From NCBI GenBank assembly GCA_015039365.1, contig WION01000276.1, positions 1 to 64,000 of the forward strand: 64,000 nt of DNA, read 5' to 3'. Of the stretch, positions 1 to 64,000 are shown piece after piece. Below the pieces are notes generated by a model. That model had not been told where the DNA came from. It saw only the letters and a list, made by a program, of their open reading frames with translations, and did not search any database. Positions within the stretch are counted from its first letter, which is position 1, and every line of letters begins with the position of its first letter. The translations under genes and the position numbers were made by a program. This DNA is from Amanita rubescens (lineage: Eukaryota; Basidiomycota; Agaricomycetes; Agaricales; Amanitaceae).

Positions 1-747
1 AACCTATGCCTTTCTGTCTGAAGGTCGCGTGGGGTCAAGACGATAGCCTGAAAGAATAAAGAACGAACCCAGTAACGGAATTCTTTCCTACGTCGACTGT
101 GTATGTGAAGGCAGTGACGAAGGGCACGAGGCAGAAGCCCACGGAAAGAGCCTTGAAAAGCGAGAGCATCAGGAAGGTTCGTCGCGAAACGCGATGTTCT
201 CGAGTTGGATAAACCTATTTTGCCTGCCGCACTCAGCCTATTTTAGTGTGTGACATGATCGATTGATCGGCCGATTCAAAATGCCCCAATCTGGCGGCTG
301 CAACTTTCAATTGGTCAGTAGGATGGTTATTACACTTGAGAGAACTCGATGCAAGAGGTGGTCCTGAACAGCCTGAACAGCAATCCACCTGTCCGTACAG
401 ACAATCTGACCTCTAAGCCACACCAGCGTGCTCATAAGAGCGACGCCCTCTTCGAATGCCGTATATTGAAATTACAACTACTTTGCGCACCCTAAAACAA
501 TGAGCTAGAGGCGATGTGCGATATTCAAATCATAACCCGGATATCAGAATAGGATATCTGATGAGCTAGGTGTCCGATTCATCCCCGAGCTGTTTCCTCG
601 AGGACCCCGAGAATAGTTGGTTCCAGGTCATCATCAGCTGGATATTCTGTGCAGATATTAGCGAAATATTTTAAGGAAGGAAGTTTGTCGCGTACAAGCC
701 AATCTTTAAACGGGCCTCGTCGTGTTGAGGGCCAATCTACGTTCAGC
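1..747. other. Left flank, no gene recognised
   Basis: Ordinary-composition DNA downstream of the minus-strand PUS3 gene. I see only short ORFs that are shadows of neighbouring frames, no conserved motif and no repeat. Part of it is presumably the PUS3 3' untranslated region. Confidence 0.4.
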
Positions 748-2331
748 CTACTCATCTTCATCCGCAATGGCTTCAGCCTTTCGCCGTTCTTCCCTCCTCA
801 AGCCTTTCCCATTCCGCCACCTCTCATTTACAACTTCAACGGGGTCCATCCTCACTCGATCAAGTAGAGGAGTATATCGAGTCACCCGCTTGTACGTCCC
901 CCCTCCTAGTGGTATCTGCATCGGTTGCTTCGTAGGCTTCGTCGACACCGGCGGATAGGTAAGAGGAAACACCTGAACTGGGCGTGGATGGTATAACGCC
1001 GCGGCGGAAAGGAAATGCTGATTAAGAGTGCTAAAAATCTTGGATCTCTCCAATGTAGATTGGAGAGCGCTATACATCCCGCCGGTGTTGTTTTCTAGGC
1101 TTTCCTGGCGTTTTTGCGCATCTGTATGTCCGTCGATTTGCCAATCGACATCCTCTGGTTTGTATGCGCAGTCCCATAACATTAGTGGGAGTGCATCAGC
1201 CATTTGATATTCAGGCCGTCGGTCTACGACTTGTAAAGGAGGATCCATTTCGTCAACGACATGTTCTGCATCATCCGCGACATTAAGAAGGGACGTAATG
1301 ACTGAAGGTCGTTCGAGTCCTGCTCCGACGTGGAAAAGAATGGCCATGATGTGTCTAACTTGGTGGTACAAGAAAGCGCTCCCAACGAGGTCCAGGACAT
1401 AAATCTCGGGAATGTTCGCATCAACAGGTGTGATATCGACCGAGATAATTTTGCGCTTGAACATCGTGATTTGCTTCGCTGGGTCAAGTTTACAAAGGTT
1501 GCGAAAATCGTGTTCTCCCACTAGGCGAGAGGCCCCGGTCCGCATGAGATCGATATTTAATCCTTGTGAGGAAAAAAAGTACTTGTAATGGCGATAGCGA
1601 CATGAAAAGCGTGCAGAAAAGTTGGGAGAGACGGGGGACCAGGCGAAAACGCGGATCGTAGGTGGGAGGATACGGTTGAGTATGGTGACGTAGTCGTGCT
1701 CGGGTTTGTATGAGCCCTTGGGCTTTGACACGGGGGTGGATGTAGCTGGAGTTATGTCGAGCGAACCGAGTTCTTCATGTGCCAATGCTAGGTCGGCTTC
1801 CCGAATTTGATCAGCCGACTCGGAAGGCAAACGTAGGGATTCCGCTTCTTGGTTGACCAAAGTACTACGCACCCAGAGCGATACTACTTGTCCTGCTGCG
1901 CTGACTCCTCTATCGGTTCGACCACACTTCTCCCATCCACATCCTTCGAAGCTAGCCTCTGGATCAACTAGTTTTGCCATCGCGAGTGCATCAAACAGGA
2001 CGCTCTCTACCGTTGGGAGAGGGGTAGGTAGGGTCTGATATGCCAAACCATTGTATTCCCACCCAGAGTAGCAGAATTTGAGAGCGATCTTGCGTTTGGG
2101 GTATGAGGAAAAATCAAAGTCTTTCCGAGAGTCTTTCCGCGACTTTTCAATAACCTGTGGGTCTACCAGAGGATTGGATGATTTTGACTCGAGGTGCGCG
2201 ATGTGTTTGATGAGATCTTCGCGCGTCCAGTTGTCGTAAGCGCTGGCCATGTCAAATATTTTGGTCCTAGAGCGTATGAGTGAGTGTCTGGAGCTCCGAG
2301 GTCGAAACCTGAACAGAGTCAGAAATCTCAT
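748..2331 (-). CDS. PUS3: tRNA pseudouridine(38/39) synthase, TruA family
   Basis: An uninterrupted frame of 527 codons. The product belongs to the TruA/DEG1 family, which isomerises uridine 38/39 in the tRNA anticodon stem-loop. The diagnostic motif is GRTDRGVSA at residues 138-146, whose Asp140 is the catalytic nucleophile. Upstream FCYSGWEYNGLAYQ matches the family's RNA-binding strand, and later stretches such as FSARFSCRYRHYKYFF and FLYHQVRHIM are typical of TruA enzymes. Fungal homologues usually begin with a short acidic-basic segment like MASAYDNWTREDL, which here starts at Met28 (position 2250). The first 27 residues are Arg-rich and lack acidic residues until the end, so they are either 5' leader or a targeting extension. 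The enzyme probably acts in nucleus and cytosol. No intron is visible, and the family assignment is firm. Confidence 0.95.
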   Translation of the reverse strand: MRFLTLFRFRPRSSRHSLIRSRTKIFDMASAYDNWTREDLIKHIAHLESKSSNPLVDPQVIEKSRKDSRKDFDFSSYPKRKIALKFCYSGWEYNGLAYQTLPTPLPTVESVLFDALAMAKLVDPEASFEGCGWEKCGRTDRGVSAAGQVVSLWVRSTLVNQEAESLRLPSESADQIREADLALAHEELGSLDITPATSTPVSKPKGSYKPEHDYVTILNRILPPTIRVFAWSPVSPNFSARFSCRYRHYKYFFSSQGLNIDLMRTGASRLVGEHDFRNLCKLDPAKQITMFKRKIISVDITPVDANIPEIYVLDLVGSAFLYHQVRHIMAILFHVGAGLERPSVITSLLNVADDAEHVVDEMDPPLQVVDRRPEYQMADALPLMLWDCAYKPEDVDWQIDGHTDAQKRQESLENNTGGMYSALQSTLERSKIFSTLNQHFLSAAALYHPRPVQVFPLTYPPVSTKPTKQPMQIPLGGGTYKRVTRYTPLLDRVRMDPVEVVNERWRNGKGLRREERRKAEAIADEDE

Positions 2332-2497
2332 AAACTTTGGCCAAATTTAGCACATCTGCATCAATGACTCAACGTACTCAACTGCTCATCTAGACTGACG
2401 AACAAATTATATAACGAACATTTCTTATACGTTCTCCTTTTTGTAGCACATATTTAAATAAATACAGACGGCATAACAGGCTAGTTGAAGTCTAGGT

Positions 2498-4850
2498 CTA
2501 TGCAGTGTGAAATCCTCCAGCGGTCGTTCCCTGATGCAAAATATGAGAAAAAAGGAGAGACAAAGATAAAACCAAAATCCAAAAGAGAAGAATCGTGACA
2601 ACCACGGGATCGAACAATTCAGTAGCATCGGATTCAGGTATTGGCCACTGTAATCAAGGTCAGTATGTGACTCTATGAGCAAACGTGTTACAAACCACGG
2701 AACGATGGTCATCTGCACTGATATCAATGTACACGTCTTCCCAGTGTACTAGTGACATGCATTGCTTCAGTGGATAAATGCCATCGGATGGACGCTTCAA
2801 GTGTCTCTTGAAATATGGTGCAACAGCCTACATCGCGTATCATTAAGATTAAATCCAACACGGCCTCTTTCAGCTATGCACCAACTTTGTATCCATCGAC
2901 CTGATCGGCATAAGCAGTGGTCAATCCAATTATCAGCCAACTCACGAAATATATCCATGACATCAATGAATTGAGGGCATCTCTTGCGCTGTAGTCACGT
3001 AATCTGACCAATTCTGAAGAAAGATCTAGGTTGTGAACTACATCAAATGCAGCCAAGACGCACTTCCTCGAAACAGGATTCCGGGACTTAGTTTTGACTC
3101 GCAGATGCCGAACATTTGCCGGATATTTGGGTGCCTAGAGCAGTTAAGTGACTGAGAAATGTACGCGATGAAGACGTACTTGTAATGAGAAAAGGCCTCC
3201 AAATCTTTTCGGAACATCTGTGGTTGATTTTGGTGGTTTTAATGGGTGCTCGATGATAACGCTCTATAAACACGTACCGTAAAAGCATCGTTTCCACAGT
3301 ATCTTCGAAACGTATAGATGTCTGGTTTACCGTCAACCTTTACGAAGGATTCCTCTGTCAATTGGTCACGATCTTCGCTCAGAAGACTTTCGATTAAATG
3401 TATGTCGGCGGTTTTGTATTTGTAATACTAGGCAAAAAAGAAGGTTTAAGCTCTGTATGATGAATAGTTGGGGAAGCATACGTCGGAGGTGTCGATGTCC
3501 TCAAAGGCGCCGTAGGCTTCATTGTAGCCGCTTGCAATGATACGACGTGTATCAAGGCCGAGTTGCACCTGGAATTAATGTGAAAATCGTACGTATGCTT
3601 TTGGCATGAAAGTCAAGGGATAGCCGCACCAGGAAATTCAGACGTAGATCATCCATACGTTTCATGCAGTCTGTATTCAGACGGCTCAATGCGTCCTTGT
3701 GTAGCGTCCGCTTTCCAAGGGATTTGTATGATTTATTTAGGACCTCGTCTATATCTTCCTTCATTGTCAATAAGCATCTCCACGGAGAGAGCGCATCCGA
3801 GTCAGCAACGACCAAACACAATGACGACAGTGGCTCTCACGAGTTGAACTCATTAAAAAGTTGTATGAATTTCGCATCCTTGCTCACTGCCTCTCCATAA
3901 GACCGTATCTGGTCATTCAGCAACTTTAAAAGCTTGGTGATGGCGGCAACTAAGCCTCGAAGGTCCGCTGTATTGTTGCGCACGCCCTGTTGTGGGACAC
4001 TAAGTAAACGAGCATCATGAACTTAGTGACTGAAGTTTGACATACTTGAAAATCTTTCAGTATGACGTTTAAAGTTTCGGTAGCGGCCTTCAGAGGCGGA
4101 AAGCTTCCACCCAGTGCAGACGCAACATTAAGCGCCCGAATAAAGTTGTCGATCCATATGTCGGACGCGCCAGTACATGGTGAACTTGGGAAATCATTGC
4201 GTTCGCCCTCGGTCACTGAGGAACCTACTCTTCTGACGGCGAAAAGCTTTGTCAGTTTCTGGAGGTTCATGGAAAAGCGAAAAGAGTGTCATAGGTGAGT
4301 GCCTTTCTTAAATATGTTGTCAGCGGTCAATGACATCAACAGCATTTCTACCTGACGTTTCATTTTTGGAATACTTACTTACAAGGCCAAGCCATAAGCC
4401 AAAAATTGCTGTAGATGACAATCACCGCAACCTACCTGTCCATCAAGAAGTAAGGTAATATCAGTTTCAGCTATTCACATCTTTCGTTTAAGTTTGTAGA
4501 GTGAATCCATGTGTATTTTGAGACCCGAAACTCGGAGCTGACATCGGTTTGAAGAGAACAAAATGCAATACGTAACATACAGCCGTTGGGCGTACTGCAG
4601 CAACACGCAATTGTGCGGAGCATGCCGCACCTTTCTCGCCTTACTCTCTAAATTCATCGTGATAGAAACCAGCCCTTCTGTAACCTGTAAGCAATGTCAA
4701 GTGCATCGTGATAGGAAACATACTTTCTGGCGACTTTGTCGGCATAGACCATATCATTGATAGATAACCCTGGTTTTCCGTCGATCGCGACGTCTCCTGC
4801 GAAGCAAGACTCGGTTGCTTCAACTTCAAATGCTGCGGTGTTCCATTAAT
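2498..4850 (-). CDS. Copy A of kinase-like/helical-domain family, membrane-tailed variant
   Basis: Fragmented exons on the minus strand, best seen by comparison with copy B (21887-24588). In order: an N-terminal exon near 4740-4850 containing VAIDGKPGL; a helical segment with NFIRALNVASALGGSFPPLK (about 4060-4230); KSYKSLGKRTLHKDALSRLN (about 3700); VDGKPDIYTFRRY (about 3320); and HPNIRQMFGICESK at 3060-3130. The last two resemble the beta3 strand and alphaC/beta4 region of a protein kinase. The tail IDISADDHRSVV (about 2710) is followed by WPIPESDATELFD. It then departs from copy B: a hydrophobic run of about 23 residues (near 2530-2600) leads to a stop at 2498. Copy B has a further domain there. 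Several junctions are guesses, and the gene could equally be a pseudogene. An MLKL-like arrangement (helical bundle plus pseudokinase) is inference. Confidence 0.4.
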
Positions 4851-5582
4851 TTATTGCGTCCTGCAGATCGTCGTTTTCGGAAAGCTTTGGCGGAGATCAA
4901 ACAGTTGCCATTTTTGGCCCAAACAATCTCCAAATAAAGTTTGAGGTTCCCTTCCTAATTCCGAGTCCGACGAAAACGAGAAGGTGACTGAGTTGCCTGC
5001 GATGAGCCAAGAAGAGAACTGGGGTGAAGAGTCTGAGAATGAGGGTGCGCGTTGTTCCGTCCGATTGAAGTCTGGCCAAAAGCAAGGGCAAGGTGCACTC
5101 AACCGAATCCTGCTAGGGGGTCCACATCTTTTACATCTTGACTTCGCTCAAGTTTCAGCCAAAAGGACTGGTGCTGGAAGTATGCATACACTGAATGACT
5201 CATGGTTGAGATTGAAGCCAAGTTCAATGAAATATGCAACACCTGAGTCATTTGAGGTATTGCTGGCACAGGTTCATCATTCATCATGACATACAGTACA
5301 CCAAAGGACTGATATTATATATACACACATACATTTTAGCTTTCAATTGACATACATGATCATGATGGACTTTCAGGAGAAAATGGCTCTTTGTTATACA
5401 TATATAGGTATTTGGAAATGCATATTAATCTACATATGTACAAATCATCAATATGAGTTCAATGTGAAGCTGATAAATCACCTGGATACCACTTGCTGTC
5501 ACTTGTTTCACACTGTCATAAATTGTTCATAACTTGTAGTGCATGACTAGACAAAGAACATACCATTAGTATAGTGAGTCAC
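4851..5582. other. Junction region, possible 3' exons of the microexon gene
   Basis: Lies between the N-terminal exon of copy A and the last confidently read exon of the GTPase gene, both on the minus strand. A further minus-strand exon of about 31 nt is possible near 5479-5509, ending in an AG|GT donor, and open minus-strand frames occur at 5099-5287. I could not join them in phase, so the true 3' end of the GTPase gene is unknown. Composition shifts here from CpG-containing (below about 5.28 kb) to AT-rich and CpG-poor (above). Confidence 0.35.
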
Positions 5583-8500
5583 CTGCCCATGGAGTAATAT
5601 GACAAGGTCTTGATCATGCATAAAGGAGTCAGGAGTGATGGCTGCCTTGATCTGCTGAACATAGCCTTTTTGCTTGTATTGATCCAAAGCCTTTGTGACT
5701 GATGGCAGAAATGGTTTATTGATCCAAAAGGATAGCTTGGCAATGATAATAATTGCTTGTTGAAAGTTTAAGCATAAATATGTAAGTAAATGAAACAAAC
5801 AATTTACAAATTAAGACTTGGCAACCAGTAGGCTTGGTGCAATGGCATGAGTTATGCACTGCCCCCAAAAAAATACAAAAATACCTCAAGTGCAAAGTTC
5901 CATTGCATGTCTCCAAACATTGAGAAGAGTTCATGCTGCCAGGTTATGAGAAAGAGTAAAACATCCAATGTGATCAAACCTACAAGCTACCATGCAAACT
6001 GATATGAAAATCAGTACATCATGGACCAGCATCACCCACCTGAAAATCAAGGAAAGTCATAGAAATGATCACATGAGGTGGGATTGGGTGAGCTGAAATG
6101 GCATCTTACAATCTATGACAATAATAATGTAAAAGGAAGACATGGAAAAGATTTGCCAATGTGCTCACTTTCTGATATACATAAAATGTAATGATATATG
6201 AAAGATTCATGAATTGAGGTAGGTCAGAAAACATGTAATGTCACTCACTTGCTGGTCATAGGAGATGTGATGAGACTGCCTTTCACAAAATGTGTAATGT
6301 TACTCACAAGCTGTGGGTCATAGGAAAACATATGATGCCAAGTCATGAGGCCACCTTTCACAAAATGTGCAATGTCACTCACTTCCTGTTGTTCATAGAA
6401 AGAAAGTGATGAGACTACCATTCACAAGATCACTCACTTCCTGTTGTTCATAGGAAAACATGTGGTACATAAGACTGCCATTCACAAAATGTGCAATGTC
6501 ACTCACTTCCTGTTTCATAGAAAAGGGTGTGATGAGACTGTCATTCACAAAATGTGCGATATCACTGCTCACTTCCTGTTGGTCATAGGAAAAGATGTGA
6601 TCACTGATGAGACTGCCATTCACAAAATGTGCAATGTTGCTCACTTCCTGTTGGTCATAGTAGGAAAGATATGATGAGGCTACCTTTCACAAAATGCAAA
6701 ATGTCACTCACTTTCTGTTTTTCATAAGAACAGATGTGGTAAGACTGCCTTTCATAGGATGTACTTGAACATCACTCACTTGCTGTTGGTCATAGGAATT
6801 GAAGAGGTGGAGGTTACTGCCTTTCACAAAATGTGCTTGAATGTCACTCACAAACTGTTGGTCATAGGCAGCAATGTGCCAATAAGACTGCCTTTCAAAA
6901 AATGTGCAATGTCACTCACTTGAAACTGTTGGTCATAGGAAACAACATGATGAGACTGCCTTTCACAAAATGTGCAATATCACTCACATGCTGTCAGTCA
7001 TAGTAGGAAAAGATGTGATAAGGCTGCCTTTTACAACATGTGCAATGTCACTCACAAGCTGTTAGTCATAGGAACAAATGTGATGAGACTGCCTTTCACA
7101 AAAAATCTTCAATGTCACTCACATCCTGTCAGTCATAAGAAAAAATACATTGAGCAGCCAGTTCAGAAATATTGCAATGTTGCTTACATGCTGTTGTCCA
7201 TAGGAAATTCTGATGAGACTGCCTTCCACAAAATATGCAATCACTCACTCGCTGTTTGCCATATGAAACAATGTGATGGGACTGCCTTTTAACAAAATGT
7301 GCAATGTCACTCACATCCTGTCAGTCATAGGAAAAAAAAATTGAAAAGCTGTTCAGCAATATTGCATGTGACTTACATACTGTTGATAGGAAAGGATATG
7401 ATGAGACTGCCTTTCACAAAATATGCAATGTCACTTACTCGCTTTTGGTCACATGAAAAGATGTGATGAGACTGCCTTTCACAAAATGTGCAATGTCACT
7501 CACTCGCTGTTGGTCAAAGGAAGAGATATGATGAGACTACCTTTCACAAAATGTGCAATGTCACTCACTTGCTTGGTCATAGGAAAAGATACATATGATG
7601 AGGCTGCCTTTCACAAAATGTGCAATGTCACTCACTCGCTGTTGATTATGGGAACAGATGTGATGAAGCTTTCACAAATGATGTGTATTGTCACTCACAA
7701 GCTGTTGGTCATAGTAGGAAAATATGTGATTAGACTTCCTTTCAACAAATATGCAATGTCACTCACTTCCTGAGTTGGTGATGGGAAAATATGTGATGAG
7801 CCTACTGAGACTGCCTTACACAAAATGTGCAATGTCACTCACTTCCTGTTGGTCATAGGAAAAGATATTGAGACTGCCTTTCACAAAATGTGCAATGTTA
7901 CTTACTCCCTGTTGGTCATAAGATGTGATGAGATTGCCTTCACAAAATGTACAATGTCACTCACTGGCTGTTGGTCATAGGGAACAATGTGATGAAACTG
8001 CCTTTCACAACCTGTGCAATGTCACTCACTCCCTGTTGGTTATAAGAAAAGAAGTGCTAATGAGACTGCCTTTCACAAACTGCAATGTCACTCACAAACT
8101 GTTGGTCATAGAAAAATATATGATGAGACTACCTTTTACAAAATGTGTAATGTCACTCACCCACTGTTGGTCATAGGGAAAGATGTGATAAGACTATCTT
8201 TCACAAAATGTGTAATGTCACTCACTCCCTGTTGGTCATAGGAAAGGTTGACGAGACTGCCTTTCACAGAGTATGCAATGTAACTCACTCGCTGTTGGTT
8301 ATAGGAAAAGATGTGATGAGACTGCCTTCCACAAAATGTGCAACTTTGTCACTCACTTGCTGTTGGTCAAAGGAAAATATTTGATAAGAGTGCCATTCAC
8401 AAATGTGAAATGTCACTCACCCACTGTTGGTCATAAGAGATGTGATGAGACTACCTTTCACAGATGTGCAGTCCAACTCACTTCCTGTTGGTCATAGGGA

Positions 8501-10902
8501 AAGATGTGATTTCACTATCTTTCACAAAACTTGCAAGATTGCTCACAATCTGTAGAACAAAAGCACTTTATATCCAAATTGTTTTGCAACAGAGTGGCCA
8601 GCATCACTCACTTCCTTTTAGAATGGAGTTAGCATAATAAATTGTAAAAAAAGGAAAACAATGCCACTAACTCCCTTTTGCCATATTATTGAATTCACAT
8701 CTCACAGAGTCAAGTATCACCTACATCCTATTTGTATTGCAATAGTTTGTCAAGAGGTTAAGTTGAGAAGGAAAAATATTTACTATCTGTTGTTTTAGGA
8801 TAAGATGTGATCTTTATAAGCAGACAGAAAGAAAATATCACTTACTTCCTGTTCAATCCAATGAAAGTTTCTGAGCCTCTCCGATTTCAGATATGTAGCA
8901 GTATGTCACCAACTTTCTATCATTCATTGAGTTACATATGTCTAAACAGCACAAACTTCAATGTTACTTACTTTCTTTAAGCAGGTCAGATGTGGTGTGA
9001 GGCAGTGTTGTATTACTCACTCCCTGTCCCAAAGAAATTGGATTGACAAGTTTGCTTACAATGATGTATTAACTCACTTGCTATTGGTCATATGATGCAC
9101 CATAGGATAATTAACCAAAAAATTAAATTGAGTGATGTCACTCACTTCCTGTAGATTATTGGACAAGACTACCAATCAGAAAAGGAAGCATTACTTACAA
9201 ACTGTTGACATAGACAAGTTATCAGTTCCATGCTAGTTCAAAGTCACTTACCCACTGATACATATCAGTAACATCAGATCCTGCCACCATGATTCATGAA
9301 TATGATGAAAACTGTGACTAACCTCTGTTTCACTCAGTTGTTTATTGGCCATCTGAAGTATAACTAATCTTGTCTCCACATAACCAGATTGGAGTGCTAC
9401 TTACCTCCTGATGGTCATTTTGCAAGCACTCATCATTCCACAGGAATGCCACCTACCTCCCTGTCTACCTATTGCCATTTAATTTTTCCTATGCTTATGT
9501 GCAGCTTGACAAAAATGCATACCCAGAAATGTGGAAATTTTGAAAAAACCATGAGAACGACATCATTCCATGTCCAATCATCACGTTTCAGAACATGTCT
9601 GAATAATGTCAATGTTAGTAAGTGACATTTGGAAATTGGAATGTAAGCCTCACTGAAGTGCAGATGTTACACAAAGGTCAAGATTATTCTTCTGTGTTGA
9701 AACAAACAGATGATATAAGCTGTCATCATCTATTGCATCAGCAGTTTTCTGAGTTAATTCAGCACAATCTCTCTCTGGTAAATCCATGTCTATGACACAA
9801 CATTATTCCCATTTCTAGGAAGAAAGCCTCATCATCCTCACCTTCCAATTGCACATATGCCTTAGGAGGATATTTGGAATGCAAAACTTTAGGAAGATAA
9901 ACTCTCTGAAAGGTGATTTCAGCAATTTGCCTAGCTCTCTCCCACTTATCTTCATCTTTTACATCAGTCAAGTTGACAAATTCACTGGCTATTTGACCAT
10001 CAAATTTAGTGAATATAACCACCAAAGGAACTGTAAAGGAAATATTTGCTAGTCAGTACACTGTAGTACTGTAGATCAGTGCTTAGTAGATTTGGTGGCA
10101 ATTTGGTCAATGGAAAGGAGGTAACAATAGTTAAGGTAAACAATCTCTCCAAAACCAACAACATGAAATATGAATTCATTAGGATTTATGTACCTTTGCC
10201 TGTCCCTTTATTAAAGAATTCAAGTTCTGCAGGTAGAATGGGACGAGGGCTGTCCATGGGTATACAGTACCTAGTACAGGAAGCCAGGTTAGCCAGTACT
10301 GTAAAAGGATAAAGTGAGATACCAAATTGCATGCAGCTGATTCTTCAGCTCAGTTTCTGCAGACTTCTTTTCAATGAACTGCCAAGCAATCCCCAATTCC
10401 TCAGATGAACCAGATTCAAAACCCTGAGAGTCATGGAAGATAAAGTTACTTCCAGGGTATGTAATTTGATCCTCAATATCATGCAGGCCTCTCTGGCAGT
10501 ATCATTGCATGTGACTGAGTATATCCATGCATCATTATCTGACTCACCTCAAGTGATGGCATCAAATGAATCTCAGATGTTTTAAGCTGTTTACCTGCAA
10601 GAAATTCAATGGTCAAGGGCCATGAGAAGCACAAAACCCAGTCTGAAGGCTTACCCCACTTATTATATATGGCAGGCTTTGTCCCCTTTGCTACACCACA
10701 AACCTTCTCAAGGATGGTTGTCTTGCCTGCATTAGCCCTCCCAATGATAAGGATGCGAAAGTATGGGCATAGATAGCTCTCCTTGAGTGTTTGAATGTGT
10801 GTCTCATCTGGATCTGTATGCATCAGTTAAGGATTGGCCATGTTGAGACAGATGAATTAGCCTACTCAAAGAAGGTGCACCAGTTGTAGCTGTAGCTGCC
10901 AT
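5583..10902 (-). CDS. P-loop GTPase with an array of about 50 single-codon exons
   Basis: Start ATG at 10902 (MAATATTGAPS...). Ordinary exons: 10902-10866, 10813-10655, 10594-10548, 10492-10323, 10270-10194, 10030-9842, 9774-9654, 9598-9523. Joined in phase they give an unbroken G domain: Walker A GRANAGKTT, then SLERGLHDIEDQ, FIFHDSQGFE (switch/Walker B), WYCIPMDSPRP, and the G4-like motif FTKFD. These are typical of a GTPase family expanded in Agaricomycetes. After ...FSKFPHFW the frame passes through exons of 4, 3 and 2 nt (9457-9460, 9407-9409, 9323-9324), then about 50 exons of one codon each down to 6110. It leaves through exons 6036-6039 (4 nt), 5991-5998 (8 nt), 5885-5935 (HELFSMFGDMQWNF...) and 5583-5735 (LSFWINKPFLP...LLHGQ). 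Total is at least 65 exons. The G domain is firm. The micro-exon path is read from splice signals and frame only. The 3' end is unresolved. The function of the C-terminal part is unknown. Confidence 0.7.
6110..7379 (-). other. Single-codon exons, block 3 (3' end of array)
   Basis: Minus-strand codons with the plus coordinate of each triplet's left base: 7377 TAT, 7315 GAT, 7249 CGA, 7188 CAT, 7123 GAT, 7056 CTT, 6988 CAT, 6920 TTT-CAA (the only six-base exon), 6852 TTT, 6780 CAA, 6712 AAA, 6645 GAA, 6573 GAA, 6507 GAA, 6438 GAA, 6383 GAA, 6308 CTT, 6249 CAA, 6169 AAA, 6110 ATT. Each is preceded by AG (mostly CAACAG) and followed by GTGAGT or a close variant. Five consecutive GAA codons at 6383-6647 suggest the most recent unit duplications. 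Spacing between triplets ranges from 55 to 80 nt. Confidence 0.65.
6236..8560 (-). repeat. About 65-bp tandem repeat: conserved intron plus variable triplet
   Basis: About 35 head-to-tail units. Read on the minus strand, a unit starts with donor GTGAGTGACATTGCACATTT, continues with TGTGAAAGGCAGTCTCATCA, has an ATGAC branch-like site, and ends with acceptor CCAACAG. Then follow three variable bases before the next GTGAGT. Unit length varies from about 55 to 76 bp through indels inside the intron. Only the triplet slot is consistently variable in content while fixed in length. The repeats are much more alike here than in the upstream part of the same array (8.6-9.4 kb). Confidence 0.9.
7439..8484 (-). 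other. Single-codon exons, block 2 (middle of array)
   Basis: Minus-strand codons by plus coordinate of the triplet's left base: 8482 GAA, 8421 TGG, 8357 CAA, 8289 CGA, 8226 GGA, 8161 TGG, 8096 TTT, 8030 GGA, 7965 CCA, 7906 GGA, 7843 GAA, 7767 GAA, 7699 CTT, 7636 CGA, 7569 CAA, 7504 CGA, 7439 CGA. Four of the five CGA codons of the whole array are here. CpG is otherwise almost absent from the repeat. Flanking introns are the conserved repeat type. Intron lengths are 56-73 nt and not generally multiples of three, so reading through them would destroy the frame. Confidence 0.65.
8547..9460 (-). other. Single-codon exons, block 1 (diverged 5' part)
   Basis: Plus coordinates of left bases: 9457 GGAG (4 nt), 9407 GAG, 9323 AG (2 nt), then 9252 TGG, 9199 TTT, 9146 GAA, 9078 CAA, 9021 GGA, 8972 AAA, 8914 AAA, 8846 GAA, 8784 ATA, 8725 GAT, 8672 GGA, 8612 GAA, 8547 ATT. 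The 4+3+2 nt trio sums to nine, so the frame leaving the 9523-9598 exon in phase 0 is kept. The introns share little sequence with the downstream repeat. They keep donors such as GTAAGT, GTTAGT, GTAGGT and GTGAGT, and acceptors CAG, TAG or AAG. Some show perfect branch sites (CTGAC before 8972, CTAAC before 8612). Confidence 0.6.
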
Positions 10903-12415
10903 GCCAATTGATGTTGTATTAGAATCACAATGAGATTGAGGGGGTGCTGAAAAGGATATGCCTGGTTCTGTAGAAAAGTACACTGAAGATGATGGGAAAG
11001 TACAATATCCAGCAGTCGGGTGTGTGAATCAAGAAGAGTTCAATGTGTAAACAGAGGCAACAGATTTGGATCTGTGGACTCTCGTGGTGTGTGGAACAGT
11101 GGGGTAGTGCCAGGTCGGTCGAGATCAAAGAGATAACAGTGATAGGCGCGCGATCTGAGTAGGCAACAGCTGGTTAGAAACAATGTGTTTGGTAGTAAAG
11201 ACTTGGCAGCGCGTGGCAGAGCGATGCGCCGAGTGTGCTGTGTGGCACTGCGGGCACAAGCGAAATCGAATGGTGCGTGAAGGCCTGAGAGCGCGCAGGA
11301 CTATACTTAACTTGAAGTCCACTAGGCAGTGCACTGACTCCCAGGAACTCTAGTATACGTATTTGAATAGCTTCTTCTCCATTCGGCAACGTCGTAAGTG
11401 TAACATCGGAGCCTTTCTAGAAACTACGTAATTCTCGACAGCCCAATCACCATCTTCTATTCACGTCTTCGCCGTCTATCGCAACCTGACCAATTTTATA
11501 ATCGAGCCAACAAACATATAAAAAAGATGAAGGTAGCAGACTGGTGGATCATTGTCTATTGAGGCAACCCCCATGCACCGGTCATACGACTCGGAAGCGC
11601 AAATCTCGACGGTTAGTTCGGTTCATATTCTCGTTGCCCTTACCTGTTCAATCTGACTAGTAACTACTACCAAGCGCAACCGTGACCATAACCGCGGATT
11701 CATCGTCCTTTAATCCCACCACGGTCGACGCCGAGGCCTCTGTACAATTTAAGGTACACCCACAAATCCTTACTATGCCTTCTCGTTTAGCGCGCTGAGA
11801 TTTGATGCGATGCGAAGGGTAGGATTAAGCGAGAAATTATTTCGCTTGAATGGAGAGGGTATAAACTATAGACTGTATTTGAACAAGCACAATGACTTGC
11901 GCGACAAATAATCACTCCAAACAATCCCGTCCCTTTTCCAGATCTTGCCTCTCATTCCCGGCCTTAACCCCACCTCCAAATTTGACACCTTACTTTCTGC
12001 ACAAGTCCACCTCTCTAAAGCCCTGAGCTGGCACCCACGCTTTCACTGAGAACGCCGCCGCCTTGGCTCGATGAACCCTTGCAACGAGCCGACTCAGCCG
12101 ATACACTCAGTTTCGTATTCCTCCCCAAACTTCCTCTCGCCTTTTTCCGACACCCTCTCAATGTTGAGAGACTCCTCAGGTGCGGGCGTTGTTGCACTTG
12201 GTGCTAGGAGTTCTGTCGTATATTCACAACTTTTTGAATGTGATTGACGATTTTATTATTATCAGTCGCCTAAAGGAGTCAGTCAACGTGTAAATCGTGT
12301 GAACTGTTGACTAGTACTTAGTACTTACGACAAAGCCTGAGTGCGCAGGGTTTGAGCATCCTAGTTCCCACTAGCCACCACCTCACACTAGTGTTCTTAG
12401 GACCTCGGGACAAAC
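10903..12415. other. Intergenic region between divergent genes, nothing coding recognised
   Basis: About 1.5 kb between the start of the GTPase gene (-) and the start of the secreted hydrolase gene (+). It should hold both promoters. In-frame sense codons extend a little upstream of 10902, so an earlier start is possible. Short minus-strand ORFs at 11125-11389 and 12015-12197 have no recognisable motif. Composition returns from AT-rich to ordinary near 11 kb. Confidence 0.4.
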
Positions 12416-14620
12416 ATGTGCCTTAGACATCGTTGGCTTGCTGTGGCGTTGCTTGCCTTCGTGACCGGCGCGAAGGCTCAAACATGGTATGTCCGCCTGT
12501 GACGTGTATCCCGTCTGTATGTTGATCCTACTTTGCAGGTGTGGCAAGAATTACAAGTTAGGCCAGCCTATTGTACCGCCAGGCAAGTTGCATTGCATTG
12601 TTCTCCGTCCTATTCACATATCAGAAAACAGGTGGACAATTCCCCATTCCCGCAATCTCCGATACCCCCTTACTCGCTCTCCGCTGTGCCCAGGCCATCA
12701 GACCATACCTGCCTGGCGACGAGGTCGAGGGTCTCCTATCGGCGATACTGATTGACACGCCTATTGTTCATTCATACATTGACAATGCGGAACCGATCTT
12801 AGGACTCATTCACAATACGGATCCAACCTCCATATCTGTTGACACTGTCAACGTGAAAGTGTTTGTCGACGACCATCTCTTGACTTCGGGCAGCGTTCCA
12901 CTGAACGTGACAAAATACGAGCTTCCCTTTTCACTCTCTGATCTTCAACCTAGCTCAAAGTCGTATCGGATCTCCTGCATCGCCTCTGCCAACTACGAGT
13001 CGCAAACATTTAGCGCAAGCGGTCTGTTGACATACCTGCCTAATCCACCTTCTGAAATTGGATCTGTGACGAGAATGGATTTGCGAACGGGAGCACTGTT
13101 AGCTAGACCCGCAGATGGGAAAGGTGGTCCCTATTCTCCCGTTTTCCCCATCGGCTTCTACACGAATTATGGCGGTTATCTTACTCAGAATCTGTCCATA
13201 CTTACAGAGCTTGCATCTCAAGGGTAAATGTTGTCCAATTATTTCTTTATTAATACTGATGTCGTTACTGAATAGCTTCACAATAGTGAGTTTCTTCCTT
13301 TTTCGTTCATGGTCGACCGTATAAATCGCATTAGATCCATCCTATCCCTACCTTTGACGAAAAACTTGAGGAGGTCCTGGATGCAATTCAAGATGCGGGC
13401 CTGTACCTGATGTATGATATGCGGCAGTAAGTTACTCTCTTTTCAAACAGTGTTAGCACTAAGTTGGCCACAGTACATATAAGAACTCAACAGCAGTTAC
13501 GGAGGAAGTTAATCGCATCAAATCGAGGCCAAATCTTTTGCTTTGGTACACTGCGGACGAACCTGATGGCACATCTGTCCCTCTTGATGCTACTATGACG
13601 GCATCGAACCTCATAAGTTCATTGGATGGAGGAGACGGCCAAGGCGGTGTCGGATACCATCCAGTGTCGCTCGTCCTGAACTGCGAGAACTACTATTTCA
13701 CGTATGTTAATACCTTCGTGTCCCTATGAGCGATTCAAAACGACATACCTAGGCAATATGCAAGTGGCGCTGATATCGTCATGCAAGATGCGTACCCAGT
13801 CAGCATTAACGCAACTTGGTCAACTGTTTGGGACACGCCTTGCACTGTGGATTTTGGTGTTTGCGGGTATGTCGATATAGCATATAGATGGTGTTCGTTT
13901 ATCTCAAATGCGTCCAGTTGCGACAACTGTAAAGGGTCCTTCCAAGATATTTCTACCAGGATGGATGAGTACCATCATCGTCTCTTTATCAACGGATGGG
14001 AACGCACCAAGGCAATTTGGACTGTACCTCAAGCATTTGGACAAGAAACGTAAGGCTCCGTATGTTGGCCATATCCTGTTGACTGACAAACTCGCAGTTA
14101 CTGGCCTGTAAGCTCTTCACTCTTTTGTAGCCTTAGTATCCAAAAATATGTTGCAGCGCTACCCAACGGGCCAGGAGTTTGTTGTGGGAAGCATCGTAGG
14201 CATTAATCACGGTGGCCTCGGTAGGTTCCATTTGTCTTGCGTAGAATACTTGCATATTGATCAACCGGATATGTAGGTGTAATCCCGTGGACTATCCCGA
14301 CTACGAGCGACATCATGATGTACGCCTCCAAGCTGGCAATGTCACTCAAGGAGATGTCACCGTTTATCCTCAGTCCATCGGCCTCGTTCCGCCAGGTCAC
14401 GATCAATGGAGTTGACTGTGGTCTTTGGACTGTGGACGGTCAAACGCTCATTTTGGCAGCAAATACGAACTATGCCAACGAAATCGTTCCTTTAGGCTGT
14501 CTTGGACTGCCAACCGGACTGAGCATCACCCAGGTTCTCGATGCAGGGTCATCGTTGACTCCTGCACAAGATGGGTTTACTTTCACATCCGTTGGTTCTG
14601 GAAGTTTCATTGTTGGGTGA
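12416..14620 (+). CDS. Secreted glycoside-hydrolase-like TIM-barrel protein
   Basis: Start ATG 12416 gives a signal peptide (MCLRHRWLAVALLAFVTGAKA). Introns follow at 12487-12538 and 12583-12631. The second has a GC..AG border and joins IVPPG to GQFPIP in frame. A beta-rich N-terminal part (about 190 residues) precedes a barrel-like part with FPIGFYTNYGG, FTIVHPIPTF, YLMYDMRQ, LLWYTADEPDG, PVSLVLNC and the Cys-rich CGCDNCKG. Asp-Glu in the DEPDG motif are the likely catalytic acids. A small beta domain closes the protein at FTSVGSGSFIVG. I recognise the pattern as a secreted basidiomycete glycoside-hydrolase-like family but cannot give a CAZy number or substrate. The frame stops at 14620. Skipping that stop through a GTGAGC donor would add exons up to 14917, ending in WNGSYTCM, which is less certain. 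Confidence 0.75.
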
Positions 14621-14999
14621 GCCCTTCTTTTATGCATCCGACCCCAGGGCAAGGCCCTTGGGATTTGGAAGTGCTGCTGTGCAACACACCATTATGTTAT
14701 ATACCGACAGTGTTCTGATATCCTGAAATAATAGGTCAACGTCCATGTTCAAGGACATCAATCAGTGGTCGCTGGTCGCCCACAAGAATCAAGACGCTCT
14801 GACATGTTTTGATGACCCAGCGGCAACGTATCACAGGTAACAGACGTTACACGTGGACTGAAGTATACTTAATGCTAATTCAGGCTATTTTGGAACGGGT
14901 CGTACACTTGTATGTAAAAAAACAACTATGATATGGCAGTACAGACACGAACAGATTTTCTCTCATTGTCATTTACTAAGCACATCGTGATCAGCAAAT
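14621..14999. other. Possible terminal exons of the upstream hydrolase
   Basis: An open stretch at about 14735-14838, beginning STSMFKDINQW, lies between an AG acceptor and a GTAACA donor. A short exon at about 14882-14917 ends in TAA. They join in phase with the hydrolase gene if its 14620 stop is spliced out, so this is either its 3' end or the remnant of something else. Confidence 0.3.
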
Positions 15000-16440
15000 G
15001 TAAAACCATTTCTTGACATCTAATTCGAGATTCCAGGCAAGAACATCCTCGAAGGAGGCTTTGTCGGCGTCATCGAGTTTTGTGTAGTTGTATGACCCGC
15101 TCGTGTTCCAGCCCGCGCAGAATAAATGCGCCCGAAATGACAGTTATTTGTCTCACCGAGGACACTAACAGACAGACCTAAAGAGGTACTTGCGAGATGC
15201 CATCAGGCGGTTGAAGAATCCACCGATCAGGACATGAACGTCAGCGTCAGCTCCTCGTTGTACTTGAAATCAACACGCCAGATTGAGAAACCGGCTGAGT
15301 CGAAGCTGTAAAGAATCTAGTTAATATAATGATTTGGCAAACTTTGAAAAACTTACTTCTGGTAAAACTATTCGAGAGCGCCACCAACGCGTGTCCTGTT
15401 GGAATAGACACACTTCCACTCTTCGAGGTTGAAGTTTGACTTGGGTAGATCATCCAAAGGATTTTTCGCTTTGGGTTCGGCGAGGACGAGCTCTTCTTCC
15501 TCTACTTCCCTTGCCATGGGTCTCTTCTGCTTTTGGGGGCGCAGCAGCTTGAGGTTTAGATTCTTTCTTCTCTTTCGGAGGGGGACATATTGAGCTGCCT
15601 TCTCAATGTGTTCAATAGGCCCGAAGATCTCCTTTACTTGGGGTTGGTTGACGATGGTTTCGAAGTGGCAGGGCGGATCACATTGGGAACCTTAGAGTGA
15701 ACCTCTGCATCGATTGTGTAAGACAGGGTACGCATATTAGCCAAGGTAATGCGCTCGCCAACAATGTACGTGAGGAAAGAAGAGCATTAATAGTATTTAA
15801 AGCACGCAGTTGACGTTCCGCGCTAAAAATGCGTGGGTTTGCAAAGCAATCAATTAGATGGCCAACGAGAACATGAAGTATCATACAGGTTTGTTGTATG
15901 GGACGTGCCAATGGCGATGTAAGACCACGATAAGACTTGTCGGCCATCGACCTCTGAGTCAGCAAGATGAACTTATTGGTCAATCAGGGCAGAGTCTTTG
16001 AAATCTTGAGCCAATAGACTCGCGCTCGGTGCGAGAGCCGCAACTAAAAGAAAGGATCAGTAAAAGCTTTGTAACATTTCATACATATATTGAAAATCAG
16101 AATGGAAATTCTCGACACAAATCATTAAGACAGGGATAACTGAAGATATAGTCTCATCCTTGCAGTCCGACAGGAGGCAAGGTCGGATACAAAACGAAGC
16201 GTTTACTCACCCTACCGCGCGATAGCGACACCCTCAAATAAAAAATCATCTGAGTCATCAAACGCCGTGGGGGTATTTGGACAAGGATTCTGGCTTCTTG
16301 CATGTGCTCATACTTCTCGGGAAGAGAAAGCTCCAAGCCTCCAAGCCTCCAAGGGCTGCAGCAACCGGACCTAAATCATTAAGATGAGACGTGGGTTTGA
16401 TCACGGTCAGAATATCAGCGTACGATTCTGCCTGGGGCCT
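15000..16440 (-). pseudogene. Elongation factor 1-gamma (EF-1Bgamma) pseudogene
   Basis: Pieces of EF-1Bgamma lie in correct order on the minus strand but in different frames. The GST-like N-domain is seen as AAALGGLE, LSLPEKYEHM and FDDSDDF (about 16240-16380), ALAPSASLLAQDF and ADSEVDG (about 15950-16050), RALNTINALLSSRT and VGERITLAN. The linker follows as FETIVNQPQVKEIFGPIEHI (about 15600-15665). The C-terminal domain is seen as PKAKNPLDDLPKSNFNLEEW, GFSIWRVDFKYNEELTLTFM, FFNRLMASRKYLF, SVLGETNN and FEDVLAWNLEL (15000-15480). Normal proteins continue without break. Here there are several frameshifts and internal stops, for example just after YNEELTLTFMS and near 15150. An AG acceptor upstream of ALAPSAS indicates that introns remained, so this is a decayed gene duplicate and not a retrocopy. 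Confidence 0.85.
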
Positions 16441-16999
16441 GGTATGGATCAAATCGGCGACATGATGATATGGACGATGGAGGAAGAGTTGTCGGAAGGT
16501 TACTGGTCGGGTTATGCCAGTGGCCAATTGTGAGGGAGGGATGAGCCCGAGATATGTTAAATCTCCCGCTCTGCAGTGGTATTGGACATGTGTTGATTCA
16601 GTAAAGTCTTATAATACTTTGGTTGGGAGTGAGCTGGCATTTTTCCGTTTGAGGAAGGCCAGATCGGGAAATCGCGGGCTGGCGGCGCGATGCGGAGCTG
16701 TGCATATTCGATCAAGGAGTCCTGCACGCGACTCATGCTTCTGCCTGTAGCGGTAGATGCGGCGAACAGCGAGCGGCAAGCGAAGCGTCGAGGTCGTGAC
16801 TCAGTAATTAAACTACATTTTTTCATTGCTTCGTTGATAATTTGCAAAATACCATGTAAGAAAGCGACTGCTAGACCATAGCGATGTACTTCGTACTCGC
16901 TCTATCGTGTCCAATAGAAGACAACACAACCAAAAACCATTGTCAAATAACCAAACAAAGGACAGGACGTGTTGAGGGTACAAAACGGCCAAGCGCGTT
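16441..16999. other. No gene recognised
   Basis: Space between the EF-1Bgamma pseudogene and the end of the GH3 gene, which lies on the same strand. Short ORFs on both strands overlap each other and show no domain motif. The lower part may be the promoter remnant of the pseudogene. Confidence 0.35.
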
Positions 17000-19900
17000 T
17001 TACGAAGGGATGGCACCCCGCAGCCTAATGTCCCTACTGCTTGCTCCGACTGAGAGACCGATTGTGCCTTCCGGACGTCTCCATCCTTGTGCAACAGTAT
17101 CCCAGATGGAGAGATCATAACGTGACAGTCGGATGGTCACCGGCTTCATCTCACCAGGAGCCAACTCAACATCAGTGAATCCTTTGAGGAGAGAAGGCGG
17201 TTCGCCAGAGGAAGGGTCCATGTTGACGTAAAGTTGAGGTATCTTGAAGCGGAGTCGTCAGTCAATGCACTTCCACGACGAATAAACAACAATACCTCTG
17301 CTCCATACAATAATCCAACATTTTTGACATTGAACGTGACATGATAAGCAGGGCGGTGCAACCTGTCCTCCGATTAGCGTGTACAAAACCGGAGAGCTGC
17401 TCCGACAAACCAGATAGCAGCTGATGATCCTTGACCAAAAGGAGATGGTTGCCCGGCATCCCAAGCCTCCTGCAAGTCAGCTTGGACATCGTCCAGATTG
17501 GAAACTTTGGACACTTTAAGTCTACTGTACTCGAACTGGGTGTAACTCAATCCGTAGCCAAACTCAAACCGAGGTGTGATGTTTTTCTGCCCAATATTTA
17601 GCTTCGGGTATGATCCAACTCAACTAACATACCGCATCAAAATGGCGATAGTCAATGAAAAGCCTCACGACGAAAAACCATCAGCTCGACCGCGCCAACG
17701 AGGAAAACAAGGTAGTACATACCCTTCAGTGTACGGGATCTGCACGATCGCATTCGGTCCTCCCGGGTCTGTGGTAATAAGTCGAGTCGGGTAATCGGAA
17801 GCCTGTTTGGCAATTGTGTATGGGAGTCGGCCTGATGGGTTCCAGTCACCGTAAAGAACGTCGACGAGAGAATTTCCAGTTTCTTGACCACCAAGACCAG
17901 CCCACAAGACCTAAAATACTATATGAATATCAGACCACAGGTATTTGAGCATTCAATACGTACAGCAGTGACATTTGGGTGCTCAATCCAAGGCTCGAGG
18001 ATCAGAGGTCCTACGCTATGAACGACAACGATGGTATTGTTGTTTTGCGCTGCGACCGTCAAAACTAACTGGTCGCCTCCATGCCATGTCGTCAAATTGT
18101 TCCTTGGAAACAAAGTCGTGAGCGCGCATCATTAATCACAACCCGGAGCACATACCGATCTCCTGCATTTCCGTCGACGGGGATAAAGCCTTCACCAGAA
18201 TCAGCGTTGATAAACACGATAGCGGCGGACATTTGTGTAGCATACTGTGCCGCTGTTGCAAGATCAAAGTCGCTGAATGTCCAGGAGAAACTCGTGTGAT
18301 CCTTCGCCGCACGTCGCTGGATAGCCTCATAGGGCTGTAAGATAACATAAGTCATGATCGATGATCGCGCATAACTTGATTACGACAAGTGTACTCACCG
18401 AAATAAGGTAAGGGAACGAAGCGACGCCAGAGCCCCATCCCACAGCAAGAATACCTTCGTCACCAGCCTTCCGATGCTCAGGAATGCCCATCCAACCCAC
18501 GAATGACGGAACATACCTGATAAGCGAATTGGTTGGGTCCAGCTACGCCAGGACCCGCATCGCTACCGATCAAGGCAAGACTTATTGGCCTCTTGAGAGG
18601 TAATGCTCCACCAATGTTCTTCAGCAACACCGTGCTCGATGCACCAATTTGGCGAACCAGTTCGGCATGGTCGTCTTGTACATCAACGTGTTCGTTTGTA
18701 GCTTCGTCCAGAGGGTAGAACGCGTTAAAATTAGTTTCGGGATAAGATGGGGAATCTTGGCCCATAAGGTACCACCCAGCGAGAACGCGAGTCGCTAAAC
18801 GACCAGGTTAGCGAATTGTTGCAGGTCGACATCGAGAACCTACCCATATCATCAACTCGAGCCTCGGACACCGTCCCGTTCTCTACATATGCGGTCAGGT
18901 TCCCACCAAAGTAAGAGGTGCCGGAGCCGAAATATATATCTCCGGGCATAGTCATCTAATAAATCTATTCGAAACCGCATCCAGATAGTAAGTCGGCTCT
19001 TAACTCACGTCCAAGCCAGCTACTGCGTCCAACGTGGACGTTGTACTGGGGACATGTGGGGATGGATCAGAAAAGAGTTTAGAAGCTTAACGGTTTCCAC
19101 TTACGCACCCCAGTCAGACATAATGACTAACGCGGAAATCAGCTAAGCACCCAGATGGTCATACTACTCACAGCCTTGAAAGCCGAATTCGCGTTTGATA
19201 ATGTCATTCAGAACCTTGTCATTCTGGCATGCATACGTAGCGTTAATAAGGTCTGGCATCCTTCTCTTAAGATGCTGCATTGGACAACGCTTCATGTGAC
19301 ATACTGTAGCTGCACATAATGCTGGCCATACCGGCCATTATACTTTTCAAGAAAGGCTGAGTATAGATTTCATGTTCAATGCGATCATCAACGTTGGAGG
19401 ATTCCTGTATTCGGAAATGTTCTTGTTCACTGTGCTAAAGTCAGCGCATATGACTAGAGACAATACGTAAAACCCACTTGTTGATCAAATGCTTCGCGCA
19501 GGCCTGAACGCCAGCTTGTTGTATTCCAAGAATGGTCTCGTATGCAGCTTCTCCAGCAAGGAAAGGATCGGCACCGAATCCTTCCCAATTCCTTCCGCCT
19601 TGTGGAACTCGGCCGATATTCATCATGGGACCCAAAACGATATTGACACCTTTGCCACGGTGTTCCATACCCATGTAGTAGCCACGCAGACGAATCATCT
19701 TGCGATTAAAGCTAAGCCACTGATCAGTGATTGGTATAGAACTTGGAAAAGGTTCATACGTCGTAGCAGCGTTGATTCCAGCGGGGAAAGTAGTTACACG
19801 GTCTGCAGCGCGGACACCCAAGGGAGAATCCTGGGACAATTATAAGGCCAAATTCACTTTGACAACATCTAACTCACCTCCAGACAAAGACCAGGCCAAC

Positions 19901-20513
19901 CCGTGCCATTTGCAAGTTGAACAGATGGGATATTGCCCTATGTAATAAAGTTCACCACCAATCAGATGTAAAACCTTGCGACTTACAATGCATCTGCCGC
20001 CCATCGCGCCAACGCCAGTTACGGTGCTGACTTTGTCCTGCAGAGAGAATCCAGATATCTGTTGTATTCACCGCAGACGTCAGTAACGGGTCGCAAAAAC
20101 ACGATCATAGAATATGAGAAGCGTGGAAATCTCGTGACAGAGCCAAAATACGCCTCGAAAAGTGTTCAGGGACAGACGATGCATGATGATTTCGCGTGTC
20201 CATTGGTACAGACCTTTGCTTTTGCCTTGGCATATGCAGCAGCCCACGCTGGATGAAAGTTGGGGATCAAAGATGAATAGACCTAAGCCAAAATCAGAGA
20301 CTCAGAGTTGGATGGAAACAAGTAAGCTCTACTCACTGGGGGTGGATATCGAGGATCCGTAGCAGGGAACACTCCAGGGATTGCTTGCTCAGTGGGGGTC
20401 GGAAACGGTGTGAAGGGATAAATCGCCGGTATGGATATGGAGGACGGGAGAGCACTCTCAGCCAGCACAGGCAGTACCAACGGGAGGGCAACCAACAGCG
20501 ACAGCGAATGCAT
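17000..20513 (-). CDS. Secreted GH3 beta-glucosidase
   Basis: Multi-exon gene starting at 20513 with a signal peptide (MHSLSLLVALPLVLPVLAES). Ordered GH3 motifs are visible: SVQLANGTGWPG; DSPLGVRAADRVTTFPAG; MGMEHRGKGVNIVLGP; RNWEGFGADPFLAGEA; CAKHLIN; IMCSYS; YACQNDKVLNDIIKREFGF; and VMSDWGA at about 19108-19128, whose Asp is the retaining nucleophile. The second domain has STVLLKNIGGALPL, GSDAGPG and LWAGLGGQETGNSLVDVLYG. The C-terminal fibronectin-III-like domain has LYVDYRHFD, PRFEFGYGLSYTQFEYS and LRGAIPS before the stop. It should hydrolyse terminal beta-glucosyl residues of cello-oligosaccharides outside the cell. About 20 short introns are implied. I saw no certain frameshift, but not every junction was proven. 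It lies next to an EF-1Bgamma relic and far from the other glycosidase genes, so no cluster is evident. Confidence 0.9.
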
Positions 20514-21886
20514 CGCGGCTGAAGGAGAAGTTCGTTTGCCGGATAGAGACCCAATCCTGAACTATGCCTATTTAATTGGTCGAAGCTGAAACTAGGGTCA
20601 ACTATACTTATCACTACTCCGGCGTGTCCAACCCCTGCAAACCAACTGGGAGATTGAAGGTCATACGGTGGGGACGGACGCCCGACCTTGCGCCGAAGGT
20701 CATTCGACGCTGAAGCCGTTCATTTGAAACGCAAAAATGTGGCAGTACCTCAGTGTGATGCGATTCCCGTAAAAAGCAGGTTTGGGCTCGGCCAATGCAC
20801 AGGCTCACTAATCGATTGAGGTTACGATAGATTGTTACCTGAGCAAGTTGGATGGTCGGACAATTTATCCTTGGCGACGCTAATACCTCGAAATAGACTT
20901 CATCCTGGCAACTTCTGCGGAGAAGAATATAAGATTGTTCGCGTGAGTATTGCAGACGGTGACATTTGAAAAGAGGGCCTGAAAGGACGTCCAACGAAAC
21001 GAAATAAAAGACACAATGCACATCATTATGACAGTCATCCCGCGTACTCGATCTTGTGGAGTACAGACCTCGCAACCGGCCACTTCTTCCTCGCGCGATT
21101 CGTACTATTATCTGTGTCCGTCCAACTCGGGATTGTTTGATAATTTTCTGATGACATGCAACCCGTAAGCAACAATAGGGATTGAAATTTCTAGGTCTTA
21201 CCAATGGCAGGAGCTCTGTTGACTTTCTACGACGTGCCAGCATCCCTACCAGGACCCTGTAAACTTCAGCGGACGGGAGGGATCGATCACTATGCTCAGG
21301 AGTCGGTGCGTGGCACCTATTTCTATACTTATACTCTCAACGCATCAAAAATGCCGAAGAACTTCAATACGGCTTCTCGCCCAAAAAAGCAACAAGAGCC
21401 TGAAGATGTCTGTACTGGCGTTCCACAGAGCACGGGAAAAGACGGTGGGGATAAGATGGTAGCGTCCAAAAGAGATTAGGAACCCAGCTGAGCCTCCGTT
21501 GAAAGCGTGGATCACTCTTCCTCGAACAGGCCCTCGGCGACTCGGAGTCTCGGACAATACGGTCCTACGGAATGCGTGACCCGGCAAATTCCGCAGAGCC
21601 AGGACTCGTCCTGCGGGAGTTGCGTTGACGTTCAAAGGCTTGCTGCCGGGAGTAGCCAGTCGTGAACCTGCCATAGTTTGTGCCTGCCTTTGAAGGCGGT
21701 ACCGGAGTGATCTGACTGTCCCACCAGGGAAAGAGTATCAAAGTCGAAAAGGTTGAATCTATAATTACGTCGTCGAAGTAGATAATACTGTAAGTACAGG
21801 GTGGGAGCAAAGATAAAAAAGACTGAAGTCAATTTCTTGACTCAGCGCAAGTCGAATGGCCAAGGAAGCCGTCGTTCTATCGTGGT
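20514..21886. other. Intergenic, only unsupported ORFs
   Basis: Contains the GH3 promoter and the 3' side of copy B. A minus-strand open frame of 209 codons (20614-21243) has no recognisable motif and an odd mix of Arg, Cys and His, and I do not regard it as a gene. No repeats were noticed. Confidence 0.4.
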
Positions 21887-24800
21887 CTAGTCATAGTACG
21901 GAGTCCCCTTGAATCTGGAGACTATCTGTGCTCTCGGGAAATCAAAAAGACTTAGAAGCCGTTCCTCCCCATCCTCCCCTCCATATCCACATACATCATG
22001 GAATACCTTGATTGCATTCAGGTGGGCATCGGTGAGACGGTACATACCCCAGAATGGTTGAACGATGTAAGTCAAACCTAGACAGTCGACTTCTGCCTTT
22101 TCCATCCTTGACTCCCCATTCTGATCGGTAGACCAGTAGATTTCCAGGTCTCCGCACTGTGAGAAGGTGATGTTGCGGATAAAGCAGTACACCTTATTCG
22201 GTCGATTAGGGTCTTCTTCCAACCTACGTCGGATATTAATATGAACATTCAGTGAATGTACCAATTCTGGTTTGAGATGCAATTAGGTCTGAAGAAGCAT
22301 CAACTTCTCATCGGAAGAAAGTCACATACCAAATGTTGGAGTGTCACAGTTTCCATCTAATATTCGGCGCAGTTGTGGTAGTAGCGCGCGGAATGCCTTA
22401 ATGCAATCCTGTCTAGGCAAGTCAAAATCGCTTTTGATAGTCATACCCCTCGCGACAGTGAATCTAGAAGGTGGCCATACAATTCCATTGACCGCATATC
22501 AATTAGAATGAGAATACCTCATACCTTGTCCACTCGCCCAAATCTACTGATATACCACCCGAGGGGTGGATAGATGACCAGATTCGCCACGGCTGCCTTT
22601 TTTCACGTGCTCCAGACGAAAAGAAATTATCTCCAAACGTGATGTTTCTCGAGCCATGAGCACCCATTATGACGTACACTTCATTTGCGTTTAGTAGTGG
22701 TAATGGAAGAGGAGTCGAAAGTTTATAAATTGCTATACGATATGCGTACTGCACCATAGTTTCCATGGTATCATAGAAACCAGCTAAAAGGTCTCTTATA
22801 TCGGTCTTCACGGGTAGGGTGCGCTGCCTTAGCACAAAGGATATGTGCCGCTGTAGAGAAAGAGAAGGTAGTTGTGTAATCGACTCCAGTACGGGGACAT
22901 CCAGTATTGTAATGGCATTGGGTTCAGGTATTGACCACTATAACCAAGAACCAAGTTGAACGAGGATAGCATATATCCTAGAGAAAGTCAATACGAACCA
23001 CGGAAAGATGGTCATCCGTGCCGATGTCGATGTAAACGTCATGATAATCTATTAGTACACCATAACGCTTCTGTGGATAAACGCTGTCGGATAGATAACT
23101 CTTCAAGTGTCTTCTGAAATACGGTGCGACAATCTATATCATAAATCCTTCAAGTTCAATTTTGCCTCTTTCAGCCAACGACGAACCTTGGATCCGTTAA
23201 CCTGATCGCCCATAAGTATGGGTCAATCCAATTACTTCACTTAACTCACAAAAGATATCCAAGACCACACCGAACAAGCCTCGTCCCTTGTGCTGTAGTC
23301 AAGGAATCTTAGCAACTCTGAGGGAAAAAAATGAGTGGTGGATTATATCCAATGAAAACCAGAGCGCACTTCCACGGAAAAGGATTCCGGGCGTCAGCTT
23401 TGACTCGCAGACGCCAAATATTTGCCGGATGTGTGCGTGCCTAATACATTCAAGTGGCTGCGAACGGTTAGCAATGAAAACGTACTTGTAACGAGAGAAA
23501 GTTTCGAATTCCTTTCGAAAGGTCTATGTGCCAATGAATTCGGGACTTGTCACGGGTGCATGGTGATAAATATTTGACAGGTACATACGGCGAGAGCGTA
23601 ACTTCCAATGTACCTTCGAAACGTAAAAATGTCTGCTTTACCATCGATCTTCACTAAGGATTCCTCTGCAAGCTGATCATGGTCAATTTGATCTTCGGTT
23701 GGAAGACTCTCGATGGAATGTATGTCCGCGATCTTGTATTTGTGATACTGGGCGAGAAAAAGATTAACACACATTTCGATGAAGCATTAGGAAAGCCTAC
23801 GTCGGAAGTGTCAAGATCCTCAAAAACACCATTAGCTTCACAGCGACCGCTTGCGATGAAACGACGTGTATCAAGCCCGAGCTGTACCTGGAACCCGTAT
23901 GAATATGTCGCATTTAGCATGATCAACCACTAACTAGGAAATTTAGGCGTAGGTCATCCATGCGTCTTACGTAGTCTGCATTCAGACGGCTCAGCGGATC
24001 CTTGTACAGCATCCGCTTTCCGAAGGATTTATGTGATTTCTTGAGAATCTCATCCAGATTGTCCTTCATCCTCGATAAGCAGCTGGTTAAAGAAGAAAGG
24101 TGAAATTAGCGATGATCAGATTCGTGGCAATAGCTCGCACGAATTGAATTTATAAAATAACTGCATGAATTCCGAGTCCCCGCTCGTTGCCCCGCCATGA
24201 GAACGTATCTGGTTGTTCAGCATTGTCAAGAGTTCAGTGATTGCAGTGACTAAGCCTTGAAGGTTTGCTATATTATTACGAACGTCCTGCCGTAAGATAC
24301 CCGTTGAACATGACACGTAAAACAGAAGAATGGATTGTATACCTGATAATCTTTTAGTATGACGTTTAAAGTTTGTGTGGTGGCCTTCAGAGGCGGGAAA
24401 ACTGCACCCAGTGCGGTAGCGACATCAAGCGCCCGTATAAAGTTGTCGACCCATGTGTCTCCGCGGCCAGCGTGCAGTAAGTTTGGAGAATCATTGCGAT
24501 CGCGCCCGGTCGTCGAGGGCTCTGCTCTTCTGACGATGAAAAACCTTGTGAGGTTTGGAAAGTTCATGACAAGTAATGAGGCCGGCATAGGCGGGTATCT
24601 TTCTTGTATCTCCTGTCATCTGTCAGGGGCAACAGCATTCTCATTTATAGACGCTGACGAGGCTATGTTAGAACAGAAAGTCCCATAAACGATCATCAGC
24701 GTAACTTGACTGTCCAGGATAAGGAGTACAGCAATACCGAATTTCAGTCGGGTGCATGTGAAGACATCTGGAGTCCATAACAATATGCATACAACAGTCC

Positions 24801-25100
24801 GCATACAACATCAATCGTGCAGAGCGGCCTCACCACTAGACGCGCCATTCCCGCCCAACTCTCCCTTTTTCATGCAACTTGGGATAACTTGGGATTCAGG
24901 ATTGTTCAACAGCTATCCAAAGATCTGCGGTCCATAAGCAACCTCACGCGCATCACGATAAAACAGACCTGCTGAGTCTTGCCGACAATTTTGTTGCCTA
25001 AGCTAGCATGGGTAAGTCCTGCTGTCCGTCGATCGCGACTCTCCCGCGGAAGTCAGTTCGACGTTCAAGGGTCCGTCGGTGGGTTGACCTTCATCGCGGG
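21887..25100 (-). CDS. Copy B of kinase-like/helical-domain family (longest copy)
   Basis: Exons read on the minus strand: a weak N-terminal exon near 24990-25150 (YRTRDEGQPTDGPLNVELTS, which needs a frame change to continue); 24340-24588 with DTWVDNFIRALDVATALG; DVRNNIANLQGLVTAITELL (about 24170-24290); KSHKSFGKRMLYKDPLSRLN; VQLGLDTRRFIASGRCEA; VDGKADIFTFRRYIG (about 23600); FRKEFETFSRYKY; and HAHIRQIFGVCESKLTPGIL (about 23390-23430). The last three look like a protein-kinase N-lobe without clear catalytic motifs. After IDIGTDDHLSVV, an exon beginning WSIPEPNAITILDVPVLESI runs through RHISFVLRQRTL into LLNANEVYVIMGAHGS. The final exon 21887-22282 contains DLEIYWSTDQNGES and ends SRFKGTPYYD. 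Length is about 800 residues. An N-terminal helical domain plus pseudokinase recalls MLKL-type cell-death proteins, which is inference. The 5' end may be damaged. Confidence 0.5.
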
Positions 25101-25209
25101 TTCGATAAAGTCGAGAGGAAAGCAGTACTGTGACTCGGACTCGGAGCTTAGGTTTCGGATTTGAAAGTCTTCGTTGAATGGCGAAACGATGCGGATATCA
25201 GGTACTCTC

Positions 25210-26250
25210 GGCGCAACCGAACTATAACTATTTGAGATCCACAAAAATATTGATTTCAGAATGCCAGATTGCCAGTGAAAGAACATATTTCTGACAACTT
25301 CTGAAAGACGTAGATTTAGTAAGGCGCTTTACCTAAGAGTCCTTCCAATGGGCAGATATGAAGATGGCGAGCTCGTGTACATGACGTACTGCTTACAGCT
25401 GTTTGCATAAATGTTGGCACTTTTGGAAATTGAATGTTTGGTCGACGAGATGTATTGTACACCTAGCATAGGGTTAATGCTCAGATTCAGCCAAAGCCAG
25501 CTGTGGCCTACCATAAATCCCTCGTGAGATGGCTGTCAGCATGGTTTTCTGCATTTACAAGTGGGCTCAAGAATATCAAGGTTGGCATTTCGTCGAACAG
25601 TGCAGATGGATACTTATGACCGCATACACTTGGAATTGAAGCTCGCCGCATATAATGGGGACGTCAAACACTTGAAGAACATGGTCGTACATCATCCAGA
25701 TGCCTTCTACCGTGAGCTGGAGGTGTTAGTAGTTCTAGTGCGTCTTTTCTGTGCCGCTAGAGTTTACAAATCCCCCGAGTGTCTTGCCTCGAACTGCATA
25801 CGCCAAGCTCCTATGACTATCCAGCCCCCGACAGGATCCCTCTATCTTATGGCCGTGTTGTCATTTGCGTCCGACTCTACTCCGGTTCCCTTTGTCCCCC
25901 CGGGCTGCTGTCCCACAATCCTCTTTCAGAGGTTGCCAGAAATATGTTCTTTCACTGTATTCTGAAATCAATATTTTTGTGGACCTCAAATAGTTCGGTT
26001 CAGTTGCTCCGAATTTACATCTGAAATGTTTCCGGAAATCAATCATTTTTATGATTTTCAGATAGCTCGTCAGTTAGTCTGAATCTATGTCTTTCAGAAA
26101 CTGTTATACAGGAGCCAATGAACCTCAAAAATATGTTCTTTTGCCAGCATTCCGAAATCAATATTTTCGTGGACCCCAAATATTTCGGTTCAGTTGCTCC
26201 AAATTTGCATCTGAAGTGTTCCCTGAAATCAACCATTTTTGTGATTTTTC
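25210..26250. repeat. Inverted and direct repeats, possible small mobile element
   Basis: The segment 25216-25307, reverse-complemented, matches 25922-26010 over about 90 bp. Shared words include CAGAAATATGTTCTTTCACT and TGAAATCAATATTTTTGTGG. A second, direct copy of the right arm lies at 26091-26250, including the following stretch around ATTTTTGTGATTTT, giving a period of about 169 bp. Between the arms is a plus-strand open frame (25561-25965) with LAAYNGDVKHLKNMV, which vaguely resembles an ankyrin helix but is not convincing. No target-site duplication was identified. Confidence 0.55.
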
Positions 26251-26639
26251 ATCTTGAGCTTTGCTAAGGCGAACTTACGCTCGAGAACACCGGGATCATA
26301 TTCCGAAATATGCTACCTTTGCTTTTCACTTATAAAAAAGTTGCATCGAAGAGGGCAACAGTCGTTTGTAGATTAGTATCGTTAGTTATCTGGAAAAACT
26401 TCCATCATATTTAAAGAGAACACTGGCTGCTGAGTGACTGACACATACCGGGTGTGAAAGTGAAGACAGACTTGTGACTGCCTCTGCACGGTTGAAGACA
26501 CATCGCCGGTATAGCATATCATAGCACCATCAGTGGTACGGATGTGGGCAATGTGATTGGTTGCGGTCGGAACAGCCAGGTGAAGACACGCATACATAAA
26601 TTAAACCAGCTTGTTCAAAAACGAAATTTCAAAAGTATA
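26251..26639. other. No gene recognised
   Basis: AT-leaning stretch between the repeat block and the truncated end of copy C. A 71-codon minus-strand ORF (26382-26597) lacks recognisable features. Confidence 0.3.
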
Positions 26640-27985
26640 ATTTGAAAGCGTCCTGACCCTGCTCGGCGACCGTAGAAGTGTCAAGATCTTTGGTCTTCAC
26701 AGTGATGCTTTGTGATGATACGACGAATATTAAGGTCGAGTTGCAGCTGTAATCCATATAAATATTGTGTTCTTAGGACGATCAGCTGCGTACCATGAAA
26801 TTCAAACGCAGATCACCGATACGCTTCGTGTAATTTGCATTAAGACGACTCAACGCGTCTTTATATAGTGTCCACTTTCCGAAGGATTTATGCGATTTCT
26901 TTAGAATCACAAGAAGGTCGTCCTTCATGCTCGATAAGCATCTGGTTCAGAAAGAGAATGGTTAAATTAAATTCAGCTGAATCATAGCAGTGGCCCGTAC
27001 GATTTGAACTCGTCAATCAACTCCGTGAACTCGGTATCCTTGTTTATATCTTTGCCATACAGCTGTATTTGGCGGCCCAGTATATTCGAAAGCTCGGTGA
27101 TCGCGGTGACTAAGTCTTGAAGGCTTGCTATATTGTTGCGAGCTTCCTGGGCGCGAGAAATGAGATAAATAAGGCTCGTGAAAGAGATGGAAGAGTGAAT
27201 ACTTGGAAACCCTTCAGTATGACATTCAAAGCCTCGGTAGCGGCCTTCAAAGGTGGGAAGGTTGCACTCAGTGCAGACGCAACATCAAGCGCCCGTATAA
27301 AGTTGTCGACCCATGTGTCTCTGCGGCCGGCGTGCAATAAGTTTGGAGAATCACTGCGATCGCGCTCGGTCGTGGAGGTCCCTGCTCTTCTGAGGACAAA
27401 AAACCTTGTGAGGCTTGGAAAGTTCATGAGAAGTAATGAGAGTATAAGCCGGTACCTTCTTTGTATCTCCTGTCATTCGTCAGGTGTAAGCGTTGGCAGG
27501 GGCGACAACATTCTCATTTATAAATACTGGCAAGCTATGCCAGAACAGAAAGTGCCATAAATGCTCATTAGCGTAACTTGACTGTCCATGATACGAATTT
27601 CAGGAGGGTGCATTTGAAGACATCTGTAATCCATACTAACAAGTACAACAGCATCAATTGTACGCAGCACGCGCCTCACTCAATTCTCTCTTTTCGTGAA
27701 ACTCGGGATTCGGAATTGTTCGACAGCTTTCCAATGACCTGCAGCACATAAGCAACCACACGCGCATCATGATCAAACCTTCTCAGTCTTGCCGACAATT
27801 TTGTCGCCTACTAAGCTAGTATGACCCATTGGTAAGTCTAGCTGTCCGTTGATCGCGGCCCCTCCCGCGGGAGTCAATTTGAAACTCAAGGGTCCTTCGG
27901 TGGGTTGACCTTCATCAAGGGTTCGATAAATTAGGATATCGTCAAGAGGAAAGCACAAACCGGAGTGGTATGACAAGCTTTGAAT
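26640..27985 (-). pseudogene. Copy C of kinase-like/helical-domain family, truncated
   Basis: Contains the N-terminal exon 27773-27976 (IYRTLDEGQPTEGPLSFKLT, LPMGHTSLVGDKIVG) in an open frame. Then come 27128-27427 (DTWVDNFIRALDVASALSAT), a helical stretch near 27000-27130 (NNIASLQDLVTAITEL), and KSHKSFGKWTLYKDALSRLN around 26880. Homology stops near 26700, before the kinase-like part present in copies A and B. It shares the 9-residue word DTWVDNFIR with copy B exactly, so these two are closer to each other than to copy A. It is probably a truncated tandem duplicate, though a short functional N-terminal-only protein cannot be excluded. Confidence 0.55.
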
Positions 27986-28079
27986 TTCGGATTTGAAAGG
28001 GTCTTCGTTAAATTGCGTATTATGGGAATCGAGGTGGATATCAAGTACAAATGGGCGGGTTAAAGTAATGCATTACTGC

Positions 28080-28439
28080 CAGAAGTCGAATGACATCCGC
28101 AGACGGCAACGACAAAAGAGGGATAAAAGAGATCCCCCGAGGGCATGCCGACGTTTCCGCATTAGGAAGTAGCGTGATCCGGCTCCAAGATAGATGCTCA
28201 CAGACCATCTCCAAAATTCATTCGACTGGCAACAACGAAGAATGTATATCCTGTCCTATCTGTCACCGCACACTCAACGGGTGTTGAATGAGGACAAGAT
28301 TTGCAGACTCGCCGGATGAGTGGCGAACCTCAAGTCAAAACGAAATCGGGGGGCGAAGTAAAGACGATTTGGATGTAAATACGATACACGAAGCGAGCAA
28401 ACAGTGCATCGTGAATGTGTTTTCTCGTCACAAAGCAAT
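28080..28439. other. No gene recognised
   Basis: Between copy C and fragment D. A 65-codon plus-strand ORF (28090-28287) contains CISCPICHRT, which looks like a zinc-binding knuckle but is too short to support a gene. Confidence 0.3.
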
Positions 28440-29005
28440 CGATGCTTGCTGACCCGATGACGACGGATACATTCTAAGCTTCCTCTGCGCTAATCACGGC
28501 TCCTGTGAGTGGCGACCCGATCTGGGTGACGTGGGCGCGCCTGCGTCTCTGACTCTGATTCTGAGTCTGAAGATCTGAAGGCTGACTGTCCATGGAGTAC
28601 AGCGATACAGCATTCCAGTCGGGCGCATCTTGAAGATCGACATCCAACGATCCACTACAATGTACAAAAACATCAATCGTGCAGAGCAAGCGCCTCACCC
28701 CTGGCGGCAGCTTTCCCACCTGACTCTTTCAATTTTCCCTTTTCATACAACTCGGGATTGTTCCAATGGCTTGTAGTTCATAAGATGCATTATGAAAAAA
28801 ACCAGATCTTGTCGTATGGGTAAATCAGGCTGCCGTCGATCGCGACGCCGGACGCTACAAGCCTAAGGATCTGTCCTTGAACATGGGTTGGGACATTGTG
28901 GAAAGAAAAGCATGATTGCCTGAATGGCATTGACCACATAGGGGTTATACATGGTTGTCGAGCACGTCTGTTACCACGGTGTCGCGACCCGATCTGAGTC
29001 ACGTG
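28440..29005 (-). pseudogene. Fragment D of the kinase-like/helical-domain family
   Basis: Two pieces related to the extreme N-terminal exons of copies A-C. One is an exon near 28800-28860 with SGVAIDGSLIYPYDKIW, parallel to VAIDGKPGLSINDMVY in copy A. The other is a downstream piece at 28570-28700 with LLCTIDVFVHCSGSLDV and SLYSMDSQ, parallel to words in copies B and C. Nothing of the helical or kinase-like parts follows. It is best seen as a relic that abuts the RPO41 promoter. Confidence 0.4.
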
Positions 29006-29060
29006 AACAGGAGCGTCGTTAAATTTTGAAAGTGGTTCAGGTGTCGCGACTTTGCCAGCA

Positions 29061-32000
29061 ATGATACCACGGGCAGTTAGAAGACTCGAGACGACTTGGT
29101 TGACGTCTCGTCAGAGTCTTCCTAGACCCGACCGTCTCTACTCTTCTCCTTCAAGACCTTCCAATGCTCCAGCTTTTGCTACAGCTCAGCTCACAAGACC
29201 TGATTTCCCTCCCTACATAGGAAATACCGTCCACGAGAACTCAATAGAAGCCTTCCTTGCCACTCGTCAACCTTTCACCGTTCTACCTGCTCCCCTTCCC
29301 GTCGACAGGACTTCCCCTACAGATGAACTTCTCTACGGTCATTCACCAACACAGGACCTCATCGCCGTCATGGATGCATGTCTTCACGACTCGTTCGATG
29401 TGCCTCGCGCAAGGGACATCTTTGAAAGGCTACGAACCTCAGACACCCACCACCTAGCTGATCCAAAATTGTACAACGCATTTCTAGAAGCTTATCTCAA
29501 TATGGCGACATTTAAGGAACCTGGCGGCAGAGAGTATTGGGTCGAGTCCGCTTGGTCTCTTTACGAAGTCATGGAGAGCGGTGCAGAAAAGGTCGTTCCT
29601 GTTGCCGGTACATACGCTATTATGTTACTCATGTGGTTGCGGTACGATTTTTTTTTTCTGAATCCGAGCCTAAGATTTTGATGCCTTTTCCTATAGTTTC
29701 AACCCCCAATCCTCTACCCCTGCCCATAATGCGCACCACCTGCCGCCTATTAATCTTCTCAAAAACATTATCAAAAGGAATATCGACGTCCAAGACGTCG
29801 TCGTGGACCGCGTCTTTGATTCTTCAGATCAAGCCGCCCAGGTTGTTCAATTGCTTTCACGTGCAGCTGTGGACCTCAACGAGTCCAACCTAGTTTTACG
29901 ACTCGCTCAGGTCGCACAAATTGCAACGCATGCGCCCGACGCCCTTGAAAACGTTCCAGAAATCTTGCCTGTGCTGAAAGCCAAGGTTAGTCATTATAAA
30001 CACTTTGACAAACGCTGACAGTTCATTTACAAAAGGTTTTGGAGGACGGCCAAGTTGAGCAAGAAGTTCCCTTCAATCTTGACAATCTCCGTCGACACCT
30101 GGGCCAAGTCAATTTGGCCCGCCGAGTCTTGCCAGAAGACTTGGTAGCCCGCCAAAAGCTCCTCGAAGAGTCCGTATACGAAGTTGCTGTAGAGCGGATG
30201 AAACATCAAGCAGACCTCTTCGCAGAGCTTGGAATGGGCCACGGCGGTCTCATGCAGGCAGATTTGCGTCGCTGGATGTGGGACTGGCATCTTAAGCTCA
30301 AGGAGCGTCTCATAGATGAGATGAGGAAAATTTCCCGAGAAGAGCGATCAAGGTCAAATAGGAAGGTTTCTCCTGCAGTCCTCTTATCCCCCTATTTTCA
30401 TCTCGTCCAGGCAAGCAGACTCTCCCTTATAACCATACTGGAGATTATGCGACTGCAAGGTAGTGGCGGCGTACATGACGGTATGAAGGCAACCCGGGCG
30501 CTGATCCAAGTCGGTAGAGCGGTCGAAATCGAGTACAAGGCACAAATGTGTCGGAAGAGCAAGATCCAGATACCTTCTTCACCGCGACGGAATGATGTGA
30601 AGTACTTCTCGAATATGGGTTATAGATTCCTGCAAGAGCGCCGTCTGGCGGCTGCAAAACACGTCATGGATGGTGAAGGATGGACCGCAGAATGGACGCA
30701 GGGTGTCCGTTCCAAGCTTGGCGGCATCCTGGTTGAATGCTTGATGGATGTGGCTCAGGTGACGCGATCGGTCCGTGATGAGGCGACTGGAGAATACATG
30801 TATGTCCATCTTTCTCCAGGTCGCTGTTATTGTGTTCCAACATATTGCACAGCTCCGAGAACCAACCCGCTTTCTACCATACATACGAGTACCAACGTGG
30901 ACAAAAGCTCGGTGTTATTAGACTCAACCCTGCGGTAGCGGAGCGACTGTCTCGCGATAGTGTGCAGGAGACGATCCATCCTCGCCACCTTCCGATGATC
31001 GTCAAGCCAAAACAATGGGTAGCCCCTGACCATGGTGGGTATATCTACAACAAGAGTGAGTCCTCAACTTTGCGCTACTTGACATCCGCTTGAATGTCTT
31101 GCAGGCGGCGTCATGCGGTTCAAAGACTCGATCGAACAACTTAGCTACCTCAAGCATGCATCAGCTCAAGGTAACATCGAACTCATCTATGCAGGCCTTG
31201 ATGTTCTCGGCAGTACACCCTGGAAGGTCAACCGCAAGGTGTTTGACGTTGTACTCCAGGTGTGGAATTCCGGCGAACGGATGGGCAAGCTTCCTCCTGC
31301 AATCTACGACCAACCCGAGCCAGAGGCTCCGGAAAACTATGAGACCGATCTCAAAGCACGGAGCATCTACCTTGCACGTGTGAAGGCGCATAATCAAGAA
31401 AAGGCCAACAATCACTCTGACAGATGCAGTGTTAACTACAGGGTGGAGATTGCCCGCTCGGTGGGTCTAGTCTTTTGCACTTGATATCTGCCCCTCTCTT
31501 ATATATATCCCAGTTCCTCGGCGATGACTTCTACTTCCCTCACAATCTCGATTTCCGTGGACGTGCTTATCCCATCCCACCGCATCTCAATCACATTGGT
31601 GATGACCTCTGTCGCGGTCTTTTGCAGTTTGCGGAAGCAAAACCTCTCGGCGAGCGTGGTTTGCGGTGGCTCAAAATCCACCTTGCCAATTTGTATGGTT
31701 ACGATAAAGGCAACTTTGACGAACGTGTCGAGTTTGTCGAAAAACATTTGGATGAAGTGTATGATAGTGCGACGAAGCCACTAGAGGTGTGTTGTTTACG
31801 CGCATGCAGATTATGATATGACTGACGGCAATCTCCAGGGCCGACGCTGGTGGTCCAAGGCCGACGACCCATGGCAATGTCTTGCTACATGCATGGATTT
31901 GCACGCAGCTCTTGAATCGGGCGACCCGCATTCGTACATGTCCTCGCAGCCTGTGCATCAAGACGGCACTTGTAACGGATTACAGCACTACGCCGCTCTA

Positions 32001-33502
32001 GGTGGTGATAAGAAAGGTGCAGCGCAAGTCAACCTCAGCGCCGCCGATCGACCGTCGGATGTGTATACCTATGTCGGGAACATGGTAGAACAAATGATCG
32101 CGGAAGACGTCAAAAATGGTGATGAGAGGGCTATTATGCTGCAGGGTAAAGTTTCGCGAAAGGTTGTCAAGCAGACGGTCATGACGACTGTGTATGGTGT
32201 GACGTTTGTTGGGGCACGTGAACAAATCGAGAAACAGTTGCACGACAAGAAAGAGTTCCCTGAAGAGGAATGCTGGAAGTTGTCCAACTACCTTGCCAAG
32301 AATGTGCTTCTTGCCATTCAGGATTTGTTCCGAGGAGCCAAGGGTATTCAAACTTGGTTGAATCTCTGCGCGAAACTTATTTCAAAGTCCATGCCGGCTG
32401 AGCGGATACCTGAGGCCATGGCGGAGTATCAAGCGAAGGGGGTCCGTCGCGGGAAAACCACGGCGCTGCCTAATGGCAGGTTGAGAAAGGAGCAGATGAC
32501 GTCGGTCGTGTGGACGACTCCCCTCGGGTTGCCCATTGTACAGCCGTACCGGAAGTGCTCGAGGAAGCAGGTTGCGACTGCGATTCAAACTGTCTACATC
32601 TCTGACCCTAATAACCCTGCTGAAGGTAAGTTGATTTTTCTTTTATGTGACCGCAGCTAATTCGCGTAGTCAATTCTATGAAACAGGCGTCGGCCTTCCC
32701 GCCCAACTTTATCCACAGTCTTGATGCCACTCATATGATGCTTACTGCTCTCAAGTGTCATGTAAGAGCGCGTCCCATATCTCCATTCAAACTGCTTATG
32801 TTTGGTTTATAGGCGCTTGGCTTGACGTTTGCTTCTGTGCACGACTCTTATTGGACGCACGCGTCAACGATAGATCAAATGTCGGAAGTTATTCGCGAGA
32901 CTTTTATAGCTCTGCATTCCTCCGACGTTCTGGCTAAACTTCGCCAAGAGGTGTGTAGTAGTAAGCTCTGCTAGACGTTCTCTAGGTTCTTATGTCATTT
33001 TTTCTTCTTCTTTCAGTTTGTTGAGCGGTACAAGGACTACAAAATACCGTTGCTCCATCTTACCACGGGACAGACGATTAAACAACTGCGTGATGCCGGT
33101 GTGCAGATCGAGCTGACAGCTGAAAGAGCAAAGGTTATACGTTGTACTGCTCTAAACCCTCTGCTCAAGATCGTAGACCAAGACCCAGCAGCAAAGTCCA
33201 CAGCCAACGAGAGTCAGGCTGAGAACGAGGATGTCCAAGATGTGATTGCTCAGAGTGAAGATGAATCTGCAACCACCTCGGAAAATTGGGAGAGCGAAAG
33301 CTTCGATGAAGAGATGGAAGCCGCGCTTGAGGGAATGGATACACGTCTGGCAAATATTGTGAAGAAGAAAGCACAAGCGGAAAGAGAGTCCGTTGGTCTC
33401 CGCGACAAGTTTGTTGACCTGGTCGACCTACTTCCAGCTCTTCCGCAAAAGGGCGACTTCCTGGTGGAAGACATCAAATCGTCGCCCTATTTCTTCTCAT
33501 AG
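29061..33502 (+). CDS. RPO41: Mitochondrial DNA-directed RNA polymerase
   Basis: T7-type single-subunit polymerase that transcribes the mitochondrial genome. The first ATG in the frame is at 29061. The N-terminus ([20 protein letters not shown]) is basic and suits a mitochondrial presequence. The N-terminal domain extends to about 30.9 kb with several introns. The catalytic part shows [20 protein letters not shown] (31512-31570), motif [19 protein letters not shown] (about 31960-32010) with the first catalytic Asp, motif [18 protein letters not shown] (32157-32208) with the nucleotide-binding Lys and Tyr, and motif [10 protein letters not shown] (about 32837-32863) with the second catalytic Asp. 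The C-terminus (33050-33502) carries an acidic insertion of about 80 residues before the final [12 protein letters not shown]...SPYFFS. All key residues are present, so the gene appears functional. Confidence 0.95.
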
Positions 33503-33734
33503 CGCGCCGGTTCTGCCCCTTCTCCGTTGTCCATTGGTTCTATTTATGTTTTATGTTTATATTCGTCGTTCCCCAGCTCATCGTACCTGCACCACAGTAC
33601 CCTGCATCTAATTGATAATTTACAATGTATCCTTATATCATCTCACGCTCAGTAACTTAGATGACAATCATCCAAAATAGAATGGGCGTTGATAATAATA
33701 TTAAATGTTCGCGCAATCTAGGTAAGACACAATT

Positions 33735-34295
33735 CTAGTGATGGTGTGCCTCTGGCTTGGGGATATCCTGCTCGAGGAAGGCAAGGTATTCGTCCGCTCC
33801 GCCCGTACCTGCCTCTACGGACTCCTGCGAGACAGCTTTCTGTGCTACTGTGGGCTCGGTTGCATCGTACTCGGCGAGCTCTGAAGCAAGGTCGACGGGG
33901 AGTACAGGAGCCTTTGGTGCGGGAGGGAGAGAGTAGCTTTTCACGACGCCAACATGTGCATCCTTGGCCTACCCAACAAAAGACATTCAGATTGACCGCG
34001 GAGTGAGTTGAGGGTACTTACAACAGGTGCAGGTTTGTAAGCTTTTATTTCTCTGAGGTAGAGGTCCTGAACGATATCTGCGGGTATATTCGGAACGTGG
34101 TACAATGATTTGCTAGGTTGTTGTGACGCACCTTTGCGCGATACGGCGGACGATGAAAAGTTGCGGATGCGCGAAACTTGACGAGCCTGTATTTATTTTT
34201 TTTTGGTGCGTGTTAGGATGGCAGGTCGTTGGCGAATGAAGGAAGGAGGTGGGTTGACATACCGCGTTTGAAGCCTGCCTGAGGATCGTTGACAT
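33735..34295 (-). CDS. ATP14: Mitochondrial F1F0 ATP synthase subunit H
   Basis: Four exons. MSTILRQASNA starts at 34295. It joins to ARQVSRIRNFSSSAVSRK, which together form an Arg/Ser-rich presequence, then to DIVQDLYLREIKAYKPAPV, then to AKDAHVGVVKSYSLPPAPKA with the acidic end VEAGTGGADEYLAFLEQDIP and stop at 33735. The pattern of a small acidic protein with a VxxLYLxEIKxYKP core is that of fungal subunit H, a component of the peripheral stalk region. Its start is only 81 bp from the start of the ATPase inhibitor gene on the other strand, so the two probably share a promoter. An intron junction inside each half was placed by frame. Confidence 0.85.
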
Positions 34296-34376
34296 GGTGT
34301 GCAAAACCGGGAAATATGCGTGACGGGTGTGACAATTCGGCAAGGTTGGGACGGCAGCCAACGTCAACCACACACC
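34296..34376. promoter_or_regulatory. Shared divergent promoter of ATP14 and the ATPase inhibitor
   Basis: The two start codons are separated by 81 bp, so this short gap plus the two 5' leaders must hold control elements for both genes. I see no clear TATA box. The arrangement suggests coupled expression of the enzyme subunit and its inhibitor. Confidence 0.55.
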
Positions 34377-34874
34377 ATGCTCGCTCGTATCACCGTTGCA
34401 AGGCGCATTCCCCAAATGCTTTCTGTTCGCTACAATAGCGGGATAAGTGATCCTCCCGCTGGCTCTGTAGCATCGTCAAAGGGTTTCAGGTTAGTTGACA
34501 CGTCTATTCCGTGTATGCGTTCGGGTTTGAACGGTGATTAATTGCAGTAAGAAAGAGAAGGCTCATGAAGGTGGATTACTGACTTTGCTTTTCGCTTGAA
34601 CAAGGAGTTTTGACGTAAACGTGTAGACGAGTACATTCATCGTCAAGAGATTGACCAGCTTATCCAGATGAAGAAAGAGGTGTGTTGTTGTGCTATTCTA
34701 CGCTTTTGAACCTATTCTCATTTAATTATTAAATTAATCAGATTGAACAGAAACAGAAGGAATTGGTGGGTAATTTAGTATGTCGCACATCTACGTACTC
34801 ATCATATCGGTTGTGTACAGAGCGATCTTCAGAAGGAGCACGAAGAGCTTCTTAAGAACAATGCCAAGCCGTAA
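34377..34874 (+). CDS. INH1: Mitochondrial F1F0-ATPase inhibitor
   Basis: Small protein of the IATP family, which binds F1 and blocks ATP hydrolysis when the matrix is acidified. Exons give a basic presequence (MLARITVARRIPQMLSVRYNSG), then GSVASSKGFSKKEKAHE, DEYIHRQEIDQLIQMKKE, IEQKQKEL and SDLQKEHEELLKNNAKP, with TAA at 34872-34874. The conserved F-x-K-x-E-x-A-x-E segment, followed by a long amphipathic coiled coil starting EYIHRQE, is the family signature. Four short introns are required and all join in frame (for example AG at 34547-34550, donor GTGTGTTG after MKKE). It is divergently paired with ATP synthase subunit H. Confidence 0.85.
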
Positions 34875-35057
34875 ATATGGCTCTTTTGAAATGACCATAT
34901 CTAGTTCCTTCGTCGTACTACTTTGACAAAATGAATACAAACCATTAGTTGATACTTTCGCAATGCAATGACTATTCTCAACTCTTTTCGTCGACCGTCG
35001 AATGCGAAAGCCAGCCATAGTGGCTGCTTGACCGGATTAGGAAGTACTAACCTCATC

Positions 35058-36848
35058 ATGCCAGTGTCACATACGTCCTGCACGATCGATAGCGACATCC
35101 TCCCGTGCATTTTTGAGGTCCAACGCGATAATTATGATGTCCTGTACAAATGCTCGCTTGTCTGTAAGGAATTCAACGTCATCGCCTCGCGACTGCTGTA
35201 TCGCCGCGTCGTGTTTTCTCCTCCATTTCAACCAGTCCTGAATCTGAGAGACAGAGGTACACCAACCGTAAGTGTGTCGTTCATGTTCATTACCGCCAAG
35301 ATGGAAATTGAATAAACCCGCTCGCTGCTGTCACCAAAAAAGGAACCGTCTCAATTTACGTCCGCATGTCTTCCGCAATATGCACCGTTGGTGGAAGAAC
35401 TGAGAATCAGCGGTGAATTAATTGCCATTGCCGCCTCTCAAAGTGTCCAATTTTACCATCTACGGTTTCAGGCTTCCTATCCCCACGTCCACCTCCGTTG
35501 AATACGTTTTCGACGACGTTGCTGAATGCCATTCGAACTTTTCATCGTCTGCGCGTCGCGTGTTTCACGCCCAAGATATACCACGGGGAAACATTCACGC
35601 CGACGTTGGAAACTCTAAAAGATACGCCAACATTGAAAGATCTCTCGATCAACTCTTCCTGTATGGATGCGCCCAGGGCGCCCCTTATAACGCAGATTCG
35701 TGGCCTGACAAGGTTGGAATTGCGTGACCCAACGAGAGCCATTCTTGAACTTCTGCCAGACTGGCTCAATCACCTCTCTGAAACACTGAAAGAACTACAT
35801 CTTAAAGTGAATCTGCATCTTCTTTATCGATACCTGCCCGAAGGGGGGGAGCGAAAAATGCTGACATTTACGCGTCTCAGGATAATTGCGGTTCAATCAC
35901 ACCTGGAGTTCTAAAAGCATTCGTTTTTCCGCCATTGCAAAGCAATATTCGCGCTCTGAGTTTGGGCCTATCTTATTCCTTGACACACGATGATACATTC
36001 CAATTCCTAAATAACTTTCCCCAATTGGAAGAATTAGAGCTTCGTTATTATTGGGTCAGTGCCATGTTCACGTCAAGCTCGTTCTTCTCTCACGAGGAAG
36101 GAAAAAAAAATAGCAATTGAGGGAACCTAGTTTCTCCCTTTCGTTGAGCCGGCTCCGCAAATTCACCGTATTGCACGCTAGAAGCCAGGTTGGACAGGAG
36201 GTCCTAGGCCTCTGCAAGTGGATGCGAAAAGTCATTTCCTCTTCGCCAATCGAGGATCTGCGCGTCGCGTGCGATCGTGATGATGACAGTGCAAACACCG
36301 GAGCAAATATCAGCTTCGACAGCATCGTTGACCATCTTTCCAAGAAGCACGCGAAGACGTTGCGCTTCCTCGATCTCAGATCGTCATTCGTTGGAGTAAC
36401 CGGCCTCGAGGCATTTTTCTCGTCGTGTGCGCGTTTGGAACAGTTTCACGTAGCTGCAGGGAAGGATGCACTTGTGAGCCCTTCACGGCAGCTCCCGTAT
36501 TCTCGGAATCTGAATCCCAGCGGAATCCGTTTCCTAGGCAATTTTTGAACGTCTTTACGGGGACTTGAAACATCTCCGTGTGGCAGGTTTCGAACTGCGA
36601 AACGTAAATAGAAGAAAGTGCCAAATTGATCGAGAAAGGGTCCGGGAACTAATGCGAAACGGTCCTAGCACTTTTAGGGAGCTGACAATAAATGGAACGA
36701 TATGGAAGGTGCGTATATTTACCGAAGTGAAATTTGGCTATATCTGTACGGTCTTGACAGGGATTTTGCATCCGCCGAGCAAGGCGGAGACGTCGAATTC
36801 GTAGTGGATACATGTGCACCCGTCAAATTTCCTTGGGAAAGAGAATGA
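35058..36848 (+). CDS. F-box / leucine-rich-repeat protein
   Basis: Start ATG 35058. The N-terminal F-box is SDILPCIFEVQRDNYDVLYKCSLVCKEFNVIASRLLYRRVVFSP (shown here only as its borders: SDILPCIFE to LLYRRVVFSP). LRR-like segments follow, for example FTPTLETLKDTPTLKDLSIN, GLTRLELRDPTRAILELLPD and LSLGLSYSLTHDDTFQFLNN. An intron from about 35807 to 35880 joins LKELHLK to DNCGSITPGVLK. Another near 36055-36119 joins LELRYYW to LREPSFSLSL. The end is VEFVVDTCAPVKFPWERE with TGA at 36846-36848. It is a substrate adaptor candidate for SCF ubiquitin ligases. The family is large in Agaricomycetes and the substrate is unknown. One junction near 35440 and one near 36710 remain unclear. Confidence 0.7.
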
Positions 36849-37456
36849 ATCATAGAACATGGTACATGTCGCGCACCTTTGCGACAAAACTAGTAGACAA
36901 CCGTGCCCGCGTATGGTATCTCGACCTCTACTGAGAACCCGAAACGCGCTCCGCCTGTTGCTGATCTTCAGAACCACTCCCGAGTTTCAGTTCTTCATTA
37001 GCCAAACGAAGTCTAATTCGTTGATCAACACTACTGATCGACGAGATAAGAAATAAAATGATTTCTCTTCCCAAGCATGCGCAGCATCCTTTCTCTCTAA
37101 GCCTGCGTCATACCTTTCCAGTTGGCTATTTCGGATAGCGTCTGTGATGGTCGTTTCAGTTTCCTTCTTGCGCCGCGTCAGGTCAGGGTTTGAATGGAAC
37201 GTACGCCATCGCTGTTGACCGCCATGTATTAAGTTGGGTGACGGCTCATATGCTAGAACCCGGATGGGCCATTTATACACTGCAATTATAACACGACTGT
37301 GTCCCATAGGATTAAGGCAGAAACTGGTAACTAGTTAAGGAAAGTTCCAGAAAGCGGCGGAAACGAGATGTTAGGAAAAAACTATACTAGTAGAATTATA
37401 ACCTCATTTTCGGGGTACGAGTTTACTTAGCAAGTCCATTATTGTCACGGTGTTGT
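36849..37456. other. No gene recognised
   Basis: Space between the convergent ends of the F-box gene (+) and the P450 gene (-). A 106-codon minus-strand ORF (36987-37307) is not supported by any motif. The stretch probably holds the two 3' untranslated regions. Confidence 0.35.
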
Positions 37457-39633
37457 TCAGTTGCTCCACTGCGCGGAGGATTGGAGGTATAGCCTATACG
37501 CCTTTTCGTTGCGAGGCTCTATCGTGCATGGAAAAGGCTTGCAATGACTAAAAGTAATAAGTAGTGAAATCTGAATGAGAATATGCGAACAACTGACCGC
37601 ACAAAACCGGTCGCGAAGCTAACTGGGGGGACAATTATTTTACCGTCGTCGTTCACTACTGGCGCAATTCGAAATAGGGCCACGATATGCGAGATGACAA
37701 TCCACATTCCGGAGTCGGCGAAGTGCCGTCCAGGACAAATACTGCAAATCATGGATTAAACATTTGCTTAGCTAGCTCAATGGATCTTACCGGCGACCAA
37801 AGCCAAAAACGACGTCCTTTGGATTAGGCAAGTCGTTATCGATCAAATACCGGTCCGGATTGAATTCATTTGGCTGCGGACAATCATGGAGGATCGCGCT
37901 GCCGCAAAAGCTTAATGTTATATTTGCTGACCGTCTTTACTCCGCACATACTGGATATTTGCCAGTACATTGCTTCCTTTCGGAATAAAATAGCCTCCGT
38001 AGAAATCGTCTTCCATTAGCCGATGGGGAAGGCCCAACGGGACAGGAGGGTTCCAGCTAAACCTGAGTGAGTTAATGCGACCACGTCTCGACTCCATCTT
38101 ACCGCAAAACTTCGTTAAAAATGCACTCGAGGTAACTTAAAGACGCTCTATCTTCTAGGTCTGGGAGCCGTTCAGTCCCCACTACTCGATCCATTTCTTC
38201 TTGTGCTTTGACTAGTATATGCGGCTGCCTGGTCATTGCTAGCATGAAAGTTTCGAGCACGGCAACAGTCTATAGATTTGTTAATTAGTAGGATGCGAAT
38301 AAGTTCTGCAATTACCGTCTCTGCAGCAGCTAGGGGTCGTAAATCAGCCTGGCTACGGCACAACTCGATTGACTCACCAGCATAAAGGGTGCCAGCCGAC
38401 CCTTTGATATCATACTCGTCTTCTAGGTCAACCTTACCATCTGGCTTGCGGTGAGCTTCTAAAAGCGTAGAGGTATAGGACGGCACTGCGTGCCCGGTCC
38501 TCTGTCTGCACGTCAGACTTATTCGAGGCTGTAGCCACATCCGACCTTACCAAATCTTCTTTTACTAGCTCAAAAGGTACGTCCATCATCTTTTCAACTG
38601 CTTTTCTCGCTTCCAATGCTCTGCGCTTGAAACCGGCAAAAGGTGCCCACGTCGGAATGTGTCTTTACGTACGATAAGCTGCCTTCCGCATAATAAGCAT
38701 TGACGGGCGATTAAGTTACCTGATAATTGGAAAATAATCGACCAAAGTGGCAGCCGGGGAACCTGACTCGACTGTCAATGTTCCCGCCCGTTCCGCTTGC
38801 CAGACGGTGTCAACGTCGAAAAATAGTGCATGACGACGGAATGAATTGGCATACCTAAAAGGACAAAAGGGTCTTCTACGGATGTGATCTCTCGGCCGTA
38901 CGTTATCTTGAGAATCGTTGCAGCGGCGAACCTTTTGGATAATTAAAAAATCGCTGAATATCGCCTGAGCTTACTTGCCTTCTGAAATGCTGGATGAATA
39001 ATTTCGGCTCCTGCACAAAGCCGCCCACGAGAGTAAAGGTTTCTTTCACTTGCAACGGCTGCAGACGTGCGGTAGCTCGTTGGTTGAACGTCAAGTTCAC
39101 GAACCGACGATGCTTCCGGAACCGCGGACCACTACCGAATAATAAATTCGATCTCAAGCGCTGGCCTACTAGTCAAATAAGTACTCACTATCGCACATGC
39201 GTCGACGCGCTCGCCCAGCCCATTCTGTCGTAAGCGGATCAGTGGATGATGTCAAAAACGCTCTGTTAGCTAGACGCACAATTCTGAAAATAGGACGAAG
39301 CGCGGGCGGTCTGAATAGATGGCCCCGCGCTGTTCCAGAATCTCTCGGGCAGCTCGTAAGCTGTTGAGGATGAGGACAGGTTGTTGAAATAGACGAATAT
39401 AGACCAAGTCGCCTGCATTTCTTGTTAGATATAAAAGGATCTGCCGGAAGCAATGTACCGTAATGGAAACCCCATTCCGCGAAACGCTCTTCTGGGCGTT
39501 CTACGGGAACGTCGAGAACATTTCCGAGAAGAGGTAGAGGCCTTGGACCTGGCGGGTATTTGAAACGCGGAGACAAGTAGAGCCGAAGGATGATAAGTAG
39601 AAAGGCGGGAAGAAGGAGGAGGGAAAAAGACAT
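37457..39633 (-). CDS. Cytochrome P450 monooxygenase
   Basis: Starts at 39633 with a membrane anchor ([20 protein letters not shown]) and the Pro-rich hinge [19 protein letters not shown]. Many short introns follow. Visible motifs are [44 protein letters not shown] (helix C region), LYAG joined across an intron to [17 protein letters not shown] (I-helix), [22 protein letters not shown] (K-helix ExxR), [21 protein letters not shown], and the haem loop [16 protein letters not shown] with its Cys ligand (about 37700-37745). The C-terminal exon after GFVR ends near 37457 (KPFPCTIEP...). The I-helix reads AGAAAET, without an obvious frameshift. It resembles the large agaricomycete clades that oxidise aromatic or terpenoid compounds, but the substrate cannot be inferred. 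It lies alone, with no biosynthetic cluster around it. Confidence 0.88.
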
Positions 39634-39844
39634 TTCTCAGAAACGGGAGAAGAAAAAGAGGGTGGAGAGGAATAAAAAGGGCATCGGAGATTACGAGAGG
39701 TTTAAAAGAGGCGGGATGACAGAACCAGGAACGGTGCAGTCAAACAATGCGGCCCGAAAGCGAATCCCACCTGTCATTGACTACTTAGATCGCGTACTTA
39801 CTGAGGTGACTCGCTCATGCCGATCATCAATGCGCGTGTCACTG

Positions 39845-39852
39845 TGACGTCA
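39845..39852. promoter_or_regulatory. CRE-like palindrome TGACGTCA
   Basis: A perfect TGACGTCA lies 18 bp upstream of the SET1 start codon. This is the consensus for bZIP/ATF-CREB factors. The other copies keep only partial versions (for example GTCACCGTGACAG upstream of SET4 and SET5). One occurrence this close to the ATG may be chance. Confidence 0.25.
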
Positions 39853-39870
39853 CAAAGACTGCCACAAACT

Positions 39871-41193
39871 ATGGAGTCTTGGATGAAGCGCGGGTTCCTG
39901 CAAAGTTCAGGAACAGATTCAAAACCTCTTACTCCTGGTGCGGTAATCATATCGAAAAAAACTACTGACGATCCGGATATCAGTTCAAAACCAGACAGAT
40001 CTCTTAAACAGGAAGTATTCAAAATACCGGCTATAGCGATCATCGATGACAATATCCCGAGCTTTGGACGCTTCCCTGGGGGGCGCGATGAGGTGTTCAC
40101 AGTCAAGTTGCCATACGATGATGATAATCATACCACGGAACCATATACCATTTCTCTCCTCTACCACGGTGCCAAGGAAGCGTTGGCAGCCATTCCAGGA
40201 TTTCCTGCTCCTTACAACCCTTCTATCCGGGTGCATTACCGCATTGGCGATGCTCCGGGTGCCGGAAAGGGCATGTTTGCCTTAACCAATCTCGACACCG
40301 GGGACCTCATTGCCCGCGAAAGACCACTATTCCTGTTCCCGCAGGCCATTCCCGTTCACAGTTATGCTGAAAGGGACGCGATTATCGAGCAGACCGTATT
40401 AAAGATGAAGCCAGCAGACGTCCTAGACTACTTTGACTTGGCCAACTGCAAGACCGAGGGAGGTCGCGCTGCAGGTATTATGAGAACCAATAACCTCAAT
40501 GCAGCACGCATGCCGGGCGGATACGATGGTAGATACGCTTGCGTTTGTCGCGACCTTTCTCGTGCCAATCACAGGTTAGTAGCCGCGTATTGGATTTCAG
40601 AGTCTGACAATCACTACAGCTGCTCTCCGAACGCGACTTATCGATGGGTCCTCAAAGACTTTATGTATGAGCTCCGCGCCGCACGCCGTATCAAGGAAGG
40701 AGAAGAGATTTGCATCACATATGTCAATTATCTCCGGGGCCGCTCGGCTCGGCAAGAACATCTACAGTCCTCCTATGCATTCACATGCAGGTGTTCAGCT
40801 TGTTCCATGCCATCATCGGAAATCCCTCGCAGCGATATTCGTCGAGGGTTACTGGATTTTTCCAGGGTAAACGAAAATGCAAACGATGATTCTATGCTAA
40901 ACGCATGGTGCGAGAATACCTCCCTTCCCGATGACTATGTCATTAAAAATACCATGAAATTCGTCACCATACTGGAAGAGGAGAAACTCATCCAGAAGGA
41001 CATTTGCAAGATGTACTACTCTAGACTTACCAAGGCTTATTGCGCGTTGAAAGACGCCAAGAATGCTAAAATTTGGGCCAAACGAACGGCGCTGATGGTC
41101 ACAGCTGCCGATGGCGATGATATGGGCTGGAATAAAGTTGCCGATTCGCCCGAGTCTACGGACTGGTGGGGTCGTAGGAAGAGTCGTTCTTGA
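39871..41193 (+). CDS. SET-domain protein 1 of tandem array
   Basis: Start chosen at ATGGAGTCTTGG, which is conserved in copies 1-3. An intron at 40575-40619 (45 nt) interrupts the catalytic motif. Splicing gives RANHSCSPNATYRW with the canonical NHSC. Without splicing the frame stays open and adds 15 residues. The predicted product is 425 residues. Other SET features are IRVHYRIGDAPGAGKGMFAL with GDLIARERPLFLF (SET-N), EEICITYVNYL (SET-C), and the post-SET cysteines FTCRCSAC. The C-terminal tail has AYCALKDAKNAKIWAKRTAL and ADSPESTDWWGRRK, which are shared by all copies. The layout resembles SMYD-like lysine methyltransferases but lacks a MYND finger. The substrate is unknown. Confidence 0.85.
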   Translation: MESWMKRGFLQSSGTDSKPLTPGAVIISKKTTDDPDISSKPDRSLKQEVFKIPAIAIIDDNIPSFGRFPGGRDEVFTVKLPYDDDNHTTEPYTISLLYHGAKEALAAIPGFPAPYNPSIRVHYRIGDAPGAGKGMFALTNLDTGDLIARERPLFLFPQAIPVHSYAERDAIIEQTVLKMKPADVLDYFDLANCKTEGGRAAGIMRTNNLNAARMPGGYDGRYACVCRDLSRANHRLVAAYWISESDNHYSCSPNATYRWVLKDFMYELRAARRIKEGEEICITYVNYLRGRSARQEHLQSSYAFTCRCSACSMPSSEIPRSDIRRGLLDFSRVNENANDDSMLNAWCENTSLPDDYVIKNTMKFVTILEEEKLIQKDICKMYYSRLTKAYCALKDAKNAKIWAKRTALMVTAADGDDMGWNKVADSPESTDWWGRRKSRS

Positions 41194-41628
41194 TCAGCTT
41201 GGGATTTGCATCATGACATCTTCATACCTTGTTCTGTTGTACTATTGGCTCACGATATATATTTAGTACACGGCCTACCGAACGACATTAATATTTGAAC
41301 CTTATGACAGATCAAACGGGACTCGCCGCAGAGTCCCATGGCTAACGATGCTACAAGCTCAGACTCGGTGGTGTACCGATCAATCGATCAAGATTCGAAT
41401 TTCAGGGTCACGCTACGGATTTTTTTTACTACTTTCGTGTATCAGTGATTCTGTTCAAGTCCCATGTGCGCAGGGCCATTTCATGATCATCCTCAGGTTA
41501 TTAGAAATTCTAACGCTGATTCGAGAGTCGTGAAAAGAACCACCAGATCGCGCACATCAAAGCCGCGTGTCACACTTGGTGGCATTGCAAGTTGATGTCA
41601 CATACAGTTCCTTCTTCTGCCCCAAATT
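41194..41628. other. Spacer between SET1 and SET2
   Basis: No coding content. It is partly similar to the SET2-SET3 spacer, for example a GGTCACGCTACGGATTTTTTT word and GGCATTGCAAGTTGA just upstream of the next gene, consistent with duplication of a gene-plus-spacer unit. Confidence 0.5.
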
Positions 41629-42978
41629 ATGGAGTCCTGGATGAAGCGCGGGTTCCTAAAAAATCCAGGAACCTCTTCAAAACTTGCTTCTGGTGCGGCG
41701 AAAAAAACCGCCGACGACCACTCTTTGGATGTCAGTTCGAAACCAGACAGATCTCTTACCTCTGCTATTGCAATTACACAAAATCAGCCGTTCAAGATAC
41801 CAGGTATAGAGATAATTGATGAAGATATCCCGGCTATGGGACGCTTCCCTGGGGGGCCCCGCAAGGACGCGTACATAATCAAGTTGCCCTACAATGATGA
41901 CAATCATACCACGGAACCATATGCCATTTCTCTCCTCTACACTGGTGCCCAGGAAGCGTTGGCAGCCATTCCAGGATTTCCTACTCCTTACAAGCCTTCT
42001 ATCCGGGTGCATTACCGCATTGGCGATACGCCAGGTGCTGGAAAGGGCATGTTTGCCTTAACCGACCTCGACACCGGGGACCTCATTGCCCGCGAAAGAC
42101 CACTATGCCTGTTCCCGCTAGCCATTCCCGTTGACAGTTATGCTGGAATGGACGCGGTTATTATGCGGACTCTGTCAAAGATGAAGCCAGCAGACGTCCT
42201 AGACTACTTTGACTTGGCCAACTGCAAGACCGAAGGGGGTCCCGCTTCAGGTATCTGGAGAACTAATGGCCTCGATGCGAAGCGCATGCCGGGCGAATAC
42301 AATGGTAGATACACTTGCATTTGTCGCGACCTCTCTCGTGTCAATCACAGGTCTGTCAGTAGCCGCGTATTATCTTTCAGAGTCTCTGACAATCATTACA
42401 GCTGCTCTCCAAACGCGACTTATCGATGGGTCCTCAATGACCTTATGTATGAGCTCCGCGCTCTACGCCCTATCAAGAAGGGAGAAGAGATTTGCATTTC
42501 ATATGTCAATTATCTCCGGAGCCGCTCAGCTCGGCAAGAACATCTACAGTCCTCCTACGCATTCGCATGCATGTGTTCAGGTTGTTCTTCCATACCTCCG
42601 TCAGAAATCCCTCGTAGCGATGCTCGTCGAGGGTTACTGGAATGGTCCAGGGAGAACGAGGATGCAAACGATGATTCTATGCTGAACGCATGGTGCGAGA
42701 ATACCTCTCTTCCAGACGATTACGTCATTAGCGATACGATGAAGTTCGTCAACATACTGGAAGAGGAGAGACTCATCCACGAGTACATTTGCAAGATATA
42801 CTACTCTAGACTTACCAAGGCTTATTGCGCGTTGAAAGACGCAAAGAATGCTAAACTTTGGGCTAAACGAATGGCGCTGATGGTCACAGCTGCCGATGGC
42901 GATGATATGGGCTGGAATAAAGTTGCCGATTCGCCCGAGTCAACGGACTGGTGGGGTCGGAGGAAGAGTCATTCTTGA
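41629..42978 (+). CDS. SET-domain protein 2 of tandem array
   Basis: Close paralogue of copies 1 and 3 throughout, including the start MESWMKRGFL. The intron is 42351-42401 (51 nt, a multiple of three, without a stop), and splicing yields RVNHSCSPNATYRW. Product is 432 residues when spliced. Motifs: VHYRIGDTPGAGKGMFALTD, ARERPLCLFP, GEEICISYVNYLRSRS, post-SET CMCSGCS, and the tail ADSPESTDWWGRRK. The N-terminal 60 residues before the SET domain are the most variable part between copies. A presumed protein lysine methyltransferase with unknown substrate. Confidence 0.85.
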   Translation: MESWMKRGFLKNPGTSSKLASGAAKKTADDHSLDVSSKPDRSLTSAIAITQNQPFKIPGIEIIDEDIPAMGRFPGGPRKDAYIIKLPYNDDNHTTEPYAISLLYTGAQEALAAIPGFPTPYKPSIRVHYRIGDTPGAGKGMFALTDLDTGDLIARERPLCLFPLAIPVDSYAGMDAVIMRTLSKMKPADVLDYFDLANCKTEGGPASGIWRTNGLDAKRMPGEYNGRYTCICRDLSRVNHRSVSSRVLSFRVSDNHYSCSPNATYRWVLNDLMYELRALRPIKKGEEICISYVNYLRSRSARQEHLQSSYAFACMCSGCSSIPPSEIPRSDARRGLLEWSRENEDANDDSMLNAWCENTSLPDDYVISDTMKFVNILEEERLIHEYICKIYYSRLTKAYCALKDAKNAKLWAKRMALMVTAADGDDMGWNKVADSPESTDWWGRRKSHS

Positions 42979-43328
42979 TCAGCTTGGGATTCGGCGGCAT
43001 CTTCTTGTTCTGTTGTACTTTTTGACTCGCAAACCCATATGTATATTTGATACACGGCTTACCGAACGTCATTTGAACCAATGATCCAGGGTCACGCTAC
43101 GGATTTTTTTCATTTTCTCGGAACTTTCGCGTATCAATGATTCTGTTTCAAGCCCTATGTGTGCAAGGCCATTGCATGATTATTCTGCTATTCCGAGAAG
43201 AAACTCTAATGCTGATTCGAGAATTTTCGTCAAAGGAACCACCAGATCATCGCGCACTGACTTCAGCATAAAAGCCGCGCGTCACACTGTGGCATTGCAA
43301 GTTGACGTTCCTTCCTCCGCCCCAAACT

Positions 43329-44687
43329 ATGGAGTCCTGGATGAAGCGCGGGTTCCTGAAACATTCAGGAACCTCTTCAAAGCTTGCCTCTACTTCATCG
43401 AAAAAAACTGCCGACGACCACTCTTCGGATGTCAGTTCGAAACCAGACAGATCTCTTACTTCTAGCAATGCAATTGTACAAAATCAGCCGCAAGAAGCGT
43501 TCAAAATACCAGCTATAGCAATCATCGATGACGATATCCCGGGCATTGGACGCTTCCCTGGGGGGCGCAGGGAGGCGTACATAACCAAGTTGCCATATGG
43601 TGACAACTATACCACGGAACCATATACCATTTCTCTCCTCTACCCCGGTGCCAAGGAAGCGTTGGTAGCCATTCCAGGATTTCCCGCTCCTTACAGCCCT
43701 TCTATCCGGGTGCACTACCGTATTGGCGATGCGCCGGGTGCTGGAAAAGGCATGTTTGCCTTAACCGACCTCGACACCGGGGACCTCATTGCCCGCGAAA
43801 GACCATTATGCTTGTTCCCGCAAGCCATGCCGGGCAACAGTTACACTGACTCGGACATGATTGTTATGCAGACTCTGTCAAAGATGAAGCCAGCAGACAT
43901 CCTAGACTACTTTGACTTGGCCAACTGCAAGACCGAGGCAGGTCCCGCTTCAGGTATTATGGCAACCAATAACCTCAATGCAGCACGCATGCCGGGCGAA
44001 TACGATGGTAGATACGCTTGCATTTGTCGCGACCTCTCTCGTGTCAATCACAGGTCTGTCAGTAGCCGCGTATTGACTTTCAGAGTCTCTGACAATCATT
44101 ACAGCTGCTCTCCGAACGCGACTTATCGATGGGTGCTCAAGGACCTTATGTATGAGCTCCGCGCTGTACGCCGTATCAAGAAAGGAGAAGAGATCTGCAT
44201 CCCATATATCAATTATCTCGGGAGCCGCTCAGTTCGGCAGGAACATCTACAGTCCTCCTACGCATTCACATGCAGGTGTTCAGGTTGCTCCCTACCACCG
44301 TCAGAAATCCCTCGCAGCGATATTCGTCGAGGGTTACTGGATTTGTCCAGGGTAAACGAAAATGCAAACGATGATTCCATGCTAAACGCATGGTGCGAGA
44401 ATACCTCTCTTCCCGATGACTACGTCATTAGCAATACCATGAAATTTGTCACCATACTGGAAGAGGAGAAACTCATCCAGAAGGACATTTGCAAGATGTA
44501 CTACTCTCGACTTACCAAGGCTTATTGCGCGTTGAAAGACGCAAGGAATGCTAAAATCTGGGCTAAACGAACGACGCTGATGGTCACAGCTGCCGATGGC
44601 GATGATATGGGCTGGAATAAAGTTGCCGATTCGCCCGAGTCTACCAATTGGTGGGGTCGTAGGAAGAGACAGCTCTCTCGTTCTTGA
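43329..44687 (+). CDS. SET-domain protein 3 of tandem array
   Basis: Near-duplicate of copies 1 and 2. The first ATG, at 43329, starts MESWMKRGFLKHSGT; codons upstream lack an ATG. The intron 44054-44104 is 51 nt and frame-neutral. The spliced protein has 435 residues with RVNHSCSPNATYRW. Other motifs are VHYRIGDAPGAGKGMFALTD, GEEICIPYINYLGSRSVRQE and FTCRCSGCSLPPSEIPRSDI. The ending is WWGRRKRQLSRS, slightly longer than in copy 1. The SET-C motif reads IPYINY where others have ISYVNY or ITYVNY, so Ser/Thr is replaced by Pro next to the catalytic Tyr, which may affect activity. Confidence 0.85.
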   Translation: MESWMKRGFLKHSGTSSKLASTSSKKTADDHSSDVSSKPDRSLTSSNAIVQNQPQEAFKIPAIAIIDDDIPGIGRFPGGRREAYITKLPYGDNYTTEPYTISLLYPGAKEALVAIPGFPAPYSPSIRVHYRIGDAPGAGKGMFALTDLDTGDLIARERPLCLFPQAMPGNSYTDSDMIVMQTLSKMKPADILDYFDLANCKTEAGPASGIMATNNLNAARMPGEYDGRYACICRDLSRVNHRSVSSRVLTFRVSDNHYSCSPNATYRWVLKDLMYELRAVRRIKKGEEICIPYINYLGSRSVRQEHLQSSYAFTCRCSGCSLPPSEIPRSDIRRGLLDLSRVNENANDDSMLNAWCENTSLPDDYVISNTMKFVTILEEEKLIQKDICKMYYSRLTKAYCALKDARNAKIWAKRTTLMVTAADGDDMGWNKVADSPESTNWWGRRKRQLSRS

Positions 44688-45105
44688 TCAGCTTGGGATT
44701 TGCATGGACATCAGCCGTGGCATCTTCATATCTTGTTCTGTTGTACTGTTGACACACGAAAACCCAGATGTATATTTTGCACACGGCCTACCAGACGTCA
44801 TTTCAATTGAACGCATGGCTCCAGTTACATTTAGATCCCCAGTTCCAAAAGGGACTCCCGCCACAAGGTCCTATGGCAAACGACGATACAAGATACAGGA
44901 CTCTGTGGTGCGCTGATCAATCGATCCACGTTACGCCCCAGAACTTTCGCCTGATTCGAGAGTCACGATCGTCGAACACTTTTGAATTTTCTTCGCGTGA
45001 CGGTAAATTACGATCGTTCAACATTTAACGTGTCAATATCTAGTGTCACCGTGACAGCGCCTCCCTTCTTCTATCCACGTCTTGCCCTGTACCCTGCCGT
45101 CCTGA
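44688..45105. other. Spacer between SET3 and SET4
   Basis: No gene seen. The part just upstream of SET4 (about 44985-45105) resembles the region upstream of SET5 (about 48645-48758), sharing TTCTTCGCGTGA-like and AGTGTCACCGTGACAG words. Copies 4 and 5 therefore derive from one duplication that included the promoter. Confidence 0.5.
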
Positions 45106-46376
45106 ATGAAGCGCGGATTCTTGTTAAGCGGTTCAAAGCCATACAAATCTCTGGCTTCTGGCGTGGCAATCGCACCAGATGAGCTGCGGGGAACGTTCAA
45201 AATACCTGCCATACCCACCAGGGAGAATATTCCGGAAATAGGAACCCCCCCTGCACCGGGGCTCAGTTACATGAGAATAACTCAATTTCCATTCCACACT
45301 GCGGTAGGGGAACCATACTCCATTTTTCTCCTCTACCCCGGTGCCAAGGAGGCGATTTCAGCCATTCCAGGTCTCCCTACCCCTTATATGCCTTCTCTCC
45401 GGGTGCATTATCGCATTGGCGATGCACCGGGTGCTGGAAAGGGCATGTTCGCTTTAACAGACCTCGACACCGGGGACCTCATTCTCCGCGAAAGACCGTT
45501 GTTGCTGTTCCCGCGCTATACTTTTGGCAACATTACTTCCCTGCAGATGATTTTTATGCGAATGATAACTTCGATGAAGCTAGAAGATTGTGCAGAATTT
45601 ATCAAGTTGGCAAACTGCAAAACTGAAGGGGATCCCATTGTAGGGATCATGCACACTAATGCACTGAATGCGTTACGCATGCCAGGCCCATATGATGGTA
45701 GATACGGTGGCGTTTGTCTCGATCTTTCTCGTGTCAATCACAGGTCAGTGGCCGCGCGTGCACTTTCAAAGTCCCTCACAATCATTTGAACAGCTGCTCT
45801 CCGAACGCGACTTGTCGCTGGATTCTTAAAGACATTATGTTTGAACTTCGTGCTTTGCGCCCTATCAAGAAAGGCGAACAGATTTTCATCTCATATATCT
45901 ATTTACTCCAATCGCGCTCGGATAGGCAAGAGCACCTACAATCCAGTTACGCTTTCGCTTGTACCTGTCCATCGTGCTCCCTTCCTCCCTCCGGAATATC
46001 TCATAGCGACATTCGCCGAAACTTACTGGAAAATCGAGGGACGATAGGCGACCCGAACGATGATTCTATCCTAAATACATGGATCAAGGATATCTCTCTT
46101 CCTGATGATCATGTCATTGGTCACTCCTTGAAGTTCGTTGATATAATGAATGCGGAGGGGTTTGTTGATGAGCAAGTCTGCGAGTTGCATTACCAGCGAC
46201 TTGCCAAGGCTTATTGCGCATTGAAAGACGCAGAGAACGCCAAACTCTGGGCTAAGCGAACGGCACAGATTGTCATGGCTATTTATGGCGATGACTATGG
46301 GTGGAACAAAGTTGCAGATTCGCCCGAGTCAACGGATTGGTGGGGTCGTAGGAAGAGAGGGCTTTCTTGTTCTTGA
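45106..46376 (+). CDS. SET-domain protein 4 of tandem array
   Basis: Start is MKRGFLLSGSKPYK at 45106. In copies 1-3 this Met is the fifth codon; here the ancestral first codon is lost and the TGG codon before Met is TGA. The intron is 45744-45793 (50 nt, not a multiple of three, containing TGA), so splicing is obligatory, giving RVNHSCSPNATCRW. Product is 406 residues. Motifs: VHYRIGDAPGAGKGMFALTD, LRERPLLLFP, GEQIFISYIYLLQSRSDRQE, FACTCPSCSLPP, tail ADSPESTDWWGRRK. It is closest to copy 5. Confidence 0.85.
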
Positions 46377-47021
46377 TCAGCTTAGCTGCATTACTGTGTT
46401 CATCATATACTATGAAAGTGACCTTTGCTGGCAGACTCCTATTGAGTCAGGGACGAACCATGTCGCCTCCCCGAGGATTCTTACCTCTTTTTTATTTTTA
46501 TGTTGGATTATCAGACCATATTTATTAAAAAAGTAAGACATGGGTGCATTGAATGAAGATAAGTGGCTGTAGGTATCGGGCACTTAGCCGCCTTGGCAGG
46601 GTGTTGGTCTATTCTGAATTTGCAAGAGAGCTCAACTTCATGCAAGCTTTACAGCAGGTGAATAGGAAGATCGGTGAACAGAAGGCAGTCGTGCAATGTT
46701 ACTCGGACTGAAAGCGAGGTTTGGGTACTACGCTCAAGCTGCACAGGTGCTCAAGCGCTCAGAAGTGGCTTGGTGGAATGCAGTGTGACAGGCAAATAAC
46801 CCTGCTCGGACTGGTGGCCATCCCCCTGCCACACGCCGTACCTCTACAGAGTCAACCTGCAGCGTGGGCGTAGGTTAGGGTACGGGTGCGCAATGTGTTT
46901 CTCGATAAATTCACATTCAATTACATGATGGCTGCCAACTCCACGTCATCTCAGTAGCAGCATGTGGAGAGAGTCGGATATAGGCCGGTCGATGACTACT
47001 TTACATCGCTCTCTGAGAACC
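46377..47021. other. No gene recognised
   Basis: Between SET4 and the end of the minus-strand F-box gene. Only short ORFs. No repeat was noticed. Confidence 0.35.
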
Positions 47022-48508
47022 CTAATACGCTTTGCTGTCAGTTGCATCAATCTCGTGTGCATAAGTCCACCACTCGTCATAAGCCAGCTGCGACTTATGC
47101 CACCGCGTCAAAGACACCCCAAGCTCGTCAAACTGCTCCTTCTCGCCGCCTTTCCAATAAGGTACATCCTCGTTATACTCTAGCTCCTTCGCCCCGCTCG
47201 CTCGAAATGCGTCCACTAACACAGACGCGCTCAGTGACCAAAAACCACAACCCAGAAAAGCAAGCTTCTTGAGCGGAATCTTTGGATTGCGGGCAAACTT
47301 CTCCATCAACTTGTCATCAAACGCGTTCCACGTAGATGGCACGTGAAAATATACCTCATGCTGCGTAATGCACTCCAGCTTTGGAAACGGTGGTCCTCCA
47401 TCCTCTCCAAACAGCAGCCATTCCCAGGAACGTCGTGACAAATACACCTCAGTGATCGCAAATCGCCGCACATTTCGGCACCGCAACGCGAAGAGCTTCA
47501 GCGTGTTGTACACCCATTCTAACACCCAATGGTCCCAATCTATGTCAGGGCCCTCTGACGAGTCTCTATACGTTGGTCCACGCGATGCGTCCAAATGCAA
47601 ATCCTCCAGCACGGGCGCCGCGATACATCTAATCAAGTCGAAAGCCGTACCAGGCACCGACACCGCCAAATGCTTCAACTTTGGTAGCTGAATGTTTTGC
47701 GAAATTGAACGTCCCTTGATCGGGCGCCACTCACTCATATCGTCTGGGTTATCCAAAAAATGGTGCTTCATCCATAACGACTCCAACTGCGGTGTGCAAT
47801 GGAGAAGCGCTGCGATGAGTGACGGGTAACAGCTGTACCGCTCAAGTGATCCATCCAGGATGAGCGTGGTCAGTTGAGAAAAGGACGCAGAGGAGGGAAG
47901 CATCGGTAGTGCGTCGTGGAAGCTATTCATATGAAGCTTTCGCAGGTTTGGAAACATCATAGAGGTGTTTACGAGAACTAAGTCCAGTCGTGGCCAAACA
48001 GATGGTTTCGTTGACTCGTAAACCGACAGAGCGGAAAACACTTCGAGCGCCGGGATCGCCTCAGACTTTGGGAAGACATCGTGGACGATAGCGCCCGCCG
48101 TCATTGTTCTATGAGTGCTGAGCTCGAAATGGTGGATCTGCAGTGGGCGTTGAACTCTGATAAGACTTTGCACATGGCAGATACTTTTGCAGTGTGCTCG
48201 TTCTCGGTAAGGAGCCTTATACGCACGTCGAGGAGCCGGCCCCTCGCACGCGAGATCCTTTCACGAAGAATAGGGGGTCCGTCGGTCGTAACTTGGTGAG
48301 GTCCGAGGAGCACGGTCGTCCAAAGCGATGTCGTAGAGAATGCGACGGTAGCGAATGCTTTGCAGGTTTCCCATATGGCTGGATTGTAACATTGGGTGAA
48401 TATTTCGCCTAGAACCTCAGCTGGGAGGTCAAAGCACCTGGAGATCCCAGAGTTTGATCCTTTTGTAGCTGGGTCAAGATGAGTTTGACCCACTCTTGAA
48501 TGTTGCAT
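47022..48508 (-). CDS. F-box protein, possibly frameshifted
   Basis: Two overlapping minus-strand frames form one protein. The first (48508-48101) contains the F-box FDLPAEVLGEIFTQCYNPAIW followed by ...TTSLWTTVLLGPHQVTTDGPP. The second (48173-47022) has LRR-like strands such as MFPNLRKLHMNSFHDAL, LKHLAVSVPGTAFDLIRCIA and FPKLECITQHEVYFHVPS, and ends ARGA-like near 47022 (HEIDATDSKAY). They overlap around 48100-48173, where protein similarity should pass from ...LSEFNAHCR to QIHHFELSTHR. I see no convincing intron there, so a one-base indel is likely. It is either a recent pseudogene or a sequencing artefact. The gene sits inside the SET array on the opposite strand. Confidence 0.65.
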
Positions 48509-48758
48509 TTTCTTAAATCTTCGGGTCCAGAGCCGAGTCTACCTGGGAGTAAGTACCCCTGAGGCTGAATACGATCGTTGATGTAAAATTCCCACGACAA
48601 CATTTATGTGACCCGGAGAAGAAGAATTCATGCTCGCTACTTTAACTTTTCTTCGCGTGACCGCGGTGAATAGTGCGACTGCGATGGTTCTATCCAGTGT
48701 CACCGTGACAGTGCCTTTCTTCTCTATCCACGTCTTTCCCCAAACCCTGGAGTTCTGA

Positions 48759-50019
48759 ATGAAGCGCGGGTTCCTGTTAAGCGGTTCAAAGCCGTACAAA
48801 TCTCTTGCGTCAGGCGTGGCAATCGCACCGGATAAGCCCCGAGGAACGTTCAAAATACCTGCCATACCCATCTTGGAGGATATCGGGGAAATGGGACCCC
48901 TCCGACCTGTGGGGAACCACTGCGCGAGGATAACTCGTTTTCCATTCAATGCGGTGGGGGAACCATACTCCATTTTTCTCCTCTACCCCGGTGCCAAGGA
49001 GGCGATTTCAGCCATTCCAGGTTTCCCTACCCCTTATAGGCCTTCTCTCAGGGTACACTATCGCATTGGCGATGCGCCGGGTGCTGGAAAGGGCATGTTT
49101 GCTTTAACAGACCTCGACACTGGGGACCTCATTCTCCGTGAAAGACCGTTAATGCTATTCCCGCTCACTATTGTTGGCAACGGCCTTACTACTGTGGAGG
49201 TGATTCTTATGCAGGTTATAATGGGGATGAAGCCGGAAGACTGTGCAGAATTTTTCAAGTTGACAAACTGCGGAACCGAAGAGCACCCCATTTTAGGGAT
49301 TATGAGCACTAATTCGATCTGTGCAAAACGCATGCCAGGCGTATATGCTGGTAGATACGCCGGGGTTTGTCGCGATCTTTCTCGTGTCAATCACAGGTCA
49401 GTACTGTCAGTAGCCGCACGTGCACTTTCGAAGTCCCCACAATCATTTGAACAGCTGCTCTCCGAACGCGACTTGTCGCTGGATTCTTAAAGACATTATG
49501 TATGAACTTCGTGCTTTGCGCCCTATCAAGAAAGGCGAACAGATTTTCATCTCATATGTCCCTTTACTCCAATCGTGCTCGGATAGGCAAGAGAAGCTAC
49601 AATCTCAGTATAACTTTGCTTGTAGCTGCCCGTCATGCTCCCTTCCTCCTTCTGAAATATCTCGTAGCGACATTCGTCGAAACTTGTTGAATATGGCGAT
49701 AGGCGATCCGAACGACGATTCTGTCCTGAATGCGTGGATCGAAGATATCTCTCTTCCTGATGATGACGCCATTGCTTTCTCCTTGAAGATCGTTAACATA
49801 ATGAATGCGGAGGGGTTTGTTGATGAGCAAGTCTGCAAGTTGCATTACCCACGACTTTCCAAGGCTTATTGCGCGTTGAAAGACGCAGAGAATGCCAAAC
49901 TCTGGGCTAAGCGAACGGCACAGATTATTACAGCTGAAGATGGCGATGATCATGGCTGGAACAAAGTTGCAGATTCGCCCCAGTCAACGGATTGGTGGGG
50001 TCGTAGGAAGAGGTCGTAG
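48759..50019 (+). CDS. SET-domain protein 5 of tandem array
   Basis: Start MKRGFLLSGSKPYK at 48759, with the same lost upstream codons as copy 4 (GAGTTCTGA before the ATG). The intron is 49397-49454 (58 nt, not frame-neutral), and splicing gives RVNHSCSPNATCRW. The product has 400 residues. Motifs: VHYRIGDAPGAGKGMFALTD, LRERPLMLFP, GEQIFISYVPLLQSCSDRQE, FACSCPSCSLPPSEISRSDI, and the tail VADSPQSTDWWGRRKRS. The final element has Gln where other copies have Glu (SPQST). The F-box gene separates it from copy 4. A Mutator-like MITE lies just downstream. Confidence 0.85.
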
Positions 50020-50342
50020 GTTTTCAGAATTGCCACAAGCAGATTAATTGCAGACTCCTACCCAGTCTCACGGAGCGGCGCTTGAGGCTTGACGATGTTA
50101 TGTAAGCCGCTTGCTCCAGGGAGACTGGTACTTAACAATAGTAAACAAATGCTCGGCACGATGTGACATGACAATGTCACTGAAAGGAATAGTCAAAATA
50201 TTCTTCCTCGCCATCGTTGGCTCTCTGCGTGCGTTGTTAAGGACCTAAGTTATATTGTTGTCGCTTCCCTACATTTCCTGGTCCTTGGACTTGGTAGAGA
50301 GGCATAGCTGTCCTATATCAGATACCTATGAACTAATACTTC

Positions 50343-50424
50343 ATGTTTCCGTGTGGCTGAGTGGTTAAGGTGTCAAGTATTTTTGTTTGGTTGAGGGTTC
50401 AATTCCAGCTTGACCCACCTTTTT
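50343..50424 (+). other. tRNA-like Pol III unit inside the MITE
   Basis: Box A TGGCTGAGTGG (50354-50364), box B GGTTCAATTCC (50396-50406) matching the GGTTCRANTCC consensus, and a T5 terminator at 50420-50424. The sequence after the T arm does not pair with the 5' end and the T stem has mismatches, so it is not a working tRNA. It is a tRNA-derived SINE or relic. Confidence 0.55.
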
Positions 50425-50515
50425 CTACATGACACAAATGACTGCTGTGTGAGCCATGCTCTCGTAGATGTAAGTCAAAATGCTGGCAACTTAATATGGC
50501 TAAAGCTGAAGGTGT

Positions 50516-50600
50516 AAAAAGGTTGAGCATACCGGGATTTGAACCCTCAGCCTGGCAAAAATTAGCAAGCATCATAACCACTAAGCCAAACAGGCAATTA
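50516..50600 (-). other. Second tRNA-like Pol III unit, convergent with the first
   Basis: On the minus strand: box A TGGCTTAGTGG (50588-50578), box B GGTTCAAATCC (50545-50535), T5 terminator at 50520-50516. It can be aligned along its length with the plus-strand unit at 50343-50424, so the two are diverged inverted copies. Acceptor-stem pairing is lacking. Confidence 0.55.
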
Positions 50601-51094
50601 TAATATGGCACCACTGGTTACATATATAGACCAATCCCACCAGGCAGCTCAGCTTAAACAGGCATGGAGGCAACAACATTCTTAATTTCATTATCAAAGC
50701 TAGATTATATAGAGTGTACACGAGCCCAAAGAAAAGAAAAGAGAATATGATTGCGGCGTGACAGCTCGGCATCCTCAATCATTTGTTTACTATTGTTAAG
50801 TACCAGTCTCCCTGGAGCGAACGTCTTACATAACATCGTCAAGACCGCTCCGTGAGACTGGGTAGGAGTCTGGATTAATTGCGCTTCTCCCTTACCCTAA
50901 TCATATTGTTGATTCACGCGTCGAGCAACGATCGACGTCTATTTAAAGCAAGTGTTGATTGATGTTGAATGATCGAATGATCGGCTGATCGATTAGCCTT
51001 TATTGGTGATCAGTCCAAATGGGCTTCAATTGAACGTTTATTACGTTTGACTGTCCACTTCTTAACTCCCCCCAAATCCCCTCTCTCCAAAAAC

Positions 51095-52394
51095 ATGGAT
51101 TCCCGGATGAAGCGCGGATTCTTGCTAAAGGATCCCGAACCTTCCATGTCTATCACCGCAAAAGAGGTCACCACTGCCGGTGGGGCAGCCTGTCCTACAA
51201 ATAAACCTCGAGAACCGTTCAAGATACCACCCGTACCTTTTGAATATGACGACGACGTCCCAGAGAACAGTGGGCGCCCCCATGTGGGAAAGGTCGTCAT
51301 GATACCAACTCCATTACCTTCCTCCGGGCCAGGACCATATACCCTTTCTCTCCTTTATCCTGGAGCGAGAGAAGCGATTGAAGCTTTACCAGGGTTTCCT
51401 ACCCCCTACAACCCTTCTATAAGAGTGCACTATCGTATTGGAAATGCGCCGGGTACCGGTCTTGGAAAGGGCATGTTTGCTTTAACAGACTTCAATCTTG
51501 GAGACCTTATTCTCCGCGAAAGACCAATTTGCCTGTTCCCGGAATGGTTCGCTGGAAATAATGATGCGTCCGAGGAATATGCCATGTCCATTTTGTCACA
51601 GCTAAAGCCGGACGACTTTGAAGACTTTTTCGATCTGGCTAACTGCAGAACGGGCGAAAATATTCCTTCCGGTATCATGAACACCAATAGCTTATATGCT
51701 GGATTCATGCCAGGCGAATACCATGGTGAATACGCGTGCATATGTCGTGACCTCTGTCGTGTCAATCACAGGTCAGTAATCCTATTCATGCATTGGCTCC
51801 AAAGTCCCTAACGGTCATAATAGCTGCCGCCCAAATGCTGTATATCGATGGAGACTCAAGGATATGGTATACGAACTTCGTGCTTTATTTCCTATCAAGG
51901 AAGGAGAGCAGATTTTTGTCTCGTATCTTGATAATCTCCAAACACGTTCAGCTCGGCGGGCACATCTAGGATCCGCATACGGTTTCGTATGCAACTGCCC
52001 GGCTTGTGCTATTCCTACCTCAGATATCTCCTTCAGAGATAATCTTCGAGAATTATTGGCTTTAACTGTGCAACTAGACAAGGCAAACGATGACTCTGTA
52101 CTGAACGCATGGCTTGAGGACAGGTCTCTTCCTGACGATCACGTCATTGCCCAATCCATGGAGATTATCAAAGCCATGAATGTCGAAGGCCTCATTGACC
52201 GTGACATCTGCAATGGGCACTATCCACGGCTCGTCAAGGCATACTGTGCATTAAAAGACATGGAGAAAGCTAAATTTTGGGCCGAACGGCTGGCGCTAAC
52301 GCTCACGGCTATCTACGGCCATGACTATGGTTGGAATAAAGTGGCAGATGCGCCAGAGCTGACAGATTGGTGGGGTCTGCGGAAGAAAGCGTGA
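51095..52394 (+). CDS. SET-domain protein 6, most diverged intact copy
   Basis: Start MDSRMKRGFLLKDPE at 51095. The intron is 51772-51823 (52 nt, contains stops), and splicing gives RVNHSCRPNAVYRW. The product has 415 residues. The SET-N segment carries an extra Thr-Gly-Leu: VHYRIGNAPGTGLGKGMFAL. Other motifs are LRERPICLFPEWFAG, GEQIFVSYLDNLQTRSARR, FVCNCPACAIPTSDI, AYCALKDMEKAKFWAERLAL and the tail VADAPELTDWWGLRKKA. It keeps the same gene plan as copies 1-5 but with substitutions throughout, so it branched earlier. The spacer upstream (50882-51094) resembles none of the other SET promoters closely. Confidence 0.85.
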
Positions 52395-53068
52395 ACGTTC
52401 TCATATTCTTGTTGATCTCGAAACTCGTATGCAGGTTTATCATACCTCGGACTAAATATTTTCTGTAATAGCCCTTGTAAATACTGAGTGCCAGGCACCG
52501 GTGTATATATGTAGTTTTGTGACCTACTGATTCTACTGAACATTATTTGAAGGCTTGACTTCGGGCTATATGTATTATTCTCTGGAAGCAAAACTAGCTT
52601 GTTTATAATAACTTCTGCTGCGTCTCTACAAATCTTCACTCTGGAAACTTGAACGAAAACTGCCACCTCATCGCCACCTCATTTCTAATGCACCAAGACC
52701 TCGAAATCAGACTCCACACCACGGGCGGTTATCTCGCTCGCTCGAAATTCTGGCAAGCCACCATGCCATCTCACGAGGATCAACAAATATTGCTCAAACC
52801 CACCTTGCAGCTGTTATTCAGCGCGATCATATGTGCCGAAGCTGAAACGGAGTAGGTTCCGAGGCCTGAAAGGACTCGGTAGTCGGACGGGATTTGCCGA
52901 CGAACCCTTCCGGTGTTTCGCGAGACAAGCTCGATGGCATTGTACAATATAATATGATTCTCTCTCCGAGACTCACGTATGGCTATAGCTCGTATCATTG
53001 TTATGGCATCAGGTATAGCTATCCAATACAGTCAATTACTATCACGACTGAGCTCGTATCATTGTTCA
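52395..53068. other. No gene recognised
   Basis: Convergent 3' flanks of SET6 (+) and the HET gene (-). Short ORFs only. A word TATGGCTATAGCTCGTATCATTG with a nearby partial copy (GAGCTCGTATCATTGTTCATCA, 53049 onward) is a minor local repeat. Confidence 0.35.
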
Positions 53069-54979
53069 TCACAGGTTCATTAGGCGATACGGGTGCCGGT
53101 CATTATGCGTGCCCCCAACTCCAATCTGTCGTGATAGCCATTTCTCTGTAAACACCGTCGGAACATAAGCCATGCCAATTTTGTACCACTTGTCGTGATT
53201 GTTAGCCGTATGCGCCTTGAGAAGCATCAAGATGCTTGGGGGGCTATCCGAGCGGCGATCGGATGGAAAATACTGGGCTTTACCGATTACAACAGCATGC
53301 GTCCCGATCTCCCCCGCCAATGGCGCACGTGTCTTTCTGCCGGCAGCCGTGATATTGGCTATCGACCCAAATCCATCCAGCTCCGGGTCCGGGTCGTCCG
53401 CTTTCAGCTTTCTCTTGCTGGTAATTGTGACGGCAGATATCGGTGCTTTGAAGTGTACGAACCCATCGTTGTCAACAAAACCCTGTGGTGCACCCTCCAA
53501 ATACCACCCTTGGGTTACTGCCGCCATGTAGGCTGGTATCTGCAGACAGTGCGTCACCTCGTCTTCGTCGTCTTCGTCGTCGCTGGCTGCTTGTATAACA
53601 CCATGCGGAGTGCGAATAAAACTCTCTTCCAACATATCCCGAAAGTCACGTCGTTTGAGTTGCCTCTCGAACTCTATCGTACCCCTTTCCTTTGGCTCAA
53701 ACCTCTCCGGCATCTTGGGCATGGTGGACAGTCGATCCATCACAGGTGACGACAGAGACGCAGCAAACCAGTTGGCCCTGCCTCCGTTCCGCATAATTTC
53801 TTTGACGAAGGCTATCATGACGTCCTCCTGCGATTTTTTTCTGTAGGCTCCCGGGTCCAAACTGACACCAAAAAGTCCCATGATGCTAAAGACAACGTCA
53901 ACGTCGCGTTTAGAAGTCCTCAGGAGTGCGCAGCGCCATATAGCCATCTCCATACTGTCCCTGCTGCCCCTATCAAACCGATCTATGCTCTTAGCTCGTG
54001 TGAGGGCAGCCTTGGTCAGAAGTTCATGGTCGTTTTCATCCATATACGAACGAATCAGGTCCGAGTCTGCGTCCATTGAATCAGCTGTGAATTTCGATGG
54101 CCCGTTCTCATCGAGTGGCCATACTGAATCTTCGATGCCCACCACCAAAATACCGGGAGTGTTTTTAGACGTTTCGATGCGGCGACCATTTCCCCAGCTA
54201 CCATTCCCCAGTTCCCAATAAAGTATGAATTTGACGTCCTTCGGAAGTAGAACTTCTTGCAGCGTCCACGACCGGTACAGCCATGGAGTCCTCTCTTGAA
54301 ACTTGGCCACCCTCCCAAGCCCTCCACGTAGCACGAGACACATGTGGGATTTTTCATAGACCCCCGCCATATTCTGTATCTGCCAATCCTTGTCGGTATT
54401 CGAAGTCTGTAGGATACAAAGTCGATCGAGCCAGATGTACCGCGCACCCTTTTCGGTAGCGGTAATACAGGTAATTCGCAATACTTCTTGGCTGATGGGA
54501 TCTCCATCAAGTGCCCCGGCCACAGCAAACGACTCGGCATGTTTCGCCTGGTGAATCCCCTTCCAGACATATGAGATTGCAGCATACGGAGGAATGATGG
54601 CATTAGAGCTGTACTCGACAACGCGTATGATGCCATTGAGATACGCCTTGCAATCGATCAACCTGAAGCGCTTGGTAGGCACGTCTTCGGGAAAAGTTAG
54701 AATTCGACATGCTACTTCATTCAAGGGCCAATCGTAAATCTGATACGACGATGAGCGTAGCGAGGGCTCCGTATTAACCTTTGCTAAGAAGGGTATACGG
54801 GTGATAGGGGGTTCGATGGGAGATACAAGGTCGTCCGATGTGTCATCAGAGTCGTATGGCTTATCAGGGTCGAAATTCCTGGGCCTTTGTGGCTATTAGT
54901 CTCAACTAGGAATACTTAAATGGAAGAAATGGTGTTACCGTGGACCCGGCTCGGATGAACTAGAAGAGTTTTGGCCCAT
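53069..54979 (-). CDS. HET (heterokaryon incompatibility) domain protein
   Basis: The start is better placed at 54979 (MGQNSSSSSEPGPR) than at the internal Met at 54724. An intron near 54895-54926 joins to NFDPDKPYDSDDTSDD, and the frame then continues unbroken. HET-domain signatures are IIPPYAAISYVWKG, GARYIWLDRLCILQTS, MAGVYEKSHMCLVLRGGL and PWLYRSWTLQEVLLPKDVKF. After the domain lies an acidic stretch DDEDDEDEV and a C-terminal part without known motif. HET proteins trigger cell death on recognition of a non-self partner in fungi. No STAND or other partner domain is fused. Total length is about 630 residues. Confidence 0.9.
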
Positions 54980-55859
54980 ATTTCTGAAATTGCTGTTAAG
55001 GGTGGTAGAAGGTGATGACACTTTTTGCAGGATGCTCAATTGCAGAGAGCGATATGGTGGGGCCTGCAGTGTATATCCAACAGATAATGAGTTTGGAAGC
55101 GGGGAGACGACTCAGAGAGAATAATCCCCCTGTCGATGACCAGGAGATTTCGCCGAGGCTCATCAGGTTTCCTCTCAGGGAATATATACGTTGCAGCATT
55201 GAGCTGACCTAAACAGGCTTGGGAGATAAGGCTGACCGACAGGACCCCCGAAAAATTGGGATGGAGGTCGTACTAGACATGTCGATTCCTTTTTCTGGTT
55301 TCTGGATTGGTTATCGCGATTGTGTATATCGCCAACCCCAGAACAGCGCTACTAGTAGTTTTGCCTGCACCATATAGACCGGATTTTTGTAAGAGATACT
55401 GGGGATCTCGGTCCCACTCGGTGCTCTCAGTCTAATGTGATCGGTCAATCCCCGCAACCTGCAGCTTCAGCTTCACGAAATAGACCCTCACGTGTCTTTT
55501 CCCACGATCCCCCTATATGACTTACATTCGTGACATGCAGCCGACAGCATTTATTCCCCAGCCTCGGACCATGCCACGCGAAGCGGTGGCCCTCAACCCA
55601 CAAGTGGTCTTATGTCGAAAAGAAGCGCCGGTAACTTCCGGAGCCAAACACTGTACCATGGCACTTTCCCGATCCCCGTGCTCAGCGCTGGCGACGTGAG
55701 CTCCCCGATCGCACTCTGGCAATGACAGTTTCGGCTGCTCGCGTTCAACTTCAGACAATGGCCACTCGAAGCACATTTGTTTGAAGTGAGCTTGTTATCC
55801 CACCACTCCGGAAGGGCCGGGCCAGTGCCCACTGCTGATTGCCCAGCCACGCCGGAATT
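54980..55859. other. No gene recognised
   Basis: Upstream region of the HET gene and flank of the SET relic. ORFs at 55012-55212, 55517-55699 and 55522-55850 overlap in different frames and show no motif. Confidence 0.35.
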
Positions 55860-56420
55860 TCCTAAATCCGTCTCTCAGGCCACATTATCGCATTGGTGAC
55901 GCCCAGTGCTGGGAATGGCATGTTCGCTTTAACAGATCCCGACGTCGGGGAGCCTCTCATTCTTCGTGAAAACCCGCTATCGCCGTTCCTCAGCATTTAA
56001 TTAGAGGCAACGAGGCGGGGGAGCGACTATTTATGTGTATTTTATCCGCGATGATGCCGCGCGACATTGAAGACTTGTAGGCTGACTGTGAACCCGAGTT
56101 GAATCCTGCTTTAGGCATCCTGGTCTCCCCAGGTCCTGGCTAATGGTGTACTAGACTTTAAGCAAGCAGGACTACGAACAATACATATTGTTCGCGGCCC
56201 GATATACTTTTTGATAGTGACCGGCAAAGATCCTGGCAGATCATCCTTTGGGACAGGACAGCCGTATAAGGCTGCATTTGTATTATGATAGAAGCGCTAG
56301 CAAATGGTATACAGACGCATTTCCTCCGGACACAGATGCGGTTCGAGATATATGTTGAACACCACTGTAGCTGCTCTCCAAACACGACATACGGATGGGC
56401 CCTTAAAGACAATGTGTAAT
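55860..56420 (+). pseudogene. Relic of a seventh SET-domain copy
   Basis: Scattered matches to copies 1-6 in correct order: a degraded VHYRIGDA (GCCACATTATCGCATTGGTG), then NGMFALTDPDVGEPLILREN with a few indels (55910-55970) and an early stop, then a decayed region, and NHCSCSPNTTYGWALKDNV near 56340-56415. The intervening sequence has stops and deletions. It marks the far end of the original tandem array. Confidence 0.75.
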
Positions 56421-56613
56421 TGAGATCGAAAGAGAAGAAAAAGAATAGAATAATTGCCACATCTTCACGACGGCACTATTGAAACCCTGGATATGCCTGT
56501 ACTGTCACTTTCTGTGGTTCAACTATATATAAAGTGCTGATCTCCAAAGCGAGTGTATAAGCCAGGCCACTCGTGCGTTTCATTGGCTCGTCTTTGATTT
56601 CGAACAGGTGGAG

Positions 56614-59017
56614 CTAGGCCGTATCAGTTATCACATATTTTGTAAGTCGATGATGAGTCTCACTATACCACCAGAGCGTCGTTACACCGACTGGAAATGT
56701 GTACACAGCCTACAGCAAGTCAGTTAGCTTCAACGCAGATATTTAGGCAAGTTAATCTTCACCTGTTTCCCTTGGAACCTGATCGCAGCTTGAACAGGTT
56801 GTGGATTCCAGCCACCTATGCTATCGCACCCTGGAACGAATTAGACCATTGTTAACGTTAAGAAACTACTACTTACAGTTTAGCACCACCAAGGAATAGC
56901 GGAGTGGGTCCGACTGATTTGCCCGCCGGGTGACGTACGCGCTAACACGCAATGCCCAGCTCATGCCGCCATCAACATCCACTTTCATACGTTGACCGAA
57001 TGGTCCATTCTGGTCCTTGGGAATAATGGCTTTGGAAGCATGTGCCATAGCATAGTCTAAATAAAATCGCAGCAGTTCCAACGACATGACAATAAATGTG
57101 CCTTACATTCTTGGTTGATTGTATAAGTTCCATCAAGGTCAACTTGGACAATACCCCGACATCCAGGGCCACCGCAACTATTAGTTCCGGGAAGTTTAGG
57201 CCCACCGTTCCCGTCCAGGGCAATGTTCCACATAAGACCAGATCGGGAGTTATGCGCTATTGAGCCTGCTAAATTATATATCGGTAATCCAACCCAGGTA
57301 ACATGTTAATTACCAATGAATCTAAAGAGGAAACATGTCCCGGTAGAATTGTGCACGAGCAGAGAAAAACAATCGTCTTACATATTATCCATATACCACT
57401 GTATTCCCCGTCAGGGAAAATTGCCAAAAGTTAGACGTGCTTGCCTTTATGTCGTTCCACCAGTCACTTCCGAACGTTCCTGAACACTCTATGAAGACCC
57501 TTAGATCAATCTTATAACTAAAGCTTAACCCCTGGATACTGACCTGTAAAGTATAGTTCCTTTGTCATGGTCAACGGAACGTCATGTGGATTCATCAAAA
57601 CCAACCTTATCCGGAAACTGCTGAAAGAATTGGTCCTGCTGCGCAACATTTCCCTGAGCAGTTCACGGCATTGTGTGCTATGAAATAAGCGAGACTCGGA
57701 CGTACTCTATAACAATGGAACGCCACGCCATCAAAAGCGTCACCTGCGGTTTCCATCAACTGGACGGGGTAACCGCCCGCGGTGTCCCAATTATGCTCAT
57801 AACCTGAAAAGTGATGCATAACTAACATTGATATTCATCTATTTCATACCGATCAACTTAATATCGGTTAAGCCATTCTTCTGCATCGCTTCTCGTAATG
57901 CCCGGGCGACTTGTCCTTCCATAGCTGGCGTGAAGCTAGCTGTGGGGTACGTGGGATTACTATACTGAGGTTCATTTTGAACCGAAATCGCGTAAGGCCT
58001 GATCCCGAGAGAAACGAAGCCTTGAAGACACTTCAAGAGGTACATGGCATCTAAAACGAGATGAATATGACTATAGTGAGCGGTCGTCGTATCCTCACAT
58101 GCGTTAACCAGATCAGGCTTTAATGAGCCACCTTTCATTGATCCACTGTCCTTCATCCAACGAGGCTGACAATGAATCAGTGAAATTCATTAGACACCGG
58201 CTACGCTTCATACCGGAGACCATGGAACAAGATGAACATGCAGAACTGCGCATTGATCAATGGACGGGGACCGGTTAATTGATGCGCGCTCAACTTTTAG
58301 TTAAAGATTGAATGTCTTGCAGTACGGAAAAGAGGTAGGGTGGCGCATTGTTCATATCGAACCCACTCATTTCTCTGTCTTCGTCAACATCGTCGAAGCT
58401 GTATTCTAAACACCAAATATTATCCAAAAGGAAGAATGACATTAATGACCGGATCTGACCGACCTCTTGGCGAAAAGTCAGATGCGCCTAAAGGTATCCG
58501 CATATAACTCAGGCCGGCGGCGTTGGCACCGTCGGTTGTGTCGAACAGATATTTGAGTAAATTCCAATAATTATCCGGATTCGTCGCCTTTCACATCACC
58601 ATTAGCGCTAGCTTTGGAAAAGCGAACAGTTAAGCGCTAACCTTGAGGTTGTTCAAAATGAATGCCGAAGAGTCGGCTATCGTGCCACATTTGAGTGACT
58701 ATATGCGTTATTGTCATAGCAGTAGAGCGCTTACTGAGCGAACCGCCGAAGCCGAGAACAGTTTGATAAACAGTAGAGTCGTCCAAGTTGATATTAGTAA
58801 TGCTACCATTATTGCTGAACGACATGAATTCAATAGGTTCTGAAAGCGAGAGACGCGTAAACAGGTTCGAACGATCCCACGTCGTCACCCACTGAGCGAG
58901 GCGGTGTCAGTTGACATGTTGTCAAGACTGCATACAACGTACGATGTCACATATCGCCTGGGCTGCTACGCAATTAGGCAGGACTAAAATCGCTGCTAAG
59001 ATGGATAGTGAGCGCAT
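56614..59017 (-). CDS. Secreted GH30 glucanase (endo-beta-1,6-glucanase type)
   Basis: Starts at 59017 with a signal peptide (MRSLSILAAILVLPNCVAAQ); an in-frame ATG at 59046 would add ten residues. Intron-rich. GH30 landmarks in order: GFGGSLTDSSA-like turn, YWNLLKYLFDTTDG, GLSYMRIPLGASDFS, WSPPRWMKDSGSM, PYAISVQNEPQYSNPTYPTA (acid/base Glu in QNEP), GYEHNWD, GVAFHCYRG, and VFIECSGTFGSDWW near 57480 (nucleophile Glu). A C-terminal beta domain follows (AGSIAHNSRSGLMWNIALDG, PFGQRMKVDVDGG...LRVSAYVTRR, GGWNPQPVQAAIRFQGKQ), ending about 56614. In fungi this subfamily cuts beta-1,6-glucan or related wall glucans. The last exon is less certain. Confidence 0.88.
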
Positions 59018-59046
59018 GTCAAAAAAGGGTAAACTCAAGAACACCA

Positions 59047-59377
59047 TGACGTCTTTGCACGATCAGAAGTTTGTTGAGCGGTCTCGGCCACGAGCTCGAG
59101 GACCCACACACATGGTGATTTCACTGATTGATGTTAGGATCGAACGCTAGGATAGTGATAAGTGTGCATCCTGTCAAATCTAAGCCGACGTCAGAATTAC
59201 AATACGATTACAAGCCGTCTTACACGTACAACTCACAGGGAACCGAACCTGCCACATTAGGGTTATGACGTCATTGCAGAATATAGCGGTATCACAATGG
59301 ATCGCACACTTGTGTACAACATCTTACATTTGGAAGGAAACGAAACAAACATGAAAAGGTACTGGACAGCAAAAAGT
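59047..59377. other. No gene recognised
   Basis: Between the GH30 start and the end of the beta-adaptin gene, both on the minus strand. It should contain the GH30 promoter and the adaptin 3' untranslated region. No motif was noticed. Confidence 0.4.
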
Positions 59378-62038
59378 CTAGAATAAACCGAGGAGATCAT
59401 CTTGTGGTTGACTTGATGGGTGCGACGGTGCTGTCGCCGTCATGGGTGTAGCTAGGGATGATGTGCTGAAACCATTAGATGCACCGCCGAAGCCGAAGCC
59501 TCCGAGGGGATTACTGGTGGCAGGCGTCGCCGGAGCAAGGGATGCCCCTCCAAATATGGAGACGAGATCATCAAGAGGATTACTTGACGTCCCTGCAAGC
59601 AGATTGGCAGCAGCGGGCGTTTTTGATAATATTTCCGTGGCAGCCAACCCTGAGGGCTGTCCGTCCGCGGAAGGGGCATCGTCAAAATCGCTAGAAGCGA
59701 ATATTAAATCGGTAGAATCTTCTGAGAGAAGAGATTGATGACTAACAGTAAGTTCTCAGCCTGTTGACCGGCGGCGACCGTCTGTAATGCCTTTTGCGTC
59801 GCAAGACGGTCATCGAAGCTGTATTATGCAGGTTAGCCGCGTAATCAATTTCCTCGCTTAGTAAAGGGTCGTACTCTGTCCCCTTCCGCTGTACCGTGTC
59901 CGCACCAACGCGCCCGCGGCCAATGAATGTTTCTGGAGGTTTATGGTAGACGCTCGCCAAGCTAGATATTTCGCCTAGCAGCTCTTCAAGCAAGGCTGGT
60001 GATACCGTAGTCCGACGTATTGAGATAGGCGGTCGATATGCCAGCACGACAGCCTGACAGTGGCATCTTCGCATCATGACCAGTTTGCAATAAGTAAACC
60101 CATTGCCATACCTTTGCTGCGCCTGGGTCAGTTGATAGTAATCGCCAGTAAATATATGCCCGGTCCCGGACGTCTGGCGAATCACAATCTTTCGTTGCCG
60201 TGTTAAGTACACGTTGTACAAGGCTCTGCGACGAGTCGGGCTTGACCAAGAATAGTTTCACCACTGCCGTCAAAGTTTGTAATTGAACCTAAGTGCATTT
60301 CAACATCTACCGTAAACAGGTATCGACAGAATGCACCGACCGGATATGATTCCTCTGTAAATGTGTCAACGAATATAGCCAATAGCTCATCAGCGTTATC
60401 GATCTTGCTAGCGTATTCTCCAATGATCCATATTAGGGATGCCTTTGCTTCCGGTTCGTCTAGTTCGTCGAGGTTAGAACACAGCGTAGGGATGACCCCT
60501 TCATATGTGGATGGGTATTTGCGAAATATATCCTGAGTTTGATCAGCGCGTGGTTAATACTTACGCCCTCCGATGAACCCACTTTCATTACAACGACAGC
60601 TTCTTGCACGACATAACTAACGCGGGTCGCAATAAGTTCCAGCAGAACATTTACACATCTCTCGGCTGCGGCGTCAATCTTTACCGCGGTCTGACCAAGA
60701 GCCCTGATACTCTTCCTGACAAAGTCCACATCCACCTCTGAAGCGTACCTAGAAGTATGTTAGCAAGTTTTCCTCGAATACGATAGAAGCGCACTCTTTA
60801 AGTTCGCTCAGCAACGCATCAACATTATTTTCATTCGCAAGTCTAACCATGATGTCCACCTTCTCTACCTTGACATACAATGGATCGTTGTATTTGCAGA
60901 AGAACACTCGCATCTCATTGGATAGTAATTCCGGTCGTTTTTGTAGCAGCAAGTTGATATTTCGGAGTGCGACCCACTGAACCTCTGGTGGAGAAGATAG
61001 CAGTGTAACGAGTGGTGGAGCCATTTTGCGGACCAGCTGCTTAATGAGATCTTCTCGATTAACGCTCCTCATATGAATCATGATAACCTGAAAGAGACAC
61101 GTCAATGAAGCCGTACGCAATATTCGGAAACGAATTGACCTTGACTGCAGCAAGTACAACACTCCCATTGACGTGCTGGAACTGTGGGACGACACGCTCG
61201 CATATGTGTTCGCTCTCCTTGTCATCGTGGGCCTCATATCGTGCAAGAGCATTCAGAATGGCCACTCTTCCCCATTCCGAACATTCGTTCAGCGCGATCA
61301 AGAGCTTGGCAAGGATAGTCGAGGTGATGCTGAAATACCCTGGATCTGAAGGTGAGAGGGAAGGCTGCTGGGACGTGGCTGAGATGTGGATATCCGTGAG
61401 GGCGGTAACTGTATTGGCTACGACCTATCATGCCAGTCGGTACCACGGTCATTCGATGAATGGATGGACGCACCATTGGATTGCTATCTGATACCATCTC
61501 CTGCAGCTGATCCAAGAAACCATTCTCCAATACCAGCTCTGGTTTCAAATCATAAAGCTTGGCAACGCACAGCGCAGCTGTCTTCCGCACATAAGGATTC
61601 TCGTCCCGAAGGCATTTTTGTAACGGGTCGCAAAGATAATCGATGATCTTCTCGGCACGTAGACATCCCATAGTCCGAATAGCCAGTGCGCGTACGAGAG
61701 GGTTTGGATCATCGGTATCCTTGACGAATGTGTTGACAGCCAAGATAACGAGTTCCGGTTGAGTTTTGGCATAATTCATCAAATACAAGTACACGAGCTT
61801 CTTTTGTTCCAAATCTTCTGTTTGCATGTTCTTGAGCACGTCGGGAAAGAGGCCACTGACATCTAGAAACGCGATTCGGCATATTGAGCAAGGGTAGGTG
61901 GACTATACTCGTACCTTTCCCGACGGTCATAGAAGCAATGACTCGCTTTATCGCATCCTTACGCTTTTCGCGATATTCGCTGTTTAGATCAACGCTGAGC
62001 TCATAGTTCTCTCCTTTTTTCGGTGCCCGAAAGCTCAT
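59378..62038 (-). CDS. APL2: AP-1/AP-2 adaptor complex beta subunit (beta-adaptin)
   Basis: Large subunit of a clathrin adaptor acting at the trans-Golgi/endosome (AP-1) or plasma membrane (AP-2). It starts at 62038 with [20 protein letters not shown]. The Adaptin_N solenoid follows: [100 protein letters not shown] and [15 protein letters not shown]. The C-terminal region is Gly/Ser/Pro-rich ([20 protein letters not shown]) and ends in DDLLGLF. No appendage (ear) domain is visible, as in yeast Apl2. Length is about 730 residues, with many short introns. Whether it serves AP-1 or AP-2 cannot be settled from this window. Confidence 0.9.
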
Positions 62039-62722
62039 TGATATCGGGATTTAGTTTGCGGATCGCGAGTTTGCTTGTACTTGTTTTTGATTCAAGTTGC
62101 GCTCTACGTGATACTCAATAATCCGCTTTTGCGAGACAGACTGCGTGATCAGGTCCTCGATCAGCATGCTTGTGCCACGAGAATGTGTCCGGGGCCCCAT
62201 CCCGGCCAAGTCCTTAAACAAAAACACGTTTCGGAGCACCTTTCAGCCATATTGCACTCTAATGGCCATATTCATTCAGCTCAACGTACAAAGGCAGCTA
62301 GCGCAAGTTTGCTTTGTTCACAAAAAGGACTAGCTCATCCATTAACGATATTAGTTTCTTACGAGATTTGGTAAAGTGGTGCTCGTGCCCTTCGTCAAAC
62401 TTCATGCTTCCTTCATCCATGGGGCTACTGCGGCGGCGAATCTCCTCGAGTCGATTATTCAACACTTTCCGGCGAAAAAATACACTCCCGAATAGAGAGC
62501 GAGACACTTGGCAGAACTCCTAGAAGAGTCTTAAACGCACTGCAACAATCGACTCTATCAATCACAGGCACCCTGACACATATTAAGGGACTCCAACCAA
62601 GTCGTGGGATCCGAAGAAGAAGTCAGGCCATGACCGGTTTTGCAGCCTTTTAAACGCCACCAAGCCTGCCCTACTGCTGCTCCTTTCATCCGTCACGATC
62701 ATTGGCAGGAAGCAGGGACAAC
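62039..62722. other. Divergent intergenic region with an unexplained ORF
   Basis: Lies between the beta-adaptin start (-) and the PalI/SUR7 start (+). Minus-strand ORFs at 62298-62507 (RKVLNNRLEEIRRRSSPMDE, charged) and 62051-62239 (LIEDLITQSVSQKRIIEYHV) could be pieces of a small unrecognised gene or 5' leader of the adaptin mRNA. I cannot join them. Confidence 0.25.
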
Positions 62723-63705
62723 ATGCGAGCCTTGCACTTTTCAGGCATTTTCCTCCTCTTTTGCGCCTTTGTCTTGACTCTCGTTACGTCTGTGTCCTTG
62801 CCGTATCTCAGGACACTGGATATCGCACGCACTCACTTTGGTGAACTTCAAGTTACGATCAAGCAAGATCCCACTGATGAATTACGCGTAAGTTTACCCT
62901 TGTTCTCTATTTCGTACTGACTAAATTATATATATCTGCATTTGATAGCTTGGGGTGTGGTGAGCTCATACATATCGTGTTTCCAAGGTCTCGAGTTAAT
63001 TAAAGATAAGGGCTTACTGTTACTATCAATTAAATGGCCACCGTCTATGCTCGAGTATCGGTTCGTATACGCCGTAATATCCGTTTATGCCAGCATATAT
63101 TTACTTAACAATTGTTCTCAGGGTATGCTTACTCGGTTCTGATCACTGACGTTGCGAACAAGTCGAATACCTCCATTGGCTCTTCGTGGACTCGTGGCCT
63201 TGCCATCCACCCAGTTAGTAAGTCCCTGGGCGGAAATGAATCGACAAATTGTGGAGACTGACTGCTAATGTGACAGGTGCCGTTGTCACCTTAGCAGCAC
63301 TACTTGTCTCTTTGGTCCCCAATGCGTTAACAACGTTACTCATTGCAGCCGTGCTGTCTTTCATTTCGATGATGCTCTGTTTTGTTGCCTTCCTCGTCGA
63401 TATTGCTTTATATGCGTATCTCAAATTCCGGATCGGCGACCATGCCAACGGCCTAATCACTCACACTGGCCCCGGTACGTCCACTGACTCATTAAACTAG
63501 ATGCCTATCGCTGATATTTATCGTGTCAGGTTTATGGGTTAATTTCGCAGCCATGATTTTGACAGGGCTCGCCATGTGCAGCTTATTCATCCGACGCAGA
63601 CGACAGCTTAAACATGGTGCGCGTGGAGCACCTGTCATGAACCCCACGGAGAAGAAGAAAAAGTCAGTTTTTTCGAGGTTTAGAAGGACAAAGGGCAGCA
63701 CTTAG
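62723..63705 (+). CDS. PalI/SUR7-family membrane protein
   Basis: First exon from ATG 62723: MRALHFSGIFLLFCAFVLTL, the first transmembrane segment, then VTSVSLPYLRTLDIARTHFG. Later exons contain AYSVLITDVANKSNTSIGSS (extracellular loop), SAVVTLAALLVSLVPNALTT and LLIAAVLSFISMMLCFVAFL (segments two and three), FRIGDHANGLITHTGPG, LWVNFAAMILTGLAMCSLFI (segment four) and a basic cytosolic tail RRRRQLKHG...KKKKSVFSRFRRTKGST. Four transmembrane spans with a long first loop fit the SUR7/PalI family, members of which act in ambient-pH sensing (PalI/Rim9) or plasma-membrane domains. The junction near 62965-63120 did not resolve in phase. Confidence 0.75.
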
Positions 63706-64000
63706 GGTGGTGACGGCACTATAATCCCCTGAAATGATCCCCGTTACATTTTTCTCTGCATTACGAACCACGCATGTTTAATGAACGTATTATGGTAGTC
63801 TTTTGGCACGTTTTAGTGAGCAGGTTATGTGAGCACAGCCTTTCGGAATAACACATGGTCTGAAGCTCAAAGCGCGCGCTGCAACGGTGTTTCCAGATCT
63901 GTTTGGTGGTACAAACAACCGGTGTTTACGACGACGAACGTAACAGGCGGGCGACCCGGTGCCTGATGAGACGATTGTCGTCGGCTTATGAAAACTGAAA
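63706..64000. other. Right flank, no gene recognised
   Basis: The 3' flank of the PalI/SUR7 gene up to the window edge. No motif, repeat or long ORF was noticed. Confidence 0.4.

Follow-up and report, generated by a model that had tools for sequence, protein, structure and literature searches.

A predicted GTPase gene of Amanita rubescens with a long series of likely single-codon exons

The predicted gene and its homologs

The window analyzed here is the whole stretch of 64,000 nucleotides from Amanita rubescens. Its minus strand carries, from position 10902 to 5547, a predicted GTPase gene of 65 exons, in which the frame is uninterrupted throughout and all introns (64/64) have GT-AG ends. 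Of these exons, 51 are likely to enter the mRNA as one codon each and one as a pair of codons. The gene model comprises the following features.

10866..10902, minus strand: exon 1, with the predicted start codon
10655..10813, minus strand: exon 2, GTPase P-loop GRANAGKTT; Pfam MMR_HSR1 near the cut-off
10548..10594, minus strand: exon 3, GTPase
10323..10492, minus strand: exon 4, GTPase
10194..10270, minus strand: exon 5, GTPase
9842..10030, minus strand: exon 6, GTPase, FTKFD motif; an equal-scoring place lies on contig C35
9654..9789, minus strand: exon 7; the acceptor TAG/ACATGG brings back the DMDLPE of homologs
9523..9598, minus strand: exon 8, ending in FPHFW
9457..9468, minus strand: 12-nt exon VDRE (VDR in P0002, VGR in P0027)
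9405..9407, minus strand: single-codon exon GAG (E)
9323..9352, minus strand: 30-nt exon MANKQLSETE (MANKQLSE is present in P0027)
8547..9254, minus strand: conserved array head of 13 single-codon exons, its six leading codons compared across 17 gene copies
Head exons 1 to 7, minus strand, first bases: 9254 W, 9201 F, 9148 E, 9080 Q, 9023 G, 8974 K, 8916 K
Head exons 8 to 13, minus strand, first bases: 8848 E, 8786 I, 8727 D, 8674 G, 8614 E, 8549 I
6169..8484, minus strand: variable array part, 35 single-codon exons and one six-base exon, peptide EWQRGWFGPGEELRQRRYDRHDLHFQFQKEEEEELQK
6925-6920, minus strand: the six-base exon TTTCAA, within the variable part
5984..6112, minus strand: array tail, ATT (I) at 6112-6110 and CTT (L) at 5986-5984; E-I-L precedes (P)ELF in P0022
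5885..5935, minus strand: exon HELFSMFGDMQWNFALE
5808..5832, minus strand: 25-nt exon PTGCQVLI(S); CQVL in P0022 and P0025
5547..5755, minus strand: last exon, conserved helical C-terminal part with stop TAG; a related exon adjoins arrays at other loci

By addition, and with the corrected start of exon 7 included, the predicted product has 458 amino acids encoded by 1377 nt. A start of exon 7 placed 15 bases further in was dropped, as the corrected acceptor restores the motif found in homologs. The introns of the variable part measure about 62 nt and belong to one repeat family, and the intron after the array is 123 nt long.

This model bears out the 49 single-codon exons and one six-base exon of the initial annotation, and places them between 9254 and 6110. 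That annotation gave introns of 46-73 nt, mostly not multiples of three; the latter point stands (37 of the 49 micro-exon introns), while the range in the model is 46-77 nt. The upstream exon at 9523-9598, which had been thought to join the array, is indeed there, but the 12-nt and 30-nt exons (9468-9457 and 9352-9323) intervene. Of the two open exons proposed downstream, 5885-5935 was kept, an extra 25-nt exon was added at 5832-5808, and the last exon runs over 5755-5547 rather than 5735-5583.

The predicted protein is of the P-loop GTPase type (TRAFAC, MMR_HSR1-like), with a G1 P-loop and a G domain, and scores 21.1 bits against Pfam MMR_HSR1, slightly under the cut-off of 21.9. Pfam searches of the window model, P0022, P0044 and P0002 at E up to 0.1 detected neither NACHT nor ankyrin; the hits were weak and came from GTPase families and, in a few cases, from unrelated ones. 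It should be noted that the queries for the homolog search, the alignment and the domain search were an approximate version of the window model, with a short exon 7 and a C-terminal junction that was guessed or lacking.

The longest homologs by query coverage were intron-free environmental open reading frames (ORFs) on contigs of 1.4-1.9 kb. Because they are intron-free, those with a matching codon order are taken to be RNA-derived. P0002, P0027, P0022, P0025 and P0044 contain the head codons, the tail codons or both in the order of the window, which reads HFW-VDRE-E-MANKQLSETE-W-F-E-Q-G-K-K-E-I-D-G-E-I-E-W. Counted on the alignment, the window head WFEQGKKEIDGEIEW matches 11 of 15 residues in P0002, where the counterpart reads HLWVDRAVTNEQLSETKWFEKGKKESDREIEY, and 8 of 15 in P0027, where it reads HFWVGRDEMANKQLSEAQWFEHGKKDTDKQIVY. 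At the other end, K-I-L-HELFSMFG of the window matches REILPELFSVFG of P0022 and P0025. The single codons, when joined, thus spell homologous sequence. Beyond the variable part, neither P0002 nor P0027 runs on into known C-terminal sequence, so for the subfamily of the window no one ORF combines head, array and tail. P0027 probably comes from another species, since among the matches listed in a genome search with this protein the best exons had 80-85% identity, with one 72-residue piece at 89%. A region-limited protein search with the array segment alone gave 44 candidates, none of them at E up to 10.

P0022 and P0025 are 89% identical, yet unlike across most of the stretch at the place of the array. 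The structure model of P0022 has a mean pLDDT of 80.7, with residues 295-357 below 50 and confident flanks; the array insert is thus predicted to fall in a low-confidence stretch between the GTPase and the helical domain. All six annotated A. rubescens proteins examined are without the array: P0001, P0008, P0018, P0051 and P0072 stop within about 40 residues past FPHFW/HYW, and P0066 runs from HYWVM straight into the C-terminal part. Other genomes may therefore conceal such arrays.

Elsewhere in the window, six similar ORFs or ORF groups lie in tandem at 39805-52394 and presumably encode SET-domain-like proteins. We take the ORFs at 29007-33502 and 59378-62050 to resemble mitochondrial RNA polymerase and beta-adaptin, respectively.

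Spacing and codon content of the micro-exons

The strict pattern AG-N3-GTRAG has 46 matches in 9410-6100; 1000 Markov-1 simulations gave 0.49 on average and 4 at most. An acceptor-donor gap of only 3 or 6 nt had been claimed, and the counts agree: over 9800-5500, AG and GTRAG at gaps 0-9 gave 1, 0, 0, 46, 0, 0, 1, 0, 0 and 0 matches, that is, 46 at gap 3 and one at gap 6, plus one at gap 0. No chain of at least three AG-N3-GTRAG-type junctions was found elsewhere in the window on either strand. Across 25 arrays of 20 loci, the window included, 933 of the 1024 matches to AG-Nn-GTRAG[T/C] with n from 0 to 15 have n=3; the other spacings listed are 0 (17), 6 (16), 1 (10), 2 (5), 4 (4) and 5 (1). 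These arrays were delimited by the pattern itself, so a count anchored within the introns, which leaves the splice sites themselves unused, is fairer. By such anchors, 624 of 695 junctions at 21 loci including the window imply 3 nt, with 25 implying six, 9 implying nine and 37 other lengths; in the window, 22 of 29 imply 3 nt, three imply 6, and four imply 0, 1 or 5. The gap stays at 3 while intron length varies (mean 60.3, sd 5.2 for 758 introns of 40-80 nt).

No stop codon was found among the 932 single-codon exons of the 20 loci, compared with 57.8 expected from positional base frequencies. The 932 are the 933 matches minus one overlapping match, as matches within 30 nt of the preceding one were dropped. 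The anchored 3-nt exons, for which no overlap rule is needed, contain no stop either (0/624), and all nine genome-wide matches of a TRR codon pattern, which would allow TAA, TAG, TGA or TGG, are TGG. Three apparent TGA exons were rejected as overlaps of real units, in which AAG/TGA/GT had been read four bases late.

Codon use in the arrays approaches one codon per amino acid (GAA, CAA, GGA, CTT, CGA, TTT, AAA, GAT), and cysteine codons are absent from the 932 exons. The third base is C in 1.4% of these codons versus 13.4% of 292 ordinary codons of the window gene. NTA, which with the next intron would give TAG, is rare (19/932 versus 194 NTT), as is NGT, which would create an earlier GT (5/932 versus 183 NGA), as if competing splice sites were avoided. 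However, NCA forms CAG together with the following intron and is still as frequent as NCT (30 versus 31), so splicing may account for codon choice only in part.

As all micro-exons are in phase 0, every subset of them stays in frame, and the array might serve mainly for alternative splicing, with cells skipping different codons to obtain many isoforms per gene. There is a reported precedent in Tuber melanosporum (PMC9815663, PMC4986451). We regard this explanation as possible but doubtful, as variation between gene copies already supplies diversity and the strong, uniform donors suggest constitutive splicing.

Sister arrays and differences between gene copies

The 75.7-Mb assembly (786 contigs) was searched for related arrays. 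A junction pattern of 29 bases, open to any codon, has 715 exact copies, of which the first places listed were read, and its reversed control has none. The conserved K-codon junction of the array head was found at 86 places with at most 3 mismatches, haplotypes being counted together, and the control again gave 0. Among 17 loci of 10 kb with at least 20 units, 13 have the family GTPase together with the C-terminal exon, two (L018 and L027) have only the latter, and L011 and L012 are the remaining two. With no letter required, the head codons of 17 gene copies, five of which are close kin, are W in 17, F in 17, GAA in 15, CAA in 13, GGA in 16 and AAA in 17; the walk at L024 gives TGG for E and may be mis-stepped. 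In a similar set of copies, the introns between head codons have a mean pairwise identity of 0.73-0.85.

Several members are worth describing individually. L011 (C3) has a 66-unit array with no GTPase in its 10-kb stretch, and a C-terminal exon at the start of L012; L012 (C3) holds a second array of 28 units, after which no GTPase or C-terminal exon was found. L013 (C8:73000-82999) is a version with shorter introns of 53 nt and a coiled-coil-like peptide (QKLQKLQKYLEREQYLERYKEYQRER). L018 (C26) is a diverged member with broken-up arrays, more ordinary codon use and the family C-terminal domain downstream. In the variable part of L016, the C13 array, the codons are nearly all CAA, CTA or CGA, and CCA occurs in none of 54 units. 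Six recent close gene copies with different arrays (two on C228, and C254, C257, C769 and C13) are suited to dating codon change.

The codons and the introns around them differ to very unequal extents. In the C79 array (68 units), units differ on average at 1.94 of 3 codon bases versus 1.02 of 62 intron bases, and in the C13 array (40 units) at 1.00 of 3 versus 0.24 of 62, with a total of 5 departures from consensus in all 62-nt introns of its 40 units. The introns of the older arrays L011, L012, L019 and L025 differ by 6.6-14.3 of 62 bases, and those of L013 by 6.7 of 53. The 62-nt consensus is shared letter for letter by five of the seven tabulated arrays, and a sixth has one change. C13, C254 and C257 are 96.5-98.5% identical in the flanks beside the array and 92-98% farther out, and their 62-nt introns depart from consensus by 0.2-0.5%, while codons and unit numbers differ past the head. 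Unit number ranges from 40 to 54 in the C13/C254/C257/C228/C769 group.

Three comparisons bear on how the codons change. Upstream of its array, C254 has 97.8% identity to C257 over 4 kb and 95.1% to C228a over 2.3 kb; downstream, 1394 nt are identical between C254 and C228a, and the last 30 codons are common to both. By sequence, C254 is a mosaic copy, like C257 upstream and like C228a downstream. C228a and C769 differ at two adjacent codons (CGA CGA versus ATC GGA) with the adjoining introns unchanged; their differences fall on 4 of 141 micro-exon bases versus 4 of 4659 other bases (Fisher p 4.6e-5), three of the four changed micro-exon bases belonging to one codon. In C79, at a shift of 18 units, 14 of 19 codons agree and 5 differ, 3 of them by all three bases, with 5 differences over the 19 introns. 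Of 10 arrays tested, 3 had more block repetition than the 95% level of shuffled arrays.

Hypermutation of the codons was also considered. In four other near-identical pairs (alignments of at least 98% identity), micro-exons hold one of the 14 substitutions and none of the 11 indels; fast codon change is therefore not seen in every pair, and hypermutation is not supported in these four, the fifth pair, C228a/C769, showing the whole-codon change. Pooling the five pairs gives a 9.4-fold excess in micro-exons (Fisher p 0.0004) that depends on C228a/C769.

Point mutation with diversifying selection on the codons and homogenization of the introns, in which no units would be exchanged, would fit the C13 array, whose codons differ chiefly at the middle base. 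We consider it somewhat unlikely in view of the CGA/ATC replacement beside unchanged introns in C228a/C769, the mosaic structure of C254 and the differences between TTT and CGA in the duplicated C79 block. It is unlikely that the codon diversity came first and that an introner-like element was later inserted between all codons of an older continuous exon. Such an origin would agree with the one 62-nt consensus common to arrays on different contigs and with young arrays that combine near-identical introns with diverse codons. However, copies with the same introns differ in unit number (40 to 54), an 18-unit block is repeated in C79, and we know of no property of introners that measures off three bases.

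Interpretation and relation to known systems

It is very unlikely that the array is a non-coding minisatellite within one large intron, its splice-like motifs being skipped en bloc: the units do form a tandem repeat of about 65 bp, and five annotated proteins end soon after FPHFW/HYW while P0066 bypasses the array, but this reading is opposed by the absence of stops, the variable intron lengths at a constant gap of 3, the head and tail codons found in the same order in homologous ORFs, and the scarcity of third-base C. What can be established from sequence is the open frame, the 3-nt spacing, the lack of any stop, the sister arrays, and, in young arrays, the near-identical introns around unlike codons. 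The codon-by-codon reading first proposed for this gene gains support from the open frame, the order of head and tail in intron-free ORFs and the 932 exons without a stop. The micro-exons are very likely coding, with their introns removed one by one.

In this gene, the predicted splicing would build up a variable segment, between the GTPase and the helical C-terminal domain, one codon at a time. As the repeated DNA of the arrays is that of the introns, units of one codon and one intron could be traded by recombination and gene conversion, either inside one array or between arrays. Such an exchange would swap whole codons and alter array length while keeping the frame, and units are probably traded by recombination through the introns. 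Having many sister genes with arrays of other codons likely lets the fungus vary one protein stretch codon by codon. The segment may form the variable loop of a putative recognition GTPase, comparable to other nonself genes of fungi that evolve fast; a recognition role for the product is plausible, and is the least certain of these proposals. Tentatively, the introns might be the conserved scaffold of a receptor-diversifying locus, in which cassettes with identical introns recombine and a GTPase sensor family, hidden from annotation, rewrites its loop codon by codon; this would be germline diversification by codon shuffling, with an origin independent of that in the truffle.

If spliced as predicted, the gene would extend the truffle case to another fungal phylum and another protein family, and single-codon exon arrays would look like a recurrent route to protein diversity. 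A 3-nt exon defined about 50 times in succession is not easily allowed by exon-definition models. The arrays also offer a natural experiment, in which selection and recombination act on the codons and the surrounding repeated DNA leaves the message. Our literature search, which covered few subscription journals, listed nothing on such arrays in Amanita. As far as its listed results show, the new elements are the basidiomycete host, the GTPase family, a copy number in the tens, and codons that are decoupled from introns.

It had been stated at the outset that no gene was known with dozens of such exons in series. This does not hold, as the NACHT-ANK (nank) genes of Tuber melanosporum are reported to contain dozens or tens of 3-bp, alternatively spliced mini-exons (PMC9815663, PMC3689799, PMC4986451, PMC10197012, citing Iotti et al. 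2012, Fungal Biology 116:261), and arrays of codon-sized exons were thus already known in fungi. According to these reports, the truffle genes, like those of A. rubescens, form an expanded fungal family and line up codon-sized exons by the tens, and their micro-exons are tied to a C-terminal recognition region. They encode alternatively spliced NACHT-ankyrin receptors of an ascomycete, whereas those described here are basidiomycete GTPases in which no NACHT or ankyrin was found, and a further difference from the truffle genes as reported is that the young arrays have near-identical introns around unlike codons.

Immunity-related GTPases (IRG) are one of the closest known systems considered. 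The micro-exon genes (MEG) of Schistosoma are described as having many exons of 3-81 bp, introns of up to 5 kbp and secreted products (PMC10526429). The window gene is like them in its many short in-frame exons and, on that description, unlike them in that its micro-exon introns measure 46-77 nt, all its micro-exons but one are 3 nt long, and its protein begins with a GTPase. Fungal introners and introner-like elements are reported as many near-identical introns in one genome (PMC4457414, PMC9860276), and the main text of PMC9860276 makes no mention of Amanita, Basidiomycota, Agaricomycetes, microexon, tandem or hypervariable. Near-identical introns at many places of the genome are likewise found in A. 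rubescens, but they follow one another at three-base intervals within a single gene family, and among the loci checked, 13 of 17 of which carry both the family GTPase and the C-terminal exon, no introner-type spread into unrelated genes was seen. In the WD40, ANK and TPR repeats of fungal NLR proteins, near-identical units are reported to recombine and to carry few hypervariable positions (PMC9815663). Those repeats, as described, are coding, whereas in A. rubescens the conserved repeat is the intron, and it is the variable codon that would remain in the mRNA.
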